DNA of 64,000 nt from Catellatospora methionotrophica. Its GTDB lineage: Bacteria > Actinomycetota > Actinomycetes > Mycobacteriales > Micromonosporaceae. Location: assembly GCF_011297335.1 (NCBI RefSeq), contig NZ_JAAOTJ010000001.1:1-64000 (forward strand), given 5' to 3'. Position 1 is the first letter of the stretch; the number at the start of each line of letters is the position of its first letter. The position numbers and the translations under genes are program-made. The notes under the pieces are model-generated. The model saw only the letters and a program-made list of their open reading frames with translations, searched no databases and had not been told where the DNA came from. This document shows, one piece after another, positions 1 through 64,000 of the stretch.

Positions 1-237
1 GTCCAGCGCCGCCCCTCTTCGCTCCGCTCAGATTCCCGCCCTTCGGGCGGGTGGATCCCACTTCGTGGGATCTGTCTCGCGAAGCGAAGTCTGTTCAGTT
101 GCTGTGTCCCTTCGGGACCGTCCCTTCGGGACGTCAGTAGTTCATGTGGTCCACTTTACTCGCTTTCACGTCTATCCCCTGCCTTGACACCCGCTCCTTC
201 GGCTCTGTGTCCGTCCCTTCGGGCCGGACACAGAGCC
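1..237. repeat. Cluster of short hairpins with TTC(G) loops
   Basis: At least five inverted repeats with TTC or TTCG loops follow one another. The clearest are CCCGCCC-TTC-GGGCGGG at 35-51, TCCCAC-TTC-GTGGGA at 56-70, two adjacent GTCCC-TTC-GGGAC copies near 105-134, and a 13-bp stem with arms 201-213 and 225-237 around an 11-base loop. No ORF with good coding character overlaps them. Such runs can end transcription or structure an untranslated region. The function is inferred; the pairing is read directly. Confidence 0.7.
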
Positions 238-602
238 GGCTGTTGCAGCAGTTCTTTGCATAGTCTCGTCCTGACCGTGTTGCACATTATTAAATTATCG
301 GTACACATAATCAAGTAATCGATTGAGGATGGCCCCTCCCATCAGGAAGCACTTGAAACTCGGTTCATGGGTCCTCGAACAGCAACGCCTACCACAACGA
401 CGGGACACACCGTCGCAACATTACGCCCAAACACAACAACACGAACAAAACACCAACTCAAGGAACCTCAGCCCAAGCCGACAGAAACACGGTCCAGCAA
501 GCAGGCGAGCACCCACACAGGTCAGCACCACAAAACAGGCCACGACGGCAAAGTGCGTTCACGAAACTTCCCACACAGGAGAGAAGCTCAGGGCTGAGCG
601 GG
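238..602. other. Non-coding stretch with AT-rich tract
   Basis: No convincing gene. Bases 285-330 are strikingly AT-rich for this genome (ATTATTAAATTATC near 286), and 370-560 is A/C-rich, unlike normal codon use here. Several reading frames stay open but show no third-position GC bias or known motif. It may be a remnant of foreign DNA or a promoter region; I cannot tell which. Confidence 0.5.
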
Positions 603-1080
603 TTCGTGTTGCGGGCCGTACTGGCGGGGGTGTCCAGCGCCGATGCTTCGATCCGAGTCATGGCCGATACGGACGGACTGGTCGCGCATCGGGTGGTGGT
701 CGCGGAGCTGCTGGGCTTCGACGCGCGGGCGCCGCTGACGGCGCTGAACTGGCTTTCCTTGCGACGCAGGTGCAGAGGTGACCGCTGTTCCACGACGGGG
801 TCGGTGAGCTGACCGCCTTGCTGGTACCCCGATGACGTGTGGTGGTTCGTGCTGGCGTGCCAGTGGACGTGGATCGGGCAGGAGGAGCCGTTCGTGGGCC
901 AGGCCGCGGAGGCCGGTGACGAGCTGGGCAGCCGGGTGGTCGCGGCGCGGCTGGCCCGGGAAATGATGCGGCTTTGTCTGCTGCATGCGCGGCGTTATCC
1001 GCCGTATGCCAAGTGGTGGGGCGGGGGGTGCCGCAGGCAACGTCGCCGCTGTTGCGGTAGGTCCGGAAGGCGCTGACGGG
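603..1080 (+). pseudogene. Degraded DUF4037-family protein gene
   Basis: Fragments of a DUF4037 protein appear in changing frames. The first covers 606-760 and ends in residues like LLGFDARAPLTALNWLSL. A short piece reading LFHDGVGELTAL lies near 785-820. The last starts near 824 with WYPDDVWWFVL and contains GQEEPFVGQ, GDELGSRVVAARL and YAKWWG in family order. At least two frameshifts, a small deletion where the family reads LRARLAW before WYPDDVW, and the missing N-terminal half show that it is dead. Family assignment rests on remembered consensus motifs of DUF4037. Confidence 0.75.
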
Positions 1081-1250
1081 GGTTGAACACAACTCCGGAT
1101 GCTTGAAACGCCGGACCAGTAGCTCTCCGCTTCGGTGACGGCGCCTGTGGCGTCGTCACCGAACTATTCGACGGTCGTGGTGTCTTGGAGCGCGGCACCG
1201 GGCTGGGGTGCGCTGTCGTCGGAAGTGGCTTCGGGGACGGGCGGCGTGCG

Positions 1251-2081
1251 TTAGGCGACGCGGACCGGGTCGCCGGGCCGGATCCGGGCGGGGTGCAGGA
1301 CCTGGGCGTAGATGCCGGCGCAGGGCTGCGGGCCCAGGGCGGGCAGCGGCACGATGCGGTGGTGGCGGGCGAGCACCCGCAGGGCGTCGGGGTCGCGGGG
1401 TAGGTCACCGTGGGCGAGGGTCGGTATCGCGCACCGTGGGGTGGCGACGATGACGCGCAGCGCGGCCTCGCCGATGTGCAGTTCGCGGCCGACCCAGTCG
1501 TCCTCGGGAAAGCCGTTCTCGTCGGCGGTGTCGATGACGATGTTGGGCCGGTAGCGGCGCAGGTCGGCGATACCCGCGGGGTGCAGCGCGGTGATGCGGC
1601 GCAGGGTCGCGGTGGTGAGCAGGTGTACAGGCGCGAAGTCGAAGAACGTGCCCGGGGCCGCGCCGCCGAGAGTGTTGGTGACCAGCGGCAACGTGGCAGT
1701 TATGCCGTCGCGGAGCACCGCGTCAGGGTCGGCGCGGTCGAGCAGGGCCTGTTCGGGCGGGGTGCCGGTGAGCTCGACGTTCCGGCCGAGCAGCGCCGAC
1801 AGGGTCTTCGCGGCCGCCGGGTCAGTGCTGTGCACGTCGACGCCGGGGCCGGTGATCCGTACGCCTCGGGGGTCGATGGCGGCGGTGAGGGTGAGCAGGC
1901 GCTGCCAGAGTCGGGGGTGTTTGGCGCTGGCGACCCGGCCGGTGGCGGTGTCGAGCAGGGCGAGGGCGCGGTCACCGGCCAGCCCGGCCGCGGTCACGTC
2001 AGCGGCGGTGAGCTGTTCGCCGAGCAGGGACTTGACCGGGTACCGGTGCAGGGTGGCGACCGCTGCCCCCGCCGCGATCAC
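1251..2081 (-). CDS. MOSC domain-containing protein
   Basis: A 276-residue protein with an N-terminal MOSC_N part (HRYPVKSLLGE at residues 12-22) and a C-terminal MOSC domain. That domain carries the RYRPNIVID segment (176-184) and a conserved cysteine in ATPRCAIP (C217). MOSC proteins handle sulfur in molybdenum-cofactor-dependent reactions, such as mARC-like or cofactor sulfurase activities; the substrate here is unknown. The GTG start overlaps the folD stop as GTGA, so translation is probably coupled. The gene ends in TAA at 1251. Domain assignment is secure; the reaction is not. Confidence 0.88.
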   Translation of the reverse strand: MIAAGAAVATLHRYPVKSLLGEQLTAADVTAAGLAGDRALALLDTATGRVASAKHPRLWQRLLTLTAAIDPRGVRITGPGVDVHSTDPAAAKTLSALLGRNVELTGTPPEQALLDRADPDAVLRDGITATLPLVTNTLGGAAPGTFFDFAPVHLLTTATLRRITALHPAGIADLRRYRPNIVIDTADENGFPEDDWVGRELHIGEAALRVIVATPRCAIPTLAHGDLPRDPDALRVLARHHRIVPLPALGPQPCAGIYAQVLHPARIRPGDPVRVA

Positions 2082-2947
2082 GGGTTGGCCCGCTCGGCGG
2101 CCGTGACGACGTTGCGGAACAGCATCGCGACGGTGGTCGGGCCGACGCCGCCGACCCGCGGGGTGATCGCCCCGGCGACGGCGGCACAGGACTCGTCGAC
2201 GTCGGGCAGGATGCGGCGGCCTTCGTACCGCACGCCGCCGCCGACGACGACCGCGCCGGGCTTGACGTGCTCGGGCTGGATGATGCCAGGCACGCCGGCG
2301 GCGGCGATGAGGATGTCGGCGCGGCGGGTGTAGCGGGCCCAGTCCTTGACGCCGGTGTGTACGACGGTGACGGCCGCGTCGGCGGTGGGGCGCTTCTGCG
2401 CGAGCAGCATGGCCAGGGGGCGGCCGAGGGTCGCGCCGCGGCCCAGGATGACGACCTCGCGGCCGGCGACGGGGATGTCGTAGTAGGCGAGCAGTGCTTC
2501 GATGCCGGCGGGGGTGCAGGGCAGCGGGCCGGGGATGCCCAGGGCGAGGCGGCCCATGTTGACCGGGTGCAGGCCGTCGACGTCCTTGTCCGGGTCCATG
2601 GACTGCAGGGCGGCGTTGTAGTCGAGGTGGCCGGGGATCGGGTACTGCACGAGCATGCCGTGTACGGCGGGGTCGTCGTTCCAGGTGGTGATGACGCGCT
2701 GTACCTCGGCCTGCGTCGCGGAGGCGGGCAGGTGCTCGTGCGGGGACGCGAAGCCCAGCGCGGCGGCCTGCTGCTGCTTGATGCGGATGTAGCCGGCGCT
2801 GGCGTCGTCGTCGCCGACGAGCAGGGTGGCCAGGCTCGGGGTGATGCCGCGGGCGCGCAGGGCGGCGGAGCGGGTGGCGACGTCGGCGAGGATCTCGTCG
2901 GCGACGGGTTTGCCGGGCAGCAGGCGGGCGGTAGCGGGCGCGGACAT
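2078..2947 (-). CDS. folD: Bifunctional 5,10-methylene-THF dehydrogenase/cyclohydrolase FolD
   Basis: FolD interconverts 5,10-methylene-, methenyl- and 10-formyl-tetrahydrofolate in the cytosol. The 289-residue protein has the family's usual length. Recognisable are the YIRIK segment with the catalytic lysine (K57), VQYPIPGHL, DKDVDGLHPVN, the nucleotide-binding ILGRGATLGRP loop and the C-terminal GGVGPTTVAML. Start 2947 is chosen because GGAGGA lies just upstream and the protein then begins at the usual distance from the first helix; a longer frame to 3052 lacks homology-like sequence. It heads a two-gene operon with the MOSC gene. Small departures from consensus (GRGATLG for GRSxxVG) are noted. 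A second folD elsewhere in the genome is possible. Confidence 0.93.
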   Translation of the reverse strand: MSAPATARLLPGKPVADEILADVATRSAALRARGITPSLATLLVGDDDASAGYIRIKQQQAAALGFASPHEHLPASATQAEVQRVITTWNDDPAVHGMLVQYPIPGHLDYNAALQSMDPDKDVDGLHPVNMGRLALGIPGPLPCTPAGIEALLAYYDIPVAGREVVILGRGATLGRPLAMLLAQKRPTADAAVTVVHTGVKDWARYTRRADILIAAAGVPGIIQPEHVKPGAVVVGGGVRYEGRRILPDVDESCAAVAGAITPRVGGVGPTTVAMLFRNVVTAAERANP

Positions 2948-3151
2948 GCGGCTCCTCCACGCGGTCGCCCAGGCGGTCGGCTTCCGCGGCTTCGCTCCCC
3001 GATGGTCGTTCCCATCCTCGTGCCGCCAGTCGCAAAATTCGCCCTCCAGCATGCCTCATCTGGTGCGGTGGATGCGGTGCGGGAGGTTCTGCCGGGGGCG
3101 GGTGCGTGAATAGCGATTGCGCGGCGGGCCGCGGCTCGCCATCATCGCGGG

Positions 3152-3742
3152 GTGATCGACCGACAGAGTGCCGGCTTCGCCGTCAAACCGACCCTCACCG
3201 GGGACAAGGTCGTGCTGCGCCCGTTCGCCGACGGGGACCTCGACGGCATCCGGGCCGCGTTGCGTGATCCGGAGGTGATGCGGCTGACCGGCAGCAGCGC
3301 CGACGATGCCGACGACGACGAGCGGGAGAAGGTCCTGCGCCGCTGGTACGGGACCCGTAACGCGCAGCCTGATCGGCTGGACCTGGCCGTGGTGGACCGG
3401 TCCACGGACGGCTGTGTCGGGGAGGTGGTGCTCAACGAGTGGAGCGAGCGAGCCCGCAGTTGCAACTTCCGGGTGTTGATCGGGCCGGCTGGGCGTGATC
3501 GTGGGCTGGGCACGGAGGTGATCCGGCTGTTCGTCGGGTACGCCTTCGAGCGGCTGGGGCTGCATCGGGTGGAGTTGGAGGTGTTCGATTTCAATCCGCG
3601 GGCGCGCCGGGTGTACGAGAAGGTGGGTTTCGTCGCCGAGGGTGTGCTGCGTGAGGTGTTGCGCGATGGTGACGGATGGGTCGATGCGACGGTGATGTCG
3701 ATCCTGTCGCACGAGTGGGAGCGTCACCGGGGCCGTCCGTGA
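3152..3742 (+). CDS. GNAT family N-acetyltransferase (RimJ/RimL type)
   Basis: A 196-residue acetyl-CoA-dependent N-acetyltransferase. The N-terminal strand LRPFADGDLDGIR, the acetyl-CoA loop around GRDRGLGTEVIRLFV (residues 111-125) and the C-terminal VFDFNPRARRVYEKVGF with the usual YEKxGF motif place it in the Acetyltransf_3 (RimJ/RimL) group. The start is GTG at 3152, since no earlier in-frame start gives sensible sequence. The acceptor may be a protein N-terminus or a small amine and cannot be read from the sequence. A strong hairpin overlaps its stop codon. Confidence 0.88.
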   Translation: MIDRQSAGFAVKPTLTGDKVVLRPFADGDLDGIRAALRDPEVMRLTGSSADDADDDEREKVLRRWYGTRNAQPDRLDLAVVDRSTDGCVGEVVLNEWSERARSCNFRVLIGPAGRDRGLGTEVIRLFVGYAFERLGLHRVELEVFDFNPRARRVYEKVGFVAEGVLREVLRDGDGWVDATVMSILSHEWERHRGRP

Positions 3743-3770
3743 CCGGCCGGGACTGTGCCCGGCCGGTCAC
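3739..3770. terminator. Bidirectional terminator hairpin
   Basis: Perfect 13-bp inverted repeat, arms 3739-3751 and 3758-3770, loop ACTGTG. It overlaps the stop codon of the GNAT gene and sits just downstream of the convergent gene ending at 3777, so it can stop transcription from both sides. Confidence 0.8.
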
Positions 3771-3776
3771 GGTGTC

Positions 3777-4967
3777 TCAGTGGCAGGTCCAGCGCACAGC
3801 GGCGGTGGTCTGGCCGCCGGTGGGCCGGACGACTGTCTGGTAGCCGCCGAGGGCGCGGCCGTCGCGGCTGAGGGCCGTGACGGTGATCTCGGGGGTGCTC
3901 AGGCCGGTGACGGCTCCTTCGGCGTCGGACAGCACGTCGCCTTGACCGCCCATGTCCTGGAGGAAGGCGTGGCCGCCGTGGCTGCCGTTCGGGGTGTCGA
4001 TGGGTGGTGCGATGCCCGCTGACCAGCCCTGGCCGCCGAAAGCGTCGGGTTGGGCGGGGGCGATCGTCCATCGTTTCTGGCCGGTGACGTGGTTCCAGCG
4101 TACGAGCAGTGTCGTCTCCTGGATGCCGTCGGTGTATCGGACGGAGCCGACGACCCAGTTGCCGTCGACTGTCCCGACGCGGACTTCGAGCACCTTGTCG
4201 GCGCCGATGTCCTCGGGCAGTTTCAGCTCCTCGCCGGTGCCGTCGGGGTGCCATCGATAGGCGTGGGTGCCGGTGTTGTCGGCGATGGTGCCGACTACGG
4301 TGCCGTCGGCGCTGATGTCGGCGACCCGGCCGGTGGCCCCTGCGGGCAGGGCCAGCGGGCGGGGCTCGGTCTTCGGGTCGTCCCACACAGCGGGGCGGCC
4401 GGCGACCTGCCCGGCGACGGTGCCCGTGTCGTTGACGGCCAGCGCCTCGGCATCCTCACCGGCGAGCAGGATGTTCGCGCCGTCCCGGTGGAGCCAGGAG
4501 GTGCGGGTGTCGGCGGTGGCTGTGGCGACCGCGACGCCGCTTTCGGCGATGTCGGTGAACTCGGCGTTGCCGCCGATGGGGCCGATCTCCGTCGCCATGC
4601 CGTAGTCCCAGGTGATCAGGTGGGTGCGGCCGTCGGAGCGGTACGCGTGACCGGCCAGGCGACGGCCCGACGGGTCGCCGGCGGTGACCTTGCTGCCGGC
4701 GAAGTTGCCGGGCACGTCGAGGCGCTCGGCGACGCAGCGGCCGTCGTAGTGGCCGCCGAACGGCGAGGTCTGCGGCTCGTACTCGCCGGGCAAGGGTAGC
4801 CGGAGCATGGTCAGGGCTATGGCGACGACCGCGAGCACGCTGGCGCTGTAGCCGGCGACACGGCGCTGTCGCAGGCGGACGAGCCTGCGGCCGTGGACGC
4901 GGGCGAGCACGTCGTAGCGGGGGGCCTGCTCGGACAGGCCTTCGAGCAGTTCCTTCAGGTCGCTCAT
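3777..4967 (-). CDS. Membrane-anchored HAF-repeat protein paired with SigE-type sigma factor
   Basis: A 396-residue protein with a cytoplasmic N-terminus of about 37 residues, one transmembrane helix (residues 38-56, ASVLAVVAIALTMLRL) and a long extracytoplasmic part. Repeats such as AGHAYRSDGRTHLITW, GTVAGQVAGRPAVW and GTVVGTIADNTGTHAYRW resemble HAF extracellular repeats or a beta-propeller. Its ATG overlaps the sigma factor stop as ATGA. By analogy with other SigE-family operons it may control or report on the upstream sigma factor, but no zinc-binding anti-sigma motif (HxxxCxxC) is visible, so this is inference. Confidence 0.8.
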   Translation of the reverse strand: MSDLKELLEGLSEQAPRYDVLARVHGRRLVRLRQRRVAGYSASVLAVVAIALTMLRLPLPGEYEPQTSPFGGHYDGRCVAERLDVPGNFAGSKVTAGDPSGRRLAGHAYRSDGRTHLITWDYGMATEIGPIGGNAEFTDIAESGVAVATATADTRTSWLHRDGANILLAGEDAEALAVNDTGTVAGQVAGRPAVWDDPKTEPRPLALPAGATGRVADISADGTVVGTIADNTGTHAYRWHPDGTGEELKLPEDIGADKVLEVRVGTVDGNWVVGSVRYTDGIQETTLLVRWNHVTGQKRWTIAPAQPDAFGGQGWSAGIAPPIDTPNGSHGGHAFLQDMGGQGDVLSDAEGAVTGLSTPEITVTALSRDGRALGGYQTVVRPTGGQTTAAVRWTCH

Positions 4968-5482
4968 GCGCGGGCCCCCCTCGGCTCCTTGACCAGCACG
5001 TGTAGTTCGGGGGCGACTTCGCGCAGCCGGGCCAGGGCCCGGGACTGCTGGCTCTTGACGGTGCCGATGGAGACGCCGAGGGCTTCGGCGGCGTCGGGTT
5101 CGGACAGGTCCTCGAAGTAGCGCAGCACGATGACGGCGCGCTGCTTGCGGGTGAGTTTCTCCAGCGCCTGGCGTAGCAGGATCCGGCGGATGGCGTCGGC
5201 GGCCAGGTCGTGGCCGGTGCCGTGCTCGGGCATGCGTTCGCTGAGGTGTTCGTTGCGCAGGTGGTGGCTGCGCCGCCAGCGGGACACGTGCTCGTGGTAG
5301 AGGATCTTGCGCAGGTAGGCGTCAGGGGCGTCGATGCGCGCCTTGCGCCAGCTCAGGGCGAGTTTGAGCAGCGCGTTCTGGAGCAGGTCCTCGGCGGCGT
5401 GGTGGTCGCCGGTCAGCAGGTACGCCACCCGTGACCAACGGCCGAGCCCGGCCTGCACGTACTCGTCGAATCCATCGTCCAC
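4964..5482 (-). CDS. SigE-family RNA polymerase sigma factor
   Basis: A 172-residue group-IV sigma factor. Region 2 includes HHAAEDLLQNALLKLALSW. Region 4 carries LTRKQRAVIVLRYFEDLSE followed by the DNA-recognition helix AAEALGVSIGTVKSQQSRAL. The protein starts at GTG 5482 (VDDGFDEYVQ), which gives the standard length of about 170 residues for the actinobacterial SigE (SigE-family 70) group; the longer frame upstream is arginine-rich shadow sequence. It is translationally coupled to the downstream membrane protein. It probably directs a small envelope-related regulon; its target promoters are not visible here. Confidence 0.9.
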   Translation of the reverse strand: MDDGFDEYVQAGLGRWSRVAYLLTGDHHAAEDLLQNALLKLALSWRKARIDAPDAYLRKILYHEHVSRWRRSHHLRNEHLSERMPEHGTGHDLAADAIRRILLRQALEKLTRKQRAVIVLRYFEDLSEPDAAEALGVSIGTVKSQQSRALARLREVAPELHVLVKEPRGARA

Positions 5483-5577
5483 CGCAGGTGTTCCCCGTCT
5501 GCCGGCACAGCTCGTCGACACCCGTAGACGACGACCGCGGCCGCTGCGGTTGGCACCGGGTGCGGAGATTCTTTCTG

Positions 5578-6108
5578 TCAGAACCTCAGCACGGTACGGG
5601 CGTCGGCGGTGACCTGCGGGGAAGCGAGATCGGTCCAGGAAGCGAACAGGGTGCGGAAGTAGTCGCCGTAGCGGGCGGCGACGTCGGGGGCCTGCTCGCA
5701 CAGGTCGAGTTCGTTGACGATGCTCAGGTCGACCAGCGGGCGCAGCTCGGCGGCGGTCAGGACGGTGACGGTGCCGTCGAAGCGGTTGTGCAGTTGCCGG
5801 GTCCGGGCGAGGTCGCGCCAGGTGTGTCTGCGCAGTGTGGCGGCGTAGTGGTGCACGAGCTGCTCGGCGGCGGGGCTGGCGGCGGCGCGCAGCAGGTCGC
5901 GTTCGTCGAGGGTGAGTAGCGCGGTGTCGAAGCCGTCGGTGCCGTACGCGGCGTGGGACAGGCCCGCGAGGGCGGTCGGCTCCGGCAGTCCGTGCGCGGC
6001 GAGACGGTCGTGTACGCGTACCAGATGGGTGTAGAGGGTTCCGCCCGGATGGTCGATGGTCTGCGCGCCGCGCTCGCGCAGCAGCGCCTTGACGTCGTCG
6101 ACGGTCAT
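5578..6108 (-). CDS. DUF6817 domain protein
   Basis: A 176-residue soluble protein. The N-terminal part has the DUF6817 pattern: a lead helix ending LLRERGAQTIDHPGG, then LYTHLVRVHDRLAAHG, then AGLSHAAYGTDGFDTALL. The spaced histidines (HPGG, THL, SHAAYG) suggest a metal-binding HD-like fold, but this is an inference. Function is unknown. It stands alone, with about 100 bp to the sigma factor operon downstream. The ATG at 6108 is the only sensible start. Confidence 0.75.
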   Translation of the reverse strand: MTVDDVKALLRERGAQTIDHPGGTLYTHLVRVHDRLAAHGLPEPTALAGLSHAAYGTDGFDTALLTLDERDLLRAAASPAAEQLVHHYAATLRRHTWRDLARTRQLHNRFDGTVTVLTAAELRPLVDLSIVNELDLCEQAPDVAARYGDYFRTLFASWTDLASPQVTADARTVLRF

Positions 6109-6180
6109 GGCGGAACTCTAGGGCGCGGGCGCGGCGGGGTCAGCGGTATGTGGGCAAGTTCATCGGGAATCGCGGCGGGG

Positions 6181-6786
6181 TCAGCCGTAGGTGCAGAGGT
6201 CTTTGACGGCGTCTTCGGCGGCGAGCCCGGCGTCGAGGAACTGGGCCTCGCGGGCCTTGGCGATGTCGCCGCCCGCGGCGTCGAGCATGGTGATGATGGT
6301 GCCGCGTGTCCTGGCCAGGGTGGTGAGCGCGGCTTTGAGCCGGTTGTCGGCGCTACGGCCGGCCAGCGCCGTCGAGGCCTTCTGGTATGCCTGGAACGCC
6401 CTGCGCAGCACCGTGATCGCGTTGGCGATCTCTTCGGGGCTGGAGGTCTCGTCGACGCGGTAGGGCGCGACCGACGTGGCGGCCTTGACGTAGGCGTTCT
6501 CGGCTTCGTAGAAGCCACGGCAGGTGGTCTTCAGGTCGGCCTTGGCGGGCTTGGTGGCGGGGCGCGGCGAGGTGGTGGCGGGGCGGGGTGACGGCCGGGC
6601 CGAGGCCGACGGGCTCGGCACCGGAGTGGGTGACGGGGTGGCGCCGGGCGAGACCGTGGCGGTGGCGACGGCGGCCGGTCCGGCCGACGACGCGGCGGCG
6701 ACCGGGCTGGGCGTACGGTCGTCGCAGGCCGTGGTGCCGAGCAGGGCCGCACTGAACGACAGCGCCACGGCGAGACGGTTCTTCAT
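6181..6786 (-). CDS. Putative secreted lipoprotein
   Basis: A 201-residue exported protein. It begins MKNRLAVALSFSAALLGTTAC, a signal peptide ending in a lipobox-like TTAC (cysteine 21; threonine at -3 is unusual). Residues 25-80 are a Ser/Pro/Thr/Ala-rich wall-spanning linker. The C-terminal domain of about 120 residues is helical, with two cysteines (CRGFYEAENAY and CTYG) that could form a disulphide. AAGGAA precedes the ATG. No family is recognised; it is probably a cell-surface protein. Confidence 0.78.
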   Translation of the reverse strand: MKNRLAVALSFSAALLGTTACDDRTPSPVAAASSAGPAAVATATVSPGATPSPTPVPSPSASARPSPRPATTSPRPATKPAKADLKTTCRGFYEAENAYVKAATSVAPYRVDETSSPEEIANAITVLRRAFQAYQKASTALAGRSADNRLKAALTTLARTRGTIITMLDAAGGDIAKAREAQFLDAGLAAEDAVKDLCTYG

Positions 6787-7045
6787 GTGGGTTCCTTCGA
6801 CGCGAGTCAAGATCGATCGCAGTGTAGGAGAGCCCGGCGGGTTCCGGTTGCCCGTGCGGCGACGACCGGACGAAGGGCCGCGGCACGGCGACCGTCCGGT
6901 GTGCATGGACCGCCCGATACGGCGATGGCGCCGCCGGTCGGTGAGACGGGCTTCGACCACGACGTGGGGGTCGCAGTGCGCGCGCGCTGTCCCCGGCTGG
7001 CCGAGAACCACCCGTAGTCCGTGGCTGATGGAGGGGGTCGGTATG

Positions 7046-7840
7046 TCACACGGACGGGTCCCAGGCTGCGAGCTGATCGAAGACACGACGGTCGCCTTCG
7101 AACTTCAGCGACTCCAGCGGTATACGGCCGTAGAAGAACAGGACCAGGTCACTGGCTGAGCCGTGGGCGGACGCGTCGGCTGGGTCCTCGCCGGTAGCGG
7201 GGGTGAGGTGGGCGACCTGTGCGCCGTCGTGGGACAGCCGAAGGCGCCAGGAGTGGCCCTCGGTGGCGTGGTAGTCGACGACGGCAGGCTCGTGGGGCCA
7301 GGCGACCGTCGTCGCGCAGAGGGTGAACTGGCAGTCGTCGAAACCGTCCAGGGCGATCTGCTCCGGTATGGGCTGCGGGGCACCTTCGATGAGCTGGACG
7401 TCGTAGGTGTGCACCGCGATCTCGTGGAGCTGACGCCTCGCCCAGGCTCCGGAGGTCTGCGGTGACGGCGAGTCCCCCCACCACGTCCAGCAACCGCGAT
7501 CCGGGCCCGCCTCGCGCAGCACGCTCACCAGGTGCTCGACGGACGCGGCCCACCAGGCCAGAAGAGCCTCGCGCTCCCGAGGCGCACCCGTGCCACCTGC
7601 CCATACGGACTCCTCCGGCGGACCGTCCGCGGGCCCGGCGGTGACGACGGCGGCTGTCTTGCGGCGACCCATGCCGAGGTGTTGCACATGATCGAACAGC
7701 GTCCGGTCCGGATGGGTGGGCATCTGAACGTCGAGGCTGGGTGCCGTCGCGACCGCAGCGCGGAAGGCGGCCGACCGTTCGTCGATCAGCCGCAGCAGAT
7801 CAGGGAACGTGAGAATTATGCGCACCCCGGTTTCTACCAT
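7046..7840 (-). CDS. Maleylpyruvate isomerase family mycothiol-dependent enzyme
   Basis: A 264-residue member of the MDMPI/DinB-like group, metal- and mycothiol-dependent enzymes related to maleylpyruvate isomerase. The N-terminal four-helix domain runs through LRLIDERSAAF, HVQHLGMGRRK and LAWWAASVEHLVSVL, and has the histidine pattern of the family (HVQH and HEIAVHTYD). The C-terminal part WRLRLSHDGAQV and ASDLVLFFYGRIPLESLKFEG is the usual MDMPI_C end. Start 7840 is chosen because GGAG lies six bases upstream; GTG 7825 is an alternative. Mycothiol use is family knowledge and the substrate is unknown. Confidence 0.87.
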   Translation of the reverse strand: MVETGVRIILTFPDLLRLIDERSAAFRAAVATAPSLDVQMPTHPDRTLFDHVQHLGMGRRKTAAVVTAGPADGPPEESVWAGGTGAPREREALLAWWAASVEHLVSVLREAGPDRGCWTWWGDSPSPQTSGAWARRQLHEIAVHTYDVQLIEGAPQPIPEQIALDGFDDCQFTLCATTVAWPHEPAVVDYHATEGHSWRLRLSHDGAQVAHLTPATGEDPADASAHGSASDLVLFFYGRIPLESLKFEGDRRVFDQLAAWDPSV

Positions 7841-8065
7841 TGTGCTCCGGCGATCGGACAGCGGATTTCGCACCGACGCGGCGGCAGCCCGCACTGATAC
7901 GTGCCATGGACGACACGCGGGCGCCCCTTCCTCAGCGCCTGTCGCGAAACCGTGCGGCAGAATCGCGGTCCACGCAGGCACGGCGAAGATCCAGGTGGGG
8001 CCCACCCGTAACGCCGACACGCCCCGAGGACACCTTGAGGCCATGAGGTCGAGGAGAATCACGGC

Positions 8066-8620
8066 GTGCACTATTGCCAGCGTTGTGAACCTGCGGTCGG
8101 ACTCGAACCGACCGCTGATGTCGCGGTCTGCTCGCGCTGCGGCTGGACCGAACCTGGCCGCCGCGAGCCGCTGTACGTCGTCACCGGAGCATCCGGTTCC
8201 GGAAAGAGCGCGATCTTCGCGCCGCTGGCCGCTGCACTGCCTGACTGCGTGGTCTTCGATGTGGATTGGCTGATCGACCCGATGAAGGCCACTGGATCGC
8301 TCGACTGGGACGCCTTCCGGGATGCCTGGCTGAGCGTGGCGCACGGAATCGCGCAGGGACGCCGCAGTACCGTCCTGTTGGGGCCGCTGATGCCGGAGCA
8401 GCTGGTGGGCTTGCCATCGCGGCGCTGGATCGGGCCGGTTCACTTCGCAGTCCTGGATTGCACGGACGAGCAGCGCCGCGCCCGGCTCGACGCCAGGCCC
8501 TCATGGCGAGAACACGCGATCGGCGAGCACCTGGCCTTTGCCGCGCAGCTGCGACGCACCATCAGCACCGTCCTGCACACCCGCCAGATCAGACCGCTCA
8601 ACACGTCGCCGAATGGGTGA
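8066..8620 (+). CDS. P-loop kinase-like NTPase with N-terminal zinc ribbon
   Basis: A 184-residue protein. The first 30 residues hold two CxxC pairs (C4/C7 and C22/C25), a probable zinc ribbon. The P-loop GASGSGKS follows near residue 41, then VVFDVDWLIDP (a Walker-B-like or substrate Asp segment) and HFAVLDCTDEQRRARLDARP, the lid and arginine region seen in small-molecule kinases such as nucleoside or shikimate-type AAA_33 kinases. It starts with GTG at 8066 behind GAGGAG. The substrate is not evident. It is divergent from the MDMPI gene across about 220 bp. Confidence 0.8.
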   Translation: MHYCQRCEPAVGLEPTADVAVCSRCGWTEPGRREPLYVVTGASGSGKSAIFAPLAAALPDCVVFDVDWLIDPMKATGSLDWDAFRDAWLSVAHGIAQGRRSTVLLGPLMPEQLVGLPSRRWIGPVHFAVLDCTDEQRRARLDARPSWREHAIGEHLAFAAQLRRTISTVLHTRQIRPLNTSPNG

Positions 8621-8692
8621 GAAGTACGGCGTCCCGCTGCGACGGCCCAGCAACGCAGGTGGAATTCTCCAACGGACCGCGGCGCGGCGGCG

Positions 8693-8893
8693 TCAGAGCC
8701 GGATGATGTAGACCTCTCCCGGAATGTATTTCGGCCGGGTCAGCAGGACTCTGCCGTCGGGATTGACCGCCATGAAACAGATCTCGCTCGGCAACGGTCT
8801 CCGCAGCTTGCTGCTGCCGAGCAGGTCGAACTGGACGGGAATGCGGCGCGCCCGCCCGCACGTGGTGTCGGCGCATACGAGCAGCAGCGACAA
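8693..8893 (-). CDS. Small hypothetical protein
   Basis: A 66-residue frame beginning MSLLLVCADTTCG and ending YIPGEVYIIRL, with balanced composition, a CADTTC pair and a hydrophobic end. It reads more like protein than the competing frames. It would need a TTG start with no clear ribosome-binding site, so it could also be the tail of a broken longer gene. No family recognised. Confidence 0.3.
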   Translation of the reverse strand: MSLLLVCADTTCGRARRIPVQFDLLGSSKLRRPLPSEICFMAVNPDGRVLLTRPKYIPGEVYIIRL

Positions 8894-9037
8894 ACAGGTC
8901 CCTGAGGTGACCCACCCCGGCGAAGGGGTGTTTGACTCTGCGTTCGGTGCGGCGGCGGTAGGTGTTTGAGACGCGGTGCAAACCCATCCGATCCGGGCCG
9001 GTGCCCGATCAGGCCGCGGCGGGACATGGGCGGCGCG

Positions 9038-9943
9038 ATGAGGCTGACCAAACGTTCTCGGCCCACCCTGCGCTTGTTATGTATGAGTCTTCCTATGCTG
9101 CTCAGGTTGACCCTGGGGTCTGCGCTCGTCGTGTTGACCATGGGTGCCACCCACTGGCAGATCGCCGTGGCCGCGGTCGCGCTGACGATGGGGCTGGTCC
9201 TGCTCGACCATTGGCATGCTCGGCACACCGCTGGACCTGAGGCCCGCGGCTCTCCAGACGGCGCTGCCGCCCCCGGCCCACCGGTCCGTCTTGCCCCGAA
9301 GGCCTCGGAGTCCGGCGGCCACCCCTGCCCACCCATTCATGACTCGACGTCGGGAGACGAGTTGGTCCAGTCGAGGCCCCGTCCGCAGAGAACCATGCAA
9401 GAACTTCAAGAGATCGAGGCTCTCATAGAGAAGGAGTACACCGACCTTTGGAGATTCGCACGGATCATCGTCGACGATCAATCGATGGCGAGTGACCTCG
9501 TTCATGTGACCTTTATAGAGGTCTACTACGCATGGGAGAGGATCAGCGGCTATCCCCCGGCAGGTCTGGGGTCCTGGCTGCGGACAGTCTTGAAGCACAA
9601 GGCCGTGGACATGTATCGCCAGCGTAAGCGGGAGGTCGTCTCCGATGAGGTCCCCACGTCGGCCAGGCCATCGGACACCGTCGAATACATCGTCGAGCTC
9701 AGGCTGGCCGTGGCTGCGTGCGAGCAGGAGATCAGCAGAATGCCGCCGGTGAGGAAGACAGTCGCCTATCTCGTTCTGCTCAAGAGGTGGACGACCGCGG
9801 CGGTGGCCGCTGAACTGGAGATCACCGAAAGCACGGTCCGCGGTCACTTGTTCCAGGCCCGAAAGCAGCTGAAAGATGCCATCGGCCCACGGCCCTGGCT
9901 CAATGACGACGACGAGGGCGAGGAAGGGAACAAATCCGCATGA
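9038..9943 (+). CDS. ECF sigma factor with N-terminal two-helix membrane domain
   Basis: A 301-residue protein. Residues 17-35 and 40-57 are two hydrophobic helices (SALVVLTMGATHW lies between them). A Pro-rich linker follows, and from residue 120 there is an ECF sigma factor: region 2 with DLWRFARIIVDDQSMASDLVHVTFIEVYYAW split across residues of 20 or fewer per helix, then region 4 with MPPVRKTVAYLVLLKRWT and AAELEITESTVRGHLF. Starts at 9026 or 8966 are possible. ATG 9395 would give a sigma-only protein. The next gene overlaps by ATGA, so both are co-translated. The membrane part would tether the sigma factor, which is unusual. Confidence 0.75.
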   Translation: MRLTKRSRPTLRLLCMSLPMLLRLTLGSALVVLTMGATHWQIAVAAVALTMGLVLLDHWHARHTAGPEARGSPDGAAAPGPPVRLAPKASESGGHPCPPIHDSTSGDELVQSRPRPQRTMQELQEIEALIEKEYTDLWRFARIIVDDQSMASDLVHVTFIEVYYAWERISGYPPAGLGSWLRTVLKHKAVDMYRQRKREVVSDEVPTSARPSDTVEYIVELRLAVAACEQEISRMPPVRKTVAYLVLLKRWTTAAVAAELEITESTVRGHLFQARKQLKDAIGPRPWLNDDDEGEEGNKSA

Positions 9944-12045
9944 ACACCGACCCGAACAAGGACCGGCTCACGCTGGCCGACGTATACCGACTCGCCGTCA
10001 CCACCGACCCGGCCGCGCCTGAAGCAGCCGACTACCAGCAGGGTCTGGCCCGCCTCAAAGCATGGGGCGAGCGGGAGGTGGACATCGTCGGCTCGCCGAC
10101 GCGACCCGCCTCGTCAGCCCGAGGACAGCGTGTCACCGTCCTTGGCCGCCGCACTCTGCTGCAGGAGTTGACCGAGCAGGCCTGCCACCCCGGAGCCGAG
10201 CCTATCGTGCTCGTCGGCCAGGGAGGGGCGGGCAAATCGACCCTCGCGGCCGCCCTGGCAGAACAGGCGCCAGGCCTGGGCCGCATGGTGTTCTGGATCT
10301 CGGCGGCCAGTGCCGGCGAATTCGCTCTGGGCATCACGGAGGTCGTCCGGAGCCTGGGCGGATCCATGGCCGAAGCGAACCTGATCACCAGCGGATCCGC
10401 AGACGCCGCAGATCTCTTCTGGAGGCGGCTTGAGGAAGCACCCCGCGAGTGGCTACTGATCCTCGACAACGCTGACGAGCCGGAACTGCTCGCGACCACG
10501 AGCGCGCCGGTCGACGCGGCGACGGATCTGCGTTGGGTGCGCCGGTCGCTTCGCGGGCAGGTCGTCGTCACCAGCAGGCAGACCGATCCGCGTGTATGGC
10601 CGGACGCGCGTGTCGTCGCGCTCGGCGGCCTGGACCTGGCCGATGCCACCCAGATGCTGAGAGATCTCGCCCCGGCCGCAGGCGCCGAGAGTGACGCACG
10701 CGCCCTGGCCGTCCGTCTCGACTGTCTGCCGCTCACGCTCCACCTCGCCGGGACATACCTGGACTCGGACGTGGCCGAGGTGCTCACGTTCGCCGACTAC
10801 GAACGGGCACTCGACAACGCGGCGGGGACGGTCATGGCCCGCGCCGGAGAGATCTCGCTGACGGGACTGGCCCGGCACGGCCTGCCCGAAGCCAGGGATC
10901 TGATGACACTGGCGAGCTGCTACGCCTCGAACTCCATTCCGGCCTCTCTGCTGGGGCCAGACCTGGACGAGGCGCTGGAAGGACTCGGCCGGGTGGGTCT
11001 GATCCGCAACGACCGGAGGGGCATCTCCCTGCACCCCCTTCTCGCCGAGATCAACCGGGCGGAGGGTGGCCAGGCCTGGCACACCGCGGCCGCGCTACTG
11101 GCGGATGCGGTGCGGGACGTGCCTTTCGACATCCCCGACCACTGGCCCCTGTACCGGCAGCTGGGTCCTCACCTGCTGGCGGTCCTCGCCGCCCGGCAGC
11201 TGAACCCGACATATCTCCATCTGCTGGCCGAGACCGCCATCCAGATCGCCCACGCCTTCGGCCGCAGCGGCGACAACGGAGCTGCCGTCGCCATCTACCA
11301 GGCCGTGATCGATCACAGCCGAGAGCTGGGAGAGAACCACCAGGCAGTGCTGCGAGCTCGGCATCTGATCGCCTGGGTGGTCGCCGACACCGGCGACATT
11401 CCCGCAGCCAAGGCCATCTACCAAGACGTCTTCGAGCGGCGGCTCGGCGAGTTCGGGCCGACCCACGACGACACCCTCGACAGCCGGCACGAGCTCGCCT
11501 GGATCGACACCTGCGACGGCAAATGGGCGAAGGCCGAGCGCGACTACCGGGACCTTCTCCACGACAGCCTGATCCACCGCGGATCCGATGCCGCCGGCAC
11601 GTTGACAACCCGCCACGAGCTCGCGTTCGCCATCGCGGCGCAGGGGCGCCTCGACGAGGCGCTCTCCGACTTCGAGCAGATCTTGGACGATCGGCGACGG
11701 GTCCTGGGCGTACAACACCCGCAGACCCTGCAGACGCAGCACGAGATCGTTTGGATCACAGCCCGGCGCGGCCATTACGCGCAGGCAGAGGTGCTCTTCC
11801 GGGAACTGCTCGAACTGCGCCGGGAAATGGAGGACGACCACCCGCATGTCCTGCTCAACCGGCACGAACTCGCCTGGGTGATCGCACGACAGGGCCGGTT
11901 CGCCGAAGCCGAGACCATCTACGCCCGCGTCCTGGAACGACGCGACCGCACCCTGGGTAGCAACCATCCGGACACTGGCAAAACCCGGTTCGCCTTGGAC
12001 GAACTGCGCCAGGGCCGCATCGTCGACGCCGTCCACCTCGCCTGA
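9940..12045 (+). CDS. NB-ARC/TPR STAND ATPase
   Basis: A 701-residue signal-transduction ATPase. Residues 60-330 are an NB-ARC module: P-loop GQGGAGKST (93-101), Walker B LLILDNADE, sensor GQVVVTSRQTDPRVW and a GLPL-like LDCLPLTLHLAG. From about 440 to the end there are five or six kinesin-light-chain-type TPRs of about 42 residues, each with a TRHELAW or SRHELAW core. Such proteins oligomerise on ligand sensing. A GAGGAAGGGAA ribosome-binding site lies in the end of the sigma gene. It resembles the TPR ATPase of FxSxx-COOH peptide systems, but no FxSxx peptide or radical SAM partner is present. Confidence 0.88.
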   Translation: MNTDPNKDRLTLADVYRLAVTTDPAAPEAADYQQGLARLKAWGEREVDIVGSPTRPASSARGQRVTVLGRRTLLQELTEQACHPGAEPIVLVGQGGAGKSTLAAALAEQAPGLGRMVFWISAASAGEFALGITEVVRSLGGSMAEANLITSGSADAADLFWRRLEEAPREWLLILDNADEPELLATTSAPVDAATDLRWVRRSLRGQVVVTSRQTDPRVWPDARVVALGGLDLADATQMLRDLAPAAGAESDARALAVRLDCLPLTLHLAGTYLDSDVAEVLTFADYERALDNAAGTVMARAGEISLTGLARHGLPEARDLMTLASCYASNSIPASLLGPDLDEALEGLGRVGLIRNDRRGISLHPLLAEINRAEGGQAWHTAAALLADAVRDVPFDIPDHWPLYRQLGPHLLAVLAARQLNPTYLHLLAETAIQIAHAFGRSGDNGAAVAIYQAVIDHSRELGENHQAVLRARHLIAWVVADTGDIPAAKAIYQDVFERRLGEFGPTHDDTLDSRHELAWIDTCDGKWAKAERDYRDLLHDSLIHRGSDAAGTLTTRHELAFAIAAQGRLDEALSDFEQILDDRRRVLGVQHPQTLQTQHEIVWITARRGHYAQAEVLFRELLELRREMEDDHPHVLLNRHELAWVIARQGRFAEAETIYARVLERRDRTLGSNHPDTGKTRFALDELRQGRIVDAVHLA

Positions 12046-12062
12046 ACAGACGGAGGCCCGAA

Positions 12063-12881
12063 ATGATCCACTCGACACGACTCGCCGCCGCCATCGACGA
12101 ACTGGACCTGGCCGGGCGGGCACTCATCGTCCACGCGTCCCTGCGTTCGCTGAAGACGCCGATCGACGGCGGGGCCGACACCCTCCTGGACACGCTGCTG
12201 CGCCAGAACTGCACCGTCATGGTCCCGGCCTTCACCGAACCCCAGTTCCGGGTGCCGGCCCCCACCGACATGCGCCCAGCCCGCAACGGTCTGGACTACG
12301 CGACCGAAGCCCTCGCGCCAGAATCCGGCCCGGTCTTCGACGTCGGCTGCGGGCTGATCAACTCGGGGCTCGGAACCCTGCCCGCCACACTCGTCAAGCG
12401 GGCCGACGCCATCCGCGGCGATCACCCCTTGAACTCCTTCGCCGCCATCGGACCCCGAGCCGCCCACCTCATCCGACCCCAGACACCCGACGACGTGTAC
12501 GCGCCACTGCGCAGACTCGCCGAACTCGACGGCGCCGTACTGCTCGCCGGCGTCGGCCTCAACCGGATGACCGCTCTCCACCTGGCTGAGCAGCGATCGG
12601 GTCGAGCCGCCTTCCGTCGCTGGGCACGTGACACAGCCGGCGACATCCGGATGGTGGAAGTCGGATCATGCTCTGAGGGATTCCCTCGGCTAGAGCCGGC
12701 GATCGCCCCTCTCGCCCACGTCGCCACCGTCGCGGCTGCGCGATGGCGCAGTTTTCCACTGCGGCCGACCCTGGCCGTCGCGACAGCAGCCATCGTCGAG
12801 CGCCCGGACATCACTCACTGCCCGGACGGTGCCTGCCTGCTCTGCCGGGACTCCATAGCGGGCGGCCCACTACCGCTCTGA
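12063..12881 (+). CDS. AAC(3)-family-like N-acetyltransferase
   Basis: A 272-residue member of the Antibiotic_NAT (aminoglycoside 3-N-acetyltransferase) fold. The N-terminus ALIVHASLRSLKTPIDGG matches the family's VHSSLxxxGxxxGG, and HPLNSFAAIGPRA matches the HPxxSFAAxGxxA block; LLAGVGLNRMTALHLAEQR holds the core histidine region. It ends with an extra cysteine cluster (HCPDGACLLC), as in AAC(3)-like proteins that sit in actinobacterial FxSxx-type loci (recollection). It lies 17 bp after the NB-ARC gene in the same operon. Real aminoglycoside resistance is doubtful; a peptide or small-molecule substrate is as likely. Confidence 0.8.
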   Translation: MIHSTRLAAAIDELDLAGRALIVHASLRSLKTPIDGGADTLLDTLLRQNCTVMVPAFTEPQFRVPAPTDMRPARNGLDYATEALAPESGPVFDVGCGLINSGLGTLPATLVKRADAIRGDHPLNSFAAIGPRAAHLIRPQTPDDVYAPLRRLAELDGAVLLAGVGLNRMTALHLAEQRSGRAAFRRWARDTAGDIRMVEVGSCSEGFPRLEPAIAPLAHVATVAAARWRSFPLRPTLAVATAAIVERPDITHCPDGACLLCRDSIAGGPLPL

Positions 12882-12890
12882 TCAACTCGC

Positions 12891-12937
12891 GTGGTCGGGC
12901 GTCCCGGATCAGCTCGCCGTCCGGGACGCCCGACCAC
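12891..12937. terminator. Bidirectional terminator hairpin
   Basis: Perfect 18-bp inverted repeat, arms 12891-12908 and 12920-12937, between the convergent ends of the AAC(3)-like gene (12881) and the AraC gene (12980). It closes the sigma/NB-ARC/acetyltransferase operon. Confidence 0.85.
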
Positions 12938-12979
12938 GTCGGTCGGACCGCCGGTCCACGTCTGCGCGTCGAACGCGGA

Positions 12980-13960
12980 TCACCGTGGATCGGCCTGTCG
13001 GCGGAAGTCAGTGGCGGTCGCCGCCGTGTGCATCTTGAAGTGCCGTGCGAAGAGTTCGAGGCTGGTGTACCCGTGGCGGATACAGATGTCCTGGATCCTC
13101 ATCGTCTTGGTTTGTGGATTCCGCAGGCTGTCGCGGCAGGCGTCCAAGCGCACGTGCTTGACCATCGTCATCGGCGTGGTGCCGGCGCTCTGACAGGTTT
13201 TCTGGAGAAGACGCTTGGAGACCTTCGCCTCGTCGGCGATGCGTTCCGTATCCAGTTCGGGATCGCCATGGTGCCGGTGGACGATGCTGCGGAAAAGGGC
13301 CATCCGTAGATCCCGGAGGCTCGTCGGGCTGATCTGCCTGCCGCTGTCGACCAACTGTCCGATCATCTGGACGGTGTATTCGTGCAAGGCGGCTGCGGTC
13401 GCGGGTTCGTCGCCGTAATCGTCCCTGTCGGCGAGTTCGAGCAGGAGTTGGATGAGGAGGTCCTTGCCGGGCATGCGTCGGGGGATCAACGCGCCGACAT
13501 GCTGCCGGATCCTGTCCGGGGATACCGGGACCATCGATTTCGGGACGGACAACTTGATCACTTTCATCCCGGCCGGTGTGGTCGAATGCTGGCTGCGTTG
13601 CGGAAGGGAGAGGTCGTAGAGGACGAGGTCGCGCGGACGAAAGACGACGCGATGGTCTTCCTGTTCCTTGCGGAGGTCTCCGTGGACGCTGAGGCAGAAC
13701 TGATAGCACTCCGGGTCGGACGTCCTGATCTGTTCGGCACCGCGTCGCGCTTCGACCGCCAAGCCCGCCGCCCTGTAGGTGAGCGAATCGATGGTGAGGC
13801 CACCGAACGTGATCGCCGACATCTGTGCACTCAGAGGAGGCGGAACAAAGGGTCTGCGCCCGTGGACCGCAAAGGGGGCCAGCTCGTCGCCGACGCCATC
13901 GCAGTAGTAGTCGTAGCTGTGGCGCGGATCGACAGCGCGGGTGTCATAACGCCAATACAT
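12980..13960 (-). CDS. AraC-family transcriptional regulator
   Basis: A 326-residue regulator. Residues 1-200 form the AraC_binding_2 / AraC-like ligand domain (VVFRPRDLVLYDLSLP is typical). The C-terminal 100 residues form the AraC DNA-binding domain with two helix-turn-helices: IADEAKVSKRLLQKTCQSAG, and IQDICIRHGYTSLELFARHF followed by the closing FRR. Start 13960 follows an AGGAGG site. It faces the acetyltransferase operon across a terminator and has 500 bp of non-coding DNA upstream. The inducer is unknown. Confidence 0.9.
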   Translation of the reverse strand: MYWRYDTRAVDPRHSYDYYCDGVGDELAPFAVHGRRPFVPPPLSAQMSAITFGGLTIDSLTYRAAGLAVEARRGAEQIRTSDPECYQFCLSVHGDLRKEQEDHRVVFRPRDLVLYDLSLPQRSQHSTTPAGMKVIKLSVPKSMVPVSPDRIRQHVGALIPRRMPGKDLLIQLLLELADRDDYGDEPATAAALHEYTVQMIGQLVDSGRQISPTSLRDLRMALFRSIVHRHHGDPELDTERIADEAKVSKRLLQKTCQSAGTTPMTMVKHVRLDACRDSLRNPQTKTMRIQDICIRHGYTSLELFARHFKMHTAATATDFRRQADPR

Positions 13961-14459
13961 GGTCTGGGCCTCCTGTTCGACTGGTGACACAACGATTACA
14001 GCCGATGCGGCCGCCCGTGTGGTTGGCTGTGAGCGCACAGCTTGCGACCGAATGCCAGGTGCTCGGCCATGGCCTGCGGCGGTTGCATGGCCGGGGTTGC
14101 GAGCCGGCGAGGCTGTCCTCCGAAGCCGGTGCGCGGAACCTGGTGAGCCGCGGCGCAGGGCACGGGACTGCAAGCTCCCCGGCCGAGCGGCCGTCGCCGG
14201 GGTCGGGGACCATGCTGACGCCCACCGCTTCCATGGCGGCGACGCACGCCCAACCGGCCACCCGGCCCGGCCGCCACGCGAAACGACCATCATCATCGGA
14301 CGACCGGTCGCCTCCGGTGACTGGTACAGCCCGATTTCAGGTCCGCTGGACGCATCTCGGCCGCGTACAGCCGATTACCGGCAGGTAGGTCGCATTGTCG
14401 ACTGTCGAGATCGGAGTGAGCCATCAGGATGACCTTCCCGACATCGAAGGAGGTCCGCC
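13961..14459. other. Non-coding gap upstream of orphan gene
   Basis: No coding frame with convincing composition. The strong AAGGAGG at 14447-14453 belongs to the gene at 14460. Several frames are open because of high GC but are arginine/proline-rich shadows. The gap separates the divergent AraC gene and the orphan gene and probably holds both promoters. Confidence 0.5.
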
Positions 14460-15122
14460 ATGGTGGCGATCCAGAAGGCGATACAGGACATCACCGGGTC
14501 CGATGAGAAGGCCCTGCAGTCCAAGGAGCGCCTCGAGCTGCTGAGGAACGCCGCCGAGGCACACCTCCAGCTCGCCGAGGACCGGCTCTCGGCGATGCTG
14601 CTCGGGACGGGCGGCGGTATCTCCAGCCTGTTCATCGTTCCCGGATCGGTCCAGAACTTCCAACAGGGTTACACCATCACCACCGGCGAGAAGGCGGCCG
14701 CGGGTATCGACACCGCGGTGGACCAGTTCTTCACGGGCAAGTACAAGGACGGCTTCAAGACGGTCGTCCACTCCGCCATCGACGTCCTGTTCAGCGACAC
14801 CACCACCGGCGAGACCAAGAAGGACTTCTACTTCGTGACGATGGAGCACAACGCCTTCATCCGCGTCGACGTGGCCTTCTGGAAATACTATTTCACGCAG
14901 AAAAGCATCACCGACACCGCGGAGCAGGCGTTCTGCTACACCTTCGTCAAGTCGGTCGTCGACCACAGGAAGGTCCCGCTCGACACCATTGTATTCCTGG
15001 TCTCGAGCAGCGTGGGAGACGACCTGGCCAAGGTCCAGGAGTACCTGGACGAGATGAGGAAGCTCTATGCCGATCTGAGCGAGCACGACCCTGCCGAGGT
15101 CGCCGCCCGCGTGGCCAGCTGA
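14460..15122 (+). CDS. Orphan protein of unknown function
   Basis: A 220-residue soluble protein behind an excellent ribosome-binding site (AAGGAGG, seven bases before ATG). It is richer in Lys, Phe, Tyr and Thr than its neighbours (GKYKDGFKTVVHSAIDVLF, TTTGETKKDFYFVTMEHN, FWKYYFTQKSITDTAEQAF), while codons still end mainly in C or G. A helical N-terminus (residues 15-45) is followed by a mixed alpha/beta core and a C-terminal helix (LAKVQEYLDEMRKLYADL). No signal peptide or transmembrane helix. I recognise no family. It lies between an AraC gene and broken biosynthetic genes, so recent transfer is plausible. Confidence 0.8.
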   Translation: MVAIQKAIQDITGSDEKALQSKERLELLRNAAEAHLQLAEDRLSAMLLGTGGGISSLFIVPGSVQNFQQGYTITTGEKAAAGIDTAVDQFFTGKYKDGFKTVVHSAIDVLFSDTTTGETKKDFYFVTMEHNAFIRVDVAFWKYYFTQKSITDTAEQAFCYTFVKSVVDHRKVPLDTIVFLVSSSVGDDLAKVQEYLDEMRKLYADLSEHDPAEVAARVAS

Positions 15123-15323
15123 CCTGAACTGCCGCGCGGCGGACACCTGGCAATGGTCACCGCGGCGGAGATCCCGTCCGCCGTGGTGACCTGGTGTCGC
15201 TGCGGCTGTGCGACGGACGGCGGCGACCCCATGATGTCGTCGAGCACAGCTGACGCCGCCGCCTTGGAGCGGAGCTTTGGCACCCAGGTCCCGGCTGCGC
15301 GACGTCGGGGTCGGGCGGTGAGC

Positions 15324-15357
15324 GGCGGGCATGCCGGCGGCGTCCGGCATGCCCGCC
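15324..15357. terminator. Terminator hairpin
   Basis: Perfect 14-bp inverted repeat, arms 15324-15337 and 15344-15357, loop CGGCGT. It lies just past the stop of the truncated FAD-oxidase gene on the minus strand and may be that gene's surviving terminator; it also faces the orphan gene. Confidence 0.75.
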
Positions 15358-15362
15358 GCCTG

Positions 15363-15500
15363 TCAGCGGCTGACCGCGAACACGCCGTCGGGGTCGAGGG
15401 CGTCCTTGAGCCGCTGGCGCAGCGGTGTCCTGGGGGTGGGGTGGTCGATGTCGGTGCGGTAGGGCGGGAAGCCGTGTGCGGTGAACGTCCGGTGCACTCC
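15363..15500 (-). pseudogene. 3' fragment of an FAD-linked oxidase (VAO/PCMH type)
   Basis: The minus strand encodes about 45 residues ending at TGA 15363-15365: HGFPPYRTDIDH, then LRQRLKDALDPDGVFAVSR. This matches the C-terminal end of vanillyl-alcohol-oxidase/p-cresol-methylhydroxylase-type flavoproteins (LKxALDPxGIxAPGR). No start codon or upstream domain exists: at about 15500 the sequence becomes a different truncated gene in the opposite orientation. Only the tail remains, so the gene is dead. Confidence 0.7.
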
Positions 15501-15502
15501 CA

Positions 15503-15742
15503 CCCGGCGGCACCGTCATCATCTGCGAGCTGGTCCTCGATGACGACGAGACCGGCCCCGCACCCGCCGCGCTCATGGGCCTGAACATGCTCGTCGAAAC
15601 CCGCGGCGGCTACAACTACACCCACGCCGAGTACCGGACCTGGCTCGAAGAAGCCGGCTTCACCGACATCGGCTCCACGCCCCTGGCGGCGGCGGGAGCC
15701 AACGCCGCCATCATCGCCCGCAAACGCCCGTACACCAGCTGA
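15503..15742 (+). pseudogene. 3' fragment of an O-methyltransferase
   Basis: The plus strand encodes about 79 residues without a start: GGTVIICELVLDDDETGPA, then MGLNMLVETRGG, YTHAEYRTWLEEAGF and the final AAAGANAAIIARKRP before TGA. This is the C-terminal end of a SAM-dependent O-methyltransferase (Methyltransf_2 type, as in polyketide tailoring). Its 5' part was lost at about 15500, the same point where the FAD-oxidase fragment ends, so one rearrangement joined the two remnants. Confidence 0.75.
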
Positions 15743-16141
15743 CTCTCTTGACCGCGCCCTGGCAGCGGACCCGGTGTCGGTGGCGAGCGACCACCCTGCG
15801 ATCGTCGCTCGCCGCCGACGGCCCGGATACCTGCGGCACGCCTACCAGCAGGGAGGGCAGTTCGGGTCACCGCCGGGGCCCATGAAGACGGCTGCAGGCA
15901 AGGCCACCGCTGGCGCGTCGGTCGGCACGGCGGGCCCCAGATGGGCACCGGCGGCATCGCGCGCGAGGCTGTTGTACGTGATCCGCGTACTCGGTCCCGT
16001 GATCACGCAGACGGCGACCCCGTCGGGCGTGGGCATCAGGCGCTTGGTGTAGGTGTGGACATGCCTTGGGGCGGCTCGTTGCGGCCGGGGACGGATGCCG
16101 TGCTGGGGAGGCGTGCTGGCGGAAGACTAGTGTGTCCAGCT
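15743..16141. other. Intergenic stretch with one weak small ORF
   Basis: No confident gene. On the minus strand 15842-16036 is an open frame of 64 codons ending in GGDPNCPPCW; the frame continues upstream without a good start, so it looks like the tail of a lost gene. A TAGTGT element at 16130-16135, six bases before the ATG at 16142, could be a -10 for a leaderless transcript of the next gene. Confidence 0.4.
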
Positions 16142-17455
16142 ATGGGAGCCGCCTACAAAGCTGTCCAACTCGGGGCAGACATGCTCATGACGGACGGTGA
16201 GGTCATTCATCCGGTGCCGGAGGGTGTCTACGAGCCGGGCCTCGGGTCGGTGGCGACCCGGCTGGCCGGCCGGTTCGGTGACGAGGGTGTCGTCATGGTG
16301 GACGCGGACGCCGCCCGTGCGATGCGCCTGCCCACGACCCGCGACGAACTGACCGCCGTCGAGGGTGACCACGTCCTGTTGCGCGAGATCCGGGCGGAGG
16401 GCTGGGAGGTCAGGAAGCTGGCGGACTGGACGACGCTGCGGCGCGAAGGGGTCATGCTGCGGGTCGGCGTGCTGCCCGCGATCGAACCGGCGACCTTCCC
16501 GCTGCTGGACCCCGACCCCGCCGACGGTATGGGCACTCTGACGTCCCTGGCACTGTGGCACCGGGTCACGGGCAGCGCGTATCACGGCACCAGCGGTGTC
16601 GCCGGCACGGCCGTTCTGAGCCGGGTCACGACGGTGGGCGTGAAGAAGCTTCAGCCGACGTGGAAGCCCAAAATCGAACTGGTGCCCGGGTTCGAGGACG
16701 ATTTTCACGCGGACCACTTTCGGGCGCCCGCTTCCGGGATGAGGTTCGCGCATGCGTACGACGCGAATCGTGCTTATATCGCGGCGGCGGCGAATGCGAT
16801 TCTGGCCCCGTGGCAGCTGAAGCAGGGCGGCGTGAAGTTCGACCCGAAGATGGGCGGCTGGTGGTTGTGTGAATTGTCGCCGTGGAACGACAAGCGGATG
16901 CCCGACCCGGCCGGCTATGCAGCGGAGAAGGGACCGCGCTGGATCTCCACCGCGACGGTGGCGCTGCTGCAGCAGTTGACGGAAGAAGGCGTTTACGGCG
17001 GTGTGCGGATCAAGGACAGCCGGGTGTCGGCCGGGTCTGAGCTGCTGCGGCCGTGGGCGTGGAAGATGCGGGACGCCTACGCGGCGGCGGCCGGGGCGAC
17101 CGACGACCCGCGCGACGCTGACCGGGTATTGAAGGCGCTCAAGGAGTCCGGGCGTAAGACGCTCGGGATGCTCGCCAGCGAGACGAACTGGATCTACCGG
17201 CCGGACTGGTGGTATTCCATCATCGCGACGGACCGCGCGAATCGCTGGCGCAAGATGTGGAAGACGGGGCGGGAGCAGAACCGCTGGCCGCTGTGGATCG
17301 ACGTGGACAATGTGTGGTACGCCTCGGACGTCGAGGACGGCGTCGCCGCGATTCCGGCCGGCTGGAATCTCGACGCCACCGGGATGAAGCTCGGGGCGTA
17401 CAAGCACAAGGCGACCCGTAGAAGCCGGGTCGCGGCGAATGGGGATGGGAAATGA
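16142..17455 (+). CDS. Putative divergent family-B-type DNA polymerase
   Basis: A 437-residue protein not annotated by any family I can name with certainty. Three motifs occur in the order and spacing of family-B polymerases of the protein-primed/plasmid kind: motif A-like AYDANRAY (D207), motif B-like KALKESGRKTLGML (331-344) and motif C-like WIDVDNVWY, whose DVD (387-389) stands for DTD. A tG.pY.gT-like segment HRVTGSAYHGTSG precedes motif A. The upstream 3'-5' exonuclease motifs are not clear. Start 16142 is chosen because sequence before it is low-complexity; no good ribosome-binding site is seen. The stop overlaps the next gene by ATGA. Polymerase identity is inference from pattern only. 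Confidence 0.5.
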   Translation: MGAAYKAVQLGADMLMTDGEVIHPVPEGVYEPGLGSVATRLAGRFGDEGVVMVDADAARAMRLPTTRDELTAVEGDHVLLREIRAEGWEVRKLADWTTLRREGVMLRVGVLPAIEPATFPLLDPDPADGMGTLTSLALWHRVTGSAYHGTSGVAGTAVLSRVTTVGVKKLQPTWKPKIELVPGFEDDFHADHFRAPASGMRFAHAYDANRAYIAAAANAILAPWQLKQGGVKFDPKMGGWWLCELSPWNDKRMPDPAGYAAEKGPRWISTATVALLQQLTEEGVYGGVRIKDSRVSAGSELLRPWAWKMRDAYAAAAGATDDPRDADRVLKALKESGRKTLGMLASETNWIYRPDWWYSIIATDRANRWRKMWKTGREQNRWPLWIDVDNVWYASDVEDGVAAIPAGWNLDATGMKLGAYKHKATRRSRVAANGDGK

Positions 17456-18174
17456 GCGGGTTGGGTGACCGCCTGGTCAACATGATGCGCGGCCGCGAAG
17501 TCCAGCAGTCCCCGATGACCTTCCGGGAGAAGGCGGAGGAGTTGCGGCGTATCGCCGGTGTCACGAAAGGCGCCAAGATCGCGGGCGTGGACCGGCGTAC
17601 GTTCCAGCGGTGGTTTGAGAAGTGGAACGCCGGAATGAATCCGAAGCCGCGTAAGGACACGCTGGACAAGCTGGATTTCGGCGTACGCCGGGCGTGGGTC
17701 GCGACCCCGCTGCCGGACGGGGCCGTGGTACTCAACGTGAAGGACCGCAACGATACGGCGCGCGCGGTCCGCACGATCACCGCGAAGCAGCTCAGGCTCT
17801 CCCCCGGCACGATGAACCGGGTCGCGGACGTCTACGTGGCCACCGGCGACGCCGAGGCCGCGGCGGCGGCGTTCCTGGCGGGCGTGCAGGACCGCTTCTA
17901 CCGCCGGTGGCTCACGCCGCCGCGCGGCGACCGGGACGCGGCGGCGTGGGACCGTTCGGGGGGCACCGGTGCGGTGTCGGCCGGGGCCGCTGCGGTGGTC
18001 GTCCCCGGACCGCGGACCGCGGCGGCTGAGGAGGAGTTCGCGGAGGAGGACCTGGACCAGCTCGCCGGGCCGGAGGTGCCGGAGACGGCCTTCGACGAGT
18101 TCATGGACGCGATCTACGACGAGGGCGTGGGCGAGGTCCCCGACGAGGACGTGTACGGCGGCGACGTCCAGTGA
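17452..18174 (+). CDS. Tpg-like HTH protein (possible terminal protein)
   Basis: A 240-residue protein. Residues 24-60 form a helix-turn-helix (GAKIAGVDRRTFQRWFEKW). Residues 76-85 (FGVRRAWVAT) and 103-153 (TARAVRTITAKQLRLSPG, then VYVATGDAEAAAAAFLAG, then DRFYRRW) follow the order of blocks in Streptomyces telomere terminal protein Tpg: HTH, ExRRxW, RRxTxxLPPxY, AxxAGAxExxLRxIxAEGLQExYF. The tail (200-240) is strongly acidic, as in Tpg. Its ATG overlaps the polymerase-like gene's stop, so both are made together. A plain phage-type regulator is the alternative. Confidence 0.5.
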   Translation: MSGLGDRLVNMMRGREVQQSPMTFREKAEELRRIAGVTKGAKIAGVDRRTFQRWFEKWNAGMNPKPRKDTLDKLDFGVRRAWVATPLPDGAVVLNVKDRNDTARAVRTITAKQLRLSPGTMNRVADVYVATGDAEAAAAAFLAGVQDRFYRRWLTPPRGDRDAAAWDRSGGTGAVSAGAAAVVVPGPRTAAAEEEFAEEDLDQLAGPEVPETAFDEFMDAIYDEGVGEVPDEDVYGGDVQ

Positions 18175-18212
18175 CTGCGCCCGGCGAGCAGGCCTGACGG
18201 GGATGTGCAGCG

Positions 18213-19259
18213 TCAGGCGGCGGCGCGGGCGGATGGTGGGCGGCGGCGCAGGGTGCTGTCGGTCAGGGACGGTGCGCGCCAGGCGCCGTCGGGGCGGTAC
18301 AGGTTGACGCCGGGCGGGACGATCTCGTCGATGCGGTCGAGGGTCGCGTCGTCGAGCGCCAGGGCGGCTCCCTTCAGGGCGGTGTCGAGGTGGGCCAGGG
18401 TGCGTGGGCCGATGATGGTCGACGTGACAGCCGGGTGTGCCTGGGTGAACGCGACGGCGAGTTCGGGCAGGGTGCAGCCGAGCTCGTCGGCGAGGGCGGT
18501 GAGCTGTTCGAGGGCGTCGTACTTGGCGGCGTTGGCGGGGATGGCGGGGTCGAAGCGGTGCGGCGTGAGGGCGGCGCGGCCGGTGGTGAGGTCGACGGTG
18601 TCGCGGTGGATGCGGCCGGACAGGAAGCCGGAGGCCAGCGGGCTCCAGACGAGCACGCCCATGCCGTAGCGCTGGGCGACGGGCAGGATGTCGGCTTCGA
18701 TGCCGCGGGCGAGCAGGGAGTACGGGGGCTGCTCGGTGCGGAAGCGGCTGACGGCGCGGCGCTGGGCGGCGTGGTGGGCTTCGACTAGTTCCTCGGCGGG
18801 GAAGGTGGAGCAGCCGTACGCGCGGATCTTTCCGGCGCGGACGAGGTCGCCGAGGGTGGCGAGGGTCTCCTCGATGTCGGTGGTGTGGTCGGGGCGGTGG
18901 ATCTGGTAGAGGTCGATCCAGTCGGTGTTCAGGCGGCGCAGGCTGTCGTCGACGGCGGTGAGGATCCAGCGTCGGCTGTTGCCGCCGCGGTTGCGGCCCT
19001 CGCCCATCGGGAAGTGCACCTTGGTGGCGAGGATGACGTCGTCACGGCGGCCGTGCAGGGCCTTGCCGACGATGGTCTCGGATTCGCCGGCGGAGTACAT
19101 GTCGGCGGTGTCGATGAAGTTGACGCCGTGGTCGAGGGCGTGGCCGATGATGCGGGCGCAGTCGTCGTGGTCGGGGTTGCCGACGCTGCCGAGCATCATG
19201 GTGCCCAGGCAGTAGGCGCTGACTTCGATGCCGGTGCGGCCTAGGGCGCGGTAGCGCAT
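18213..19259 (-). CDS. Aldo/keto reductase
   Basis: A 348-residue NADPH-dependent oxidoreductase of the AKR superfamily. The catalytic tetrad is complete: D50, Y55 (FIDTADMYSAGESE), K80 (ILATKVHF) and H121 (YQIHRPD). The C-terminal cofactor site STIIGPRTLAHLDTAL is present. It is close to the YajO/PdxI-like or general-stress AKR groups with (beta/alpha)8 barrel. It is transcribed alone, with the plus-strand Tpg-like gene ending 38 bp away. The ATG at 19259 lacks a strong ribosome-binding site. The substrate is unknown. Confidence 0.92.
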   Translation of the reverse strand: MRYRALGRTGIEVSAYCLGTMMLGSVGNPDHDDCARIIGHALDHGVNFIDTADMYSAGESETIVGKALHGRRDDVILATKVHFPMGEGRNRGGNSRRWILTAVDDSLRRLNTDWIDLYQIHRPDHTTDIEETLATLGDLVRAGKIRAYGCSTFPAEELVEAHHAAQRRAVSRFRTEQPPYSLLARGIEADILPVAQRYGMGVLVWSPLASGFLSGRIHRDTVDLTTGRAALTPHRFDPAIPANAAKYDALEQLTALADELGCTLPELAVAFTQAHPAVTSTIIGPRTLAHLDTALKGAALALDDATLDRIDEIVPPGVNLYRPDGAWRAPSLTDSTLRRRPPSARAAA

Positions 19260-19391
19260 GGTGCTTCTCCCCTGGTCGGCACTCCTGCGCCGGTGCGACA
19301 GGAGTCGATCATGGAAGTGAGCGTAGAGGCTGGAGTGCGCTCCAGGTCAAGTCGGCGCGGCCCGGTGTGCTTCACCGGGCCGCGCCGCTGT

Positions 19392-19994
19392 TCAGGTCCG
19401 GGCGTTGGCGGCCTGTTCGGTACGGGTGCGCAGGTCGTCGAGGTCGATGCCCGCCTCGGTGAGGATGAGCGCGGCGAGGCCTTTGCCTTCGCGGATCAGG
19501 CCGAGCAGGACGTGTTCGGTGCCGATGTGCTTGTGCTTGAGGCGCAGGGCTTCGCGCAGGGACAGTTCGAGCACGACCTTGCTGCGGGGGGTGAAGGGGA
19601 TGTGGCGGCCCTCGCTGACGGCGACGCGGGGGCGGCGGCGGAACAGGCCTCGCTTGGGAGGCTGGGTGACCTGGTTGAGGGCGCCGGGGCCGAAGGTCTC
19701 CTCGAGTTTGGCGCGTACGGCGTCGAGGTCGATGCCGATGGCCTGGAGGGCCTCGGCGTCGGCGGCGCCCAGCGGCTCGCTGGTGCCGACGTGGCGGTTG
19801 ATGGCGGCGGTGACCTGGTCGTGGTCGAGCCCGGCGGCGGTGAGCAGGTCGTGCGGGATGCCGCTGGTCGGCCGGAGCAGGCCGAGCAGAAGGTGTTCGG
19901 TGCCGATGTAGTGCTGCTGGCCGCAGTGGCGGGCCTCGTCCTGGGCACCTCGGACGACGTCGCGTGCGGCGGCGGTGAATCGTTCGAACATCAT
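19392..19994 (-). CDS. Double Clp-N domain protein
   Basis: A 200-residue protein made of two Clp amino-terminal repeats without any AAA+ ATPase domain. The first (residues 2-80) contains FTAAARDVVRGAQDEAR and IGTEHLLLGLLR; the second (135-190) contains FTPRSKVVLELSLREALR and IGTEHVLLGLIREGKGLAA. Clp-N domains bind substrates or adaptors of ClpC/ClpB, so it may be an adaptor or decoy. Its first ATG overlaps the stop of the HTH gene upstream (ATGA), marking a two-gene operon. Confidence 0.88.
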   Translation of the reverse strand: MMFERFTAAARDVVRGAQDEARHCGQQHYIGTEHLLLGLLRPTSGIPHDLLTAAGLDHDQVTAAINRHVGTSEPLGAADAEALQAIGIDLDAVRAKLEETFGPGALNQVTQPPKRGLFRRRPRVAVSEGRHIPFTPRSKVVLELSLREALRLKHKHIGTEHVLLGLIREGKGLAALILTEAGIDLDDLRTRTEQAANART

Positions 19995-20227
19995 TTCTCC
20001 CGTCGGTCCGGTCCGGGCCAGCGGCCGGCGTGCTTCTTGTGTACGGCCTGGCGGCTCACCTCCAGGGCGTCGGCGATCTCCTGCCAGGACCAGCCGGCCC
20101 GGCGGGCGTTGCCGACCTGCAGCGTCTCCAGGGTTTCGAGCAGTCGGCGCAGGGCGAGCACCGCTCGGAGGCCGACGCCGGGGTCGGCGCTGCCGGCCGC
20201 GGCGGCGAGTTTGGTCGCGTCGCTCAT
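19991..20227 (-). CDS. Small helix-turn-helix regulator
   Basis: A 78-residue protein beginning MSDATKLAAAAG and containing one HTH (GWSWQEIADALEVSRQAVHKK) near the end. The start at 20227 is chosen over ATG 20248 because a consensus-like promoter puts transcription initiation at or next to this ATG (see next entry). It is translationally coupled to the Clp-N gene. It probably represses its own operon through the palindrome overlapping the promoter. Members of this pair are common in actinomycetes, but the signal is unknown to me. Confidence 0.82.
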   Translation of the reverse strand: MSDATKLAAAAGSADPGVGLRAVLALRRLLETLETLQVGNARRAGWSWQEIADALEVSRQAVHKKHAGRWPGPDRREK

Positions 20228-20274
20228 GCTGTCAATGTAGGTTGACATAGGTCGGGATGTCAACTCAGGTTGAC
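20227..20274 (-). promoter_or_regulatory. Leaderless-type promoter with overlapping palindromic operator
   Basis: On the minus strand TTGACA (20263-20258) and TACATT (20239-20234) are 18 bp apart, and ATG 20227 lies six bases past the -10, so the mRNA would begin at the start codon. GTTGACAT (20241-20248) and ATGTCAAC (20257-20264) form a perfect palindrome inside the promoter, with a third GTTGAC at 20269-20274. Autoregulation by the HTH protein is inferred. Confidence 0.72.
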
Positions 20275-20444
20275 GCACTATGTGCGCGCTGGCTCGTGAC
20301 CTGTGGTTATGCGATCTGCGGCGTAATGGTCGCGGGTGGCTTTTGAATGATCTGCGTGACACATGTCGTTCACGAGGTTTAGGACGGTTTCGCGGTGTTA
20401 GCTTCTGCGGGCCCCGCATACCCGCTGACATGGATGGAACGACG

Positions 20445-21986
20445 ATGACAGCTGCCGCCGTCACCTCACGCACCGCACTGATACGCGACGCGCTGCTGTG
20501 GGCCGCGGTCGCCGCGAGCCTGGCGTGGACATTCGCCTACCGGTCCACCACCAACCGCGTACAGGTGCTGGACTACGACGACGGGGTGTACTGGCAGACC
20601 GCGCTGGCCATCGCCGACGGCGCGAAGCCGTACACGGAGGTGTTCCACGCTCAGCCACCGCTGTTCCCGTGGCTGGTCGCACAGCCGTTCGCGCTGCTCG
20701 GCGCGGTCGGTGGGGAGATGACCGCCCGGCTGCTGATGACGGGGTTCACGATGCTGCTGGCGGGCAGCGCGGCCGGGATGGCGGCGTTGCTGCGCGGGCC
20801 CCGGGCGGGCATGCTCGCCGCACTGGCCGTGGCCGCGTTCCCGCTGGTACAGCGGTACAGCTTCCAGTTCGGCGCGGATCTGCCCGCCGCGGCACTGGGC
20901 GGGGTCGCGCTGTGCCTGGCGCTGCGCGCCCGCACCGCGGGCCGGTCGGCACGGTGGTGGTGGGCCGGGGCGGGGGCGGCGTTGTGCCTGGCCGCGCTGG
21001 TGAAACTGATCGCCGTGGTGGTCGTGCCGTCGCTGGCGCTGGCCTTGCTTGCCACTGCCGGGCCGGGGGGCTGGGCATGGCTGCGCCGCACCGCAGCGGC
21101 GATCGGCTGCTTCGCGGCCGGGTTCGCCGTGGCGGGGGCCGCCGCGCTGGTGGCGATCCGGCCGGGGCGGGCGGCCTGGGACCAGGTGTTCTCGTTCCAC
21201 CTGCGGGCGGCCGCGTCCGCCGACGTGCCCGACGTCATCGGGATGATCCGCAACACCGGGGACTGGGGGCTGCCGTACTTCATCGCCGCAGGGGTCGGGG
21301 CGGTGCTGGCACTGTGCCTGCCGGGCCGGGCCGGAGGGCGCGCGGACGTCGCCGCGATCACGGTGTGGGCGGCGGCGATCGTGCCGTACGGGTATCTGCA
21401 CCATCCGGTGTTCAAGCACCACGTGCTGTTGTTCATCGCACCCGCCGGGGCGTTGATCGTGCTGGGGGTGGCGGCGCTGTGGGCGCTGGCGCGCCGGGTC
21501 GTGCGGCGGCTCACCGGGCCACGGCGGCGCTGGGCAGGAGCTGTCGCCGTGGTGGCGGCCGTGCTGGCCGGGGCGTGGCAGACCACGCACACCAGCGTCG
21601 CGCCGGTGCTCGCCGACACCGCGGTCGAGGCGTGCCTGCGGGCTCTGCCCCGTGATGTGACGCTGGTCAGCGACGACCAGGCGATGCTGGCGCGCGCGGG
21701 GCTGCGTACGCCGCCGTGGCTGGTGGACACGTCGCACGTGCGCATCGACTCCGGGTGGCTCACCGACGCCGAGATCACCACTGCGGCGTCCGCCGCCGAC
21801 GGGGTGCTGTTCGCCCGGCCACGGCGTATCGGCAAGCACCCGGAGGTCAGGGCGTGGGCCAAGGAGCATTTCCCGGTGCGGTACACGGCTGATCGGTATG
21901 AGCTCTACCTGCGTGCGGCGACGCTGGTCACCGGATGCGCCGGGACGCTCCAGGTCGACGGCAAGACAGTGACGCCCACCCCGTGA
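20445..21986 (+). CDS. GT-C-fold membrane glycosyltransferase (ArnT/PMT-like)
   Basis: A 513-residue integral membrane protein with 10-12 predicted helices. After the first helix (residues 15-33) comes VLDYDDGVYW (D43, D45, D46), the acidic loop that in ArnT, PMT and mannosyltransferases binds the lipid-linked sugar and metal, then FHAQPPLFPWL. A soluble C-terminal domain of about 120 residues (ACLRALPRDVTLVSDDQ onward) faces outside. The start could also be ATG 20430. It likely moves a sugar from polyprenyl phosphate to a wall glycan or protein; donor and acceptor are unknown. A terminator hairpin follows at once. Confidence 0.85.
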   Translation: MTAAAVTSRTALIRDALLWAAVAASLAWTFAYRSTTNRVQVLDYDDGVYWQTALAIADGAKPYTEVFHAQPPLFPWLVAQPFALLGAVGGEMTARLLMTGFTMLLAGSAAGMAALLRGPRAGMLAALAVAAFPLVQRYSFQFGADLPAAALGGVALCLALRARTAGRSARWWWAGAGAALCLAALVKLIAVVVVPSLALALLATAGPGGWAWLRRTAAAIGCFAAGFAVAGAAALVAIRPGRAAWDQVFSFHLRAAASADVPDVIGMIRNTGDWGLPYFIAAGVGAVLALCLPGRAGGRADVAAITVWAAAIVPYGYLHHPVFKHHVLLFIAPAGALIVLGVAALWALARRVVRRLTGPRRRWAGAVAVVAAVLAGAWQTTHTSVAPVLADTAVEACLRALPRDVTLVSDDQAMLARAGLRTPPWLVDTSHVRIDSGWLTDAEITTAASAADGVLFARPRRIGKHPEVRAWAKEHFPVRYTADRYELYLRAATLVTGCAGTLQVDGKTVTPTP

Positions 21987-21993
21987 CATACGG

Positions 21994-22030
21994 ACTGCGG
22001 GACGTCCCCCGAGGTGGGACGTCCCGCAGT
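21994..22030. terminator. Terminator hairpin
   Basis: Perfect 15-bp inverted repeat, arms 21994-22008 and 22016-22030, directly after the glycosyltransferase stop and before the end of the convergent gene at 22085. Confidence 0.82.
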
Positions 22031-22084
22031 TCGAGCCCGGCGGCTGCCGATGCATGGCAGAAGAATGGCAGCCGCCGGGAGCTC

Positions 22085-23194
22085 CTAGCGTTCCAGCAAC
22101 TCCTGGTGGAAGTCGCGGTAGCGCTGCACGGCCAGGCGCAGCCCCTCGGTGTCCGTGCCCGCCTCACCGAACGCCGCGTCCAGCTCGCGCTGCCGGTCGG
22201 CCAGCGACTCCTGCAGCGTGCGCACCGCCTCGCCGACCAGGTCACGCAGCTCAGCGGCGACCGCCGGCGGGTCGTCGACGAACCGCAGCTGCGCTGCCTG
22301 CCAGCGGTTGCGCAGGTTCTCGGCGGCCGCGGCGGGCCACAGGGGCGCCAGCGCGGCGGCCTCGGTCGGCTCGGCGGCCGGCGGGTCGACCGCATCGGGT
22401 CCGCCCACGACCTGCGCCTGGTCAGCGGGCAGATCCGCGTCGTAGGAGGTCACGTCAACGGGGGTGACATCCGCGGCCTCATGCCTCGTCGGCTCGTCCG
22501 CACCGTCGGCGGCCACCGGCTCGTTCACCGCGGCGAGATCCGCGGCGTCCGCTCCGTCGGGCTCGCCGTCCAGCACCTCGGCCGAATGCGGCGACGGGGT
22601 GCCCGGTGTGGTCAGGTCCTCGACCGCGAGGTCGGCTGCGGTCGGCTCGGCGGCGGGGGTGCCGTCGGGGGCGAGTTCGTCGTCGGCGTCCGACCGGTCG
22701 GCGGCGGGGACGTCGACGTCGGCGAGGTCGTCGAGCGTACGGGTCTCGGCGTCGACCGGCTCACCGTCGGCGTCGACGGCCTGCGCGATCGTCTCGTCCT
22801 GCACCTCGTCGGCGGGCACGACCGGGTCTTCCCGGTCGGCCGGGTCCTCGCCGATGTGCGCCTCGGGGTGGGCCGGGTCGTCGGTGGCGGAGGGCTCGTC
22901 GTCGGCGACGTCGTCCAGCGGCGGGGTCTGGTCGTCGGGCGTGGCCACGGTGTGCCCGCCCTCGGTGGTGCCGCTGAAGCCGTCGAGGTCCACCGGCTCG
23001 ACGGGCTCGCCGTCGCGTACGGCGTCCGGGCCGTCGGCGTGCACGACGCCGTCCTGGTCGTGGCGGTGCGCCGGGTCGACGAGTTCGCCGTCGACGACGT
23101 CATCGGTGCGGTCCTGGTGCGGCACGGTGTCGCGCCGCTCGTCGTCGGCGTCGAGGGCGCCGTGGCTGAAGTGGGCTCGGGTGTCGTAGGTCAT
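22085..23194 (-). CDS. Highly acidic hypothetical protein with C-terminal helical domain
   Basis: A 369-residue soluble protein. Residues 1-280 are low-complexity and very rich in Asp, Glu, Ala and Pro (for example DVADDEPSATDDPAHPEAHI), probably disordered. The last 85 residues form a helical domain (NRWQAAQLRFVDDPPAVAAEL, then LADRQRELDAAF, then GLRLAVQRYRDFHQELLER) that is also present in the gene upstream. The start overlaps the upstream stop by ATGA. Function is unknown; shared domain and coupling suggest the two proteins act together. Confidence 0.75.
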   Translation of the reverse strand: MTYDTRAHFSHGALDADDERRDTVPHQDRTDDVVDGELVDPAHRHDQDGVVHADGPDAVRDGEPVEPVDLDGFSGTTEGGHTVATPDDQTPPLDDVADDEPSATDDPAHPEAHIGEDPADREDPVVPADEVQDETIAQAVDADGEPVDAETRTLDDLADVDVPAADRSDADDELAPDGTPAAEPTAADLAVEDLTTPGTPSPHSAEVLDGEPDGADAADLAAVNEPVAADGADEPTRHEAADVTPVDVTSYDADLPADQAQVVGGPDAVDPPAAEPTEAAALAPLWPAAAAENLRNRWQAAQLRFVDDPPAVAAELRDLVGEAVRTLQESLADRQRELDAAFGEAGTDTEGLRLAVQRYRDFHQELLER

Positions 23195-23805
23195 GCGTGG
23201 ACCTCCTCGTCACGGCGGGGGGTGGGGTTAGCGGCCGCGGCTGCGGCCGCCGGGGTGGTGGGCTCGGTGGGGACCGGGTCCTCGCCGAGCAGCTGGGCGA
23301 CCAGCTCGCGGTAGCGGACCACCGCGATACGCAGGTCCTCGGTGGCGGCTTCGCCGCGGCTGTTGCGCTCGGCGATGTCCCTGGCCTCGCGGTACGAGGC
23401 AAGCGTGGCGGCGTGGTCGACGGACAGCTGGGCCAGCTGCTCGGCGTCGTCGTCGCCGGGGTAGCCGCGTGCCGTGATCAGGTCACGGACCAGTTCGTCG
23501 GCCTCCCCCACCGCGTCGGCCGGGGCGTCGATGAAGTGCGACTGCAGGGCGTGCCAGCGGACCACGAACTGCGCGTGGTCCTCGGGGGTCAGTTCCCGCA
23601 GTTCCAGCTCGGCGTGGCGGCGCTCACGGTCGCGCAGCTCCCGCTCGGCTTCGGTCCTGTTGTCGTGCTCGGCGACGGCGCGGTCGTACTCGGGGCCGAA
23701 ACGGCGGCGCAGCGACTGGCGGCGCATGGCCGTCCAGGCGACGAACGCACCAGCCGCGAGCACGGCGAGCACGACCAGCAAGATGATGATCTGTCCGGTG
23801 TCCAT
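23191..23805 (-). CDS. Membrane-anchored protein with helical domain shared with neighbour
   Basis: A 204-residue protein. An N-terminal transmembrane helix (residues 6-27, IIILLVVLAVLAAGAFVAW) leads into a charged coiled-coil-like segment (35-75). The helical domain of residues 80-175 (FVVRWHALQSHFIDAPADAV, LSVDHAATLASYREARD, LRIAVVRYRELVAQLLGE) is paralogous to the C-terminus of the downstream acidic protein. AAGGAGG lies nine bases before ATG 23805. Just upstream is a tRNA gene on the same strand. No family name is known to me. Confidence 0.82.
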   Translation of the reverse strand: MDTGQIIILLVVLAVLAAGAFVAWTAMRRQSLRRRFGPEYDRAVAEHDNRTEAERELRDRERRHAELELRELTPEDHAQFVVRWHALQSHFIDAPADAVGEADELVRDLITARGYPGDDDAEQLAQLSVDHAATLASYREARDIAERNSRGEAATEDLRIAVVRYRELVAQLLGEDPVPTEPTTPAAAAAAANPTPRRDEEVHA

Positions 23806-23862
23806 CGAGGTACCTCCTTCGACGAGGAGATACCCCTTTTCACGGCGCTAAACCGTGAGATG

Positions 23863-23935
23863 CGCCGGTGACGGGATTCGAACCCGCGACCCCCCGCTCG
23901 ACAGGCGGGTGCTCTCACCACTGAGCCACACCGGC
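23863..23935 (-). tRNA. tRNA-Asp (anticodon GTC)
   Basis: A 73-base cloverleaf read on the minus strand: acceptor GCCGGTG/CACCGGC, D-stem GCTC/GAGC, anticodon loop CTGTCGA giving GTC, T-stem GCGGG/CCCGT with TTCGAAT, discriminator G73 as expected for Asp. CCA is not encoded. Confidence 0.95.
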
Positions 23936-23954
23936 AGCGTATGAAGTTGTGTCG

Positions 23955-24027
23955 CACGGGCGGCAGGATTCGAACCCGCAACCTTCGGATTTGGAGGCCG
24001 GTGCTCTGACCGTTGAGCTACACCCGC
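23955..24027 (-). tRNA. tRNA-like gene with CCA anticodon (Trp-type, possibly decayed)
   Basis: A 73-base element on the minus strand with D-stem GCTC/GAGC, anticodon loop CTCCAAA (anticodon CCA, Trp), T-arm GCGGG-TTCGAAT-CCTGC and acceptor GCGGGTG/CGCCCGT including a G1-U72 wobble. The anticodon stem CCGGC/TCCGA has mismatches at both ends, leaving three pairs. The loop and other arms are intact. It may be an auxiliary tRNA-Trp that has begun to decay. Confidence 0.6.
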
Positions 24028-24045
24028 GTGCGTGGAAATGACGAA

Positions 24046-24078
24046 CCGCCCGTCCCCGGCGTACCGGGGAGCGGGCGG
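24046..24078. terminator. Strong hairpin beside tRNA genes
   Basis: Near-perfect stem with arms 24046-24059 and 24064-24078, one bulged base and a four-base loop (CGTA). It lies upstream of the two minus-strand tRNA genes and immediately past the stop of the small ORF 24100-24204, for which it is a fitting terminator. Confidence 0.75.
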
Positions 24079-24099
24079 CGTCGGCCGTTCGCGTGGCGC

Positions 24100-24204
24100 T
24101 CAGCGGCGCCGGTCACCCGGATCGTCGGTGTCGTCCGTGGACCATGAACGGGTCACGGGACGCGGGGAGGCCGACCATCGCTGATCGCTGGTGTGCTGGC
24201 GCAT
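24100..24204 (-). CDS. Small ORF with strong ribosome-binding site
   Basis: A 34-residue peptide, MRQHTSDQRWSASPRP followed by VTRSWSTDDTDDPGDRRR. An AGGAGG lies six to seven bases before the ATG and a terminator hairpin follows the stop, so it looks like a complete small transcription unit. It is hydrophilic with two Trp, Ser/Asp-rich, with no signal peptide. No family is known. Confidence 0.5.
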   Translation of the reverse strand: MRQHTSDQRWSASPRPVTRSWSTDDTDDPGDRRR

Positions 24205-24278
24205 CGCCGTCCTCCTGTCCGGTCGGGGTGGTGTGCCTACCGTAGGCGGCGGGGCTCGGGCCGGGCAAAGGGTTTACG

Positions 24279-25064
24279 TCAGAGTTCGGTGACGATGACG
24301 TCGAGCTGCCAGGGTCGGCCGGGGCGGGCGGGTGGCTGCTGCTCGACGGTGTGTTTGAGGTCGCGCAGGGCGGTGGCGAGTTCGGCCGGGTCGCGCGGGT
24401 TGCCGCCGTCGGTGAGCAGGTCGCGTACGAGGCGGCCCTTGGTGGCTTTGTTGAAGTGGCTGACCACGGTCCGGGCGCCGTTGCGTTCGTGCAGGACCCG
24501 GACGGTGGCGGTGCGGGCGGCGACGTCGCCACGGGGCGTCCAGGCCGGGGTGTAGAGCGACGAGCGCAGGTCCAGGACGAGGCCGGTGCCGGCGGCTTCG
24601 GCCAGGGGCTGGGCCATGGTGTCACGCCACAGGGTGCTGAGCAGGCCGACGCCGGGTAGGCGTACGCCCATGGAGCAGCGGTAGGGCGGGACGCGGTCGT
24701 CGACGCGCAGCGCACCCCACAGGCCGGAGAAGATCAGCAGGGTCCGGCGGGCGCGGGTCTTCGCGGGGGCGGGCAGGTCGGCCAGGCCGAGGTTGTCGTA
24801 GAGCACGCCGGTGTAGAGGCTGCCCGCGGGCAGTGCCTTCGCGGTGCGCAGCAGGGTGTTGCGGGTGATCTCGCCGCGCAGGCCGGGGCTGAGGCCGAGG
24901 GTTTCGGCGGCGATGTCCTGATCGCCGCCGCACAGGGTGATCAGCGCGTCGAGGGCGCGTTCGCGGGCCGCGTGCAGGGCGGGCAGGGACAGCCGTGCCG
25001 GGTCGAGCGGTTTGCCGGAGCCGGTGTCGGCCTTGCCCTCCGAGGGCGGCAGCAGGATCAGCAC
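24279..25064 (-). CDS. yaaA: Peroxide stress protein YaaA
   Basis: A 261-residue member of the YaaA/UPF0246 (DUF328) family, which lowers oxidative DNA damage by limiting free iron in E. coli and binds DNA. Typical features are the start MLILLPPSEGKA, then LYTGVLYDNLG, the central IFSGLWGALR with YRCSMGVRLPG, and the C-terminal HFNKATKGRLVRDLL. Length matches the family. It begins 40 bp upstream of the end of the DUF1801 gene on the same strand, so the two may share a transcript. No regulator site was identified. Confidence 0.92.
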   Translation of the reverse strand: MLILLPPSEGKADTGSGKPLDPARLSLPALHAARERALDALITLCGGDQDIAAETLGLSPGLRGEITRNTLLRTAKALPAGSLYTGVLYDNLGLADLPAPAKTRARRTLLIFSGLWGALRVDDRVPPYRCSMGVRLPGVGLLSTLWRDTMAQPLAEAAGTGLVLDLRSSLYTPAWTPRGDVAARTATVRVLHERNGARTVVSHFNKATKGRLVRDLLTDGGNPRDPAELATALRDLKHTVEQQPPARPGRPWQLDVIVTEL

Positions 25065-25114
25065 CGGCTCACTCTAGGTGACCTGCCGGGTGGGGCGGGC
25101 GTCGGCACGGCTGG

Positions 25115-25537
25115 TCAGCTGGTGATCGTCTTGCCGTGGACCTGGGTGAAGGCGGTGGCGACGAGTTCGCGCAGGGCGGCGGTGTCGACGTCGGCGAGCT
25201 TCTTGACGTAGACGCAGGCCTTGCTGACGGTGACGGGGCCGATGCGGGCGAGCAGGTCGCCGTGCACGTCGAAGCCTTCGGCGACGTAGAGGACGAGGGC
25301 CTGCTTGCGCGGGGAGAAGCCGACGGCAGGCCAGTCGCCCTGCTTGCCGGAGGCGTAGACGTAGCGGTACTGCCCGAAGCCGACGATGGCGCTGCCCCAC
25401 ATGACCGGCGGCTGGCCGGTGACGTCCTCCATCAGCTCGCAGACGGCCTGGGCGTCGGTGCGGCGGCGGGCGTCGGCGACCCCGGCGAGGAACTCCTCGA
25501 CGCTGGCGGCGCTCCTGGTCGTCTTCGGTTCGGCCAT
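25115..25537 (-). CDS. DUF1801 domain protein
   Basis: A 140-residue YdhG-like protein. Family signs are the N-terminal VEEFLAGVADARRRTDA, the central PPVMWGSAIVGFGQYRYVY, GDWPAVGFSPRKQALVLYV and the C-terminal VSKACVYVKKLADVD. DUF1801 proteins resemble the frataxin-like Fra/YdhG fold and are thought to bind iron or other ligands, without proven activity here. Start ATG 25537 is set by the conserved beginning MAEPKTTRSAASVEEFL. It is divergent from the Nudix-like gene with about 80 bp between them. Confidence 0.85.
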   Translation of the reverse strand: MAEPKTTRSAASVEEFLAGVADARRRTDAQAVCELMEDVTGQPPVMWGSAIVGFGQYRYVYASGKQGDWPAVGFSPRKQALVLYVAEGFDVHGDLLARIGPVTVSKACVYVKKLADVDTAALRELVATAFTQVHGKTITS

Positions 25538-25616
25538 ACGGCCAGGGTATGCCCGGGGTCCGACAGCGGCCGCCACGGGACGGCACGGGGGTGTCCGCGC
25601 GCAGTAGGCTTCGCCC

Positions 25617-26060
25617 ATGACCACCCGTCTCGTGCTGACGGCCCTGGTGGGCCGGACCGGCGCTGTGCTGCTGCGGATGCGTGACGAGCAGTCGGCGGTG
25701 CGAGCCAACCGGTGGAGCCTGCCGGGTGGCCCGATCCGGGCCGGGGAGAGCCCGGTCGGTGCCGCCAAGCGGCATATCGCCGAGCAGGCGCGGCTGGCGG
25801 TCGACGGTGAGCCGGCGCTGTTCTGGCAGGGGTTCCTGCCGGGCACCCGGACCGACGTGTACTTCTTCGCCGTGGGCACCCCGGCGTGGAACCAGGACAT
25901 CGTGGCGGAGGCCGGGGTGGTCGCGGAGTTCGTGGCGGGCGAGGACGTGCTCAGCGGGCGGGCGTTCACGGCCGCGTCGGGGTTCGTGCTGGGCCGGTTC
26001 CTCGACTCCACCGAGTATCTGACGCTGGCGGGCCGGTTCTTTCCCGCCGATCCGGTCTGA
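25617..26060 (+). CDS. Nudix-like protein with degenerate Nudix box
   Basis: A 147-residue protein with a Nudix fold pattern: VLTALVGRTGAVLLRMRDE, then NRWSLPGGPIRAGES. The Nudix box reads GGPIRAGESPVGAAKRHIAE: the first E is present, but the catalytic REUXEE has become RHIAEQ, so two metal-binding glutamates are missing or shifted. It may therefore bind nucleotides without hydrolysing them. Its stop TGA shares one base with the ATG of the next gene (TGATG), so they form an operon. Confidence 0.75.
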   Translation: MTTRLVLTALVGRTGAVLLRMRDEQSAVRANRWSLPGGPIRAGESPVGAAKRHIAEQARLAVDGEPALFWQGFLPGTRTDVYFFAVGTPAWNQDIVAEAGVVAEFVAGEDVLSGRAFTAASGFVLGRFLDSTEYLTLAGRFFPADPV

Positions 26061-27016
26061 TGGCGTCGCTGCGCATGCCGGGGCTGTTCGATGCCCTGGC
26101 CGGGTGCGAGCGCGTGCTGATCGCCGGGGCCGGGGGCGGGTTCGACGTGTACGCGGGACTGCCGCTGGCCATGCAGCTGCACGCCGACGGGGTCCAGGTG
26201 CACCTGGCGAACCTGTCGTTCGCTGACCTGGCCGCGCTGGACACCGACGTGTGGCTGGAACCGGACGTCGCGGCGGTCGGCCCGTTGACCAAGGGCCTGG
26301 ACGGCTACTTCCCGGAACGGACCCTCGCGCTGTGGCTGGCGGCCAACGGCCTGCCGCCGACGGTGTACGCGTTCAGCCGGGTCGGGGTGCAGCCGCTGCG
26401 GGCGGCGTACCAGGCGCTCGTCGACCGGCTCAAGCCGGACGCGATCGTGCTGGTCGACGGCGGCACCGACATCCTGATGCGCGGCGACGAGGCAGGGCTG
26501 GGCACGCCCGAGGAGGACATGTCGAGCCTGGCGGCGGCCGCCGCGCTCGACGTCGCGGTCAAGCTCGTCGTCTGCCTCGGGTTCGGCATCGACGCCTACC
26601 ACGGCGTCAACCACGTGCAGGTGCTGGAGAACCTCGCCGAACTAGACCAGGCCGGGTCGTACCTGGGCGCGCTGTCGATCCCGGGGGACTCGCCGCAGGG
26701 CCTGGCGTACGTGAACGCGGTCGCGCACGCCCGCGCGCTGACGCCGGGCCGGCCGAGCATCGTCAACGGGCAGATCGCCGCAGCGCTGGAAGGCAGGCAC
26801 GGCAACGTGCAGTTCACCACCCGCACCGGTGACAGCCGCCTGTTCGTGAACCCGCTGATGGCGGTGTACTTCACCGTCGACCTGGCGGGGCTGGCCGCGC
26901 GCAACCTGCTGCTGGACCGGATCGAGCACACGGTTGTCATGTGGCAGGTCAGCGCCGCGATAGAGGAGTTCCGCAACGGGACCGACACCCGGATCCCGCA
27001 GGCGTTCCCACACTGA
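26060..27016 (+). CDS. DUF1152 domain protein
   Basis: A 318-residue protein matching the DUF1152 family: a glycine-rich nucleotide-binding-like start VLIAGAGGGFDVYAGLPL, then FADLAALD, the acidic VLVDGGTDILMRGDEAGLGT, and VCLGFGIDAYHGVNHVQVLE. The reaction is unknown; the two glycine/aspartate motifs suggest a nucleotide or sugar-phosphate ligand. The start ATG 26060 overlaps the upstream stop by one base. A longer in-frame extension inside the Nudix-like gene is shadow. Confidence 0.87.
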   Translation: MASLRMPGLFDALAGCERVLIAGAGGGFDVYAGLPLAMQLHADGVQVHLANLSFADLAALDTDVWLEPDVAAVGPLTKGLDGYFPERTLALWLAANGLPPTVYAFSRVGVQPLRAAYQALVDRLKPDAIVLVDGGTDILMRGDEAGLGTPEEDMSSLAAAAALDVAVKLVVCLGFGIDAYHGVNHVQVLENLAELDQAGSYLGALSIPGDSPQGLAYVNAVAHARALTPGRPSIVNGQIAAALEGRHGNVQFTTRTGDSRLFVNPLMAVYFTVDLAGLAARNLLLDRIEHTVVMWQVSAAIEEFRNGTDTRIPQAFPH

Positions 27017-27095
27017 CGCGGTCGTCCGTAACGGCGTGTGCGAAGTGGATGAATGAGGTATCGCCTGGAGTCGATCGGACGGTTAGGTTCTTTGC

Positions 27096-27350
27096 ATGTC
27101 CGGGGACGCGCTGATGATCGGCATTATCGGAGTGATGCTGGGGATCCTGGTCGGCCGCCGCTGGCTGAAGATGCAGCAGGCCAACTCCGGGTACAGGTCC
27201 GCGGTCGCGGGGGTGCCCAAGGCCAAGGCCGCGGTGAAGTCGGCCCGTACGGCGTGGATGCTCGCGATGCGTGGCACGCTGCTCGCCGCGGTGCTGCTGT
27301 TCGTTTACTTCCTGGCCACGACGACGGCGGTGTTCCAGTCCGCGAAGTGA
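27096..27350 (+). CDS. Small two-helix membrane protein
   Basis: An 84-residue protein with two hydrophobic helices (residues 5-20, LMIGIIGVMLGILVG, and 57-77, GTLLAAVLLFVYFLAT) joined by a basic loop (KAKAAVKSARTAW). By the positive-inside rule both ends lie outside and the loop in the cytosol. No family recognised. It is a single gene between the DUF1152 and hydrolase genes. Confidence 0.7.
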   Translation: MSGDALMIGIIGVMLGILVGRRWLKMQQANSGYRSAVAGVPKAKAAVKSARTAWMLAMRGTLLAAVLLFVYFLATTTAVFQSAK

Positions 27351-27414
27351 GCGGGCTCACCGGGGCGCGAAAATCGGCGGCGGCGTCCGGTCGTGATCAC
27401 TAGGGTGGCGCGCG

Positions 27415-28179
27415 ATGACACTCTCACATGACGTGGCCGGTGACGGCCCGACGCTCGTACTGCTGCATTCCACGGTCTGCGACCGGCGGATGTGGGACCC
27501 GCAGCTGCCCGCCCTGACCGCCGCCGGATACCGGGTGGTGCGCTGCGACCTGCGCGGCTTCGGTGACTCCCCCATGCCGGACCGGCCCTACAACAACGCC
27601 GACGACGTCGCCGAGCTGCTCGACGCGCTCGGCGTCGAGCGCGCGGCGCTGGTCGGGGCGTCCGGTGGCGGCCGGGTCGCGCTGGAGTTCGCGGCGCGGA
27701 TGCCGCAGCGGACCGCCGCGCTGGCGCTGCTGTGCACCGCCGTCGCCGACCATGAGCCCGGCGAGCAGCTGCGAGCGTTCGGCGACGAGGAGGACACGCT
27801 GCTGGAGGCGGGCGACGTGGCCGCGGCGACGGAGCTGAACGTGACGGCGTGGATCGGGCCGCAGGCCGACGACGCGACCCGCGAGCTGGTGCGCACCATG
27901 CAGCGCCACGCGTTCGAGGTGCAGCTCGCGCCCGGTGAGGAGCACGGGTCGGTCAAGCACCCGGTCGACCACACCGTGATCACCGCGCCGGCGCTGCTGG
28001 TGTCCGGCGAGCACGACTTCGCCGACTTCACCGACATCGCGGTGCGCCTGTCGAAGGAGATCGCCGGTTCGCGGCACGTACACCTGGACTGGGCGGGGCA
28101 TCTGCCGAGCATGGAACGGCCCGAGGACGTCAACGCGGTGCTGGTGGCGTTCCTGCGCGAGGCCTTCCCGGCCGTCTAG
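27415..28179 (+). CDS. Alpha/beta-fold hydrolase
   Basis: A 254-residue hydrolase. The oxyanion-hole loop LLHSTVCDRRMWD, CDLRGFGDSP, the nucleophile elbow GASGGG (Ser at the centre), the acid in LLVSGEHDFADF and the catalytic histidine in WAGHLPSMERP are all in place with normal spacing. It is close to 3-oxoadipate enol-lactonase and peroxidase-like groups, but substrate cannot be read. The gene lies alone and meets the HIT gene tail-to-tail over a hairpin. Confidence 0.9.
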   Translation: MTLSHDVAGDGPTLVLLHSTVCDRRMWDPQLPALTAAGYRVVRCDLRGFGDSPMPDRPYNNADDVAELLDALGVERAALVGASGGGRVALEFAARMPQRTAALALLCTAVADHEPGEQLRAFGDEEDTLLEAGDVAAATELNVTAWIGPQADDATRELVRTMQRHAFEVQLAPGEEHGSVKHPVDHTVITAPALLVSGEHDFADFTDIAVRLSKEIAGSRHVHLDWAGHLPSMERPEDVNAVLVAFLREAFPAV

Positions 28180-28184
28180 GCGGC

Positions 28185-28212
28185 TGAGCGGAGGGGGTAC
28201 GCCCCCTGCTCA
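28185..28212. terminator. Bidirectional terminator hairpin
   Basis: An imperfect hairpin (TGAGC then GGGGG arms, pairing with CCCCC and GCTCA; loop TACG) between the convergent hydrolase and HIT genes, overlapping the HIT stop codon. Confidence 0.6.
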
Positions 28213-28629
28213 GGTCTCGGCGAGGGCGGCGGTGATGGCGTCGGCGGTCGCCGAGGCCTGGGCGTCGTCGGCGTACTTGGTGCGGGGCCAGAAGAAGCCG
28301 CGCAGGCCGTCGCCCTTGCTGCGGGGCACGACGTGGGTGTGCAGGTGCGGCACACTCTGGCTGATCTTGTTGTTGATGGCGACGAAGGTGCCCTGGGCCG
28401 ACATCGCCGCCTCGACGGCCCCGGCCATGCGCTGGACGAGCTGGAAGTAGCCGCCCACGGCGTCGGCGGGCAGGTCGTGCAGGGTCGGTACGTGCGAGCG
28501 CGGCACGACGAGCACGTGGCCGGGGAACACCGGCCGGGTGTCCAGGAAAGCGACGGCGCGCTCGTCGGCGTACACCAGGAACGCCGGGCGCTCCCCGGCG
28601 GCGATCTCGCAGAACAGGCATCCCTCCAT
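28210..28629 (-). CDS. HIT family protein
   Basis: A 139-residue nucleotide hydrolase or transferase of the histidine triad family. It starts MEGCLFCEIAAGERPAFLVY with the CxFC-type zinc pair, continues FLDTRPVFPGHVLVVPRSH and has the active-site triad in SVPHLHTHVVPR. The end FFWPRTKYAD is typical of actinobacterial members. It probably hydrolyses AMP-lysine or dinucleoside polyphosphates. It is divergent from the deacylase-like gene with 42 bp between starts, so both promoters are compact. Confidence 0.92.
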   Translation of the reverse strand: MEGCLFCEIAAGERPAFLVYADERAVAFLDTRPVFPGHVLVVPRSHVPTLHDLPADAVGGYFQLVQRMAGAVEAAMSAQGTFVAINNKISQSVPHLHTHVVPRSKGDGLRGFFWPRTKYADDAQASATADAITAALAET

Positions 28630-28671
28630 GGCAACGCCGAGCCTAGCGCCTGGCTGGGTAGCATCGGTCCC

Positions 28672-29226
28672 ATGTCTGCTGCACCCATCGGGAACTTCGA
28701 GGCGGCCTGGCCCGCCGTGGACCGTGCCGATCTCGTCGCCGAGCCGGTGACCGAGGCCCTGGCCGGATGGGCCGGGGCGGAGCCGGTCACGTCGGTGCTG
28801 GTCGTCGACACCGATCCGGAGCTGGCCGACACCGGCAACTTCGGGCAGGCGTACGACGTCGCGCCGGAGCTGTCCGCCAACTGCGTCGTCGTGGCCGCCA
28901 AGCGCGGGCAGGACGTGACCTACGCGGCGTGCATGGTGCTGGCCAGCACCCGCGCCGACGTCAACGGGCTGGTCCGCAAGCACCTCGGGGCGCGCAAGGC
29001 GTCGTTCGCGCCGATGGACGAGGCCGTGTCGCTGACCGGCATGCAGTACGGCGGCATCACCCCGATCGGCCTGCCCGCGGACTGGCCGGTGCTGGTCGAC
29101 GCCGCCGTCGCCGACGCGGCGTACGTGGTCATCGGGTCCGGCAACCGGCGCGGGAAGATCATCGTGCCGGGCAAGGTGCTGGCGGACCTGCCGGGCGCGA
29201 CGGTGCTGGAGGGCCTGGGCCTGTAG
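28672..29226 (+). CDS. YbaK/aminoacyl-tRNA deacylase-like protein
   Basis: A 184-residue protein of the YbaK/ProX-type trans-editing fold. Family blocks include CVVVAAKRGQDVTYAACMVL, TRADVNGLVRKHLGARKASF, the GGITPIGLP loop and the C-terminal VIGSGNRRGKIIVPG. Such domains clear mischarged tRNAs by deacylation. The ATG at 28672 gives the usual length. The next gene is convergent and begins its coding end four bases after this stop. Confidence 0.87.
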   Translation: MSAAPIGNFEAAWPAVDRADLVAEPVTEALAGWAGAEPVTSVLVVDTDPELADTGNFGQAYDVAPELSANCVVVAAKRGQDVTYAACMVLASTRADVNGLVRKHLGARKASFAPMDEAVSLTGMQYGGITPIGLPADWPVLVDAAVADAAYVVIGSGNRRGKIIVPGKVLADLPGATVLEGLGL

Positions 29227-29230
29227 GCGG

Positions 29231-29947
29231 TCAGTTCGGCAGGGCGGCGAGCAGGCCGAGCAGCTCCCACCGCTCGGCCTCGCTGAGGACGGCGTAGACG
29301 GGCTCGTCGCGGCGGTTCGTGTCCTGCTCGATCGCGAGCCGTAGCGCATCGGCGGCCGACAGCGCGCGCAGCTGCTCCAGGGTCAGGCCCGCGGCCGCCC
29401 AGGCGGCCCGGTGCGCGTCGCCGCGGTGGTGGCGCAGCGCACCCATGCGGGTGCTGACCTGCAGCGCGTACGACGCGCCCGGCGGCTCGTACACCGGCGT
29501 CGCGGCCAGGAACGCCGGACCGCCCGTGGCCCGGCCCGCTTCGAGCAGGACGGCGAGCAGCTCGGCCAGCCGGGGCAGGACCGCGTCGCCGGGCAGCGCC
29601 CCGCGCAACGTCTGCGCCCAGAGCTGCTGGGCGGCGTCGGCGATCGTCTGCTGCAGGGCCAGGGTGTAGGTGCGTCCGGTATCGGTCAGCGACCACGTTC
29701 CCGTGCCGTCGACGGCCATGACGCCCTGCGCGAGTTCGTCGCTCATGTCGGCCGCACCGTAGGCGGTCACCGCCGCGAACGCGTCCGCGGGCATCGGCCG
29801 GGCGAGCAGGCCGAAGTAGAAACTGGAGTTCAGGCCCTGGCGGAGGCCGGTCTGCTCGGTCAGTTCGCGCAGCCGGTCCCGGGCCGCGGCACGCATTCCG
29901 ATGTAGACGCGGTCGAGCGCGGGCCGGACGAGCGCGGCATACGTCAT
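29231..29947 (-). CDS. SCO6745/SalK-like winged-helix family protein
   Basis: A 238-residue soluble protein of helical type. The N-terminus RPALDRVYIGMRAAARDRL and AAVTAYGAADMSDELAQGVM, then WSLTDTGRTYTLALQQ, resemble the SCO6745 group of actinobacterial winged-helix proteins related to SalK. Whether it is a regulator or an enzyme is not clear. The ATG at 29947 starts at the expected first helix. It is divergent from the DUF3307-like gene. Confidence 0.7.
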   Translation of the reverse strand: MTYAALVRPALDRVYIGMRAAARDRLRELTEQTGLRQGLNSSFYFGLLARPMPADAFAAVTAYGAADMSDELAQGVMAVDGTGTWSLTDTGRTYTLALQQTIADAAQQLWAQTLRGALPGDAVLPRLAELLAVLLEAGRATGGPAFLAATPVYEPPGASYALQVSTRMGALRHHRGDAHRAAWAAAGLTLEQLRALSAADALRLAIEQDTNRRDEPVYAVLSEAERWELLGLLAALPN

Positions 29948-30107
29948 GTGGACTCCCCGTGAGCCGAAGGTTCGCAAACCCGACACCCTACCGAGGGACC
30001 CGGTTGAGTTCCAGGCCACATTCCACGCACGGCGCGTAGTGCAGCACACATCGAAAGTGTCGGCTGGATCGCAGCACCGCGCGCCGTCGCGCGCCACCAT
30101 GGAACCC

Positions 30108-30557
30108 ATGTCCTCCGTACCCGATCCGATGGTCGTGGCCCGCGCGGCCACCTTCGCCGTCGTGCTGCTCGTGCTGTACGTCGGGCACCAGCTCGGCGAC
30201 CACGTCGCGCAGACCGACCGGCAGGCGGAGGGCAAGGCCGCGCCCGGCCGCAGCGGCTGGACCGCGATGGCGGGCCACCTCGCCGGATACCACGTGACCA
30301 TGTTCGTGCTGCTGATCGGCACGACGGCGGTGCTGCGGCTGCCGCTGTCGGGCTGGGGCATCGCGGCCGGGCTGGCGTTCTCCGTGGCCACCCACGCGCT
30401 GCTGGACCGGCGCTGGCCGGTGCGGGCGCTGCTGCGGGCCACCGGCTCGCCCCGGTTCGCCGAGCTGACCACCCCGGTGTGCGGCATGTACGCCGCCGAC
30501 CAGGCCCTGCATCTGCTGTTCCTGCTGGTGTCTGCGCTGCTCATCGTCGGGATCTGA
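30108..30557 (+). CDS. DUF3307-like integral membrane protein
   Basis: A 149-residue protein with four hydrophobic stretches (residues 10-25, 55-75, 80-97, 130-148). HQLGDHVAQTD in the first helix and THALLDRRW near the third match the DUF3307-type pattern with conserved His/Asp in the membrane. Function is unknown. ATG 30108 has a weak GGA six bases upstream; ATG 30099 is equally possible. Confidence 0.7.
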   Translation: MSSVPDPMVVARAATFAVVLLVLYVGHQLGDHVAQTDRQAEGKAAPGRSGWTAMAGHLAGYHVTMFVLLIGTTAVLRLPLSGWGIAAGLAFSVATHALLDRRWPVRALLRATGSPRFAELTTPVCGMYAADQALHLLFLLVSALLIVGI

Positions 30558-30608
30558 CGGGCGGATATCGCGGGCGGCGAGGGCGGGTGCGCCGGTAGCC
30601 TGCCGGGC

Positions 30609-31568
30609 ATGGACAACACCGTGACGCCGGACTGGGACGAGGTCCTCGCGTGGATCGGCGACGCGCTCGCCGGGGCCGGGCAGCGGGCCACCGGGCCGGT
30701 CGAGCAGACGCGGGTGCGGCCGTGGTCGGTGCTGGCCAAGGTGCCCGTCGGCGGGGGCAGCACGGTGTGGTTCAAGGCCAACGGCCACTGCTCGACGTAC
30801 GAGGCGCGCCTGCTCGACGTGCTCGGCCGCTGGGCCCCGGGGCGGGTCCTGGAGCCCCTCGCCGTCGACGGCGAGCGCGGCTGGTCGCTGCTGCCGGACG
30901 GCGGCAAGACGCTGCGCGAGGTCGCCACGGACGACCCGGCGCACTGGGAGGACCTGCTGGCCCGGCACGCCGAGCTGCAGCGCGACCTGGCCGGCCACGT
31001 GCCGGAGATGATCGCCCTCGGGGTGCCGGACATGACCGCGGCGCGGCTGCCCGGCCACTTCGCCGCGTTGCTGGGCGATCCGGCCGTGGGCGGGGTGCTG
31101 GCGGCCGAGCGGGTCGCGCAGCTGCGGGCGTACGAGCCGGAGTACCGGGTGCTGTGCGAGCGGGTCGCCGCGAGCGTGGTGCCGGTGTCGGTGCAGCATG
31201 ACGACCTGCATGACGCGAACGTTCTGGTCGGGGACGGGTACCGGTTCTTCGACTGGGGTGACGCGTCGGTGGCGCACCCGTTCGCGGTGCTGCTGGTCGC
31301 GATGCGGATCGCCGCTGACCGCTACGACCTCAAGCCCGGCGATCCGCTGCTGGCGCGGCTGCGGGACGCGTACCTGGAGCCGTGGACCGGCTACGGGACG
31401 CGTGCCGAGCTGGCCGCCGAGGTCGAGCCCTCGGTGCAGGTGGCGAAGGTGAGCCGGTCGCTGTCGTGGCAGCGGTCGCTGGAGGACGCCGACGCCGCGG
31501 CGCTGGCGGAGTACGGGCCCGCCGTGCCGGGCTGGCTGGAGGAGCTGCTGGTCCCGAACGTGCTGTGA
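30609..31568 (+). CDS. Aminoglycoside phosphotransferase (APH) fold protein
   Basis: A 319-residue kinase-like protein. It shows a catalytic loop VQHDDLHDANVLV with the Brenner-motif aspartate and asparagine, followed by FFDWGDASVAHP, the DFG-equivalent metal site. The N-lobe TVWFKANGHCSTYEARLLD carries the ATP lysine. These mark an APH/ChoK superfamily phosphotransferase. The true substrate (antibiotic, sugar or choline-like) is open. It is in the same orientation as the UbiA gene 88 bp downstream. Confidence 0.88.
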   Translation: MDNTVTPDWDEVLAWIGDALAGAGQRATGPVEQTRVRPWSVLAKVPVGGGSTVWFKANGHCSTYEARLLDVLGRWAPGRVLEPLAVDGERGWSLLPDGGKTLREVATDDPAHWEDLLARHAELQRDLAGHVPEMIALGVPDMTAARLPGHFAALLGDPAVGGVLAAERVAQLRAYEPEYRVLCERVAASVVPVSVQHDDLHDANVLVGDGYRFFDWGDASVAHPFAVLLVAMRIAADRYDLKPGDPLLARLRDAYLEPWTGYGTRAELAAEVEPSVQVAKVSRSLSWQRSLEDADAAALAEYGPAVPGWLEELLVPNVL

Positions 31569-31656
31569 GCCGGTTCGAACGCCCGGTGCTGCCTGTTTCG
31601 ACGCAGGGCGGGGCGGATCGTGTACCGGCCGGCGCCTGCGGCGGTACAGTCCGGCC

Positions 31657-32685
31657 GTGACAGCTGAGACTTCTCCGCTCCCGCTGCGGGCGCGGCTGGC
31701 GGCGTGGCGGTACGCGTTCCTCACCACGAACCCACCCGAGCAGGGCGTCGTCGACGGGGTCACCCGGTGGCTGGTGGTCACCCGGGCCGGGGTGCTGCCG
31801 ATGACGCTGACCTCGGGCCTGCTGGCGGCGCTGCTGGCCGCCGGGTCCGACGCCGCCGTCGACTGGCTGAACGTGACCCTCGCCGTGATCGGCATCGTGG
31901 TCGCACACCTGGCGAACAACCTGATGAACGACCTGGCCGACACGGAGGTCGGCAACGACACCGCCGACTACCCGCGGGCGCTGTACGCCCCGCATCCGAT
32001 CCTGGCCGGGCTGGTCACCAAGAAGCAGCTGGTCGGGGGCATCCTGCTGTGCCAGGTGGTCGATCTGGCGATCATGGCTGTGCTGGTCGTGCGGCAGGAT
32101 TGGTGGATCGTGGCGTTCGCGGTCGGCGGGCTGTTCCTGTCGTACGCGTACACCGCACCGCCGCTGCGCCTGAAGAAGATCGGCCTGGGCGAGCTGGACG
32201 TGCTGATCACGTGGGGTCCGCTGATGGTCGGCGGGGTGTACTACGCGGGTACCGGAACGCTGCCGTGGCAGGTCGCCGCCGCCGCGACGGTGTACGCGCT
32301 GCTGCCCACGACGGTGCTGATGGCGAAACACATCGACAAGCTGCCCTACGACGGCCCGGCGGGCACGAGGACGTTCCCGGTGCTGATCGGCGAGCGGGCC
32401 GCCAAGCGCCTGACGCAGGCGATGATGATCGCGTTCTACGTCGGTGTGGCCGTGCTGGTGGCGGTCGGGGCGCTGCCGTGGCCCGCGTTGCTGGTGGTGC
32501 TCGCGGTGCCGATGCTGGTGAAAGTGGTGCGGGTGTTCAACGAGCCGGTTCCCGCCGAGCCTCCGGCGGAGAACCCGGTGTGGCCGCTGTGGTGGGCGCC
32601 TATCGCGTTCCTGCACACCCGCCGGGCCGGTGGGCTGCTGCTGCTCGGGTTGTTCGGCTGGGCGGTCTGGCTGGCGGTGCGGTGA
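31657..32685 (+). CDS. UbiA-type prenyltransferase (MenA-like)
   Basis: A 342-residue integral membrane protein with about nine helices. The first prenyl-diphosphate/Mg site is NNLMNDLADTEVGND, with asparagines and three Asp; the second is KHIDKLPYDGPAGTRTFPV, ending with GERAAKR. The second pattern is typical of 1,4-dihydroxy-2-naphthoate polyprenyltransferases (menaquinone synthesis), but the family is broad and a second menA may exist, so no symbol is given. It starts with GTG 31657. Confidence 0.85.
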   Translation: MTAETSPLPLRARLAAWRYAFLTTNPPEQGVVDGVTRWLVVTRAGVLPMTLTSGLLAALLAAGSDAAVDWLNVTLAVIGIVVAHLANNLMNDLADTEVGNDTADYPRALYAPHPILAGLVTKKQLVGGILLCQVVDLAIMAVLVVRQDWWIVAFAVGGLFLSYAYTAPPLRLKKIGLGELDVLITWGPLMVGGVYYAGTGTLPWQVAAAATVYALLPTTVLMAKHIDKLPYDGPAGTRTFPVLIGERAAKRLTQAMMIAFYVGVAVLVAVGALPWPALLVVLAVPMLVKVVRVFNEPVPAEPPAENPVWPLWWAPIAFLHTRRAGGLLLLGLFGWAVWLAVR

Positions 32686-32779
32686 TCTGCTCGGCCTGCG
32701 GGTCGCTGTCGCGACGCCGACGACCGCGAGTGCGGGGCGCTCCGGTGGGCATCGCGGTTTTGCGCGACATCACTTTCGA

Positions 32780-32809
32780 TGTGGTCACACCATTTTTGAT
32801 GTGACCACA
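32780..32809. terminator. Palindrome pair between convergent genes
   Basis: TGTGGTCACA (32780-32789) and TGTGACCACA (32800-32809) are reverse complements separated by ten bases that include TTTTT. Each copy is itself nearly palindromic. It is placed 95 bp after the UbiA gene and 30 bp past the convergent gene, as a terminator would be, though it also looks like a double operator. Confidence 0.6.
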
Positions 32810-32838
32810 CCGCGAGGCCATCGCGGCCGTGCCCGGCC

Positions 32839-33603
32839 TCACACCGCGACGATGAGCAGGCCGTCGTTGTTCAGATTCAGCTGCGGTGCGTTGACGTCGG
32901 GTTGGTAGGCGACCGTGGTGAAGGCGTGCTGCTCGTCGAAGCGCATACGCTGGCCGACCGGGATGTCCGCGCCATCGGCGGACAGCCGGGCCAGCCGCCA
33001 CAGCACCTGTGCCAGCAGGTCGTGCTCGCCGGTCTCCGGTATGGCGATCAGGTCCGGGCGGGCGAACTTGGCCAGGCCGCGGGTGTGCACGGCCAGGCCG
33101 GGTCCGTCGCCGGTCTCGACGATGATCCCCACCTCGGCGTCGAGCACGAACGGGCGGTCCGTGGCCAGCGCGGCCACGGCGGCTCCAGGGTGCCACCGGT
33201 GGGCGTGGGCGTCGAGGATCGCGAGCGAGCCCTGGCTGACCAGCCACCCGGCGACGGCCCAGGCGACCTGCAGGTGGCCGAGGTCGGCGGGATCGTCGAC
33301 CTCCAGCCGCACCATGTGGCAGTGTCGTGCGGCTTGCAGCACCGCATGGTCCGGCAGGTCGCGTTCGGCGATGGCGGCCAGCGCACCGGTGTGCCAGTCG
33401 TCGAACCAGCCCGGGTCGTTCTCGCGGGCGTGGGAGCGCACGTCGAGTTCCTGCACCGACGGGTGGGCGGGCATCCCGAACCGGCGGGCGTCCAGCGGCG
33501 CGTCGGGGGTGAGCGGTTCCGTGGAGAAGGCGACCAGCGCCACCGACGCCTTGCGCGCTGAGGGCTGGTGCTGGGGCCGGGGCCAGACGGAGATCGCGTT
33601 CAC
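32839..33603 (-). CDS. Hypothetical protein, DUF4261-like
   Basis: A 254-residue soluble protein with no signal peptide. The order of segments is VALVAFSTEPLTPDAPLD near the start, then ARHCHMVRLEVDDPADLGHL, HLQVAWAVAGWLVSQGSLAILDA, HTRGLAKFARPDLIAIP and a beta-rich end NAPQLNLNNDGLLIVAV. The pattern of an N-terminal substrate strand, an ILDA strand and a regular C-terminal end is reminiscent of DUF4261. The GTG start lacks a clear ribosome-binding site. It lies downstream of the sdh operon on the same strand but behind a very strong terminator. Confidence 0.6.
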   Translation of the reverse strand: MNAISVWPRPQHQPSARKASVALVAFSTEPLTPDAPLDARRFGMPAHPSVQELDVRSHARENDPGWFDDWHTGALAAIAERDLPDHAVLQAARHCHMVRLEVDDPADLGHLQVAWAVAGWLVSQGSLAILDAHAHRWHPGAAVAALATDRPFVLDAEVGIIVETGDGPGLAVHTRGLAKFARPDLIAIPETGEHDLLAQVLWRLARLSADGADIPVGQRMRFDEQHAFTTVAYQPDVNAPQLNLNNDGLLIVAV

Positions 33604-33656
33604 CCGGCGGAGTCTGCACGATCATCACCCGGAGCGGCAACCTGGCCGGGGAGAGT

Positions 33657-33711
33657 GAACGGCCCGCGAGTGCCGAGTCGTCACGTACGACTCGGCACTC
33701 GCGGGCCGTTC
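33657..33711 (-). terminator. Very strong terminator of the sdhCAB operon
   Basis: Perfect 25-bp inverted repeat, arms 33657-33681 and 33687-33711, loop of five bases. It lies 37 bp past the sdhB stop and 54 bp before the start of the next minus-strand gene, so it insulates that gene from sdh transcription. Confidence 0.9.
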
Positions 33712-33747
33712 GTTGCCGTTCCCGTCTGCGGCGGGGACGGCGCGGAC

Positions 33748-34509
33748 TCAGCTCGCGGCGCGCAGCGCCTGGCGGTAGTCCTTGTTGAGGCGCGCGATGG
33801 TCTCCAGCGGGATGCCCTTCGGGCATACCGAGGTGCACTCGCCGGTGTTGGTGCAGCCGCCGAAGCCGGCCTCGTCATGGGCGTTGATCATGTCGATGAC
33901 GCGGGTGTGGCGCTCCGGCTGGCCCTGCGGCATCAGGCCCAGGTGGGTGATCTTCGCGGCGGTGAACAGCATGCCCGAGCCGTTCGGGCATGCCGCGACG
34001 CACGCGCCGCAGCCAATACAGGTCGCGGCCTCGAAGGCGGCGTCGGCGTCCGCCTTGGGCACCGGGCTGGCGTGGGCGTCCGGCGCGGAGCCGGTCGGCG
34101 CGGAGATGTACCCGCCCGCCTGGATGATCTTGTCGAAGGCGCGGCGGTCCACGACCAGGTCCTTCACGACCGGGAACGCGGCGGCCCGCCACGGCTCGAT
34201 GTCGATCGTCTGGCCGTCGGTGAAGTGCCGCATGTGCAGCTGGCAGGTGGTGGTCGCCTTCTCCGGGCCGTGCGGGATCCCGTTGATGACCAGGCTGCAC
34301 ATGCCACAGATGCCCTCGCGGCAGTCGTGGTCGAAGGCGACCGGGTCCTCGCCGTCGAGGGTCAGCCGCTCGTTGAGCACGTCGAGCATCTCGAGGAACG
34401 ACATGTCCGGAGAGACGTTCTGCAGCTGGTAGGTCACCATGCTGCCCTTGTCCTGCGCGTCGGCCTGCCGCCAGATGCGCAGCTTGAGGCTCATCAGCTT
34501 CTCGGTCAC
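33748..34509 (-). CDS. sdhB: Succinate dehydrogenase iron-sulfur subunit
   Basis: A 253-residue SdhB. The [2Fe-2S] ligands are in [20 protein letters not shown] with the fourth Cys further on in TTTCQLH. The [4Fe-4S]/[3Fe-4S] clusters use [14 protein letters not shown] and [17 protein letters not shown]. It carries electrons from SdhA to the membrane subunit in the TCA cycle and respiratory chain. Its GTG start overlaps the sdhA stop as GTGA; ATG 34494 is an alternative. Gene order sdhC-sdhA-sdhB is that of the b558-type complex. Confidence 0.95.
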
Positions 34510-36446
34510 TTGTAGCTCCGCTGGCTCGGGTGTACGTAGTCGAAGGTCAGCTCCTCCTTGTGGAGCACCGGCGTATCGCCGCCGAACTCCCAGGCCGCGA
34601 CGTAGCTGAAGCGCTCGTCGTCGCGGTCGGCCTCGCCCTCTTCGGTCTGGCTCTCGGCGCGGAAGTGACCTCCGCAGGACTCCTCGCGGTGCAGCGCGTC
34701 GATGCACATCAGCTCGGCCAGCTCGAAGAAGTCGGCCACCCGGCCGGCCCGCTCCAGGGACTGGTTGAGGCCCTCGCCGTCGCCGGGCACCTTGGCGCGC
34801 TGCCAGAACTCGGCCTTCAGCTCGCGGATCTCGGTGATCGCCTTGCGCAGTCCGGCGTCGGTGCGCTCCATGCCGCAGTACTCCCACATGATGCGGCCCA
34901 GCTCGCGGTGGAAGGAGTCGACGGTCCGGTCGCCGTTGATCGACAACAGCTTGGCGATGCGGTCCTCGACCAGCTTGCGGGCCTCGGCGACCTCGACGTT
35001 CTCGCCGTCGAGCTTCGGGAACGGGCCAGCGGCCAGGTAGTCGCCGATGGTGTTCGGGAGCACGAAGTAGCCGTCGGCCAGGCCCTGCATCAGCGCGGAC
35101 GCGCCCAGCCGGTTGGCGCCGTGGTCGGAGAAGTTCGCCTCGCCGATCACGAACAGGCCCGGGACGGTCGACTGCAGGTCGTAGTCCACCCACAGGCCGC
35201 CCATGGTGTAGTGCACGGCCGGGTAGATGCGCATCGGCGTGGAGTACGGGTCCTCGCCGGTGATGCGCTCGTACATCTCGAACAGGTTGCCGTACTTGGC
35301 CTCCACCGCGTCGCGGCCCAGGCGGCCGATCGCGGCGGCGAAGTCCAGGTAGACGCCCAGGCCGCCGGGGCCGACGCCGCGGCCCTCGTCGCACACGTTC
35401 TTCGCGGCGCGCGAGGCGATGTCGCGGGGCACCAGGTTGCCGAACGCCGGGTAGATGCGCTCCAGGTAGTAGTCGCGCTCGTCTTCGGGGATGTCGGCCG
35501 GGACGCGGTTGTCGCCCTTGGCCTTGGGCACCCATACGCGGCCGTCGTTGCGCAGCGACTCCGACATCAGGGTCAGCTTGCTCTGGTGGTCGCCGGAGAC
35601 CGGGATACACGTCGGGTGGATCTGGGTGTAGCAGGGGTTGGCGAACAGCGCGCCCTTGCGGTGCGCCCGCCACGAGGCGGTGACGTTGCAGCCCTTGGCG
35701 TTGGTCGACAGGAAGAACACGTTGCCGTAGCCGCCCGAGGCGAGCACGACCGCGTCGGCGAACTCGGTGCTGATCTCGCCGGTGACCAGGTCACGGACCA
35801 CGATGCCGCGAGCCCTGCCGTCGACGATGATCAGTTCCAGCATCTCGTGCCGGTCGTGCATCGTCACGGTCCCGGCCGCGATCTGGCGCTCCAGGGCCTG
35901 GTACGCCCCCAGCAGCAACTGCTGGCCGGTTTGGCCGCGGGCGTAGAAGGTGCGGGAGACCTGCGCGCCGCCGAAGGAGCGGGTGTCGAGCAGGCCGCCG
36001 TACTCGCGGGCGAACGGGACGCCCTGCGCCACGCACTGGTCGATGATCTGCACGGAGATCTGCGCCAGGCGGTGCACGTTCGACTCGCGGCTGCGGAAGT
36101 CGCCGCCCTTGACGGTGTCGTAGAACAGCCGGTGCACCGAGTCGCCGTCGTTGCGGTAGTTCTTGGCGGCGTTGATGCCGCCCTGCGCCGCGATGGAGTG
36201 CGCGCGGCGCGGGGAGTCCTGGTAGCAGTACGACTTGACCTGGTAGCCCAGCTCGCCCAGGGTCGCCGCGGCCGAGCCGCCGGCCAGACCGGTGCCGACG
36301 ACGATCACGGTGAGCTTGCGCTTGTTGGCCGGGTTGACCAGCTTCGCGCCGAAGCGGCGGCGCTCCCAGCGGGTCTCGATCGGGCCGTCGGGCGCCTTGG
36401 TGTCGGCGACCGGGTCGCCGAGGGTGTAGTAGTCCGTCATGGTCAT
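34506..36446 (-). CDS. sdhA: Succinate dehydrogenase flavoprotein subunit
   Basis: A 646-residue FAD-binding catalytic subunit. The N-terminus has [18 protein letters not shown] (Rossmann motif), [16 protein letters not shown] (the FAD histidine), the HPT substrate motif in [11 protein letters not shown], and the C-terminal [17 protein letters not shown] that closes the active site. The long residue-by-residue order and the Bacillus/actinobacterial features ([17 protein letters not shown]) match the b558-type enzyme. It is translationally coupled to sdhC (ATGA) and sdhB (GTGA). Confidence 0.96.
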
Positions 36447-37144
36447 TTCACCAACCCTGTGAGTACGGCGAACGGAACGGCGAGGAAGCCCGCGCAGGTG
36501 ACGAAGGCGACGGCGAACGCGGTGGCCTTGAGGACGCGCTCGCGGCGGGCGTTGCTGACCCCGAGGGTCTGCAGCCCGCTCCAGATGCCGTGGCGCAGGT
36601 GGAACCCGAGGGTGACCACGGCCAGGACGTAGAAGGCGGTGACGTACCAGCGGCCGGGGGCGAAGCCCTGCACGATGGCCGCGTTGGCCTGGGCGGGGTC
36701 GGCGACCGGGTTGAACGTCCGGGTGGTCAGGTCCAGGATGTGGTAGACCACGAAGAAGAAGACGATCACGCCGCCCCAGCGCATGGTGCGCGCGGCGTAG
36801 CTGCCCTGGACCGGCTTGCGGTGGGCGTACTTGACCGGGCGTGCCTTGCGGGCGCGGATCGTCAGCACCGCCGCCGACCAGATGTGCAGGCCCAGCGCGA
36901 CCAGCAGGCCGACCCGCTGGATCCACAGGAAGCCCGAGTGCGGCAGCAGCGGAGCGCCGATCTCGCGCAGCCAGTGCGCGTAGTGGTCGAACGCCTCGGC
37001 GCCAAAGAAGATCTTGAGGTTGCCCACCATGTGCAGGATCAGGAACAGCACGAGAGCCGTGCCCGAGATCGCCATGATGACCTTGAGGCCGACCGATGAA
37101 CGGAAAAGTCCAGGTCGGGAGAGGGTCTGATTCGCTACTGCCAC
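36443..37144 (-). CDS. sdhC: Succinate dehydrogenase cytochrome b558 subunit
   Basis: A 233-residue membrane anchor with five helices. Haem-ligand histidines are in [26 protein letters not shown] and [15 protein letters not shown], with a further [13 protein letters not shown]. The first helix begins [14 protein letters not shown]. This is the SdhC/b558 family, a single-subunit anchor binding two haems and a quinone. GTG 37144 gives a start close to the conserved region; no good ribosome-binding site. It begins the operon sdhCAB. Confidence 0.94.
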
Positions 37145-37360
37145 GACTCGGAGGCTAGGACGAAGTGGATCAGGCGTCCAATGCATGGCGTACGCACTCT
37201 TCATAGCCGTGGGCTATGTGAAAACGCGCTGTAAGCCTGAATGCAGCCTGTGAACGCATCCCCGCCAGCGGCGGCGTGCCCCTGGCCACGCGGTGACCTG
37301 TGACCCATCACTCAGGGCGTGGTCAAACTCACTGCCCGAAACGGCCGCTCTCGGGCTGGA

Positions 37361-37379
37361 CCTTGACCCAGGGTCAAGG
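37361..37379 (+). promoter_or_regulatory. MerR-type operator and promoter of the MerR-PP2C gene
   Basis: CCTTGACCC-A-GGGTCAAGG is a perfect 9+9 palindrome, placed 39 bp before the MerR-PP2C start. TTGACC inside it can serve as -35 and CATGAT (16 bases on) as -10, so binding within the spacer fits MerR-style control and autoregulation. Confidence 0.72.
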
Positions 37380-37417
37380 CCCAGCATGATGGGCGGACCG
37401 AGACGGAGGGAGCGGAT

Positions 37418-38503
37418 GTGGGGTTGCTGACCATCGGCGCGTTCGCCCGCGCCGCCGGGCTGTCCGCCAAGGCCCTGCGCCTGTATGACGACCTGGGGCT
37501 GCTGCCGCCCGCGGCCGTGGACGCCGAGACGGGATACCGCTTCTACGAGCCTGACCAGCTCGAACGCGCCCGCCTCATCGCCGCGCTGCGCCGCCTCGAC
37601 ATGCCGCTGGCCCGCATCCGCCGCATCTGCGGCCTGCCGCCCGACGCCGCCGCCGCCGAGATCGGCCGCTTCTGGGCCGAGGTCGCCGCCGACACGGCCG
37701 CGCGCGAGCAGCTGGCGGCACTGCTGGTCGGTCAGCTGTCCGCCGCACCGGACTCCTCGTCCCCCGGGCGCGACCTGCGCGCGGCGGCGCGCTCGGAGGC
37801 TGGGCTGGTCCGCGACTCCCAGGAGGACGTCGCCTACGCGGGCACGCGGCTGCTCGCGGTCGCCGACGGCATGCGCGGCCAGGCCGGAGCCAGGGCGGCC
37901 AGCGCTGCCGTGGCCGCCCTGCGGCACCTGGAGGCGGCGACCAGCGCACCGGACCGGGTTGCGGATGTGCCGATCGCAGGGCTCGTGGCCGCTTTCGCCG
38001 ACGCTGACGCGGCAGTACGGACCGTGGCTGAGCGCGCCGCCGCCGACCGTGGTGCGGGCACGGCCGCGACGACGCTGACCGCGCTGCTGTGGACCGGTGG
38101 CCACGCCGCCGTCGCCCACGTCGGCGACTCGCGCGTCTACCTGCTGCGTGACGGAGGTCTGCGGCGGCTCACCGGTGATCACAGCTGGGTGCGTGGGCAG
38201 CTCGACCTGGGGCGGCTGAGCCCCGAGGAGGTCGCCGGGCACCCGCGGCGGGCGCTGCTGACGGCCGCTGTCGACGGCGGCGGCGTACCGCCCGACCTGG
38301 CCGTGCATCCAGCTGTCCCCGGAGACCGGTTCCTGCTGTGCACCGACGGGCTGTGGAGCATGGTCCCGGAGTCCGTGCTGCGTACCGTGCTGGGCGAGCG
38401 GGACGAACCCGGCCGGGCCGCCGACGCGCTGGTCGCGGCGGCGTACGAGGCAGGGGCGCCGGACAACGTGGCCTGCGTCGTCGCCGACGTCACCGCGTCA
38501 TGA
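37418..38503 (+). CDS. MerR regulator fused to a PP2C phosphatase
   Basis: A 361-residue fusion. Residues 1-110 are a MerR DNA-binding and coiled-coil module (LTIGAFARAAGLSAKALRLY, then GLLPPAAVDAETGYRFYEPD). From about 125 to the end is a PP2C-type Ser/Thr phosphatase: RSEAGLVRDSQEDVAYAG, VADGMRG, TLTALLWTGGHAAVAHVGDS with RVYLL, FLLCTDGLWSMVPE and APDNVACVV. The metal-binding Asp residues (VADGM, LCTDG, DN) are present, so it is probably active. It begins with GTG and its stop overlaps the MFS gene by ATGA. It likely links transcription and dephosphorylation. Confidence 0.9.
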   Translation: MGLLTIGAFARAAGLSAKALRLYDDLGLLPPAAVDAETGYRFYEPDQLERARLIAALRRLDMPLARIRRICGLPPDAAAAEIGRFWAEVAADTAAREQLAALLVGQLSAAPDSSSPGRDLRAAARSEAGLVRDSQEDVAYAGTRLLAVADGMRGQAGARAASAAVAALRHLEAATSAPDRVADVPIAGLVAAFADADAAVRTVAERAAADRGAGTAATTLTALLWTGGHAAVAHVGDSRVYLLRDGGLRRLTGDHSWVRGQLDLGRLSPEEVAGHPRRALLTAAVDGGGVPPDLAVHPAVPGDRFLLCTDGLWSMVPESVLRTVLGERDEPGRAADALVAAAYEAGAPDNVACVVADVTAS

Positions 38504-39828
38504 GGCTCGGAGCGTACGCCGTCGACCGGCGGCCGCTGGCGATCCCCGCGTTCCGGCGGCTGTGGACCGCGTCGGCGGTGTGTGCCGTCGGCGGCTCGTT
38601 CACGGCCGTCGCGGTCCCGACGCAGCTCTACACGCTCACGGGGTCGTCGGCGACGGTCGGCGTGGCGGCCGCGGTGTCGCTGTGCGCGCTGGTGGTCGCC
38701 GCGCCGTGGGCCGGAGCGCTGGCCGACCGGGTGGACCGCCGCCGCCTGCTGCTGGCCGCGCAGGGCATGCTCGCAGTGACGTACCTCGGGCTGTGGGTTC
38801 AGGCGCTGCTCGGCGGATCCGTGGTCGCGGTGCTGGTGCTGACCGCGTGCCAAGGGCTGAGCTACGGCACGGTGCTGGTGACGACCGGGGCGGTGGTGCC
38901 ACGGCTGGTGCCCGCCGAGCTGCTGGCCGCGGCGACCAGCCTCAGCTCGCTGGTCCGTTACGGCGGCGCGATCGCCGGGCCGCTGCTGGCCGGGGCACTG
39001 ATCCCGCTGCTGGGCCTGGACACGCTGTACCTGCTGGACACCGTCGCGCTGGCCGCGATGCTGTGGGCGGTGCACCGGCTCCCGCCCCTGGCACCTGCCC
39101 CGCAAGCCGCGGCTGCCGTCACGTCGGCCGCCAGGCAGGTGCTCGACGGGTTCCGGTACCTGGTGGGCAGGCGGCTGCTGGTCGCGGTGCTCGCCGTCGA
39201 CCTGGCCGCCATGGTGTTCGGGCTGCCGTTCTCGCTGTTCCCGGAACTGGCCCAGCAGAACTACGGCGGAGCCGCTGGCGGCGGGGCGCAGCTCGGGCTG
39301 CTGTATGCCGCGTACCCGGCGGGGGTGTTCGCGGCCGGGCTCGCCTCCGGGGTGTTCACGCGGGCCCGGCGGCACGGGGCGCTGATGGCCTCGGCCGCGG
39401 CGGCGTGGGGTCTGGCGGTGGTGCTGCTGGCGCTCGCCCCGCGGTTGTGGCTGGCAGTGGTCGCGCTGGCGGCGGGTGGCGCGGTGAACTTCGTGCTCAG
39501 CACGTGCCGCAACGCGATCTCGCAGGCGTACACCGACGACGCGCTGCGGGGCCGGATCTCCGGTTCGCTGACCGTCGTCGTGATGGGCGGACCGCAGCTC
39601 GCCCATGTACTGCACGGCGCGGGGTCAGCGCTGGCCGGGCCCCGAGTCGCCATCGCGGCGGGTGGGCTGCTGACCGCCGCCGCGGTGGCCGCGATCGTCC
39701 GCGCGGTCCCGGAGCTGTGGACCTATACCGTCGGGCAGCAGGCCGACGGGCCTGAAGAGTCCGGCGGTCGTGTCCCGGCCGCGAGAGCGACGCGGGCCGA
39801 CCTGGAGCCTGCTGCACGGGACGCCTGA
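38500..39828 (+). CDS. MFS transporter (EntS-like)
   Basis: A 442-residue transporter with 12 predicted helices. The loop after helix 2 reads AGALADRVDRRRLLLA, the MFS motif A, and AVDRRPLAIPAFRRLWTAS opens the first helix as in MFS_3/EntS-like exporters. It is co-translated with the MerR-PP2C gene upstream. It probably exports a siderophore, drug or metabolite sensed by that regulator. The last 45 residues are hydrophilic and charged. Confidence 0.88.
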   Translation: MRLGAYAVDRRPLAIPAFRRLWTASAVCAVGGSFTAVAVPTQLYTLTGSSATVGVAAAVSLCALVVAAPWAGALADRVDRRRLLLAAQGMLAVTYLGLWVQALLGGSVVAVLVLTACQGLSYGTVLVTTGAVVPRLVPAELLAAATSLSSLVRYGGAIAGPLLAGALIPLLGLDTLYLLDTVALAAMLWAVHRLPPLAPAPQAAAAVTSAARQVLDGFRYLVGRRLLVAVLAVDLAAMVFGLPFSLFPELAQQNYGGAAGGGAQLGLLYAAYPAGVFAAGLASGVFTRARRHGALMASAAAAWGLAVVLLALAPRLWLAVVALAAGGAVNFVLSTCRNAISQAYTDDALRGRISGSLTVVVMGGPQLAHVLHGAGSALAGPRVAIAAGGLLTAAAVAAIVRAVPELWTYTVGQQADGPEESGGRVPAARATRADLEPAARDA

Positions 39829-39920
39829 CCGGCGGCGGTGCCGAGCTGGCCGACTTGACGGTGCCGGGGCCGAGCCTGACGACATCAGCCTGGCAAAGAC
39901 CATGGCTATACGCTATCGAA

Positions 39921-40850
39921 GTGCAGTTGCAGCAGCTCAAATACTTCGTGGCGGTCGCCGAGACGCGGCACTTCACCCAGGCGGCCGAGCAGGCCGGGGT
40001 GACCCAGCCGTCGCTGAGCAAGCAGATCCACGTGCTGGAGACCGAACTCGGCGCGCCGCTGTTCACCCGCTCGCGCGGCAACATCATGATCACCCCGGCC
40101 GGGGAGGCGCTGCTGCCCCGCGCCCGGCGCATCATCGCCGACGTGGAGACGGCCCGGCTCGAGGTCCAGGAGCTGATCGGGGTACGCCGCGGGCGGCTGC
40201 GCCTGGGGGCCACGCCGAGCCTGTGCACCAGCCTGGTCGCCCCGGTGCTGCGCCGCTACCAGGAGGGCTATCCGGGGGTTCGGCTGATGTTGGAGGAGGG
40301 CGGCTCGCAGGACCTCGTCGGCAAGCTGGCCCGTGGCGGGCTGGACCTGGCCCTGATCGTGCTGCCCGAGCAGGGCACCGACCCGGCGCTGCGGGCCGAG
40401 CCGATCCTGCGCGAGAGCCTGGTCGTCGCGTCGGCGACGACACTGCCCGCGCCGACCGAGGCGGGCACCCTGAACCTGTCCGAGCTGGACGGTCAGCCGC
40501 TGGTCATGTTCCGCCCCGGCTACGACCTGCGCGACGCGACCCTGGAGGCGTGCCGCCGAGCGGGGTTCACCCCGACGTTCGCGATCGAGGGCGGCGAGAT
40601 GGACGCCGTGCTCGGCTTCGTCGAGGCCGGGATGGGTGTGGCGCTGGTGCCGTCGCTGGTCCTGTCGGGGCGCACCCGGCTGCGCTCCACGCCCCTGGCC
40701 CCGCCGGGCGTGCAGCGCACCATCGCCCTGGCGCACCGCCGCGACGTCACCCCGACCCACGCCGCCCGCGCGCTGCGCGAGGTGCTGCTCGCGTACGTGC
40801 ACGAAGAATCGGCCTGGTCGCGCCTGCCGGCAGGCGTCGAACCCATCTGA
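39921..40850 (+). CDS. LysR-family transcriptional regulator
   Basis: A 309-residue LysR regulator: VQLQQLKYFVAVAETRHF and AAEQAGVTQPSLSKQIHVLE are the canonical helix-turn-helix, and TPAGEALLPRARRI the linker helix. The substrate-binding domain runs from GRLRLGATPSLCTSL to the end. A GTG start is set by the family's conserved first residues VQLQQL. It is close to the OxyR/CysB-like branch by length. It is not next to the genes it may control: the MFS gene lies 90 bp before it in the same direction. Confidence 0.9.
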   Translation: MQLQQLKYFVAVAETRHFTQAAEQAGVTQPSLSKQIHVLETELGAPLFTRSRGNIMITPAGEALLPRARRIIADVETARLEVQELIGVRRGRLRLGATPSLCTSLVAPVLRRYQEGYPGVRLMLEEGGSQDLVGKLARGGLDLALIVLPEQGTDPALRAEPILRESLVVASATTLPAPTEAGTLNLSELDGQPLVMFRPGYDLRDATLEACRRAGFTPTFAIEGGEMDAVLGFVEAGMGVALVPSLVLSGRTRLRSTPLAPPGVQRTIALAHRRDVTPTHAARALREVLLAYVHEESAWSRLPAGVEPI

Positions 40851-40853
40851 GAC

Positions 40854-40903
40854 AAGGAAGGGCACCTTCTACAACGCTGAGCGTTGTGAAGGTGCCCTTC
40901 CTT
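40854..40903. terminator. Large bidirectional terminator hairpin
   Basis: A long near-perfect inverted repeat, outer arms AAGGAAGGGCACCTTC and its complement, inner palindrome at 40871-40887, one bulged base. It separates the convergent ends of the LysR (40850) and GNAT (40928) genes. From memory, hairpins with an AGGAAGGGCACCTT core recur in Micromonosporaceae genomes. Confidence 0.85.
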
Positions 40904-40927
40904 TCCTCGCGGAGCGGGGGTGGGGGT

Positions 40928-41740
40928 TCAGGCGGGCGGGTCGGCGATGCAGGCGGTGGCTACGCGGACGAAACCCTGGCGTTCGTACACGCGGGCGACG
41001 TCCTCGGATGCGGCGGACAGGAACACGGTGCGCGCGCCCTGGGCGAGGGCGTGGCGGGCGAGCAGGGCGGTGACGGCTCCGCCGAGGCCTCGGCGGCGGG
41101 CCGAGGGCAGGGTGGCGACGCCGACGATCTCGGCGACGTCCCCAGCGCGCTGGTACATGCCGCTGGCGACCGCGCCCTGGCCGGGCAGCTCGGCGAACGC
41201 GTTGGCGCGTACGCCGTCGCGGATGTCGGCCAGCTGGCGGGTGAGGGTGTCGCCGTCGGGATCGGACATGGCAGTGTCCCGTTCGGTGACACCGGAGTCG
41301 CCGACCCCGGTGCCGGGTGAGCTGAACCCGACGTGGGCGACGGCCGCGACCGCGGCCAGCTGCGCGGCGGCGTCGGGGTCGTCGGCGTCGACGATGCGGG
41401 CCAGGTCAGTGGCTGCGGTCAGCCGGGCCGGGTCGAGCACGAGCAGTGGTGCGCGCAGCACCGTCAGGCCGGAGGCCTCGGCCAGCGGGAGCAGTCCGGG
41501 GGTGGTCTCGTCGACCCATTCGAACGACTCGGGCACGTCGAGTTCGCGCTGGCGGGCACGTACGGCGGCGAGGTCGGCGGCGGTCGGGGCGGGTCCGCCG
41601 AGCACGGGCCGGGCGTAGAACGGGTAGGGCGTGTTCTGCTTCAGGAACAGCTCCAGCCCGCCATGGCGTTCGACCTTGGCCCGGTCGCGGGGCACGGCGT
41701 CGTAGAAGTGTTCGAGGCGGTTCAGCAGATCGTCGGTCAC
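40928..41740 (-). CDS. GNAT family N-acetyltransferase
   Basis: A 270-residue acetyltransferase. The GNAT core is C-terminal: AFAELPGQGAVASGMYQ, EIVGVATLPSARRRGLGGAV (acetyl-CoA loop RRRGLG), then ARVYERQGFVRVATACI. The N-terminal 130 residues (FYDAVPRDRAKVERHGGLEL and YPFYARPVLGG) form an extra domain typical of a subgroup of actinobacterial GNAT proteins. The substrate is unknown. It is a single gene between a terminator and the AbiEii-type pair. Confidence 0.87.
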   Translation of the reverse strand: MTDDLLNRLEHFYDAVPRDRAKVERHGGLELFLKQNTPYPFYARPVLGGPAPTAADLAAVRARQRELDVPESFEWVDETTPGLLPLAEASGLTVLRAPLLVLDPARLTAATDLARIVDADDPDAAAQLAAVAAVAHVGFSSPGTGVGDSGVTERDTAMSDPDGDTLTRQLADIRDGVRANAFAELPGQGAVASGMYQRAGDVAEIVGVATLPSARRRGLGGAVTALLARHALAQGARTVFLSAASEDVARVYERQGFVRVATACIADPPA

Positions 41741-41781
41741 CGGCTGAGGTTAGTCGGCGCGCAGTGCCGCGTCGTGCGGGT

Positions 41782-42453
41782 TCAGCCCGATGAGCGCGGC
41801 CAGTCGGCGAACGCGGTGCGCACGGTGGCGCAGGCCCGGGGGGTCAGGCCGTACAGCTGCTGCCAGACGACGTCGGCGAGGCGGTCGAGGCGGTCCATCG
41901 CGGCGGCGAAGTCCTCGTCGGACAGGGCCGGGTCCGCGCGCAGGCCGAACTCGACGAGCTGGTCGCGGCGGTAGTCGCGCAGCGCGCCCGCGACGTCGAT
42001 GTAGTCGCGGGGCTCGGCGCGGGTCGCCAGGGCGGCGACCTTGCCGCCGAGCACGTCCTCGATGTGCAGCACCGGGCCGATGTCCATGACGACCGTGCCG
42101 CGGTTGCGGTCGAACCGGGCCAGGGTCAGCCGCATCACGGCGTCGTCGCGGGTGATCTGGAATTCGACCAGCTCGTCGTCGAGGCCACCGAAGACCTCGC
42201 CGAGGTCGTCGCCGTACACGTCGACGTCCAGGCCGGCCGCGCGCAGCGCCTGCGCGACCAGCGCACCCGCGGCGCGTACGCCGCCGTCGACGTCGGTGAA
42301 CAGGTCCACGTCCTCGGTGGCGCGGTGCACGATGCCGTACAGGTTGAGGGCATGCCCGCCGCCGAGGGCGAACCCGTGCGCCTGCGCGACACCCAGCGCG
42401 ATCCGGGCGACGTCGACCTGCAGTTCCTCGACTGTCATGGAAACGCCGGTCAC
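41782..42453 (-). CDS. AbiEii/AbiGii-type nucleotidyltransferase
   Basis: A 223-residue protein of the DNA polymerase beta-like nucleotidyltransferase group (DUF1814-like). The core is FALGGGHALNLYGIVHRATED, the GG then the DVDLFTDVD metal pair, and MRLTLARFDRNRGTVVMDIG with a third acidic residue. EPRDYIDVAGAL is also typical of AbiEii. Some AbiEii proteins are toxins that add nucleotides to tRNA, with antitoxin AbiEi upstream; here the upstream partner is not AbiEi-like. The GTG start overlaps that partner's stop (GTGA). Confidence 0.82.
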   Translation of the reverse strand: MTGVSMTVEELQVDVARIALGVAQAHGFALGGGHALNLYGIVHRATEDVDLFTDVDGGVRAAGALVAQALRAAGLDVDVYGDDLGEVFGGLDDELVEFQITRDDAVMRLTLARFDRNRGTVVMDIGPVLHIEDVLGGKVAALATRAEPRDYIDVAGALRDYRRDQLVEFGLRADPALSDEDFAAAMDRLDRLADVVWQQLYGLTPRACATVRTAFADWPRSSG

Positions 42454-42800
42454 CGTACGGCGACGGGTACGCGCAGCGCCGGGTGGCGCTCCTCCCAGGC
42501 CCGGCGCACGGCGCGGGGCAGGAACAGCTGGGGCCAGAGCCGGACCAGGGTCGGCCCGTCGAGCCAGGCGCGCTGCTCCTCGACGGAGGCGGCCTCGCGC
42601 AGCACGGTCTCGTACATCCACTGCAGCAGGTGCGGGTTGTCGAGGTCGATGTGGCGGTCGGCCTGCCAGAACAGCCGGTGCGGCAGCACCGCGACGCCGG
42701 ACGTCGGGCCGGTCAGCGCGGCCAGGTCCGGGGCGACCAGGGCACGGCGACCGGGCCGCGCACTCGGGGGCGCGGCACTGCGGCGATCGCGGCGGTCCAC
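42450..42800 (-). CDS. Partner protein of the AbiEii-type enzyme
   Basis: A 116-residue protein from GTG 42800. The core (VAVLPHRLFWQADRHIDLDN, LLQWMYETVLREA, AWLDGPTLVRLWPQLFLPR, AVRRAWEERHPAL) is soluble and helical. It is co-translated with the AbiEii-type gene. In gene order it occupies the antitoxin slot of toxin-antitoxin pairs, but it lacks the usual AbiEi winged helix. It may instead be an accessory protein of a harmless nucleotidyltransferase. No family known to me. Confidence 0.65.
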   Translation of the reverse strand: MDRRDRRSAAPPSARPGRRALVAPDLAALTGPTSGVAVLPHRLFWQADRHIDLDNPHLLQWMYETVLREAASVEEQRAWLDGPTLVRLWPQLFLPRAVRRAWEERHPALRVPVAVR

Positions 42801-42892
42801 ACACTGAGGGTAGCGGCTGCCGGACCTGCTGGAACAGCCGCGCGTGGCAGCCGGACCCGCCACGCCGCTGACCTGGGCGTCTGTGTACACAC

Positions 42893-43807
42893 CTACGCCG
42901 CCGGGTGGGATTTCCCGCGGCCGCGGCGCGGTCGCCCGGGGCGGGGGCGGCTGGTCGCGTCGCCGGTGGCGGTGTGCGTGGCGGGCCAGTGCGCGGGCCG
43001 GGTCAGCACCGAGGGCAGCAGCGTGCCCTGGTCGCCGCGCGCCGCGTCGAGCTGTGACTGGATCAGGTACAGGCAGCCGGTGAGGTCAGCGCCCCGGATG
43101 TCGGCTCCGCGCAGGTCGGCGCCCAGCAGGTCCGCTCCGCGCAGGTCGGCGCCGCGCAGGTCGGCCCCGATGAGGTACGTGCCGCGCAGGCTGGCCCGGC
43201 GCAGGTCGGCGGCGCGTAGGTCGACGCCGAGCAGGTCGGCCCCGGACCGGTCGGGGCCGGGGCGTCCGCCGCGGCCCCGGGCGGCGGCGCTGGCTTGGCG
43301 CAGCAGGTCGGCGGCTTCGCGGCGCAGTGCGGCGACGTCGAGTGCGGCCAGTTCGGCCGGGGTGCCGCCGGTGAGCTGCTCGGTGCCGGCCAGCACCCGG
43401 GCCAGGTCGGCGTCCAGGGTGCCGCCGGGGCGCAGTGACACGGCCTCGTGCAGGTAGTACAGCAGTTCGTGCAGGTGCCGCATGACCGCGAACGAGGCGA
43501 ACATGTCCGGGGCGCTGTCGGGCGCGGCGCGCCAGTCGCGGCCGCCGAAGGTCACCTGGGCGACCTGCTGGCCCGCGCCGAAGCAGTCGAACACGGTGCA
43601 CCCGGCGAAGCCGCGTTCACGCAGCCCGGTGTGGATGCCGCAGGCGAAGTCGGCGCGCAGGTTCGGGCACGCCGTCCCGGCTGGTTTGTCGATCGCGAAG
43701 TCCGACGAGCGGGCGAACGCGGGGGCCACGCAGCACAGCGCGAAGCAGCGCGAGCAGTCGGCGTGCAGGCGCTCGCGCCACGGCTGCGCGGATGCCGGAC
43801 CGGACAC
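42893..43807 (-). CDS. Pentapeptide-repeat protein with Cys-rich N-terminus
   Basis: A 304-residue protein. Residues 15-75 are rich in Cys and His (HADCSRCFALCCVAP, then ACPNLRADFACGIHTG, then GCTVFDCFGAG), perhaps a metal site. The middle is helical (residues 100-175). Residues 190-250 are pentapeptide repeats A(D/N)LxX (GADLRGADLRGADLLGADLR), a right-handed beta-helix, followed by a basic tail. Pentapeptide proteins can mimic DNA and guard gyrase, but no function follows here. Confidence 0.85.
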   Translation of the reverse strand: MSGPASAQPWRERLHADCSRCFALCCVAPAFARSSDFAIDKPAGTACPNLRADFACGIHTGLRERGFAGCTVFDCFGAGQQVAQVTFGGRDWRAAPDSAPDMFASFAVMRHLHELLYYLHEAVSLRPGGTLDADLARVLAGTEQLTGGTPAELAALDVAALRREAADLLRQASAAARGRGGRPGPDRSGADLLGVDLRAADLRRASLRGTYLIGADLRGADLRGADLLGADLRGADIRGADLTGCLYLIQSQLDAARGDQGTLLPSVLTRPAHWPATHTATGDATSRPRPGRPRRGRGKSHPAA

Positions 43808-43854
43808 GGTATGCGCTCCTGAGCTGGGCTGCGGTATCGGTTACGAGCCTAGTC

Positions 43855-44388
43855 TCATTCGCCGGTGGCACCGTCGAGGGCTTCGCGGATGAGGTCGGCG
43901 TGGCCGTTGTGGCGGGCGTACTCCTCGATCATGTGCAGGTAGACCCACCGCAGGGTCATGGTCTGCTGGATGCGCTCGTGCACGAACGTGTCGTCCAGCG
44001 ACGCGGCGGCGACGGCGGCGCGGCAGGCCTGCTGCTCGGCGAGCAGCGTGGCGAGGTCGGCTTCGGCTGCGGCCGGATCGGCGAGGTCGAAGGCGGCTCC
44101 GGGGCGGCCGTCGGGGTGGGCGTACAGCGACGCGACGGCCTCGCCGCGCACGCGGCGGCGGAACCAGGTGCGCTCGACGTCGGCCATGTGGCGGACCAGG
44201 CCGAGCAGGGTCAGCGCCGACGGCGGTGAGCCGGCTTCGGCGAGCTGCTGCCCGGTGAGCCCGGCGCACTTGTGCAGCAGCGTGGCGCGGTGGCGGTCGA
44301 GGTAGCCCTCCAGCAGGGCGCGCTCGTCGGCGGCGTACGGCTCGTCGGTGCGGGTGATCTGCGGGGCGGTCCACGTCATGGGAGGCAT
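43855..44388 (-). CDS. DinB-family protein (DUF664)
   Basis: A 177-residue four-helix protein of the DinB/DUF664 group. LVRHMADVERTWFRRR and YLHMIEEYARHNGHADLIRE carry the metal-binding histidines at the spacing seen in this family, which is related to MDMPI enzymes. The start at 44388 is chosen because GGAGGA lies about ten bases upstream; the frame begins earlier at 44415. A thiol-dependent transferase role is possible, but the substrate is unknown. It is divergent from the GNAT gene. Confidence 0.87.
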   Translation of the reverse strand: MPPMTWTAPQITRTDEPYAADERALLEGYLDRHRATLLHKCAGLTGQQLAEAGSPPSALTLLGLVRHMADVERTWFRRRVRGEAVASLYAHPDGRPGAAFDLADPAAAEADLATLLAEQQACRAAVAAASLDDTFVHERIQQTMTLRWVYLHMIEEYARHNGHADLIREALDGATGE

Positions 44389-44447
44389 GATGCCTGTTTC
44401 CTCCCGGGTGAGCACGCCGGGGGTGCCGCCGGTACGCTGCTGGACTT

Positions 44448-44906
44448 GTGATCGAGACCGAGCGGCTGGTGCTGCACCCCTTCACCCCGATCGTCGCCGC
44501 GCGGATCGCCGACGGCGCGCCCCGGGACCCGCGCTGGGCCGAGGACTACCCGTTCGACGGCGACCAGAGCGCGGCCCGGATGTTCCTACAGGCCGGTGCG
44601 CCCGCGGGGCCGTGGGTGCCGTACAACATCGAGGTCAGGGCGTCCGGGCTGGTGGTGGGCGGGGTCGGGTTCCACGGTGCGCCCGACGAGCAGGGCACGG
44701 TGGAGATCGGGTACGGCCTGGCCGAGTCCGCGCGCGGCAACGGCTACGCGTCGGAGGGCGCGGCGGCGCTGGTCGACCTGGCGCTGCGCCTCGGGGCGCG
44801 GCGGGTCGTGGCGACGCTGGAGTACGACAACGAGCCGAGTGCGAACGTGCTGCGCCGGGCGGGGTTCACCGAGCAGAGCCCGCTGCACTGGGCCCGGTCG
44901 GCCTGA
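44448..44906 (+). CDS. GNAT family N-acetyltransferase
   Basis: A 152-residue acetyltransferase. ETERLVLHPFTP is the first strand, ARGNGYASEGAAALVDLAL the acetyl-CoA loop (RGNGYA) and EPSANVLRRAGFTEQ the C-terminal YxxxGF-like part. It starts with GTG at 44448. Its end overlaps by 41 bp the convergent histidine phosphatase gene, so the two transcripts interfere. The substrate is unknown. Confidence 0.87.
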   Translation: MIETERLVLHPFTPIVAARIADGAPRDPRWAEDYPFDGDQSAARMFLQAGAPAGPWVPYNIEVRASGLVVGGVGFHGAPDEQGTVEIGYGLAESARGNGYASEGAAALVDLALRLGARRVVATLEYDNEPSANVLRRAGFTEQSPLHWARSA

Positions 44907-45450
44907 CCCAGCCCCCGGGCAGGCTGTACGACCAGCCGGGCTGCCACGTGAACGGGGCGGTCACCTGCTCGGCGAGGTCCGCGCCGGCGAGCAGCACCGC
45001 CAGGGCGTACCGGGGCGCGGCGTGCGAGATGAGCAGCACCCGTCGCCCGTCGTGTCCGGCGGCCAGCTCCTCCAGCAGGTCGGCCACGCGTGCCAGCACC
45101 TGCCGGTAGGACTCCCCGTCCGGGAACGGCACGTCGACGCGGTGCGCGCGTTCGGCGTCCAGGCGCGTCACCGGCATACCGTTGAGGTTTCCGTAGTTGA
45201 TCTCACGCAGTCTCGGGTCGGCCCGCAGCCGGACGCCGGTGCCGCCGAACGCGATCTCGGCGGTCTGCACCGCCCGGTGCAGGTCGGAACTGACGACCAG
45301 GTCGATGCGCTCGTCCCGGCGGCGCTCGCCCAGCTCGGCGGCTTTGCGCAGGCCGGTCGGGGACAGCTCGCCGGGCAGCCAGCCGGTCGCGTGGCCGGAC
45401 TCGTTGTCCAGCGTCGGCGAGTGCGTCTCGTACACCAGGGACAGGGTCAT
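44866..45450 (-). CDS. Histidine phosphatase family protein
   Basis: A 194-residue phosphoglycerate-mutase-like protein. It starts LVYETHSPTLDNE: the canonical RHG is replaced by THS, so the nucleophile histidine stays but the arginine is missing, a variant known in actinobacteria. SDLHRAVQTAEIAF, INYGNLNG and LLISHAAPRYALAV supply the other active-site parts (R and H). It is probably still a phosphatase, but with altered binding. It overlaps the convergent GNAT gene. Confidence 0.88.
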   Translation of the reverse strand: MTLSLVYETHSPTLDNESGHATGWLPGELSPTGLRKAAELGERRRDERIDLVVSSDLHRAVQTAEIAFGGTGVRLRADPRLREINYGNLNGMPVTRLDAERAHRVDVPFPDGESYRQVLARVADLLEELAAGHDGRRVLLISHAAPRYALAVLLAGADLAEQVTAPFTWQPGWSYSLPGGWVRPTGPSAAGSAR

Positions 45451-45546
45451 GATCGGCAGTGTGGCATGGAGGGCCGGGTGCCACGGTTGGCCGAAACGTG
45501 CACCTCGCCCCGATTCCTCCGGACAATGGACGGGGAGGTGGACACC

Positions 45547-45735
45547 ATGAAGGCAAAGGTAGGCGACACCATCGTCGTCGAGGGCACGCACGTCGGCGAC
45601 CACCGCAGGATCGGGCTGATCACCGCCGTGCCGCACGAGGACGGCAGCCCGCCGTACACCGTCCGCTGGGAGGACGACCAGCACGAGGGAATCCTCTACC
45701 CCGGCCCGGACACCCACATCAAGACCGCCGGCTGA
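45547..45735 (+). CDS. DUF1918 domain protein
   Basis: A 62-residue small protein beginning MKAKVGDTIVVEGTHVGD and containing GLITAVPHEDGSPPYTVRW and GILYPGPD. This is the DUF1918 (SH3-like) family, widespread in actinobacteria. Function is unknown, perhaps nucleic-acid or ligand binding. GGAGGT with good spacing precedes ATG 45547. It is transcribed alone and ends at an inverted repeat. Confidence 0.9.
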   Translation: MKAKVGDTIVVEGTHVGDHRRIGLITAVPHEDGSPPYTVRWEDDQHEGILYPGPDTHIKTAG

Positions 45736-45743
45736 CCCGCCAA

Positions 45744-45827
45744 GATCGCGACGATCTTGCGTGAACTGGTCAGGGTTCGCCCATGAGGGCGTGTCGTACC
45801 CACAGTTCGCGCAAGATCGTCGCGGCC
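45744..45827. repeat. Large inverted repeat between convergent genes
   Basis: Arms of about 25 bases, 45744-45768 and 45803-45827, are reverse complements with a few mismatches and a central loop of 34. Each arm also contains a shorter palindrome around GATCGCGACGATC. The position between the ends of the DUF1918 and TipAL-like genes fits a bidirectional terminator or a small dispersed repeat. Confidence 0.72.
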
Positions 45828-45831
45828 GGGG

Positions 45832-46590
45832 CTAGGCGCGGGCCACGGCGTTGGCGTGGATCGCGTCGTGGAGGTACTGCGTCAAGCCGGGTTTGATCGC
45901 TTCGTAGGTGGCGGTGAAGCGGTCGTCGGCGAGGTACATGTCGGCCAGGCCGGTGTGGATCTCGTAGCCGCACTCGTAGAACCAGGTGCTGATCAGCTGG
46001 CGGTGCTCCTCGGCCAGCGCCATCGCGGCGGGGCTCTCGGCGGGGGCGCCGGAGTCCATCAGCGCGGTGAACCGGCGGCCCCAGTCCTCGTTCTCCTGCT
46101 GGTGGCGCAGCCAGTCGTCCTTGGTGTAGGCGGCGGTGCGGCGGCTGGACTCCCGGTAGGCGTCCGTGCCGCCCCAGCGCCGCTCCGCCTCATCGGCATG
46201 ATCGTCGGGGTTGAAGTCTCCGAAGACCTCGAAGCGCTCCTCGGGCGTGAGGTTGATGCCCACTTTCCTTGCCTCCATCGCGAACTCGATCGCGGTGACC
46301 ATCTCCTGCAGGCGCTTGATGCGCACGGTCAGCAGCTCGTGCTGGCGGCGCATGTGCGCCGTCGCGTCGGACTGCGGATCGTCGAGGATGGCCGCGATCT
46401 CTTCCAGCGAGAACCCCAGCTCCCGGTAGTAGCGGATCTGCTGCAGCCGCTCCAGGTCGGCCTCGTCGTACCGGCGGTAGCCGGTGGCCGAGCGCTCGCT
46501 GGGCGACAGCAGGCCGATCTCGTCGTAGTGGTGCAGCGTCCGCACGGTCACTGCGGCGAGTTCGGCGACCTTGCCCACGGTGTATGCCAC
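45832..46590 (-). CDS. TipAL-like MerR regulator
   Basis: A 252-residue regulator. Residues 1-110 are a MerR DNA-binding domain and dimerisation helix (VGKVAELAAVTVRTLHHYDE, SATGYRRYDEADLERLQQI). Residues 130-250 are a TipAS-type globin-like antibiotic-recognition domain (DDHADEAERRWGGTDAYRES, WYECG-like WFYECGYEIHTGLADMY). TipAL proteins in Streptomyces are switched on by covalent binding of thiopeptides. The conserved drug-binding Cys may be the C in YECGYE. The GTG start lies just after an operator palindrome. Confidence 0.9.
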   Translation of the reverse strand: MAYTVGKVAELAAVTVRTLHHYDEIGLLSPSERSATGYRRYDEADLERLQQIRYYRELGFSLEEIAAILDDPQSDATAHMRRQHELLTVRIKRLQEMVTAIEFAMEARKVGINLTPEERFEVFGDFNPDDHADEAERRWGGTDAYRESSRRTAAYTKDDWLRHQQENEDWGRRFTALMDSGAPAESPAAMALAEEHRQLISTWFYECGYEIHTGLADMYLADDRFTATYEAIKPGLTQYLHDAIHANAVARA

Positions 46591-46612
46591 GGTTCTCTCC
46601 CTTCCGAGAACC
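46591..46612 (-). promoter_or_regulatory. Palindrome over the TipAL-like ribosome-binding site
   Basis: GGTTCTC (46591-46597) and GAGAACC (46606-46612) form an inverted repeat with an eight-base spacer right before the GTG start; the purine-rich spacer region supplies the ribosome-binding site. It may be an operator or a structure controlling translation. TTGACT at 46653-46648 is a fair -35. Confidence 0.55.
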
Positions 46613-46639
46613 AGGTTCGTTCCTGCCGTTACGTGAGAG

Positions 46640-47545
46640 TCAAGCCGATGGAGCCGAGGCCCGCGACCGATCCGGGACGACGGCGCTCACCAGCGCCAGG
46701 GTGTACACCGTGCAGACCGTCAGGATGCCGGGCAGGATCTTGGCGGTGTCGGCGAGCATCCACCGGTCGCCGTCGACCAGGCCGAGGTCGACGCCGGTGA
46801 GCGCGCTCGGGAACCACAGCGGGGCATAGCCGAGCGGGGCGCGCGCCGGGCCCACGGCGAGCAGCACGAACACGGCGATGGCCAGGTCGAGTACCGCGAA
46901 CCCACCGGCCAGGGCGAGCACCCGCGCGGCGCGCCGCCTGCCCTGCCGCTGCCGTCTGCGCACCGCGCGGGCGAGCACCGCGGTGCCGGCCGCCCAGCAC
47001 AGCACCGCCGCGCCGGATCCGGCCGGGTGCCCGCCGTAGAGGTCGCCTGGCCACGGGTCGGGCAGTGCCGCCAGCGCCGCGATGGTCACCCCGATGGCCA
47101 GGGGGACCGCGAGCCAGGAGAAGGCGACCCGTCCAGACCGCCCGGTGGCCCGGCCCAGGCGGTGGGCCAGCCAGCTCACCGGCAGGACCTGCAGGCTGAG
47201 CAGTGTCGGCATCACCTGGTGATGATCGATCGCCGGGGCGACCAGTTCCATGACGGGACCGCCCAGCATCGACAGCGGGAGCAGGCAGAGGATCCAGGCG
47301 ACGCTCAGCCCGACCGGGGTCAGCATCAGCCAGAGCAGGGTGAGCACGGCCGCGCGGGCGCGGGCCGGGGTCATCGCCGCCCGGCGCTGGCTGAGCCGGT
47401 CGCGCAGCGCGCACCAGGCCGTGTCGGCCAGGTCCCGGCCGGGGTGGGGGCTGTCGTGCAGCATGGCGGCGATCTCGTCGCCGTAGCGTTCGCGGATCGC
47501 GGCCGGGTACACCGCGAGCACCGCGCGGATCAGCGGGGCGCGCAT
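46640..47545 (-). CDS. Integral membrane protein of a PadR operon
   Basis: A 301-residue protein. A cytoplasmic N-terminus (residues 1-60, IRAVLAVYPAAIRERYGDEI and AMLHDSPHPGRDL, the pattern of permease prefix domains) is followed by about six helices. Its ATG overlaps the PadR stop by one base (TGATG), so PadR and this protein are co-made. Such pairs often act in envelope or drug stress. No enzymatic motif. Confidence 0.78.
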   Translation of the reverse strand: MRAPLIRAVLAVYPAAIRERYGDEIAAMLHDSPHPGRDLADTAWCALRDRLSQRRAAMTPARARAAVLTLLWLMLTPVGLSVAWILCLLPLSMLGGPVMELVAPAIDHHQVMPTLLSLQVLPVSWLAHRLGRATGRSGRVAFSWLAVPLAIGVTIAALAALPDPWPGDLYGGHPAGSGAAVLCWAAGTAVLARAVRRRQRQGRRRAARVLALAGGFAVLDLAIAVFVLLAVGPARAPLGYAPLWFPSALTGVDLGLVDGDRWMLADTAKILPGILTVCTVYTLALVSAVVPDRSRASAPSA

Positions 47546-47859
47546 CAGGCGGCTGCCAGGCGGCGCAGGCCGGTGGCGGCCAGCGAGCGTATGCGCTGCA
47601 GTTCGGCGTTGAGCGCGGCCCGCCCGGCGTCGGTGAGCCGGTAGGGCTTGCGGCGGTCCTGTTCGGGCAGCGCCTCGATGTAGCCGTGCTCCTCCAGGCG
47701 GCGGATCGCGCCGTAGAGGGTGCCGGGGCCGGGACGGCCGCCGGTGAGCTCGGCGATGTCGTCCTGCATGGCGTAGCCGTGTTTGGGCCCGGGGGCGAGG
47801 CTGATCAGGATGTGCAGCGCGGGTTCGGAGAACCTGCCGAGGTCGGCTAGTCCGGCCAT
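47545..47859 (-). CDS. PadR-family transcriptional regulator
   Basis: A 104-residue winged-helix regulator: ALHILISLAPGPKHGYAM, then GPGTLYGAIRRLEEHGYIE, and PYRLTDAGRAAL, the three blocks of the PadR family. The start at 47859 (second of two adjacent ATG) has the better spacing from GAGGAG. It is followed by the coupled membrane protein. Control of its own operon through the upstream repeats is likely. Confidence 0.93.
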   Translation of the reverse strand: MAGLADLGRFSEPALHILISLAPGPKHGYAMQDDIAELTGGRPGPGTLYGAIRRLEEHGYIEALPEQDRRKPYRLTDAGRAALNAELQRIRSLAATGLRRLAAA

Positions 47860-47870
47860 CATCACTCCTC

Positions 47871-47904
47871 TACTACGTCGGGCGTAGCATCGCACGGCGT
47901 AGTA
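47871..47904 (-). promoter_or_regulatory. PadR operator candidate
   Basis: TACTACG (47871-47877) and CGTAGTA (47898-47904) form an inverted repeat, with an additional CGTAG at 47883-47887 between them. It lies about 12 bp before the padR-type start, where an autoregulatory operator is expected. Confidence 0.6.
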
Positions 47905-47969
47905 AAACCGGTCAACGGGCGACGAGGATCACGTATCGCGGCCCGCTGCCCTGCCCTTACCGTCGGCTG

Positions 47970-49127
47970 ATGGGGCAGCCGAACCGCTGGGTGATGCTGG
48001 GACTCGGCATGCTCGCCCAGGGCGCGTGCTACCTGCCGACCGGCGCGCTGATCCTGCTCGTGCCAGCGTTGCGTGCCCAGGGGTTCGGGCTCGGCGACGT
48101 CGGCCTGCTGCTGGGTGCGCCGAGCGCGGGCATGGTGCTCGCGCTGATCGCCTGGGGCTGGTGCGCCGACCGGTACGGCGAGCGGCTGACCATGACGATC
48201 GGGCTGGTCTGCGCGACCGCGACGCTGGCCGCCGCCGCGTACGCCACCGGCCTGGCCGCGCTGGGGCTGACGCTGACGCTGGCCGGTGCCGCGTGCGCGT
48301 CGGGCAACGCGGCCAGCGGGCGGGTGGTGCTCGGCTGGTTCCCGCCCGAGCGGCGCGGGTTCGCGATGGGGGTGCGCCAGACCGCGCTGCCGGTGTCCGG
48401 CGCGCTGGCCGGGCTCGGCACGCCGCTGGTCGCCCAGGACCACGGGGTACGCGGGGTGCTGCTGGCCTGCGCGGCGGTCTGCCTGGTGGCGGCGGCCGCG
48501 GTCGGGGTGTTCGCCGTGGACCCGCCCCGGCCGACGCGGGCGGTCGCCGCCGCGGCAGCCTCGCCGTACCGGACCTCGGACCTGTGGCGCATCCACGGAG
48601 CGAGCCTGCTGCTGGTGGTGCCTCAGTACACGACGAGCGTCTTCGCGGTCGCGTACCTGGTCGGCGAGCGGGGCTGGTCGGAGTTCGCGGCCGGGCGGGC
48701 GGCCGCCGTGGCGTACCTGCTGGGTGGTGTGGGAAGGCTGGTGTGCGGACGCTGGTCGGACGCGGTGGCCAGCAGGCTGCGGCCGATGCGGCAACTGGCG
48801 GTGGTCAACGCCGCCGTGGTGCTGCTGGTCGCCACGGCGACGCAGGCCGACTCGGGGCTGACCGCGCCGCTGCTGGTGCTGGCGGTCGCGGTGTCGATGA
48901 GCGGCAACGGCCTGGCCTACACCGCGGTCGCCGAGCACGCCGGGCCGGTCTGGGCGGGTCGCGCCCTGGGCACCCAGAACACGGTCCAGAACATCGGTGC
49001 CGCCCTGACGCCCGCCGCGCTGGGGCTGCTCATCGCCCCGGCCGGATACGGGGCCGCGTTCGCCCTGGCGGGGATGCTGGCCCTGCTCGCCGCACCGGTG
49101 ACCCCGGCCGAGCCGGTGTCGGCCTAG
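47970..49127 (+). CDS. MFS transporter
   Basis: A 385-residue transporter of the major facilitator superfamily with 11-12 helices. ARGV-type motif A is ALIAWGWCADRYGERLTM and the equivalent in the second half is GGVGRLVCGRWSDAVASR; GRVVLGWFPPERRGFAMGVR matches motif loops of nitrate/cyanate or CynX-like carriers. ATG 47970 starts the first helix. The substrate is open. It is divergent from the PadR operon across about 110 bp. Confidence 0.88.
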   Translation: MGQPNRWVMLGLGMLAQGACYLPTGALILLVPALRAQGFGLGDVGLLLGAPSAGMVLALIAWGWCADRYGERLTMTIGLVCATATLAAAAYATGLAALGLTLTLAGAACASGNAASGRVVLGWFPPERRGFAMGVRQTALPVSGALAGLGTPLVAQDHGVRGVLLACAAVCLVAAAAVGVFAVDPPRPTRAVAAAAASPYRTSDLWRIHGASLLLVVPQYTTSVFAVAYLVGERGWSEFAAGRAAAVAYLLGGVGRLVCGRWSDAVASRLRPMRQLAVVNAAVVLLVATATQADSGLTAPLLVLAVAVSMSGNGLAYTAVAEHAGPVWAGRALGTQNTVQNIGAALTPAALGLLIAPAGYGAAFALAGMLALLAAPVTPAEPVSA

Positions 49128-49311
49128 GCTGCGGGCGTGGTCTATGACGCGGCAGCGCGTCGACACGGCGCAGGACTTCGCCTGCCGGCGCACCCCGGTG
49201 GAGCTGATCGGCTGGTGCGGGCAGCAGGCCGCGCAGGTCGTGGCCAGGGCCGCCGGGACGCCGGGATCGCGGCTGGTCGCCACCCGTCACGGCGGTGCTG
49301 GAACCGCCGCC

Positions 49312-49340
49312 TTGACAGAACGGACGATTCTAGATAGACA
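49312..49340 (+). promoter_or_regulatory. Sigma-A-like promoter of the sulfotransferase-P450 pair
   Basis: TTGACA (49312-49317) and TAGACA (49335-49340) are separated by 17 bp, a near-consensus housekeeping promoter, and lie 28 bp upstream of the sulfotransferase start. The region before it (49128-49311) has no convincing gene. Confidence 0.75.
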
Positions 49341-49367
49341 CACGTGACTGTCACCTAGGGTCAACGT

Positions 49368-50237
49368 GTGGAGCACTCAGTGTTGCGTGCATTCTTCGGG
49401 CGCCACAAGACCGCCTCGACATGGGCGCGCAGCATCCTGCACGACGCCGCCCACGCGCTGGGCCTGAAGGTCCTCACCGTGCACGCGACCGAGCAGTGGA
49501 GCGGGCACGCCAGCGTCGGCGACTTCGTACGGGCGGAGCAGCCGGACCTGCTGGTGATGACCAACGTGACCCAGGCCCAGTTCGAGACCCTGCCGCCGCT
49601 GCGCGGGCTCAACGTCATCCGCGACCCTCGCGACATCATCGTGTCGGGCTACTTCAGCCACCGCAACAGCCACCCCGAGCAGTTGATGGGCATCGTGTGG
49701 CACGAGCTCGTCGCACACCGCCGCCTGCTGTCCGGGCTCGACGTCGAGGCCGGGCTGCTCGCCGAGATCGAGTTCAGCGGCGTGTTCCTGGACCCGATGC
49801 GCGAATGGAACTACGCCAACCCGGGCGTGCTGGAGTTGCGCATGGAGGAGATGGTCGCCGACCCCTACGCCGCCTGGACGCGCGCGCTGTCCCACCTCGA
49901 CCTGGCCGCGCCGGGCACGTTCGAGCGGCTACGGCGTGCCGCGTGCACGTGGAACCTGGCCGACCGGCGCGAGGCGCCGCGCTCGCTGGCCCGGGCGCGG
50001 CGCATCCTGCCGCCGGTTCCGTTGCGCCGCCTGCCCATGGCGTACGCCTCGGGGGCCCTGGCCCGCTTCTCCTTCGAGCGGCTCTCGCGCGGGCGGCGGC
50101 CGGGTGAGGAGGACGTGCACAGTCACTACCGGCGCGGGGTGGCCGGGGACTGGCGCAACCATCTGAGCGAGGCGCACCTCGCGGCGATCACGGCACGATA
50201 CGGCGACATAGTGCAGCAGTTCGGCTACTCAACGTGA
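49368..50237 (+). CDS. Sulfotransferase
   Basis: A 289-residue PAPS-dependent sulfotransferase-like protein. The 5'-phosphosulfate loop is GRHKTASTWARS (in the place of PKSGTTW), the 3'-phosphate site is NVIRDPRDIIVSGYFSHRNS and the C-terminal GVAGDWRNHLSEAH matches GxxGDWKxxFT. So all three cofactor contacts are in place. It begins with GTG 49368. It is followed after 31 bp by a P450 in the same direction, which suggests a joint role in tailoring a small molecule. The acceptor is unknown. Confidence 0.85.
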   Translation: MEHSVLRAFFGRHKTASTWARSILHDAAHALGLKVLTVHATEQWSGHASVGDFVRAEQPDLLVMTNVTQAQFETLPPLRGLNVIRDPRDIIVSGYFSHRNSHPEQLMGIVWHELVAHRRLLSGLDVEAGLLAEIEFSGVFLDPMREWNYANPGVLELRMEEMVADPYAAWTRALSHLDLAAPGTFERLRRAACTWNLADRREAPRSLARARRILPPVPLRRLPMAYASGALARFSFERLSRGRRPGEEDVHSHYRRGVAGDWRNHLSEAHLAAITARYGDIVQQFGYST

Positions 50238-50268
50238 GTCGCACATCCGACATTGTCAACTTAGATCC

Positions 50269-51495
50269 ATGTTCATCAATATTATGGGTCGGGTGTCCGC
50301 TGCCGCCACGCTCCAGGCCCTGCACACCGAAGAGGGCCGCCGCAACCCGTACCCGCACTACGCCGCACTGCACGCCACCGGCCCGGTCGCGCCACTGACC
50401 GGTCACTACGCGGCGGTCGTTCACGGCTACGACGCGGTCAGCCGCGTGCTGCGCGACCCGGCCTTCCGGGTCCTGGACGCCGAGAAGCTCGGCTCACAGC
50501 TGCCGGGCTGGGACGAACACCCGTCGCTGACCGTCCTGATGAACTCGATGATGTTCATCAACGGCGAGCAGCACGCACGCCTGCGCCGCCTGATCACGCG
50601 CGAGTTCACCGCCCGCCGGGTCGCCAGCCTCACCTACACCGTGACCCAGCAGGTCGAGCACCTGCTCGACCGCCTCGCCGAGCACGGCGGCGAGGTCGAC
50701 TTCATCAAGGAGTTCGCCTACCCGCTGCCCTCCAACGTCATCGGCGAGCTGCTCGGCGTGCCCGTCGAGGACCGCCCGTGGTTCCAGCCCCACGTCTCGG
50801 CGATCGGCGCGGTGCTCGACGCGGGCGGCGAGAACAAGTTCGCGGTGGCGGACAAGGCGGCGACCGAACTCAGCGCGTACTTCACCGAACTGGTTCGCCA
50901 GCGGCGGAAGGAACCCCGCGACGACCTGGTGACCGTGCTGTCCGCGGCCGGTGAGGACGACGCCCCGCTGACCCACGAGGAACTGCTGTCGGCGCTGGTG
51001 CTGGTGTTCAACGCCGGGTTCGAGACCACTACCCACCTGCTCGGCAACGGGCTGGAGGTGCTGCTGCGCCATCCCGACGCGGCACAGCGGCTCCGGGAGC
51101 AGCCCGAACTCGCCGCGTCCTACGTGGAGGAGTTCCTGCGCCTGGAGTCACCGGCCCAGCTGACCACCCGGTGGACCGCCGTCGACACCGAGATCGACGG
51201 CGTCGGCGTCGCGGCCGGATCCTCGGTGCTGGTGCTGCTCGGCGCGGCCAACCGCGATCCGGCCAGGTTCACCGACCCCGACTCGTTCCGGCCCGAGCGG
51301 CTCGACAACGCCCACCTGACGTTCAGCGCGGGCGCGCACTTCTGCCCCGGCGCACTGCTCACCATCACCGAGGCGCAGATCGCGTTCCCCCGCCTGCTCG
51401 CCCGCTTCCCCGGGCTGGCCCTGGCCGGCGAACCCGCATACCGCGCCCAGCTGACGCTGCGCGGCCACACGCGCCTGCCGGTCACGGTCGCCTGA
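50269..51495 (+). CDS. Cytochrome P450
   Basis: A 408-residue soluble bacterial P450. The oxygen-binding I-helix is FNAGFETTTHLLGNG, the K-helix ExxR is in VEEFLRLES, and the haem loop is FSAGAHFCPGALLT with the cysteine ligand (FxxGxHxCxG). HARLRRLITREFTARRV is the usual C-helix heme-propionate segment. The substrate is unknown. The start may also be ATG 50284. It is probably in one operon with the sulfotransferase; no ferredoxin gene is nearby. Confidence 0.94.
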   Translation: MFINIMGRVSAAATLQALHTEEGRRNPYPHYAALHATGPVAPLTGHYAAVVHGYDAVSRVLRDPAFRVLDAEKLGSQLPGWDEHPSLTVLMNSMMFINGEQHARLRRLITREFTARRVASLTYTVTQQVEHLLDRLAEHGGEVDFIKEFAYPLPSNVIGELLGVPVEDRPWFQPHVSAIGAVLDAGGENKFAVADKAATELSAYFTELVRQRRKEPRDDLVTVLSAAGEDDAPLTHEELLSALVLVFNAGFETTTHLLGNGLEVLLRHPDAAQRLREQPELAASYVEEFLRLESPAQLTTRWTAVDTEIDGVGVAAGSSVLVLLGAANRDPARFTDPDSFRPERLDNAHLTFSAGAHFCPGALLTITEAQIAFPRLLARFPGLALAGEPAYRAQLTLRGHTRLPVTVA

Positions 51496-51682
51496 CGGAC
51501 CCGCACCTGACCCGGCTGTCCCGGCACGCGGCCAGAATGTGCAGCACCGCGTCGCCCGGATGGCGCATGGCCCGCATCGCCGCCAGCCGGACGGCGTAGG
51601 AGATGCGGTTCGGTGTCCCCGGATCCGGGGACGCCGCTGCGGCGGGTCCGGCCGCGGCGGCGGCCGGACCCGCGCCACGGAC

Positions 51683-53011
51683 CTACATCGTGTACAGGAT
51701 CTTCAAGCTGTTCAGGGTCAGCGCACTGACCCTGCTGCCGCCGACGCCGGTGGACAGGTTGCGCCAGCCGTTGGCGCTGTGCGCCTCGTGCACGACCCCG
51801 CCGGCCACCGTGTAGATGTACTTGACGCCGTTGAGCGTCGTGGCCGCCAGCGCCGCGTCGCTGACGCCGGCGATGCCGGTCCACAGGTTCTGCCAGCCCG
51901 CGTTGCTCGCCGCCTCGAACACCTGGCCACCGCGTACCGTGTAGATGATTTTGACGCCGTTGAGGGTCGTCACCGCCACCGACGTGGCAGGGACGCCCGT
52001 GGACAGGTTGCGCCAGCCGTTGGCGCTGTGCGCCTCGTGCACGACGCCGCCGACCACGGTGTAGATGTACTTCACGCCGCCGAGGCTGATCACCGACAGG
52101 GTGTTGCCGCTGGCCCCGGTGATACCGGTGGAGATGTTGCGCCAGCCGTTGGCGCTACTCGCCTCGTGCACGACACCGCCGACGACCGTGTAGACGTACT
52201 TCACCCCCTCGTGGACCATCGCGGCGACCGCGCCGCCGTCCACGCCGCCGATGCCGGTCCACAGGTTCCGCCAGCCGGCGTTGCTCGCCGCCTCGAACAC
52301 CTGGCCGCCGCGCACGGTGTAGATGTACTTGACGCCGCCGGCGGTGAAGGTGGATACGGCGCTCCCGCTGACCGGGCCCGTGCTGCCGCTCACCGGCAGG
52401 GGCTGCCAGCCGCTGCTGCCGCCACCCGCCTCGTAGACCTGGGCCGCCGCCGAACGCCACCAGCTGGTCTGCTTGAGCGCACCGGCCCAGCTGAAGCTGA
52501 AATGGATGTGGTTGGTGTGGCAGTCGCTGGGGTCGCCGCTGCACGAGTAGTTCTGCCAGCCCGCGTACGGATCGGACGCGTACCAGATGCGCCGGTTCCA
52601 GATGATGTACATGACGCCCAGGCGGCGGGCGTTGGCGTTGGCGTTGCCGTACCGGTCGGTGGTCAACAGCCAGTTCAGGATGTCATCGGCGACGGCCCGC
52701 TGACCGCCGTCGTTGTAGTTCAGCACGTAGTCGAGGGCCCGGCCCTCCTTATGCTCGCTCTGCCCGCCGTCGTTGCAGGCGCGCCCGATGCCGGAGTTGC
52801 GCCAGCCATAGGTGGCGTTGAGGATGTCACGGAATCCGGCGACGCCGGGCTTCTCGCTGGCGTCGCAGGTGCGCTGCCCGTCGTAGGCGGCGTAGGCGTC
52901 GATGGACGGCCCGAAGTCGGGCGTCGCCGGCGCCGCCGTCGCGGAGGAGGGCACCGCGATGACAGAGGCGAGCATGGCGGCGACGAGCAGTGCTCTGAGG
53001 GGTGTCTTCAC
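51683..53011 (-). CDS. Secreted ARB-07466-like peptidase-fold protein with tectonin-like repeats
   Basis: A 442-residue secreted protein. A signal peptide ends near A27. Residues 35-195 form a domain like the ARB-07466 C-terminal domain (KEGRALDYVLNYNDGG, RLGVMYIIWNRRIWYASDP, CHTNHIHFSFSWAGA), related to M15-type wall enzymes (HxxGRALD and HIHFS). After a Ser/Gly linker, residues 225-442 hold about five repeats of 46-48 residues around GVKYIYTVxGGxVxEA and GWRNLxTGI, probably a beta-propeller that binds sugar. The DNA is repetitive too. Confidence 0.85.
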   Translation of the reverse strand: MKTPLRALLVAAMLASVIAVPSSATAAPATPDFGPSIDAYAAYDGQRTCDASEKPGVAGFRDILNATYGWRNSGIGRACNDGGQSEHKEGRALDYVLNYNDGGQRAVADDILNWLLTTDRYGNANANARRLGVMYIIWNRRIWYASDPYAGWQNYSCSGDPSDCHTNHIHFSFSWAGALKQTSWWRSAAAQVYEAGGGSSGWQPLPVSGSTGPVSGSAVSTFTAGGVKYIYTVRGGQVFEAASNAGWRNLWTGIGGVDGGAVAAMVHEGVKYVYTVVGGVVHEASSANGWRNISTGITGASGNTLSVISLGGVKYIYTVVGGVVHEAHSANGWRNLSTGVPATSVAVTTLNGVKIIYTVRGGQVFEAASNAGWQNLWTGIAGVSDAALAATTLNGVKYIYTVAGGVVHEAHSANGWRNLSTGVGGSRVSALTLNSLKILYTM

Positions 53012-53197
53012 AGCCGGGTCTCCAAGTGTCGTTCAGGGTTACCGAACTCACCGTGCTATTACGGCTGCGGATGCTACGGCGGTGCGCGTACAACCCGTGC
53101 ACAACGGCATCGGGCACAGGCCGGCAAGCAGTCAGCCTCCTCGATCGCCCGAGGTGGTCGCGGGCGAGTGTGGCCGCGCTGCCCCTACCATCGACTG

Positions 53198-54529
53198 ATG
53201 ATCGACACTGCGTTGTTCCAGGCCGATGCATGGCGTCCGTTCGTCGCCGCGCTGCGCGACGGTATGCCCCCCGAGGCGGAGCAGGCCGAGTTCCGCGGCA
53301 CGATGTCGCCGGGCGGGTTCGGCGGCTCCATCACCTACGACGGCGACCACCGCCGCGCCGGGCGGGCAGCGGAGCCCGGTGAGCGGCCGACGGACCGGCT
53401 CCGATCGCTGGGCGCGCTGACCGGAGGACAGACCGTCGCGGTACGCGTCGTCACCACCCGCGCGGGCACGGCGGTGGTGAGCATCGTCGCCGCCACGCCG
53501 CAGGTTTCGTTCGGGATGGGCAGCGACCTGCTGGAGGACGTGCACCTGGTCGCCGGAGCCCACCCGGAGCCGTACCGCCGCGAACCGGTCCGCCACGACG
53601 TAGCCGCCTCCGCGGGCGCCGACGCGGGCACGGTCACCGCACTGGTCCGGCAGCTGCTGCCGGACGCGCGCCCGGCCGACCCGGTCGAGCTTGCCGCGGC
53701 CGAGGCCGACCTCGGCACCGCACTGCCCGACGACGTACGGGCCCTGTTCCTCGCCGCGGCCGAGGGCACCCTGATCCTGCAGCCCGCCGACGGCGAGCGC
53801 TTCTACGGCCTTCGGATCGTGCCACTGGCCGACGCCGACGCCCGCGCCTACCTGGAACCGCGGGCCCGGTACCTGTCCTGGAGATACGGCGCGACCGAGG
53901 TCGTCGCCCCCGACCCGTACGGCCGGGTACAGCAGCTGGCGGCCTCACCGGCATGGTTCGTGGTCGGCGACGACGGCGGCGGCAACCTGTACGTCGTCGA
54001 CCTCGCCCCCGGGCCGCAGGGAACGATCGGACAGGTCCTGTTCGTGGATCACGAGCTGTCGGCCGGCGCACGCTGGCTGGCACCCTCGCTGACCGAACTG
54101 CTCACCGACCGGCCCGCCACGTTGGCGAAACCGGGTCCCGACGACGCGCTGCTGGTACGGGTCGGCGCGCGCACCGGCAGGACGCTCGCCGATGTCCAGC
54201 CGGCGACCGAGGTGCTGTACGTCAGAGTCGCGGCTGCGCCCTGCGACCTGTCCGGGTTGTCCGGTCACCGGCTGCGCACCCTGGTCACCGAAGCCGCCGC
54301 CGTCGCGGACCTCTCCGCGGTCACCGCGCTGCCCGCGCTGGAATACCTGGAGCTCGACGTCGCGGGCTGGCAGCAACTGCTGCGCGACGGGCAGGTCCCC
54401 ACGACGCTGCTGGCCGCCGGTCTGCGTGGGCGTGCCGGGTGGACGGACACGGTCGGGGTCGTCAACGCGCTGCTGGCGGCCTGGCGGCAGGAGCCGATCG
54501 CGGTTATCGACGTCGCAGTGCAGCTGTGA
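53198..54529 (+). CDS. SMI1/KNR4 (SUKH) domain protein
   Basis: A 443-residue soluble protein. The centre (residues 160-290) shows the SUKH pattern: ELAAAEADLGTALPDDVRAL, LFLAAAEG, then LRIVPLADADARAYLE, WFVVGDDGGGNLYVVDL. SUKH proteins are often immunity proteins against contact-dependent or polymorphic toxins. The N- and C-terminal parts are not assigned. ATG 53198 is the first sensible start; the frame open far upstream (over the antisense of the tectonin gene) is shadow. No toxin gene is next to it. Confidence 0.77.
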   Translation: MIDTALFQADAWRPFVAALRDGMPPEAEQAEFRGTMSPGGFGGSITYDGDHRRAGRAAEPGERPTDRLRSLGALTGGQTVAVRVVTTRAGTAVVSIVAATPQVSFGMGSDLLEDVHLVAGAHPEPYRREPVRHDVAASAGADAGTVTALVRQLLPDARPADPVELAAAEADLGTALPDDVRALFLAAAEGTLILQPADGERFYGLRIVPLADADARAYLEPRARYLSWRYGATEVVAPDPYGRVQQLAASPAWFVVGDDGGGNLYVVDLAPGPQGTIGQVLFVDHELSAGARWLAPSLTELLTDRPATLAKPGPDDALLVRVGARTGRTLADVQPATEVLYVRVAAAPCDLSGLSGHRLRTLVTEAAAVADLSAVTALPALEYLELDVAGWQQLLRDGQVPTTLLAAGLRGRAGWTDTVGVVNALLAAWRQEPIAVIDVAVQL

Positions 54530-54631
54530 ACGCTGGTCCGCGACGCGGGTTCGGAGACCTGCCCGGTGCCTGCGCGCGGCACCGAGCTGTCATCGACGTC
54601 GCCGAAGCCGACGTGGTGCGGTTCGTGGAAG

Positions 54632-55831
54632 TCAGCACCAGCCGTTGACCGCGCCGCTCACGCCCGTCCACAGGAACGCGTCGGACACCCACGTTCCGTC
54701 GGTGAGGCGGTTCCACAGCGCGGTGGCGCCGTACCGGCCGGTGTGGGTGGTTCCGTTCGCCGAGCAGGAGATGCCCACGGTCGCGCCGTCGCTGAGCGAG
54801 CCGACGGCGGCGTAGCCGCTGCCGGGGCCCGAGCGCCGGTTGAGCGTCCCGCCGCCGTTCGCGTCGACGATCCCCTGGGTGAAGCCGAGGACACCGTAGT
54901 TGTAGACGCCGCTGCCAGGGCCCGCCCAGGCCGATCCGTGGCGGGCCCCACCCTGGTAGGCAGACCCTCCGACGAACACCCATTTGCCGATGCCGTGGTC
55001 GGCTATCGGAACGTAGGCGCCGTTCTGGCGCAGCCCGAAGTGCACGTGGCGACCCAGCGCCGAGCCGCCGCAGGTGACGTCGGTGCCGGTGTATCCGAGG
55101 AACGCCCCCTGCGCGACGGCCGCTCCGTCGACGGAGACGTTGCTCCACAGGTGGTAGTAATCGGTGGCGTAGCCGCGGTCGTGGATGACGCGGATCCATC
55201 CCTGGCACATGGTGTAGGCGGTGCCGCCCCGCGCGGCCCGCACGATCTGGTCGCCGCCGGCGAGGTCGACAGAGCTGAACGGCGATTCGCCGCCGCCCCA
55301 GCCGTGTGGTCCGCCCGACAGCGTCCAGGTCTGCCCGGTGGCGAACGGCAGCGCCATTCCGGTGCGGAGGTCCCCGCCCGCCAGGGCCGGGCCGGGAGTG
55401 CCGAACACCTGCCGCTCGGCCTGCGTGACCGTCGGCGACTGTGCGGCCAGGGCGGCGAAGGCGGTCTCGCCGTCGAACACTATGCGCCACCGGCCCGCTT
55501 CGACACGCGCCAGGAAGATGGACCCGGTCGGGTGGGCGTCGCCGGTGTGTGGTGCGACCAGGACGGCGGTGCCGAAGGCCCAGTCGCCATGTCGGCGGCT
55601 GACGGTGACCCGGACGTCGCCGGCAGTCGCGCGGAGATCTGCCGAGTCGCCGGCCTGGGTGAGCAGCCGCTCGGTGACCGCCTCGACCACCGTGGCGTCG
55701 CTTCGCGGCGTGGCCTGCGCCACCGTCGGCGAGACCATGGCCAAGCTCGCTACCAGCAGTAAGGACAGGCCACCGCACTTCCACGGCGCAGCAGGCGTTC
55801 CCGACTCCCGCACAAATAGATTCATCACCAT
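54632..55831 (-). CDS. Secreted M23-family metallopeptidase with SH3-like domain
   Basis: A 399-residue exported protein with a signal peptide to about A40. The LasA/M23 zinc site is present: GGPHGWGG (H176), SSVDL (D189) and RHVHFGL (H262, H264). The C-terminal part (residues 310-399) has LNRRSGPGSGYAAVG and ISCSANG, a bacterial SH3-like domain for wall binding. It probably cuts peptidoglycan or protein cross-bridges. No ribosome-binding site is evident before ATG 55831; the upstream sequence is AT-rich. It is divergent from the RCC1-repeat gene. Confidence 0.88.
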   Translation of the reverse strand: MVMNLFVRESGTPAAPWKCGGLSLLLVASLAMVSPTVAQATPRSDATVVEAVTERLLTQAGDSADLRATAGDVRVTVSRRHGDWAFGTAVLVAPHTGDAHPTGSIFLARVEAGRWRIVFDGETAFAALAAQSPTVTQAERQVFGTPGPALAGGDLRTGMALPFATGQTWTLSGGPHGWGGGESPFSSVDLAGGDQIVRAARGGTAYTMCQGWIRVIHDRGYATDYYHLWSNVSVDGAAVAQGAFLGYTGTDVTCGGSALGRHVHFGLRQNGAYVPIADHGIGKWVFVGGSAYQGGARHGSAWAGPGSGVYNYGVLGFTQGIVDANGGGTLNRRSGPGSGYAAVGSLSDGATVGISCSANGTTHTGRYGATALWNRLTDGTWVSDAFLWTGVSGAVNGWC

Positions 55832-55833
55832 CA

Positions 55834-55902
55834 CTTTAAAGTAAAGCCGGGTCCGAAGGTTGTCTACCTCAGACAATCGATCGAAGAAGAAAAAATTCTT
55901 CG
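55834..55902. promoter_or_regulatory. Palindrome cluster in divergent promoter region
   Basis: Three inverted repeats lie within 70 bp: CTTTAAAG at 55834-55841, TTGTC/GACAA with seven bases between (55860-55876) and CGAAGAA/TTCTTCG with seven between (55882-55902). The region is AT-rich and serves two divergent genes for secreted proteins, so it may hold shared operators. Confidence 0.6.
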
Positions 55903-56051
55903 ACAGGCTGAGCCGTATCCCGCCGGCCTCGCCGCCCACTCGGGTGCTCCCGCTGATGAAACTTTCATCCGGCCACCTCGTGGTCCCCTGCGGATCGACC
56001 AGATCCGTCGTGGCGCTTGACTTGCCAGACGGCGGATTCTGCAATGGACGG

Positions 56052-57227
56052 ATGACACCCCTGTCCGCTGTAGCCGCGTCTTCTGCCCGGCGGCACCGAC
56101 TGCGCGGCAGGCTGGCCGCGGTGCTCGCGACGATCCTCGGCGCTGCGATCGCGGTGGTCGTCCCGGCCACACCCGCGTCGGCGGCGACGACCTGGATACA
56201 GCTGTCGGCCGGGTATCGCCACAGCTGCGGGATACGGGCCGACCGTACGCTGTGGTGCTGGGGTGACAACGTCGACGGCCAGCTCGGCGTCGGTGGCACC
56301 GAGCGGCGCACCACCCCGGCTCAGGTCGGCAGCCAGAGCAACTGGGATTCGGTCGCGGCGGGGGCGATCCACACCTGCGCACTGAAAATCGACGGCACCC
56401 GGTACTGCTGGGGTGACAACGACTCCGGGCAGCTAGGGCTGGGCGATCAGACCATGCGGACGGGGCCGCGCCGCGTCGTCGGCGAATCCGCCTGGCTGTC
56501 GCTGTCGGCCGGCAGCGGCTTCACCTGCGGAGTCCGCGCGGACCGCGGCGTGTTCTGCTGGGGAGAGAACTCCCACGGCCAACTCGGCGTCGGCGACAGC
56601 ACCGACCGCCTGTTGCCGACGCAGACCGGCAGCCAGTTCAACTGGTCCACCGTGTCGGCCGGGGCCTTCCACGCCTGCGGCCTCAAGATCGACGGCACTC
56701 GGTACTGCTGGGGTTGGAACATCCACGGCGAGCTCGGGGTCGGCGACTTCACCCCTCGCGACTCGCCGACCCGGCTGCTCGGCGAGACCGGGTGGTTCGC
56801 TCTGGAGGTCGGCTCGCATTTCACCTGTGGCATCGACACGGCCACCCGCCTGCACTGCTGGGGCACCAACGAAAGCAGCCAGCTGGGGCTGGGGGCGAGC
56901 GTCCTGCGGCGGGAGGTGCCGACCCAGGTCGGAACCTCGACCGGCTGGAACCAGATCGCGCCGGGCAGTTTCCACACCTGCGGCACCCGTGGATTGACCC
57001 GGTTGTGCTGGGGAAGCAATCACAGGGGACAGCTCGGCCTCGGCGACTTCGACGACCGGGACACCCCCGTCGGCGTCATCGACGGTCCATGGCAGTTTCT
57101 CAGCTCGGGCTCCGGGACCACCTGCGGGGTCAGCAGCGGCTCCGGCTACTGCTGGGGAGCCAACGACACGTACGCCCTGGGCATCGGCGACAACATCACC
57201 CGCTTCCGGCCGACACGCCTGGCGTGA
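56052..57227 (+). CDS. Secreted RCC1-repeat protein
   Basis: A 391-residue exported protein. The signal peptide (residues 15-45, AAVLATILGAAIAVVVPA, cleaved after PASA) precedes seven RCC1-type repeats of 47-50 residues, each with a core like HTCALKIDGTRYCWGDN, SGQLGLGD and a threonine/proline end. They predict a seven-bladed propeller with disulphides (CxI...WCWG in each blade). No catalytic motif: a binding or scaffold role. ATG 56052 sits close after the first GGACGG; upstream sequence in frame is not protein-like. Confidence 0.88.
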   Translation: MTPLSAVAASSARRHRLRGRLAAVLATILGAAIAVVVPATPASAATTWIQLSAGYRHSCGIRADRTLWCWGDNVDGQLGVGGTERRTTPAQVGSQSNWDSVAAGAIHTCALKIDGTRYCWGDNDSGQLGLGDQTMRTGPRRVVGESAWLSLSAGSGFTCGVRADRGVFCWGENSHGQLGVGDSTDRLLPTQTGSQFNWSTVSAGAFHACGLKIDGTRYCWGWNIHGELGVGDFTPRDSPTRLLGETGWFALEVGSHFTCGIDTATRLHCWGTNESSQLGLGASVLRREVPTQVGTSTGWNQIAPGSFHTCGTRGLTRLCWGSNHRGQLGLGDFDDRDTPVGVIDGPWQFLSSGSGTTCGVSSGSGYCWGANDTYALGIGDNITRFRPTRLA

Positions 57228-57278
57228 CACCCGACGCGCTCCCCTCCCCCGCGCTGACCGCGCCTCGGGCCGCTCACC

Positions 57279-58544
57279 TCATGGCTGTCGGTCCAGCCGC
57301 TCCAGCAGGCTGTGAGCTGCTTCGGCCAGCAGCGCCCGGTCGTAGGTGACGATCGCATCGAACTGCCGGTGCAGTTCGCTGCCGGCCGTGGTGGGCAGTT
57401 CCCTGGCGAGCAGCCCGCCGGCGAAGTAGCTGTCCATGACGATCAGCGTCCATTCGCCGACCAGCGGATCGTCTGCCGCCAGTGGCACGCCGCGCAGTCT
57501 CGGGGCCGGGCCGGGTGTGATGCCGTGGGCGAACACCGCGATGAACGCCCCATCGTCGGCCCACGCCGTGTACCGGGCGCGCACACGTGCCCCGAAGTGG
57601 GCGTCGTGCTGGAACGCCGCGAGCAGGACCATGGCTTCGGGGGCGCGGGAGGCCATGGTCTCCAGGCGGGTGCTCACGGGGATCAGCGTCTGCTTGGTCG
57701 CGCGGGTCGCGTCGCGGTGGCCGTTGACGATCTCGAACGGGGTCGCGTCCCTGGCGCTGGGCCAGGTGCCGCGGGGCAGGTACGGGCCGGGTGGTTCATG
57801 CCGGGCCGGTAGTGGGCCGGGGCGGCCGAACAGCCAGCCCTGGCCGTGGGTCGCGCCCATGGCCAGGGCCGTCGCGCGGTGGTGCGGCGTTTCGATGCCT
57901 TCGGCGAGCACGATCGCGCCCGTCCGCGCCGACTGCGCCCGGACTGCCCGGACCACCTGGTCCGCCACGGTGGTGTCGGGGTGCTGGACGATGCCGCGGT
58001 CCAGTTTGATCACCTCGGGATTGAGCAGCGACATGAGCGCCAGGCTGGCCGGATTGGATCCGACGTCGTCCAGGGCCATTCGTGCGCCGCGGCCGCGTAC
58101 CCGGGCCATCAGCATCATCAGCGCCGCCGGATCCGCGCCGAGGAACCGCTCCGTGACCTCCGCGACCACCTGCAGGCGCTCGGCGCCGGCGTCGATCGAG
58201 GCGGTCAGGTCAGACGGGCAGCGGGTCCGCAAGGTGGCCGGCTCGACGTTGACGAACAGCGGCATCTCGTACGGCAGCCCTGCCTGCAGCGCCCGGCGAA
58301 ATGCCATGGCTCGCGCGGCCCAGTCCAGTTCTCCCAGGCGGCCGGTCCGCAGGGCCTGCCCGAACAGTGCCGCCGGGGACTCGAACGCCGAGCCGGCCGG
58401 TCCCCGGATCAGCGCCTCGTAACCGGCGACCTTGCCGGTCGCCAAGACGACGATCGGCTGGTAGACCGGATACAGCAGTCGGCACCGTAAGATCGTTTCG
58501 AACTCGGCGTCACGGTCGTGGCCGCGACAAGGAGATTCGTCCAT
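57279..58544 (-). CDS. EAL-domain c-di-GMP phosphodiesterase with C-terminal DICT domain
   Basis: A 421-residue protein. Residues 15-245 are an EAL domain: YEALIRG (E43, A44, L45), NVEPATL, VAEVTERFL, ALDDVGS, VIKLDRGIV and AEGIET are the metal and substrate motifs, all present, so it should hydrolyse c-di-GMP. Residues 260-421 are a DICT sensory domain (ETMASRAPEAMVLLAAFQHD, YFAGGLLARELP). It is cytosolic with no membrane helix. Start ATG 58544 or GTG 58553. It lies alone between two secreted-protein genes. Confidence 0.92.
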   Translation of the reverse strand: MDESPCRGHDRDAEFETILRCRLLYPVYQPIVVLATGKVAGYEALIRGPAGSAFESPAALFGQALRTGRLGELDWAARAMAFRRALQAGLPYEMPLFVNVEPATLRTRCPSDLTASIDAGAERLQVVAEVTERFLGADPAALMMLMARVRGRGARMALDDVGSNPASLALMSLLNPEVIKLDRGIVQHPDTTVADQVVRAVRAQSARTGAIVLAEGIETPHHRATALAMGATHGQGWLFGRPGPLPARHEPPGPYLPRGTWPSARDATPFEIVNGHRDATRATKQTLIPVSTRLETMASRAPEAMVLLAAFQHDAHFGARVRARYTAWADDGAFIAVFAHGITPGPAPRLRGVPLAADDPLVGEWTLIVMDSYFAGGLLARELPTTAGSELHRQFDAIVTYDRALLAEAAHSLLERLDRQP

Positions 58545-58569
58545 CCATGTCACCAACCTTCCACGTCGC

Positions 58570-58779
58570 CTACGGCCAGATCGAACGGGAGATCGGCGCC
58601 GAAAGTTCGCGATGAGGATCACGACGCCCATCCGTGAAGATCACCGCTGTAGCGGTGCCGGCCGTGCTGGTGAGCAGGCGGTCATCAGTGAGGCCGAGCC
58701 TCTGTGCATCGACGGTCGGATCCCCTTCGGCAAGGTGCATGAGCACGCCGTACCCGGCGGACCCAGCTGGCAACCGCAC
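58570..58779 (-). CDS. Small hypothetical protein upstream of the EAL gene
   Basis: A 69-residue frame starting at GTG 58779, MRLPAGSAGYGVLMHLAEG, then DPTVDAQRLGLTDDRLLT and TAVIFTDGRRDPH. Composition is protein-like, and a stop codon closes the frame shortly upstream, so it would be complete. No ribosome-binding site is obvious and no family is known. It would precede the EAL gene in one transcript. Confidence 0.35.
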   Translation of the reverse strand: MRLPAGSAGYGVLMHLAEGDPTVDAQRLGLTDDRLLTSTAGTATAVIFTDGRRDPHRELSAPISRSIWP

Positions 58780-58978
58780 GACAGCGGCACTGGACGGTAC
58801 GAGCGTCGGCCAGCCCGGAAGCTATTTGGCGGTGGGCGGGTGGACGTGACCTGCGTTTGGTTCGCGCCGAGTGACAGCCACACCGTGTAAATCCGCCCTT
58901 TAATGCCTATTGCCGCTAACGTGAAGGTTTCGCGATCGAGGTGCGTGTCAGTGACGCGCATGGCAACGGAGGCCACAC

Positions 58979-58999
58979 ATGAGCGAGGCCGAAGTCTGA
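58979..58999 (+). CDS. Minute leader ORF (six codons)
   Basis: ATG AGC GAG GCC GAA GTC TGA encodes MSEAEV. It has the best ribosome-binding site nearby (GGAGG at 58968-58972, six bases away). Its stop overlaps the ATG of the next minute ORF as TGATG. It may regulate translation of the downstream FUSC gene. Confidence 0.5.
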   Translation: MSEAEV

Positions 59000-59064
59000 T
59001 GCTGAGCGTGCTGTGTACGCCGGCGCTGCACGAGCTCAGCATTGCGGCCCCCGCCAAGCGCTGA
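58999..59064 (+). CDS. Second leader ORF (21 codons)
   Basis: Encodes MLSVLCTPALHELSIAAPAKR, starting within the stop of the six-codon ORF (TGATG) and ending seven bases before the FUSC ATG. The chain of overlapping starts suggests translational coupling or attenuation. No other function is evident. Confidence 0.45.
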   Translation: MLSVLCTPALHELSIAAPAKR

Positions 59065-59071
59065 CAGCCCG

Positions 59072-60085
59072 ATGAACGCAGCAGCCGCCGTCCCTGCTCC
59101 CGGTGCCGGCCACCGGCCTGCGAGCGGGTGGAAGTGGCGCAACGCCGTCCACGCCGCGCTCATCGTCGCGCCCGCGGTGGCGCTCATCGCGACCGGGCAC
59201 GTGGTGCCCGGCGCCGCCGCGGCGATCGGCGTCCTACCGGCCGCGCTGGTGGGCATCACCCCAGCTCGCCGCGGACGCGTGCTGGCCGTCGTCATCGGCG
59301 CCGCTTTCGGCATCGGCATGATCATCGGATCGGTGCTCAGCCGGCAACCGGTGCTCGCCGTGGTGGCACTGTTCGCGATCGCGCTGCTCGCCGCGCTGGC
59401 CGCGGCCCGGCACCGCTGGGGCGTGCTGCTGCTCAACCTCGTCGTGCCCGCCGTCGCCATCGGGCTGAGCATCCCGCGGCCAGGTGAAGCGCTCACCCTG
59501 GCCGTGGTCATCGGGCTCGGCTCGCTGTGGAGCTGGCTGCTCGCGCTGGCCTGGCCCGCCCGGCCCGCCCCGGCCGCCGCCGGGCCGCCGCCGTTTCCCG
59601 ACCGCGCAGCCGCAGCCCGCTACGGGGTGGTGCTCGGCCTGGCCGCCGCGATCGCCGCCACCAGCTCCCTGGCCCTGTCGCTGCCTCATCCCGGCTGGGC
59701 CGCAGCCGCCGTGCTGCTGGTCATGCGACCCGACGTCGGCCTGCTCACCTCTCGTGGCATCGGCCGAGCCCTGGCCACCATCGCCGGTGCCGCGACCGCC
59801 TACGCCGTCCTGGGCTGGTACCCGTCACCGCCACTGATAGCGGCCGTCACGGGCGTGTTCCTGGTCGGCGTCATCGGAGCGGGCACCAGCCGGCGCTACA
59901 TCACACCGCTGGCCACGGCGTTCATCGCCCTCACCATGATCCTCTACGGCACCGCCGGCCAGTCCGAGATCCGCGACACCTTCTGGCTGCGCATCATGCA
60001 GAACCTCTACGGCGTGGTGCTGGCGGTCGGTTTCGGGGCCGTCGTGCTGCCCCTGTGGGACCGGCTCACGCGACCCAAGCCGTAG
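59072..60085 (+). CDS. FUSC-family membrane protein
   Basis: A 337-residue protein with about ten helices arranged in two similar halves (residues 20-160 and 185-330). Each ends in a segment resembling the FUSC pattern (GHVVPGAAAAIGVLPAALVG; GIGRALATIAGAATAYAVL). FUSC proteins export aromatic acids such as fusaric or p-hydroxybenzoic acid. It is short compared with full-length PET/FUSC proteins (about 650-700), typical of compact actinobacterial forms. Two minute ORFs precede it. Confidence 0.82.
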   Translation: MNAAAAVPAPGAGHRPASGWKWRNAVHAALIVAPAVALIATGHVVPGAAAAIGVLPAALVGITPARRGRVLAVVIGAAFGIGMIIGSVLSRQPVLAVVALFAIALLAALAAARHRWGVLLLNLVVPAVAIGLSIPRPGEALTLAVVIGLGSLWSWLLALAWPARPAPAAAGPPPFPDRAAAARYGVVLGLAAAIAATSSLALSLPHPGWAAAAVLLVMRPDVGLLTSRGIGRALATIAGAATAYAVLGWYPSPPLIAAVTGVFLVGVIGAGTSRRYITPLATAFIALTMILYGTAGQSEIRDTFWLRIMQNLYGVVLAVGFGAVVLPLWDRLTRPKP

Positions 60086-60235
60086 CACCCGGCCAGGCGC
60101 CCAGCTCGGCAGCATCAGGTCCCCAGTAACGCGCCCAGCCGAATGTATACGGGTTGTATGCCGGTCGTTCTACGGTGCCCGCGCCGTCGGCGCGGCCGGC
60201 GCGCGACGGGCCCCCCGACTATGCGAGGACCATTG

Positions 60236-61717
60236 ATGCCACTGCCGTTCCACAGTCGCCTACGCTCGGCGGCTGCGCTGCTGGTGACCGCCTGCGCGCT
60301 GGTCGCGCTCGACGCCACCCCTGCGCAGGCCACCCGCAGCCCGCTGACCTGCGCGCCGGTCATCGTCATCGGTATCCGCGGCACCGACCAGGCCCCGGGC
60401 GCCTACAGCAACGATCAGGTGTACGCCTCGGACACCGGCGGATTCGGCACCACGGACCTGTCGACCGGCTACACCGTCACACAGGCGCCCACCGGGGCGC
60501 GGCGCGAGGCGCTGCGCTATCCCGCCACGTCGGTGGCTCCGATCTATCCCCTCAGCGTCGACGCCGGCAAGACCGCGCTGAAGGCCCGCCTGGAATGGTT
60601 CACCCAGACGTGCCCCAGCCAGCGATACGTGCTCATCGGATACTCCCAGGGCGCGCACGTCATCGGCGACACCCTGGTCTCCGGCCTGAGCGCGGCGACC
60701 AAAGCCCGTATCAAGGCCGTGGTCTTCTTCGCCGACCCGTCATACCGGGCAGGCGAGCCCTACAACTACGGCCTGGGCCAGAACAACGGCACCTTCGCCC
60801 GCAGCCCGGGACAGCTGAGCGAGTTCAGCTCACGCATCCGCTCCTACTGCTTCCCCAAGGACAGGTTCTGCCAGAACGACATCACCGACACGACGGTCCA
60901 CAACAGCAGCTACAGCACCGCCTACGTCCAGCAGCACGCCACCGACTGGATCCTCGGGCGGCTGGGCCCGCCGCCGGTCGCCAACCGTGACCACGTCTCC
61001 GACTGGAGCGGCGACGGCGCGGCCGACGTGCTGGGCGTCAACGCCGCCGGCGACCTGTACTACTACCCGAACAACGGCCTGACGCTGTCGGCTCCGACGC
61101 AGCTCGGCTTCGGCTGGGCGACGTTCAAACACGTCATGGCAGCGGACTGGAGCGGCGACGGAGCCGCCGACGTCCTCGGCGTCGACGCCGCAGGGCTGCT
61201 CTGGTACTACCCGCACAACGGCTCAGGGCTGTCCGCACGCGTCCAGCTCGGCAACGGGTGGGCGAGCTTCCGCCACGTCATGGCAGCGGACTGGAGCGGC
61301 GACGGAGCCGCCGACGTCCTCGGCGTCGACGCCGCAGGGCTGCTCTGGTACTACCCGCACAACGGCACCGGCCTGTCCGCACGCATCCAGCTCGGCAACG
61401 GGTGGGCGAGCTTCCGCCACGTCGTCGCCGCCGACTGGAACGGTGACGGCGTCGCCGACGTGATCGGCGTCGACGCCGGCGGCAACCTCTGGTACTACCC
61501 TCACGACGGGCTCGGCTTCGCCGCACCGGTGCAGATCGGCAGCGGATGGGCATCGTTCATGCACGTCAACGCCAGCGACTTCAACGGCGACCGGCTGGCC
61601 GACGTGCTCGGCGTCGATGGCAACGGCGTTCTGTGGCACTACCCGCGCAACGGTGTGAACCTGTCCGCGCCCCGGCAGCTCGGGTATGGCTGGGGCACCT
61701 TCCCCCACGTCATGTAG
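60236..61717 (+). CDS. Secreted cutinase-family esterase with VCBS/FG-GAP-like repeats
   Basis: A 493-residue secreted protein. A signal peptide ends near A32. Residues 38-235 are a cutinase domain: CAPVIVIGIRGTDQAPG, the nucleophile S138 in IGYSQGAHV, a likely acid in DRFCQNDIT and histidine in QQHATDW, with disulphide cysteines. Five repeats of 46-48 residues follow, each ADWSGDGAADVLGVD then LWYYPHNG, a calcium-binding FG-GAP/VCBS-like propeller. AGGA lies seven bases before ATG 60236. It probably cleaves polymer or lipid esters outside the cell. Confidence 0.9.
   Translation: MPLPFHSRLRSAAALLVTACALVALDATPAQATRSPLTCAPVIVIGIRGTDQAPGAYSNDQVYASDTGGFGTTDLSTGYTVTQAPTGARREALRYPATSVAPIYPLSVDAGKTALKARLEWFTQTCPSQRYVLIGYSQGAHVIGDTLVSGLSAATKARIKAVVFFADPSYRAGEPYNYGLGQNNGTFARSPGQLSEFSSRIRSYCFPKDRFCQNDITDTTVHNSSYSTAYVQQHATDWILGRLGPPPVANRDHVSDWSGDGAADVLGVNAAGDLYYYPNNGLTLSAPTQLGFGWATFKHVMAADWSGDGAADVLGVDAAGLLWYYPHNGSGLSARVQLGNGWASFRHVMAADWSGDGAADVLGVDAAGLLWYYPHNGTGLSARIQLGNGWASFRHVVAADWNGDGVADVIGVDAGGNLWYYPHDGLGFAAPVQIGSGWASFMHVNASDFNGDRLADVLGVDGNGVLWHYPRNGVNLSAPRQLGYGWGTFPHVM
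61139..61426 (+). repeat. Tandem 144-bp repeat inside the cutinase gene
   Basis: Two adjacent copies of 144 bp (61139-61282 and 61283-61426) are almost identical at DNA level, unlike the other repeat units of this gene, which differ more. This indicates a recent duplication or conversion within the VCBS-like repeats. Confidence 0.85.
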
Positions 61718-61729
61718 ACGCCTGACGCC

Positions 61730-61766
61730 GACCGCCGCCCGAACTCGCTCGGTTCGGGCGGCGGTC
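61730..61766. terminator. Terminator hairpin after the cutinase gene
   Basis: Perfect 15-bp inverted repeat, arms 61730-61744 and 61752-61766, loop of seven bases, 13 bp past the stop codon. It also faces the convergent PfpI-like gene. Confidence 0.88.
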
Positions 61767-61837
61767 AAGGCGGCAGACGGCGGCACACGCCCGGTCAGTC
61801 CGGACCGCGTCGCGCGCCGACGGCCGTCCAGCGCTGC

Positions 61838-62389
61838 TCAGATCTTGTCGAGTCGGCGTACCAGCTCCTCGCAGAACCTCGGCAGGTCATCCGGCTTACG
61901 GCTGCTGATCAGCGTGAACGGGCCTGTATCGTCCACGATCAGCTCCTCGTCCGCCCAGTCCGCACCTGCGTTGCGGAAGTCGGTGGCCATGCTCGGCCAC
62001 GAGGTGATCCGGCGTCCACGCACCGCGTCGACGTCGACCAGGATCCAGCCGCCGTGGCAGATCACCGCGACCGGCCGTCCTGTGTCGAGGAATCCACGTA
62101 CGAAGTCGCGGGCGGGCTCCTGCCAGCGCAGCAGGTCACCGTTGGGCACGCCGCCGGGCAGCACCAGCGCCGCGAACTGCGCGGGGTCGGCCTCGGCCGC
62201 TGTCTGGTCCACCGAGAACGTGTCTCCGGGCGTCAGATGGTGGTATGCCTGCACACTGCCGGACTCCGGTGAGATCAGCTTCGGGGTCGCCCCCGCGTCC
62301 TGGACCGCCTGCCAGGGGTCGGTCAGCTCCACCTGCTCGATGCCCTCCTTCGCGACGAGGAAGGCGACGTTCCTGCCATTGCCGTTCAT
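61838..62389 (-). CDS. DJ-1/PfpI-family protein (type 1 amidotransferase-like)
   Basis: A 183-residue protein of the PfpI/YhbO group. The nucleophile elbow is AVICHGGWILVDVDAVRG with the cysteine in ICHGGW, followed by RRITSWPSMATDFRNAGA; ALVLPGGVPNGDLL is the preceding strand with the glycine loop. Such proteins act as deglycases or chaperones in stress. AGGTGG precedes ATG 62389. Sequence above it in frame is not conserved. Confidence 0.9.
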   Translation of the reverse strand: MNGNGRNVAFLVAKEGIEQVELTDPWQAVQDAGATPKLISPESGSVQAYHHLTPGDTFSVDQTAAEADPAQFAALVLPGGVPNGDLLRWQEPARDFVRGFLDTGRPVAVICHGGWILVDVDAVRGRRITSWPSMATDFRNAGADWADEELIVDDTGPFTLISSRKPDDLPRFCEELVRRLDKI

Positions 62390-62573
62390 GTCCACCTGCT
62401 TCCGGTCGATTCCGGTGTGGCGTACCCCCGCTGAACTCACCGAAACGCGGCAAAGCGCCAATCGACACTTACGACCCGTTCGACCACACATGGGCTTCGA
62501 GTACCAGTGGCAGGATGTCGTCGACCCGGTGGCGCACGTTGGCCTGCGGCCGGCGTCGGCTGCGGGGAGCCTG

Positions 62574-62830
62574 TCAGAGGATCGGTTTTCCGCCGGTCAC
62601 CGCGATCATCGCGCCGGAGATGTAGCTCGCCTCGTCGGAGGCCAGCAGTACGAACACCGGGGCGACCTCCTTGGGCTCACCGGGGCGGCCCAGCGGAGTG
62701 TTCTTGCCGAACTCCTCGACCTGCTCCGGCGGCATGGTGGACGAGATCAGCGAGGTCCAGATCGGCCCGGGGGCGACGATGTTGACCCGGATCTTCCGGT
62801 CGCCGAGCAGCTGCGCCAGGCCGGCGGTGC
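62574..62830 (-). pseudogene. 3' fragment of a short-chain dehydrogenase
   Basis: Residues LAQLLGDRKIRVNIVAPGPI, then WTSLISSTMPPEQVEEFGK, then EVAPVFVLLASDEASYISG and AVTGGKPIL are the C-terminal third of a YhdF/Gsp39-like SDR. The Rossmann GxxxGIG part and the YxxxK site are absent: homology stops at about 62830. It is therefore a truncated, non-functional remnant. No in-frame start gives a plausible short protein. Confidence 0.75.
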
Positions 62831-62957
62831 GCTCGGTTCGCGAAACAGTCGGTCCTCCCGGCGCACCGATGCATGGCACCGGAAGAACGAACGAGGGCGA
62901 ACATGTCTGCTCTGGTCCCCGTCTCGGTGCCGGCCTAATCGCGCCCGTGGCACCTGT

Positions 62958-63230
62958 TCAAGCAGCGTGGCGGCCTTTTTCGTGATCCGGCGGGTCTACC
63001 GGCGCCGCGATCGCCGTGGGTATGTCCCCGGTGTCGCCCGGCGTGGTGCGCGCGGTTACCGCACCCTCACCAGAGGTGGCCTGATCGGCGGGCTCGGCGA
63101 ACCTCCCCGGCGGCTGTGCGAGATCATGCTGCAGGTGCGCAGCTTCCTCGCCCGCAACCTGCTTGTCCGGCGCGGAGGCCCTTTCAGCGACCTGGGCCTC
63201 ATCGCTGTCATCATCGTGCGTGCTAGTCAT
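62958..63230 (-). CDS. Small acidic hypothetical protein
   Basis: A 90-residue protein, MTSTHDDDSDEAQVAERAS then AAHLQHDLAQPPGRF and DTGDIPTAIAAPVDPP, acidic and likely disordered. GGGAGC is four bases before the ATG. The codon use fits this genome. No family known. It lies between a broken SDR and the intact SDR. Confidence 0.5.
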   Translation of the reverse strand: MTSTHDDDSDEAQVAERASAPDKQVAGEEAAHLQHDLAQPPGRFAEPADQATSGEGAVTARTTPGDTGDIPTAIAAPVDPPDHEKGRHAA

Positions 63231-63378
63231 TTCGCTCCCGTCCCGACGTCGCGCAGGCGTCGCCTCGCGCGCTTGATCGGGGTTGAAGTTCCCGCCGTCC
63301 CAGCGGGCAAACCTTCGGTTCGCATCCGGCGGGCGACGTGGCCCGCCGAGCCGAACGCGCGGGAGACACGGGAACCCC

Positions 63379-64000
63379 TCAGCGCCCGGTCCACTGCAGG
63401 GCGTGGACGTGACTCAGCCGGTCGCGTAGACGTAGTCGGTGGCGCAGTTGCGACAGCGCCACGCCCGGTATGCCGGCCAGGGCGGCCAGCGGCACCCGGC
63501 GTCCGCCGTCGACACGCCGGGGCTGCTCGACCGGGTTGACGAGGTTGCCCTCCCACGGTGGCGTCGGCGGCCCGAACTGAGCGGTCTGGCCGTACCAGAC
63601 CAGTAACCGCTCGGCGACCGCCGGAGCCAGCCGCCACGACCAGGCCACCGTCGCGGCGGCGGGGCCGACCAGGCTCTGCCGGCGCGGGTGCTCCAGCAGA
63701 CGCACGATGCGATCGGCGACGCGCTGGGGAGCGCCCATCGGACGGGGCGGGATGATCTCGCGGCCCATGTAGTTGGCAGCCCACGCGAACAGCGGTGTGT
63801 CAACCGACGACGGCAGGACCGTACACACCGAGATGCGATCCTCGCCGTCGGCGATCAGCTCCTGCCGCAGCGCGTCGGCCATCCCCTGCACCGCGTGCTT
63901 GGCCATCGAGTACGCGCCCAGAAACGGCAGTGACATCTCCGACAGCACCGAACCGACCATGATCAGCACCCCTCCCCCAGCGGTGCGCAGCCGCGGCACG
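63379..64000 (-). CDS. Short-chain dehydrogenase/reductase, partial at window edge
   Basis: The N-terminus lies beyond position 64000. The visible 206 residues include the catalytic segment VGSVLSEMSLPFLGAYSMAK (Ser, Tyr, Lys; YxxxK) and VCTVLPSSVDTPLFAWA (the PG-type loop with P-S-S-V-D-T-P), followed by an extended C-terminal region (GQTAQFGPPTPPWEGNLVNP) found in longer SDR proteins of the YqjQ-like group. The NAD(P) motif is outside the window. The substrate is unknown. Confidence 0.85.
   Translation of the reverse strand, partial: VPRLRTAGGGVLIMVGSVLSEMSLPFLGAYSMAKHAVQGMADALRQELIADGEDRISVCTVLPSSVDTPLFAWAANYMGREIIPPRPMGAPQRVADRIVRLLEHPRRQSLVGPAAATVAWSWRLAPAVAERLLVWYGQTAQFGPPTPPWEGNLVNPVEQPRRVDGGRRVPLAALAGIPGVALSQLRHRLRLRDRLSHVHALQWTGR

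Follow-up and report, generated by a model that had tools for sequence, protein, structure and literature searches.

Two overlapping genes near the start of a Catellatospora methionotrophica contig very probably form a minimal tap-tpg operon, the products of which serve the ends of a linear Catellatospora chromosome. We analyzed a stretch of 64,000 nucleotides (the window), which opens contig C1 (1,641,278 bases) of an assembly of 8.39 Mb and 56 contigs. A preliminary description had reported two reading frames overlapping by ATGA and knew of no named family with such a pair. The overlap is present (Table 1), and the pair does have a named counterpart: because ORF 1 reads as a short Tap member and ORF 2 as a divergent Tpg-like protein, the two genes are of the already known tap-tpg kind, in stripped-down form.

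Table 1 Features of the window.
Feature	Position	Strand	Details
Telomere-like terminal region	9..238	.	outer stem ~17-27 with 79-89; hairpins 35-51, 54-72, 106-118, 119-133; long palindrome 200-238
ORF 1, tap-like gene	16142..17455	+	437 aa; compact Tap limited to the C-terminal polymerase-like module
Motif A, AYDANRAY (residues 205-212)	16754..16777	+	D207; D in 40/40 rows covering it
Motif B, KALKESGRKTLGML (residues 331-344)	17132..17173	+	K334 and G342 (K-x7-G); K in 40/41 rows, G in 41/41
Motif C, WIDVDNVWY (residues 385-393)	17294..17320	+	D389 invariant (41/41 rows), D387 variable (7/41)
ATGA stop/start overlap, ORF 1/ORF 2	17452..17455	+	
ORF 2, tpg-like gene	17452..18174	+	240 aa; HTH ~37-60, conserved block ~107-155, acidic tail

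The pair is present in six of 11 Catellatospora genomes, its own (G000) included. In all six, the tap-like gene lies directly upstream of the terminal-protein gene with a four-base overlap (ATGA in five, GTGA in one), which bears out the conservation that the preliminary description had proposed to look for. The ORF 1 proteins of the other five genomes are 79-95% identical to that of the window. In comparisons of the window with these five congeners, most differences in both genes fall at third codon positions; against G002, we counted 21, 12, and 111 differences at the three codon positions of gene 1 and 11, 15, and 65 in gene 2. Given this third-position excess and the overlap kept in six of six genomes, both genes look to be under selection.

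ORF 1 appears to be a compact member of the Tap family that matches only the C-terminal part of longer Tap proteins. It matches the NCBIfam model telomere_Tap (NF047542) with an E-value of 1.2e-13 at profile positions 408-545 and 593-649, and its 50.7 bits fall below the curated cut-off of 600, a value that suits near full-length Tap. Matches below the cut-off also occur in eight of 14 control genomes; in Catellatospora genomes, those outside the pair fall on N-terminal profile positions (12-145 only), and none reaches the Tap catalytic positions. The N-terminal DNA-binding (HTH) part of Tap is missing from ORF 1, which aligned to the C-terminal part only, and open frames in three congeners allow at most 448-450 codons for this gene. 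Searches with ORF 1 found no Pfam match at all and nothing in PHROGs or phage records, and its family profile found nothing among PDB sequences. A pattern search for Tap-like proteins in viral contigs picked out 24 stretches, none of which was confirmed.

A tblastn search of plasmids with ORF 1 returned 17 records, 10 of them from Rhodococcus; Streptomyces pRL2 is among the others. Eleven of the 17 are annotated as telomere-binding or telomere-associated, including Arthrobacter pAL1. Fifteen matches span residues ~225-425, and one covers at least 80% of the query. We took eight of the 17 relatives together with their neighbors (six linear records and two labeled circular), and found that ORF 1 residues 46-433 align to the C-terminal ~400 residues of the eight plasmid Tap-like proteins (996-1573 aa as retrieved, five of the eight truncated by the locus boundary). 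In all eight loci, the Tap-like gene is followed by one of 156-216 aa. Plasmids from Xylanimonas and Cellulosimicrobium (L069, L070) that carry Tap-like/terminal-protein-like pairs are labeled circular; the labels may be wrong, or such pairs may persist on circular replicons.

We built a profile (A7) from ORF 1, its counterparts in three congeners, and the eight plasmid proteins. With the best four candidates per genome scored, it matches 45 genomes (the source genome included) among 394 of the class, in nine of 138 genera; a single genus, which we infer to be Streptomyces, holds 36 of the 45 matching genomes. In 23 Streptomyces-type loci, the open frame is 640-834 aa, some frames being cut by the locus edge. 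A downstream gene of 184-186 aa with an RxVER-type HTH was taken in 17 of these loci, and a simple pattern finds a GSTDQD-like motif in 12 of the 17.

The preliminary description had read ORF 1 as a divergent family-B polymerase, with A-, B-, and C-like motifs in order and three catalytic aspartates. The motifs are found in ORF 1 in that order. To follow the residues across the family, we used a 41-row Tap alignment consisting of ORF 1, 29 loci from the class-wide A7 search, and 11 other A7 rows. D207 and D389 are family-wide in this alignment, but D387 is not, and its variability eliminates it as an essential or family-wide catalytic residue. A Tyr or Phe stands five residues after D207 in 37 of 40 rows, Y393 is Tyr in 39 of 41, and the C-terminal region with conserved D, K-x7-G, and D that marks a Tap was found in ORF 1 across the 41 rows. 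Family-B polymerases carry the strings DxxSLYP (motif A), Kx3NSxYG (motif B), and YxDTDS (motif C), and in the RB69 and phi29 enzymes the metal is bound by the Asp of motif A and the second Asp of motif C. The spacings D-x4-Y, K-x7-G, and D-x-h-h in the ORF 1 family equal those of the family-B motifs.

When we compared the 41-row Tap profile with nine phi29-type polymerases using hhalign, the two aligned over 274 columns (score 41.2, E = 2.6e-4). Although it had no motif input, the alignment placed motifs A, B, and C in register, along with a KLG-x2-KH block that aligns with phi29 KLGYWAHES. Among the controls, twelve column shuffles and a reversed profile did not exceed a score of 17.1 (E = 0.36 or worse), and four comparisons that involved unrelated families had E-values of 0.13-0.69 with scores up to 20.2. 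The match depends on the rows used: the 20 non-Streptomyces-type rows give E = 7.5e-6, the 21 Streptomyces-type rows E = 0.5, and the Catellatospora rows alone E = 0.075. When a single one of three PolB rows is omitted, E rises to 0.012-0.02, and PRD1 and GC1 alone give E = 0.027. The profile-profile check suggested beforehand therefore succeeded in bringing the three motifs into register, but it weakened when single PolB rows were left out and lost the match for the Streptomyces-type rows alone. We consider that the likeness of Tap to phi29-type polymerases points, with moderate support, to real but distant homology. An AlphaFold model of ORF 1 (four input sequences) had a mean pLDDT of 30.6.

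The motifs in order and the aligned KLG-x2-KH block would also be expected if ORF 1 were an independent phi29-like family-B polymerase and not a Tap. We regard that reading as very improbable: besides the lack of any Pfam match for ORF 1, the Pfam family DNA_pol_B_2 reaches at best E = 0.24, in two of 12 family rows, and membership in the Tap family is clear. We also found no exonuclease domain in ORF 1, in the Pfam search or in the alignment, which starts at phi29 residue 167. This residue lies past most of the phi29 exonuclease domain. Kolkenbrock et al. in 2010 reportedly found PolB motifs partly conserved in the C-terminal segment of pAL1.101, and a 2017 paper is said, by its title, to describe Tap as a primase; because of these two reports, we do not claim the PolB link as wholly new. 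An earlier study assigns Tap to a DNA polymerase class of its own, lacking any polymerase motif and, as of 2015, database homologues (PMC4513846).

ORF 2, judged by its sequence, is best described as a divergent Tpg-like terminal protein. It carries the HTH (Pfam HTH matches fall below their cut-offs) and the acidic tail that the preliminary description had noted. A profile of the six ORF 2 proteins matches the eight plasmid partners of Tap-like genes over 155 columns (hhalign E = 2.9e-10), and residues 76-170, which exclude the HTH, match them alone with E = 2.3e-5 (20 column shuffles, E = 0.062 or worse). The plasmid partners in turn match 17 Tpg-like proteins over 150 columns (E = 1.6e-14). 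A direct comparison of ORF 2 with the 17 Tpg-like proteins gave E = 2.9e-5 (eight shuffles, E = 0.033 or worse) over residues 1-84 only. In direct comparison, the expected likeness to Tpg thus holds for these residues but not for the region around T114, which PMC3572947 gives as the nucleotidylated residue of Tpg. We found no counterpart of T114, which is followed by Asp in Tpg, in ORF 2, where the alignment with Tpg does not extend. The invariant Ser and Thr residues of the ORF 2 family, T108, S117, T120, T131, and T155, are candidate primer residues. Searching plasmid records with ORF 2 found nothing, and PHROGs gave a weak likeness to phage-type regulators (E = 0.034). We rejected a plain phage repressor as the identity of ORF 2, since its non-HTH part also matches terminal proteins. 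An AlphaFold model of ORF 2 (four input sequences) had a pLDDT of 45.0. The pairing of a PolB-like module with a Tpg-like terminal protein, as originally suggested, is upheld by the NF047542 match of ORF 1, by the match of the Tap profile to phi29-type enzymes at motifs A, B, and C, and by the match of ORF 2 to terminal-protein profiles.

The preliminary description had also proposed looking for telomere-like palindromes near the pair, and we found such palindromes at two contig ends of its own genome. When window positions 1-260 were folded as DNA, z-scores were -6.9 and -7.9, and none of 200 shuffles was as stable on either strand. The loops of the short hairpins within positions 9-238 read GAA on the minus (3'-ending) strand, the would-be 3' overhang; GAA is one common loop type at Streptomyces ends, according to PMC8743542. 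We searched bases 9-160 against the 11 Catellatospora genomes and obtained four matches in three genomes, all at a contig end or at most 56 bases from one. Two are in the source genome (start of C1, end of C6), and the others stand at the start of G003:C13 and of G005:C139, contigs whose first bases fall at window positions 9 and 10, one base apart. Among the four homologous ends, five of 44 predicted base pairs are compensated and three are broken, each in one sequence. The copies in the source genome lie at C1:1-460 and C6:209337-209553 (C6 = 209609), and its terminal repeats are short, consisting of a 217-base telomere match at 80% and scattered patches. At the C6 end, 56 bases lie past the match (L027 1718-1773) that are not found at the G003:C13 and G005:C139 starts, and may be an assembly artefact or a longer end. 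An intact telomere copy is missing in three of the six pair-bearing assemblies (11 genomes searched, matches in three); the end of G006:C2 resembles the inner part of the telomere. In G003, the pair begins 697 bases from a telomeric contig start. Window positions 1-460 found no match in 72,556 plasmid records with the low-complexity filter on. Between the telomere and the pair lies a gene of the aminoglycoside 3-N-acetyltransferase family (window 12063-12881; PF02522, E = 1.3e-34), and the subtelomeric region also encodes a 701-aa NACHT ATPase with TPR repeats (window 9940-12045).

We located the two arms of the source chromosome in G007, a single contig of 8,595,826 bases with neither the pair nor a telomere match. 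Window positions 18212-37341 map in pieces to G007 5788709-5770426, and C6 bases 118489 to 67 map in pieces, mostly collinear, to G007 5800023-5907385. The arms therefore sit 11 kb apart in G007 (11-13 kb across the pair-less genomes G007 and G010), and window positions 1248-6165 map between them. In G010 the junction is likewise contiguous and collinear with that of G007; these two are the pair-less genomes, of five, in which we looked at the junction. In G007, dnaA lies 4.36 Mb from the junction, or 50.7% of the genome. The G008 assembly consists of two contigs: C2 begins with the left arm, which bears the pair, and C1 begins with right-arm sequence. If the contigs join at their other ends, dnaA would lie at 50.1% between the arm ends. 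This layout, together with the position of dnaA, fits a linear chromosome with a central origin that was opened near its terminus. The contiguity of G007 and G010 alone does not prove that their chromosomes are circular. Because the arms are syntenic with an 8.6-Mb single contig, we rejected a linear plasmid as the carrier of the pair. The preliminary suggestion of an integrated or formerly linear element gives way here, as the pair lies 16 kb from an apparent present chromosome end.

The last ~120 bases of G003:C25 (L025) hold a broken ORF 1 piece (residues 39-77, 56% identical to that of the window), which ends a right-arm contig beside a homologue of window positions 1248-6167 and is possibly a relic of an inverted terminal repeat. 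In pair-less G004, contigs C34 and C43 carry the subterminal region twice at equal identity, which may be a long terminal duplication tied to another kind of end system. G006 has right-arm sequence between the pair and the contig end (L019 7973-14844, matching G000:C6 40106-46991); arm sequence may thus have been transferred from one end to the other.

Assemblies often break at hairpin-rich DNA, and palindromic contig ends could in principle be such breaks in a circular chromosome, with the pair doing other work, for example in repair or regulation; the weak phage-type regulator likeness of ORF 2 would suit such a role. We judge this quite improbable. None of the four telomere matches is more than 56 bases from a contig end, two independent contigs start within 1 nt of each other, the hairpins are compensated, and the pair belongs to a terminal-protein family. 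In addition, the two arms end nearby in G000, G003, and G008, while they are contiguous in G007 and G010.

Across 250 Micromonosporaceae genomes of 44 genera, an A7 profile search with seven candidates per genome scored matched only the six Catellatospora genomes. In an rpoB tree, pair-bearing genomes fall into two clades, one with pair-less G010, which is nested inside it, and the other with pair-less G004 and G009. The gene tree of the pair conflicts with rpoB, since the pair of the distant G008 is nearer to that of G000 than are the pairs of the more closely related G003 and G006. The pair may have been gained, lost, and exchanged between species. The conflict of the trees would also be expected if the pair had arrived with a linear plasmid that recombined with the chromosome end in the past and now persisted as a relic or cargo, with another system serving the telomeres. 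The broken second ORF 1 piece at the end of G003:C25 and the plasmid location of the distant relatives (in a search that covered plasmids only) can be read the same way. We nevertheless consider a relic unlikely: both genes have a third-position excess with the overlap conserved in six of six genomes, no other match to the Tap catalytic positions occurs in the genus, and the G003 pair lies only 697 bases from a telomeric contig start. Within the family, PMC11537254 states that Micromonospora chromosomes were once thought linear and are now taken as circular from sequencing, and the abstract of PMC12844328 calls the Micromonospora rosaria FoRo54 chromosome linear; because of the latter, we claim no first for the family. 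In the literature collection that we searched, no paper matched Catellatospora together with telomere, and Micromonosporaceae together with linear chromosome and telomere matched only a paper on rubber degradation.

If the pair is a tap-tpg operon, replication from an internal origin would leave 3' overhangs, and the telomere overhang (window 9-238) would fold into GAA-loop hairpins. ORF 1, a Tap cut down to a PolB-like module, would bind ORF 2 and link it to the first deoxynucleotide (probably dCMP, placed opposite the terminal G), with D207 and D389 as putative metal ligands. ORF 1 would then extend a short primer, cellular polymerases would complete the strand, and ORF 2 would be left covalently on each 5' end. 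According to PMC4513846, Tap and Tpg by themselves suffice for the protein-primed synthesis of 13 nt. By homology, we would expect polymerase and priming activity, nucleotidylation, and covalent attachment from ORF 1 and ORF 2; the chromosome would presumably be linear in the cell, and the short Tap sufficient. We also suggest, more tentatively, a scenario that may or may not hold, in which an exchangeable, self-contained cassette (a minimal PolB-like Tap, a terminal protein, and matching telomeres) linearized circular Catellatospora chromosomes at the replication terminus, perhaps on more than one occasion. Linear chromosomes whose telomeres and telomere genes are both visible in sequence would then exist in Micromonosporaceae, and a polymerase module of ~440 aa would be all that a Tap needs.

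The Catellatospora pair shares with Streptomyces Tap-Tpg its operon order, a downstream HTH terminal protein, the D, K/G, and D motifs, palindromic telomeres with 3-nt GNA-type loops, and a near-end location. It differs in the length of ORF 1 (437 aa without the N-terminal Tap part, against frames of 640-834 aa in 23 loci), in the length of ORF 2 (240 aa against ~185) and its lack of a recognizable T114 motif, and in its host family, Micromonosporaceae. The Arthrobacter pAL1 pair (pAL1.101, pAL1.102) and the Rhodococcus linear plasmid pairs have a homologous C-terminal ~400 aa, a downstream terminal-protein-like gene, and linear replicons; unlike the Catellatospora pair, they are plasmid-borne and encode proteins of ~1700-1800 aa with extra N-terminal parts. 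In phi29-type systems, motifs A, B, and C, the KLG..H block, and the adjacency of polymerase and terminal protein genes are alike, but ORF 1 lacks the exonuclease domain and the similarity is seen by profile only. Replication there proceeds from the ends, whereas here we expect replication from an internal origin with end patching. Tac-Tpc of plasmid SCP1, which we liken to the pair by description, follows the same logic of a polymerase-like partner and a terminal protein, and has no Tac/Tap homology according to PMC4513846.

If our reading is true, the pair would let its own chromosome be linear, not circular. The short Catellatospora Tap exposes the catalytic core of the family and, with moderate support, links the family to the protein-primed polymerases of family B; the active site thus becomes testable in a small protein. 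Linear-looking and contiguous chromosomes occur side by side in this genus, and their arms meet near the point opposite the origin in the pair-less species measured. The origin and cost of bacterial chromosome linearity therefore become testable among close relatives.
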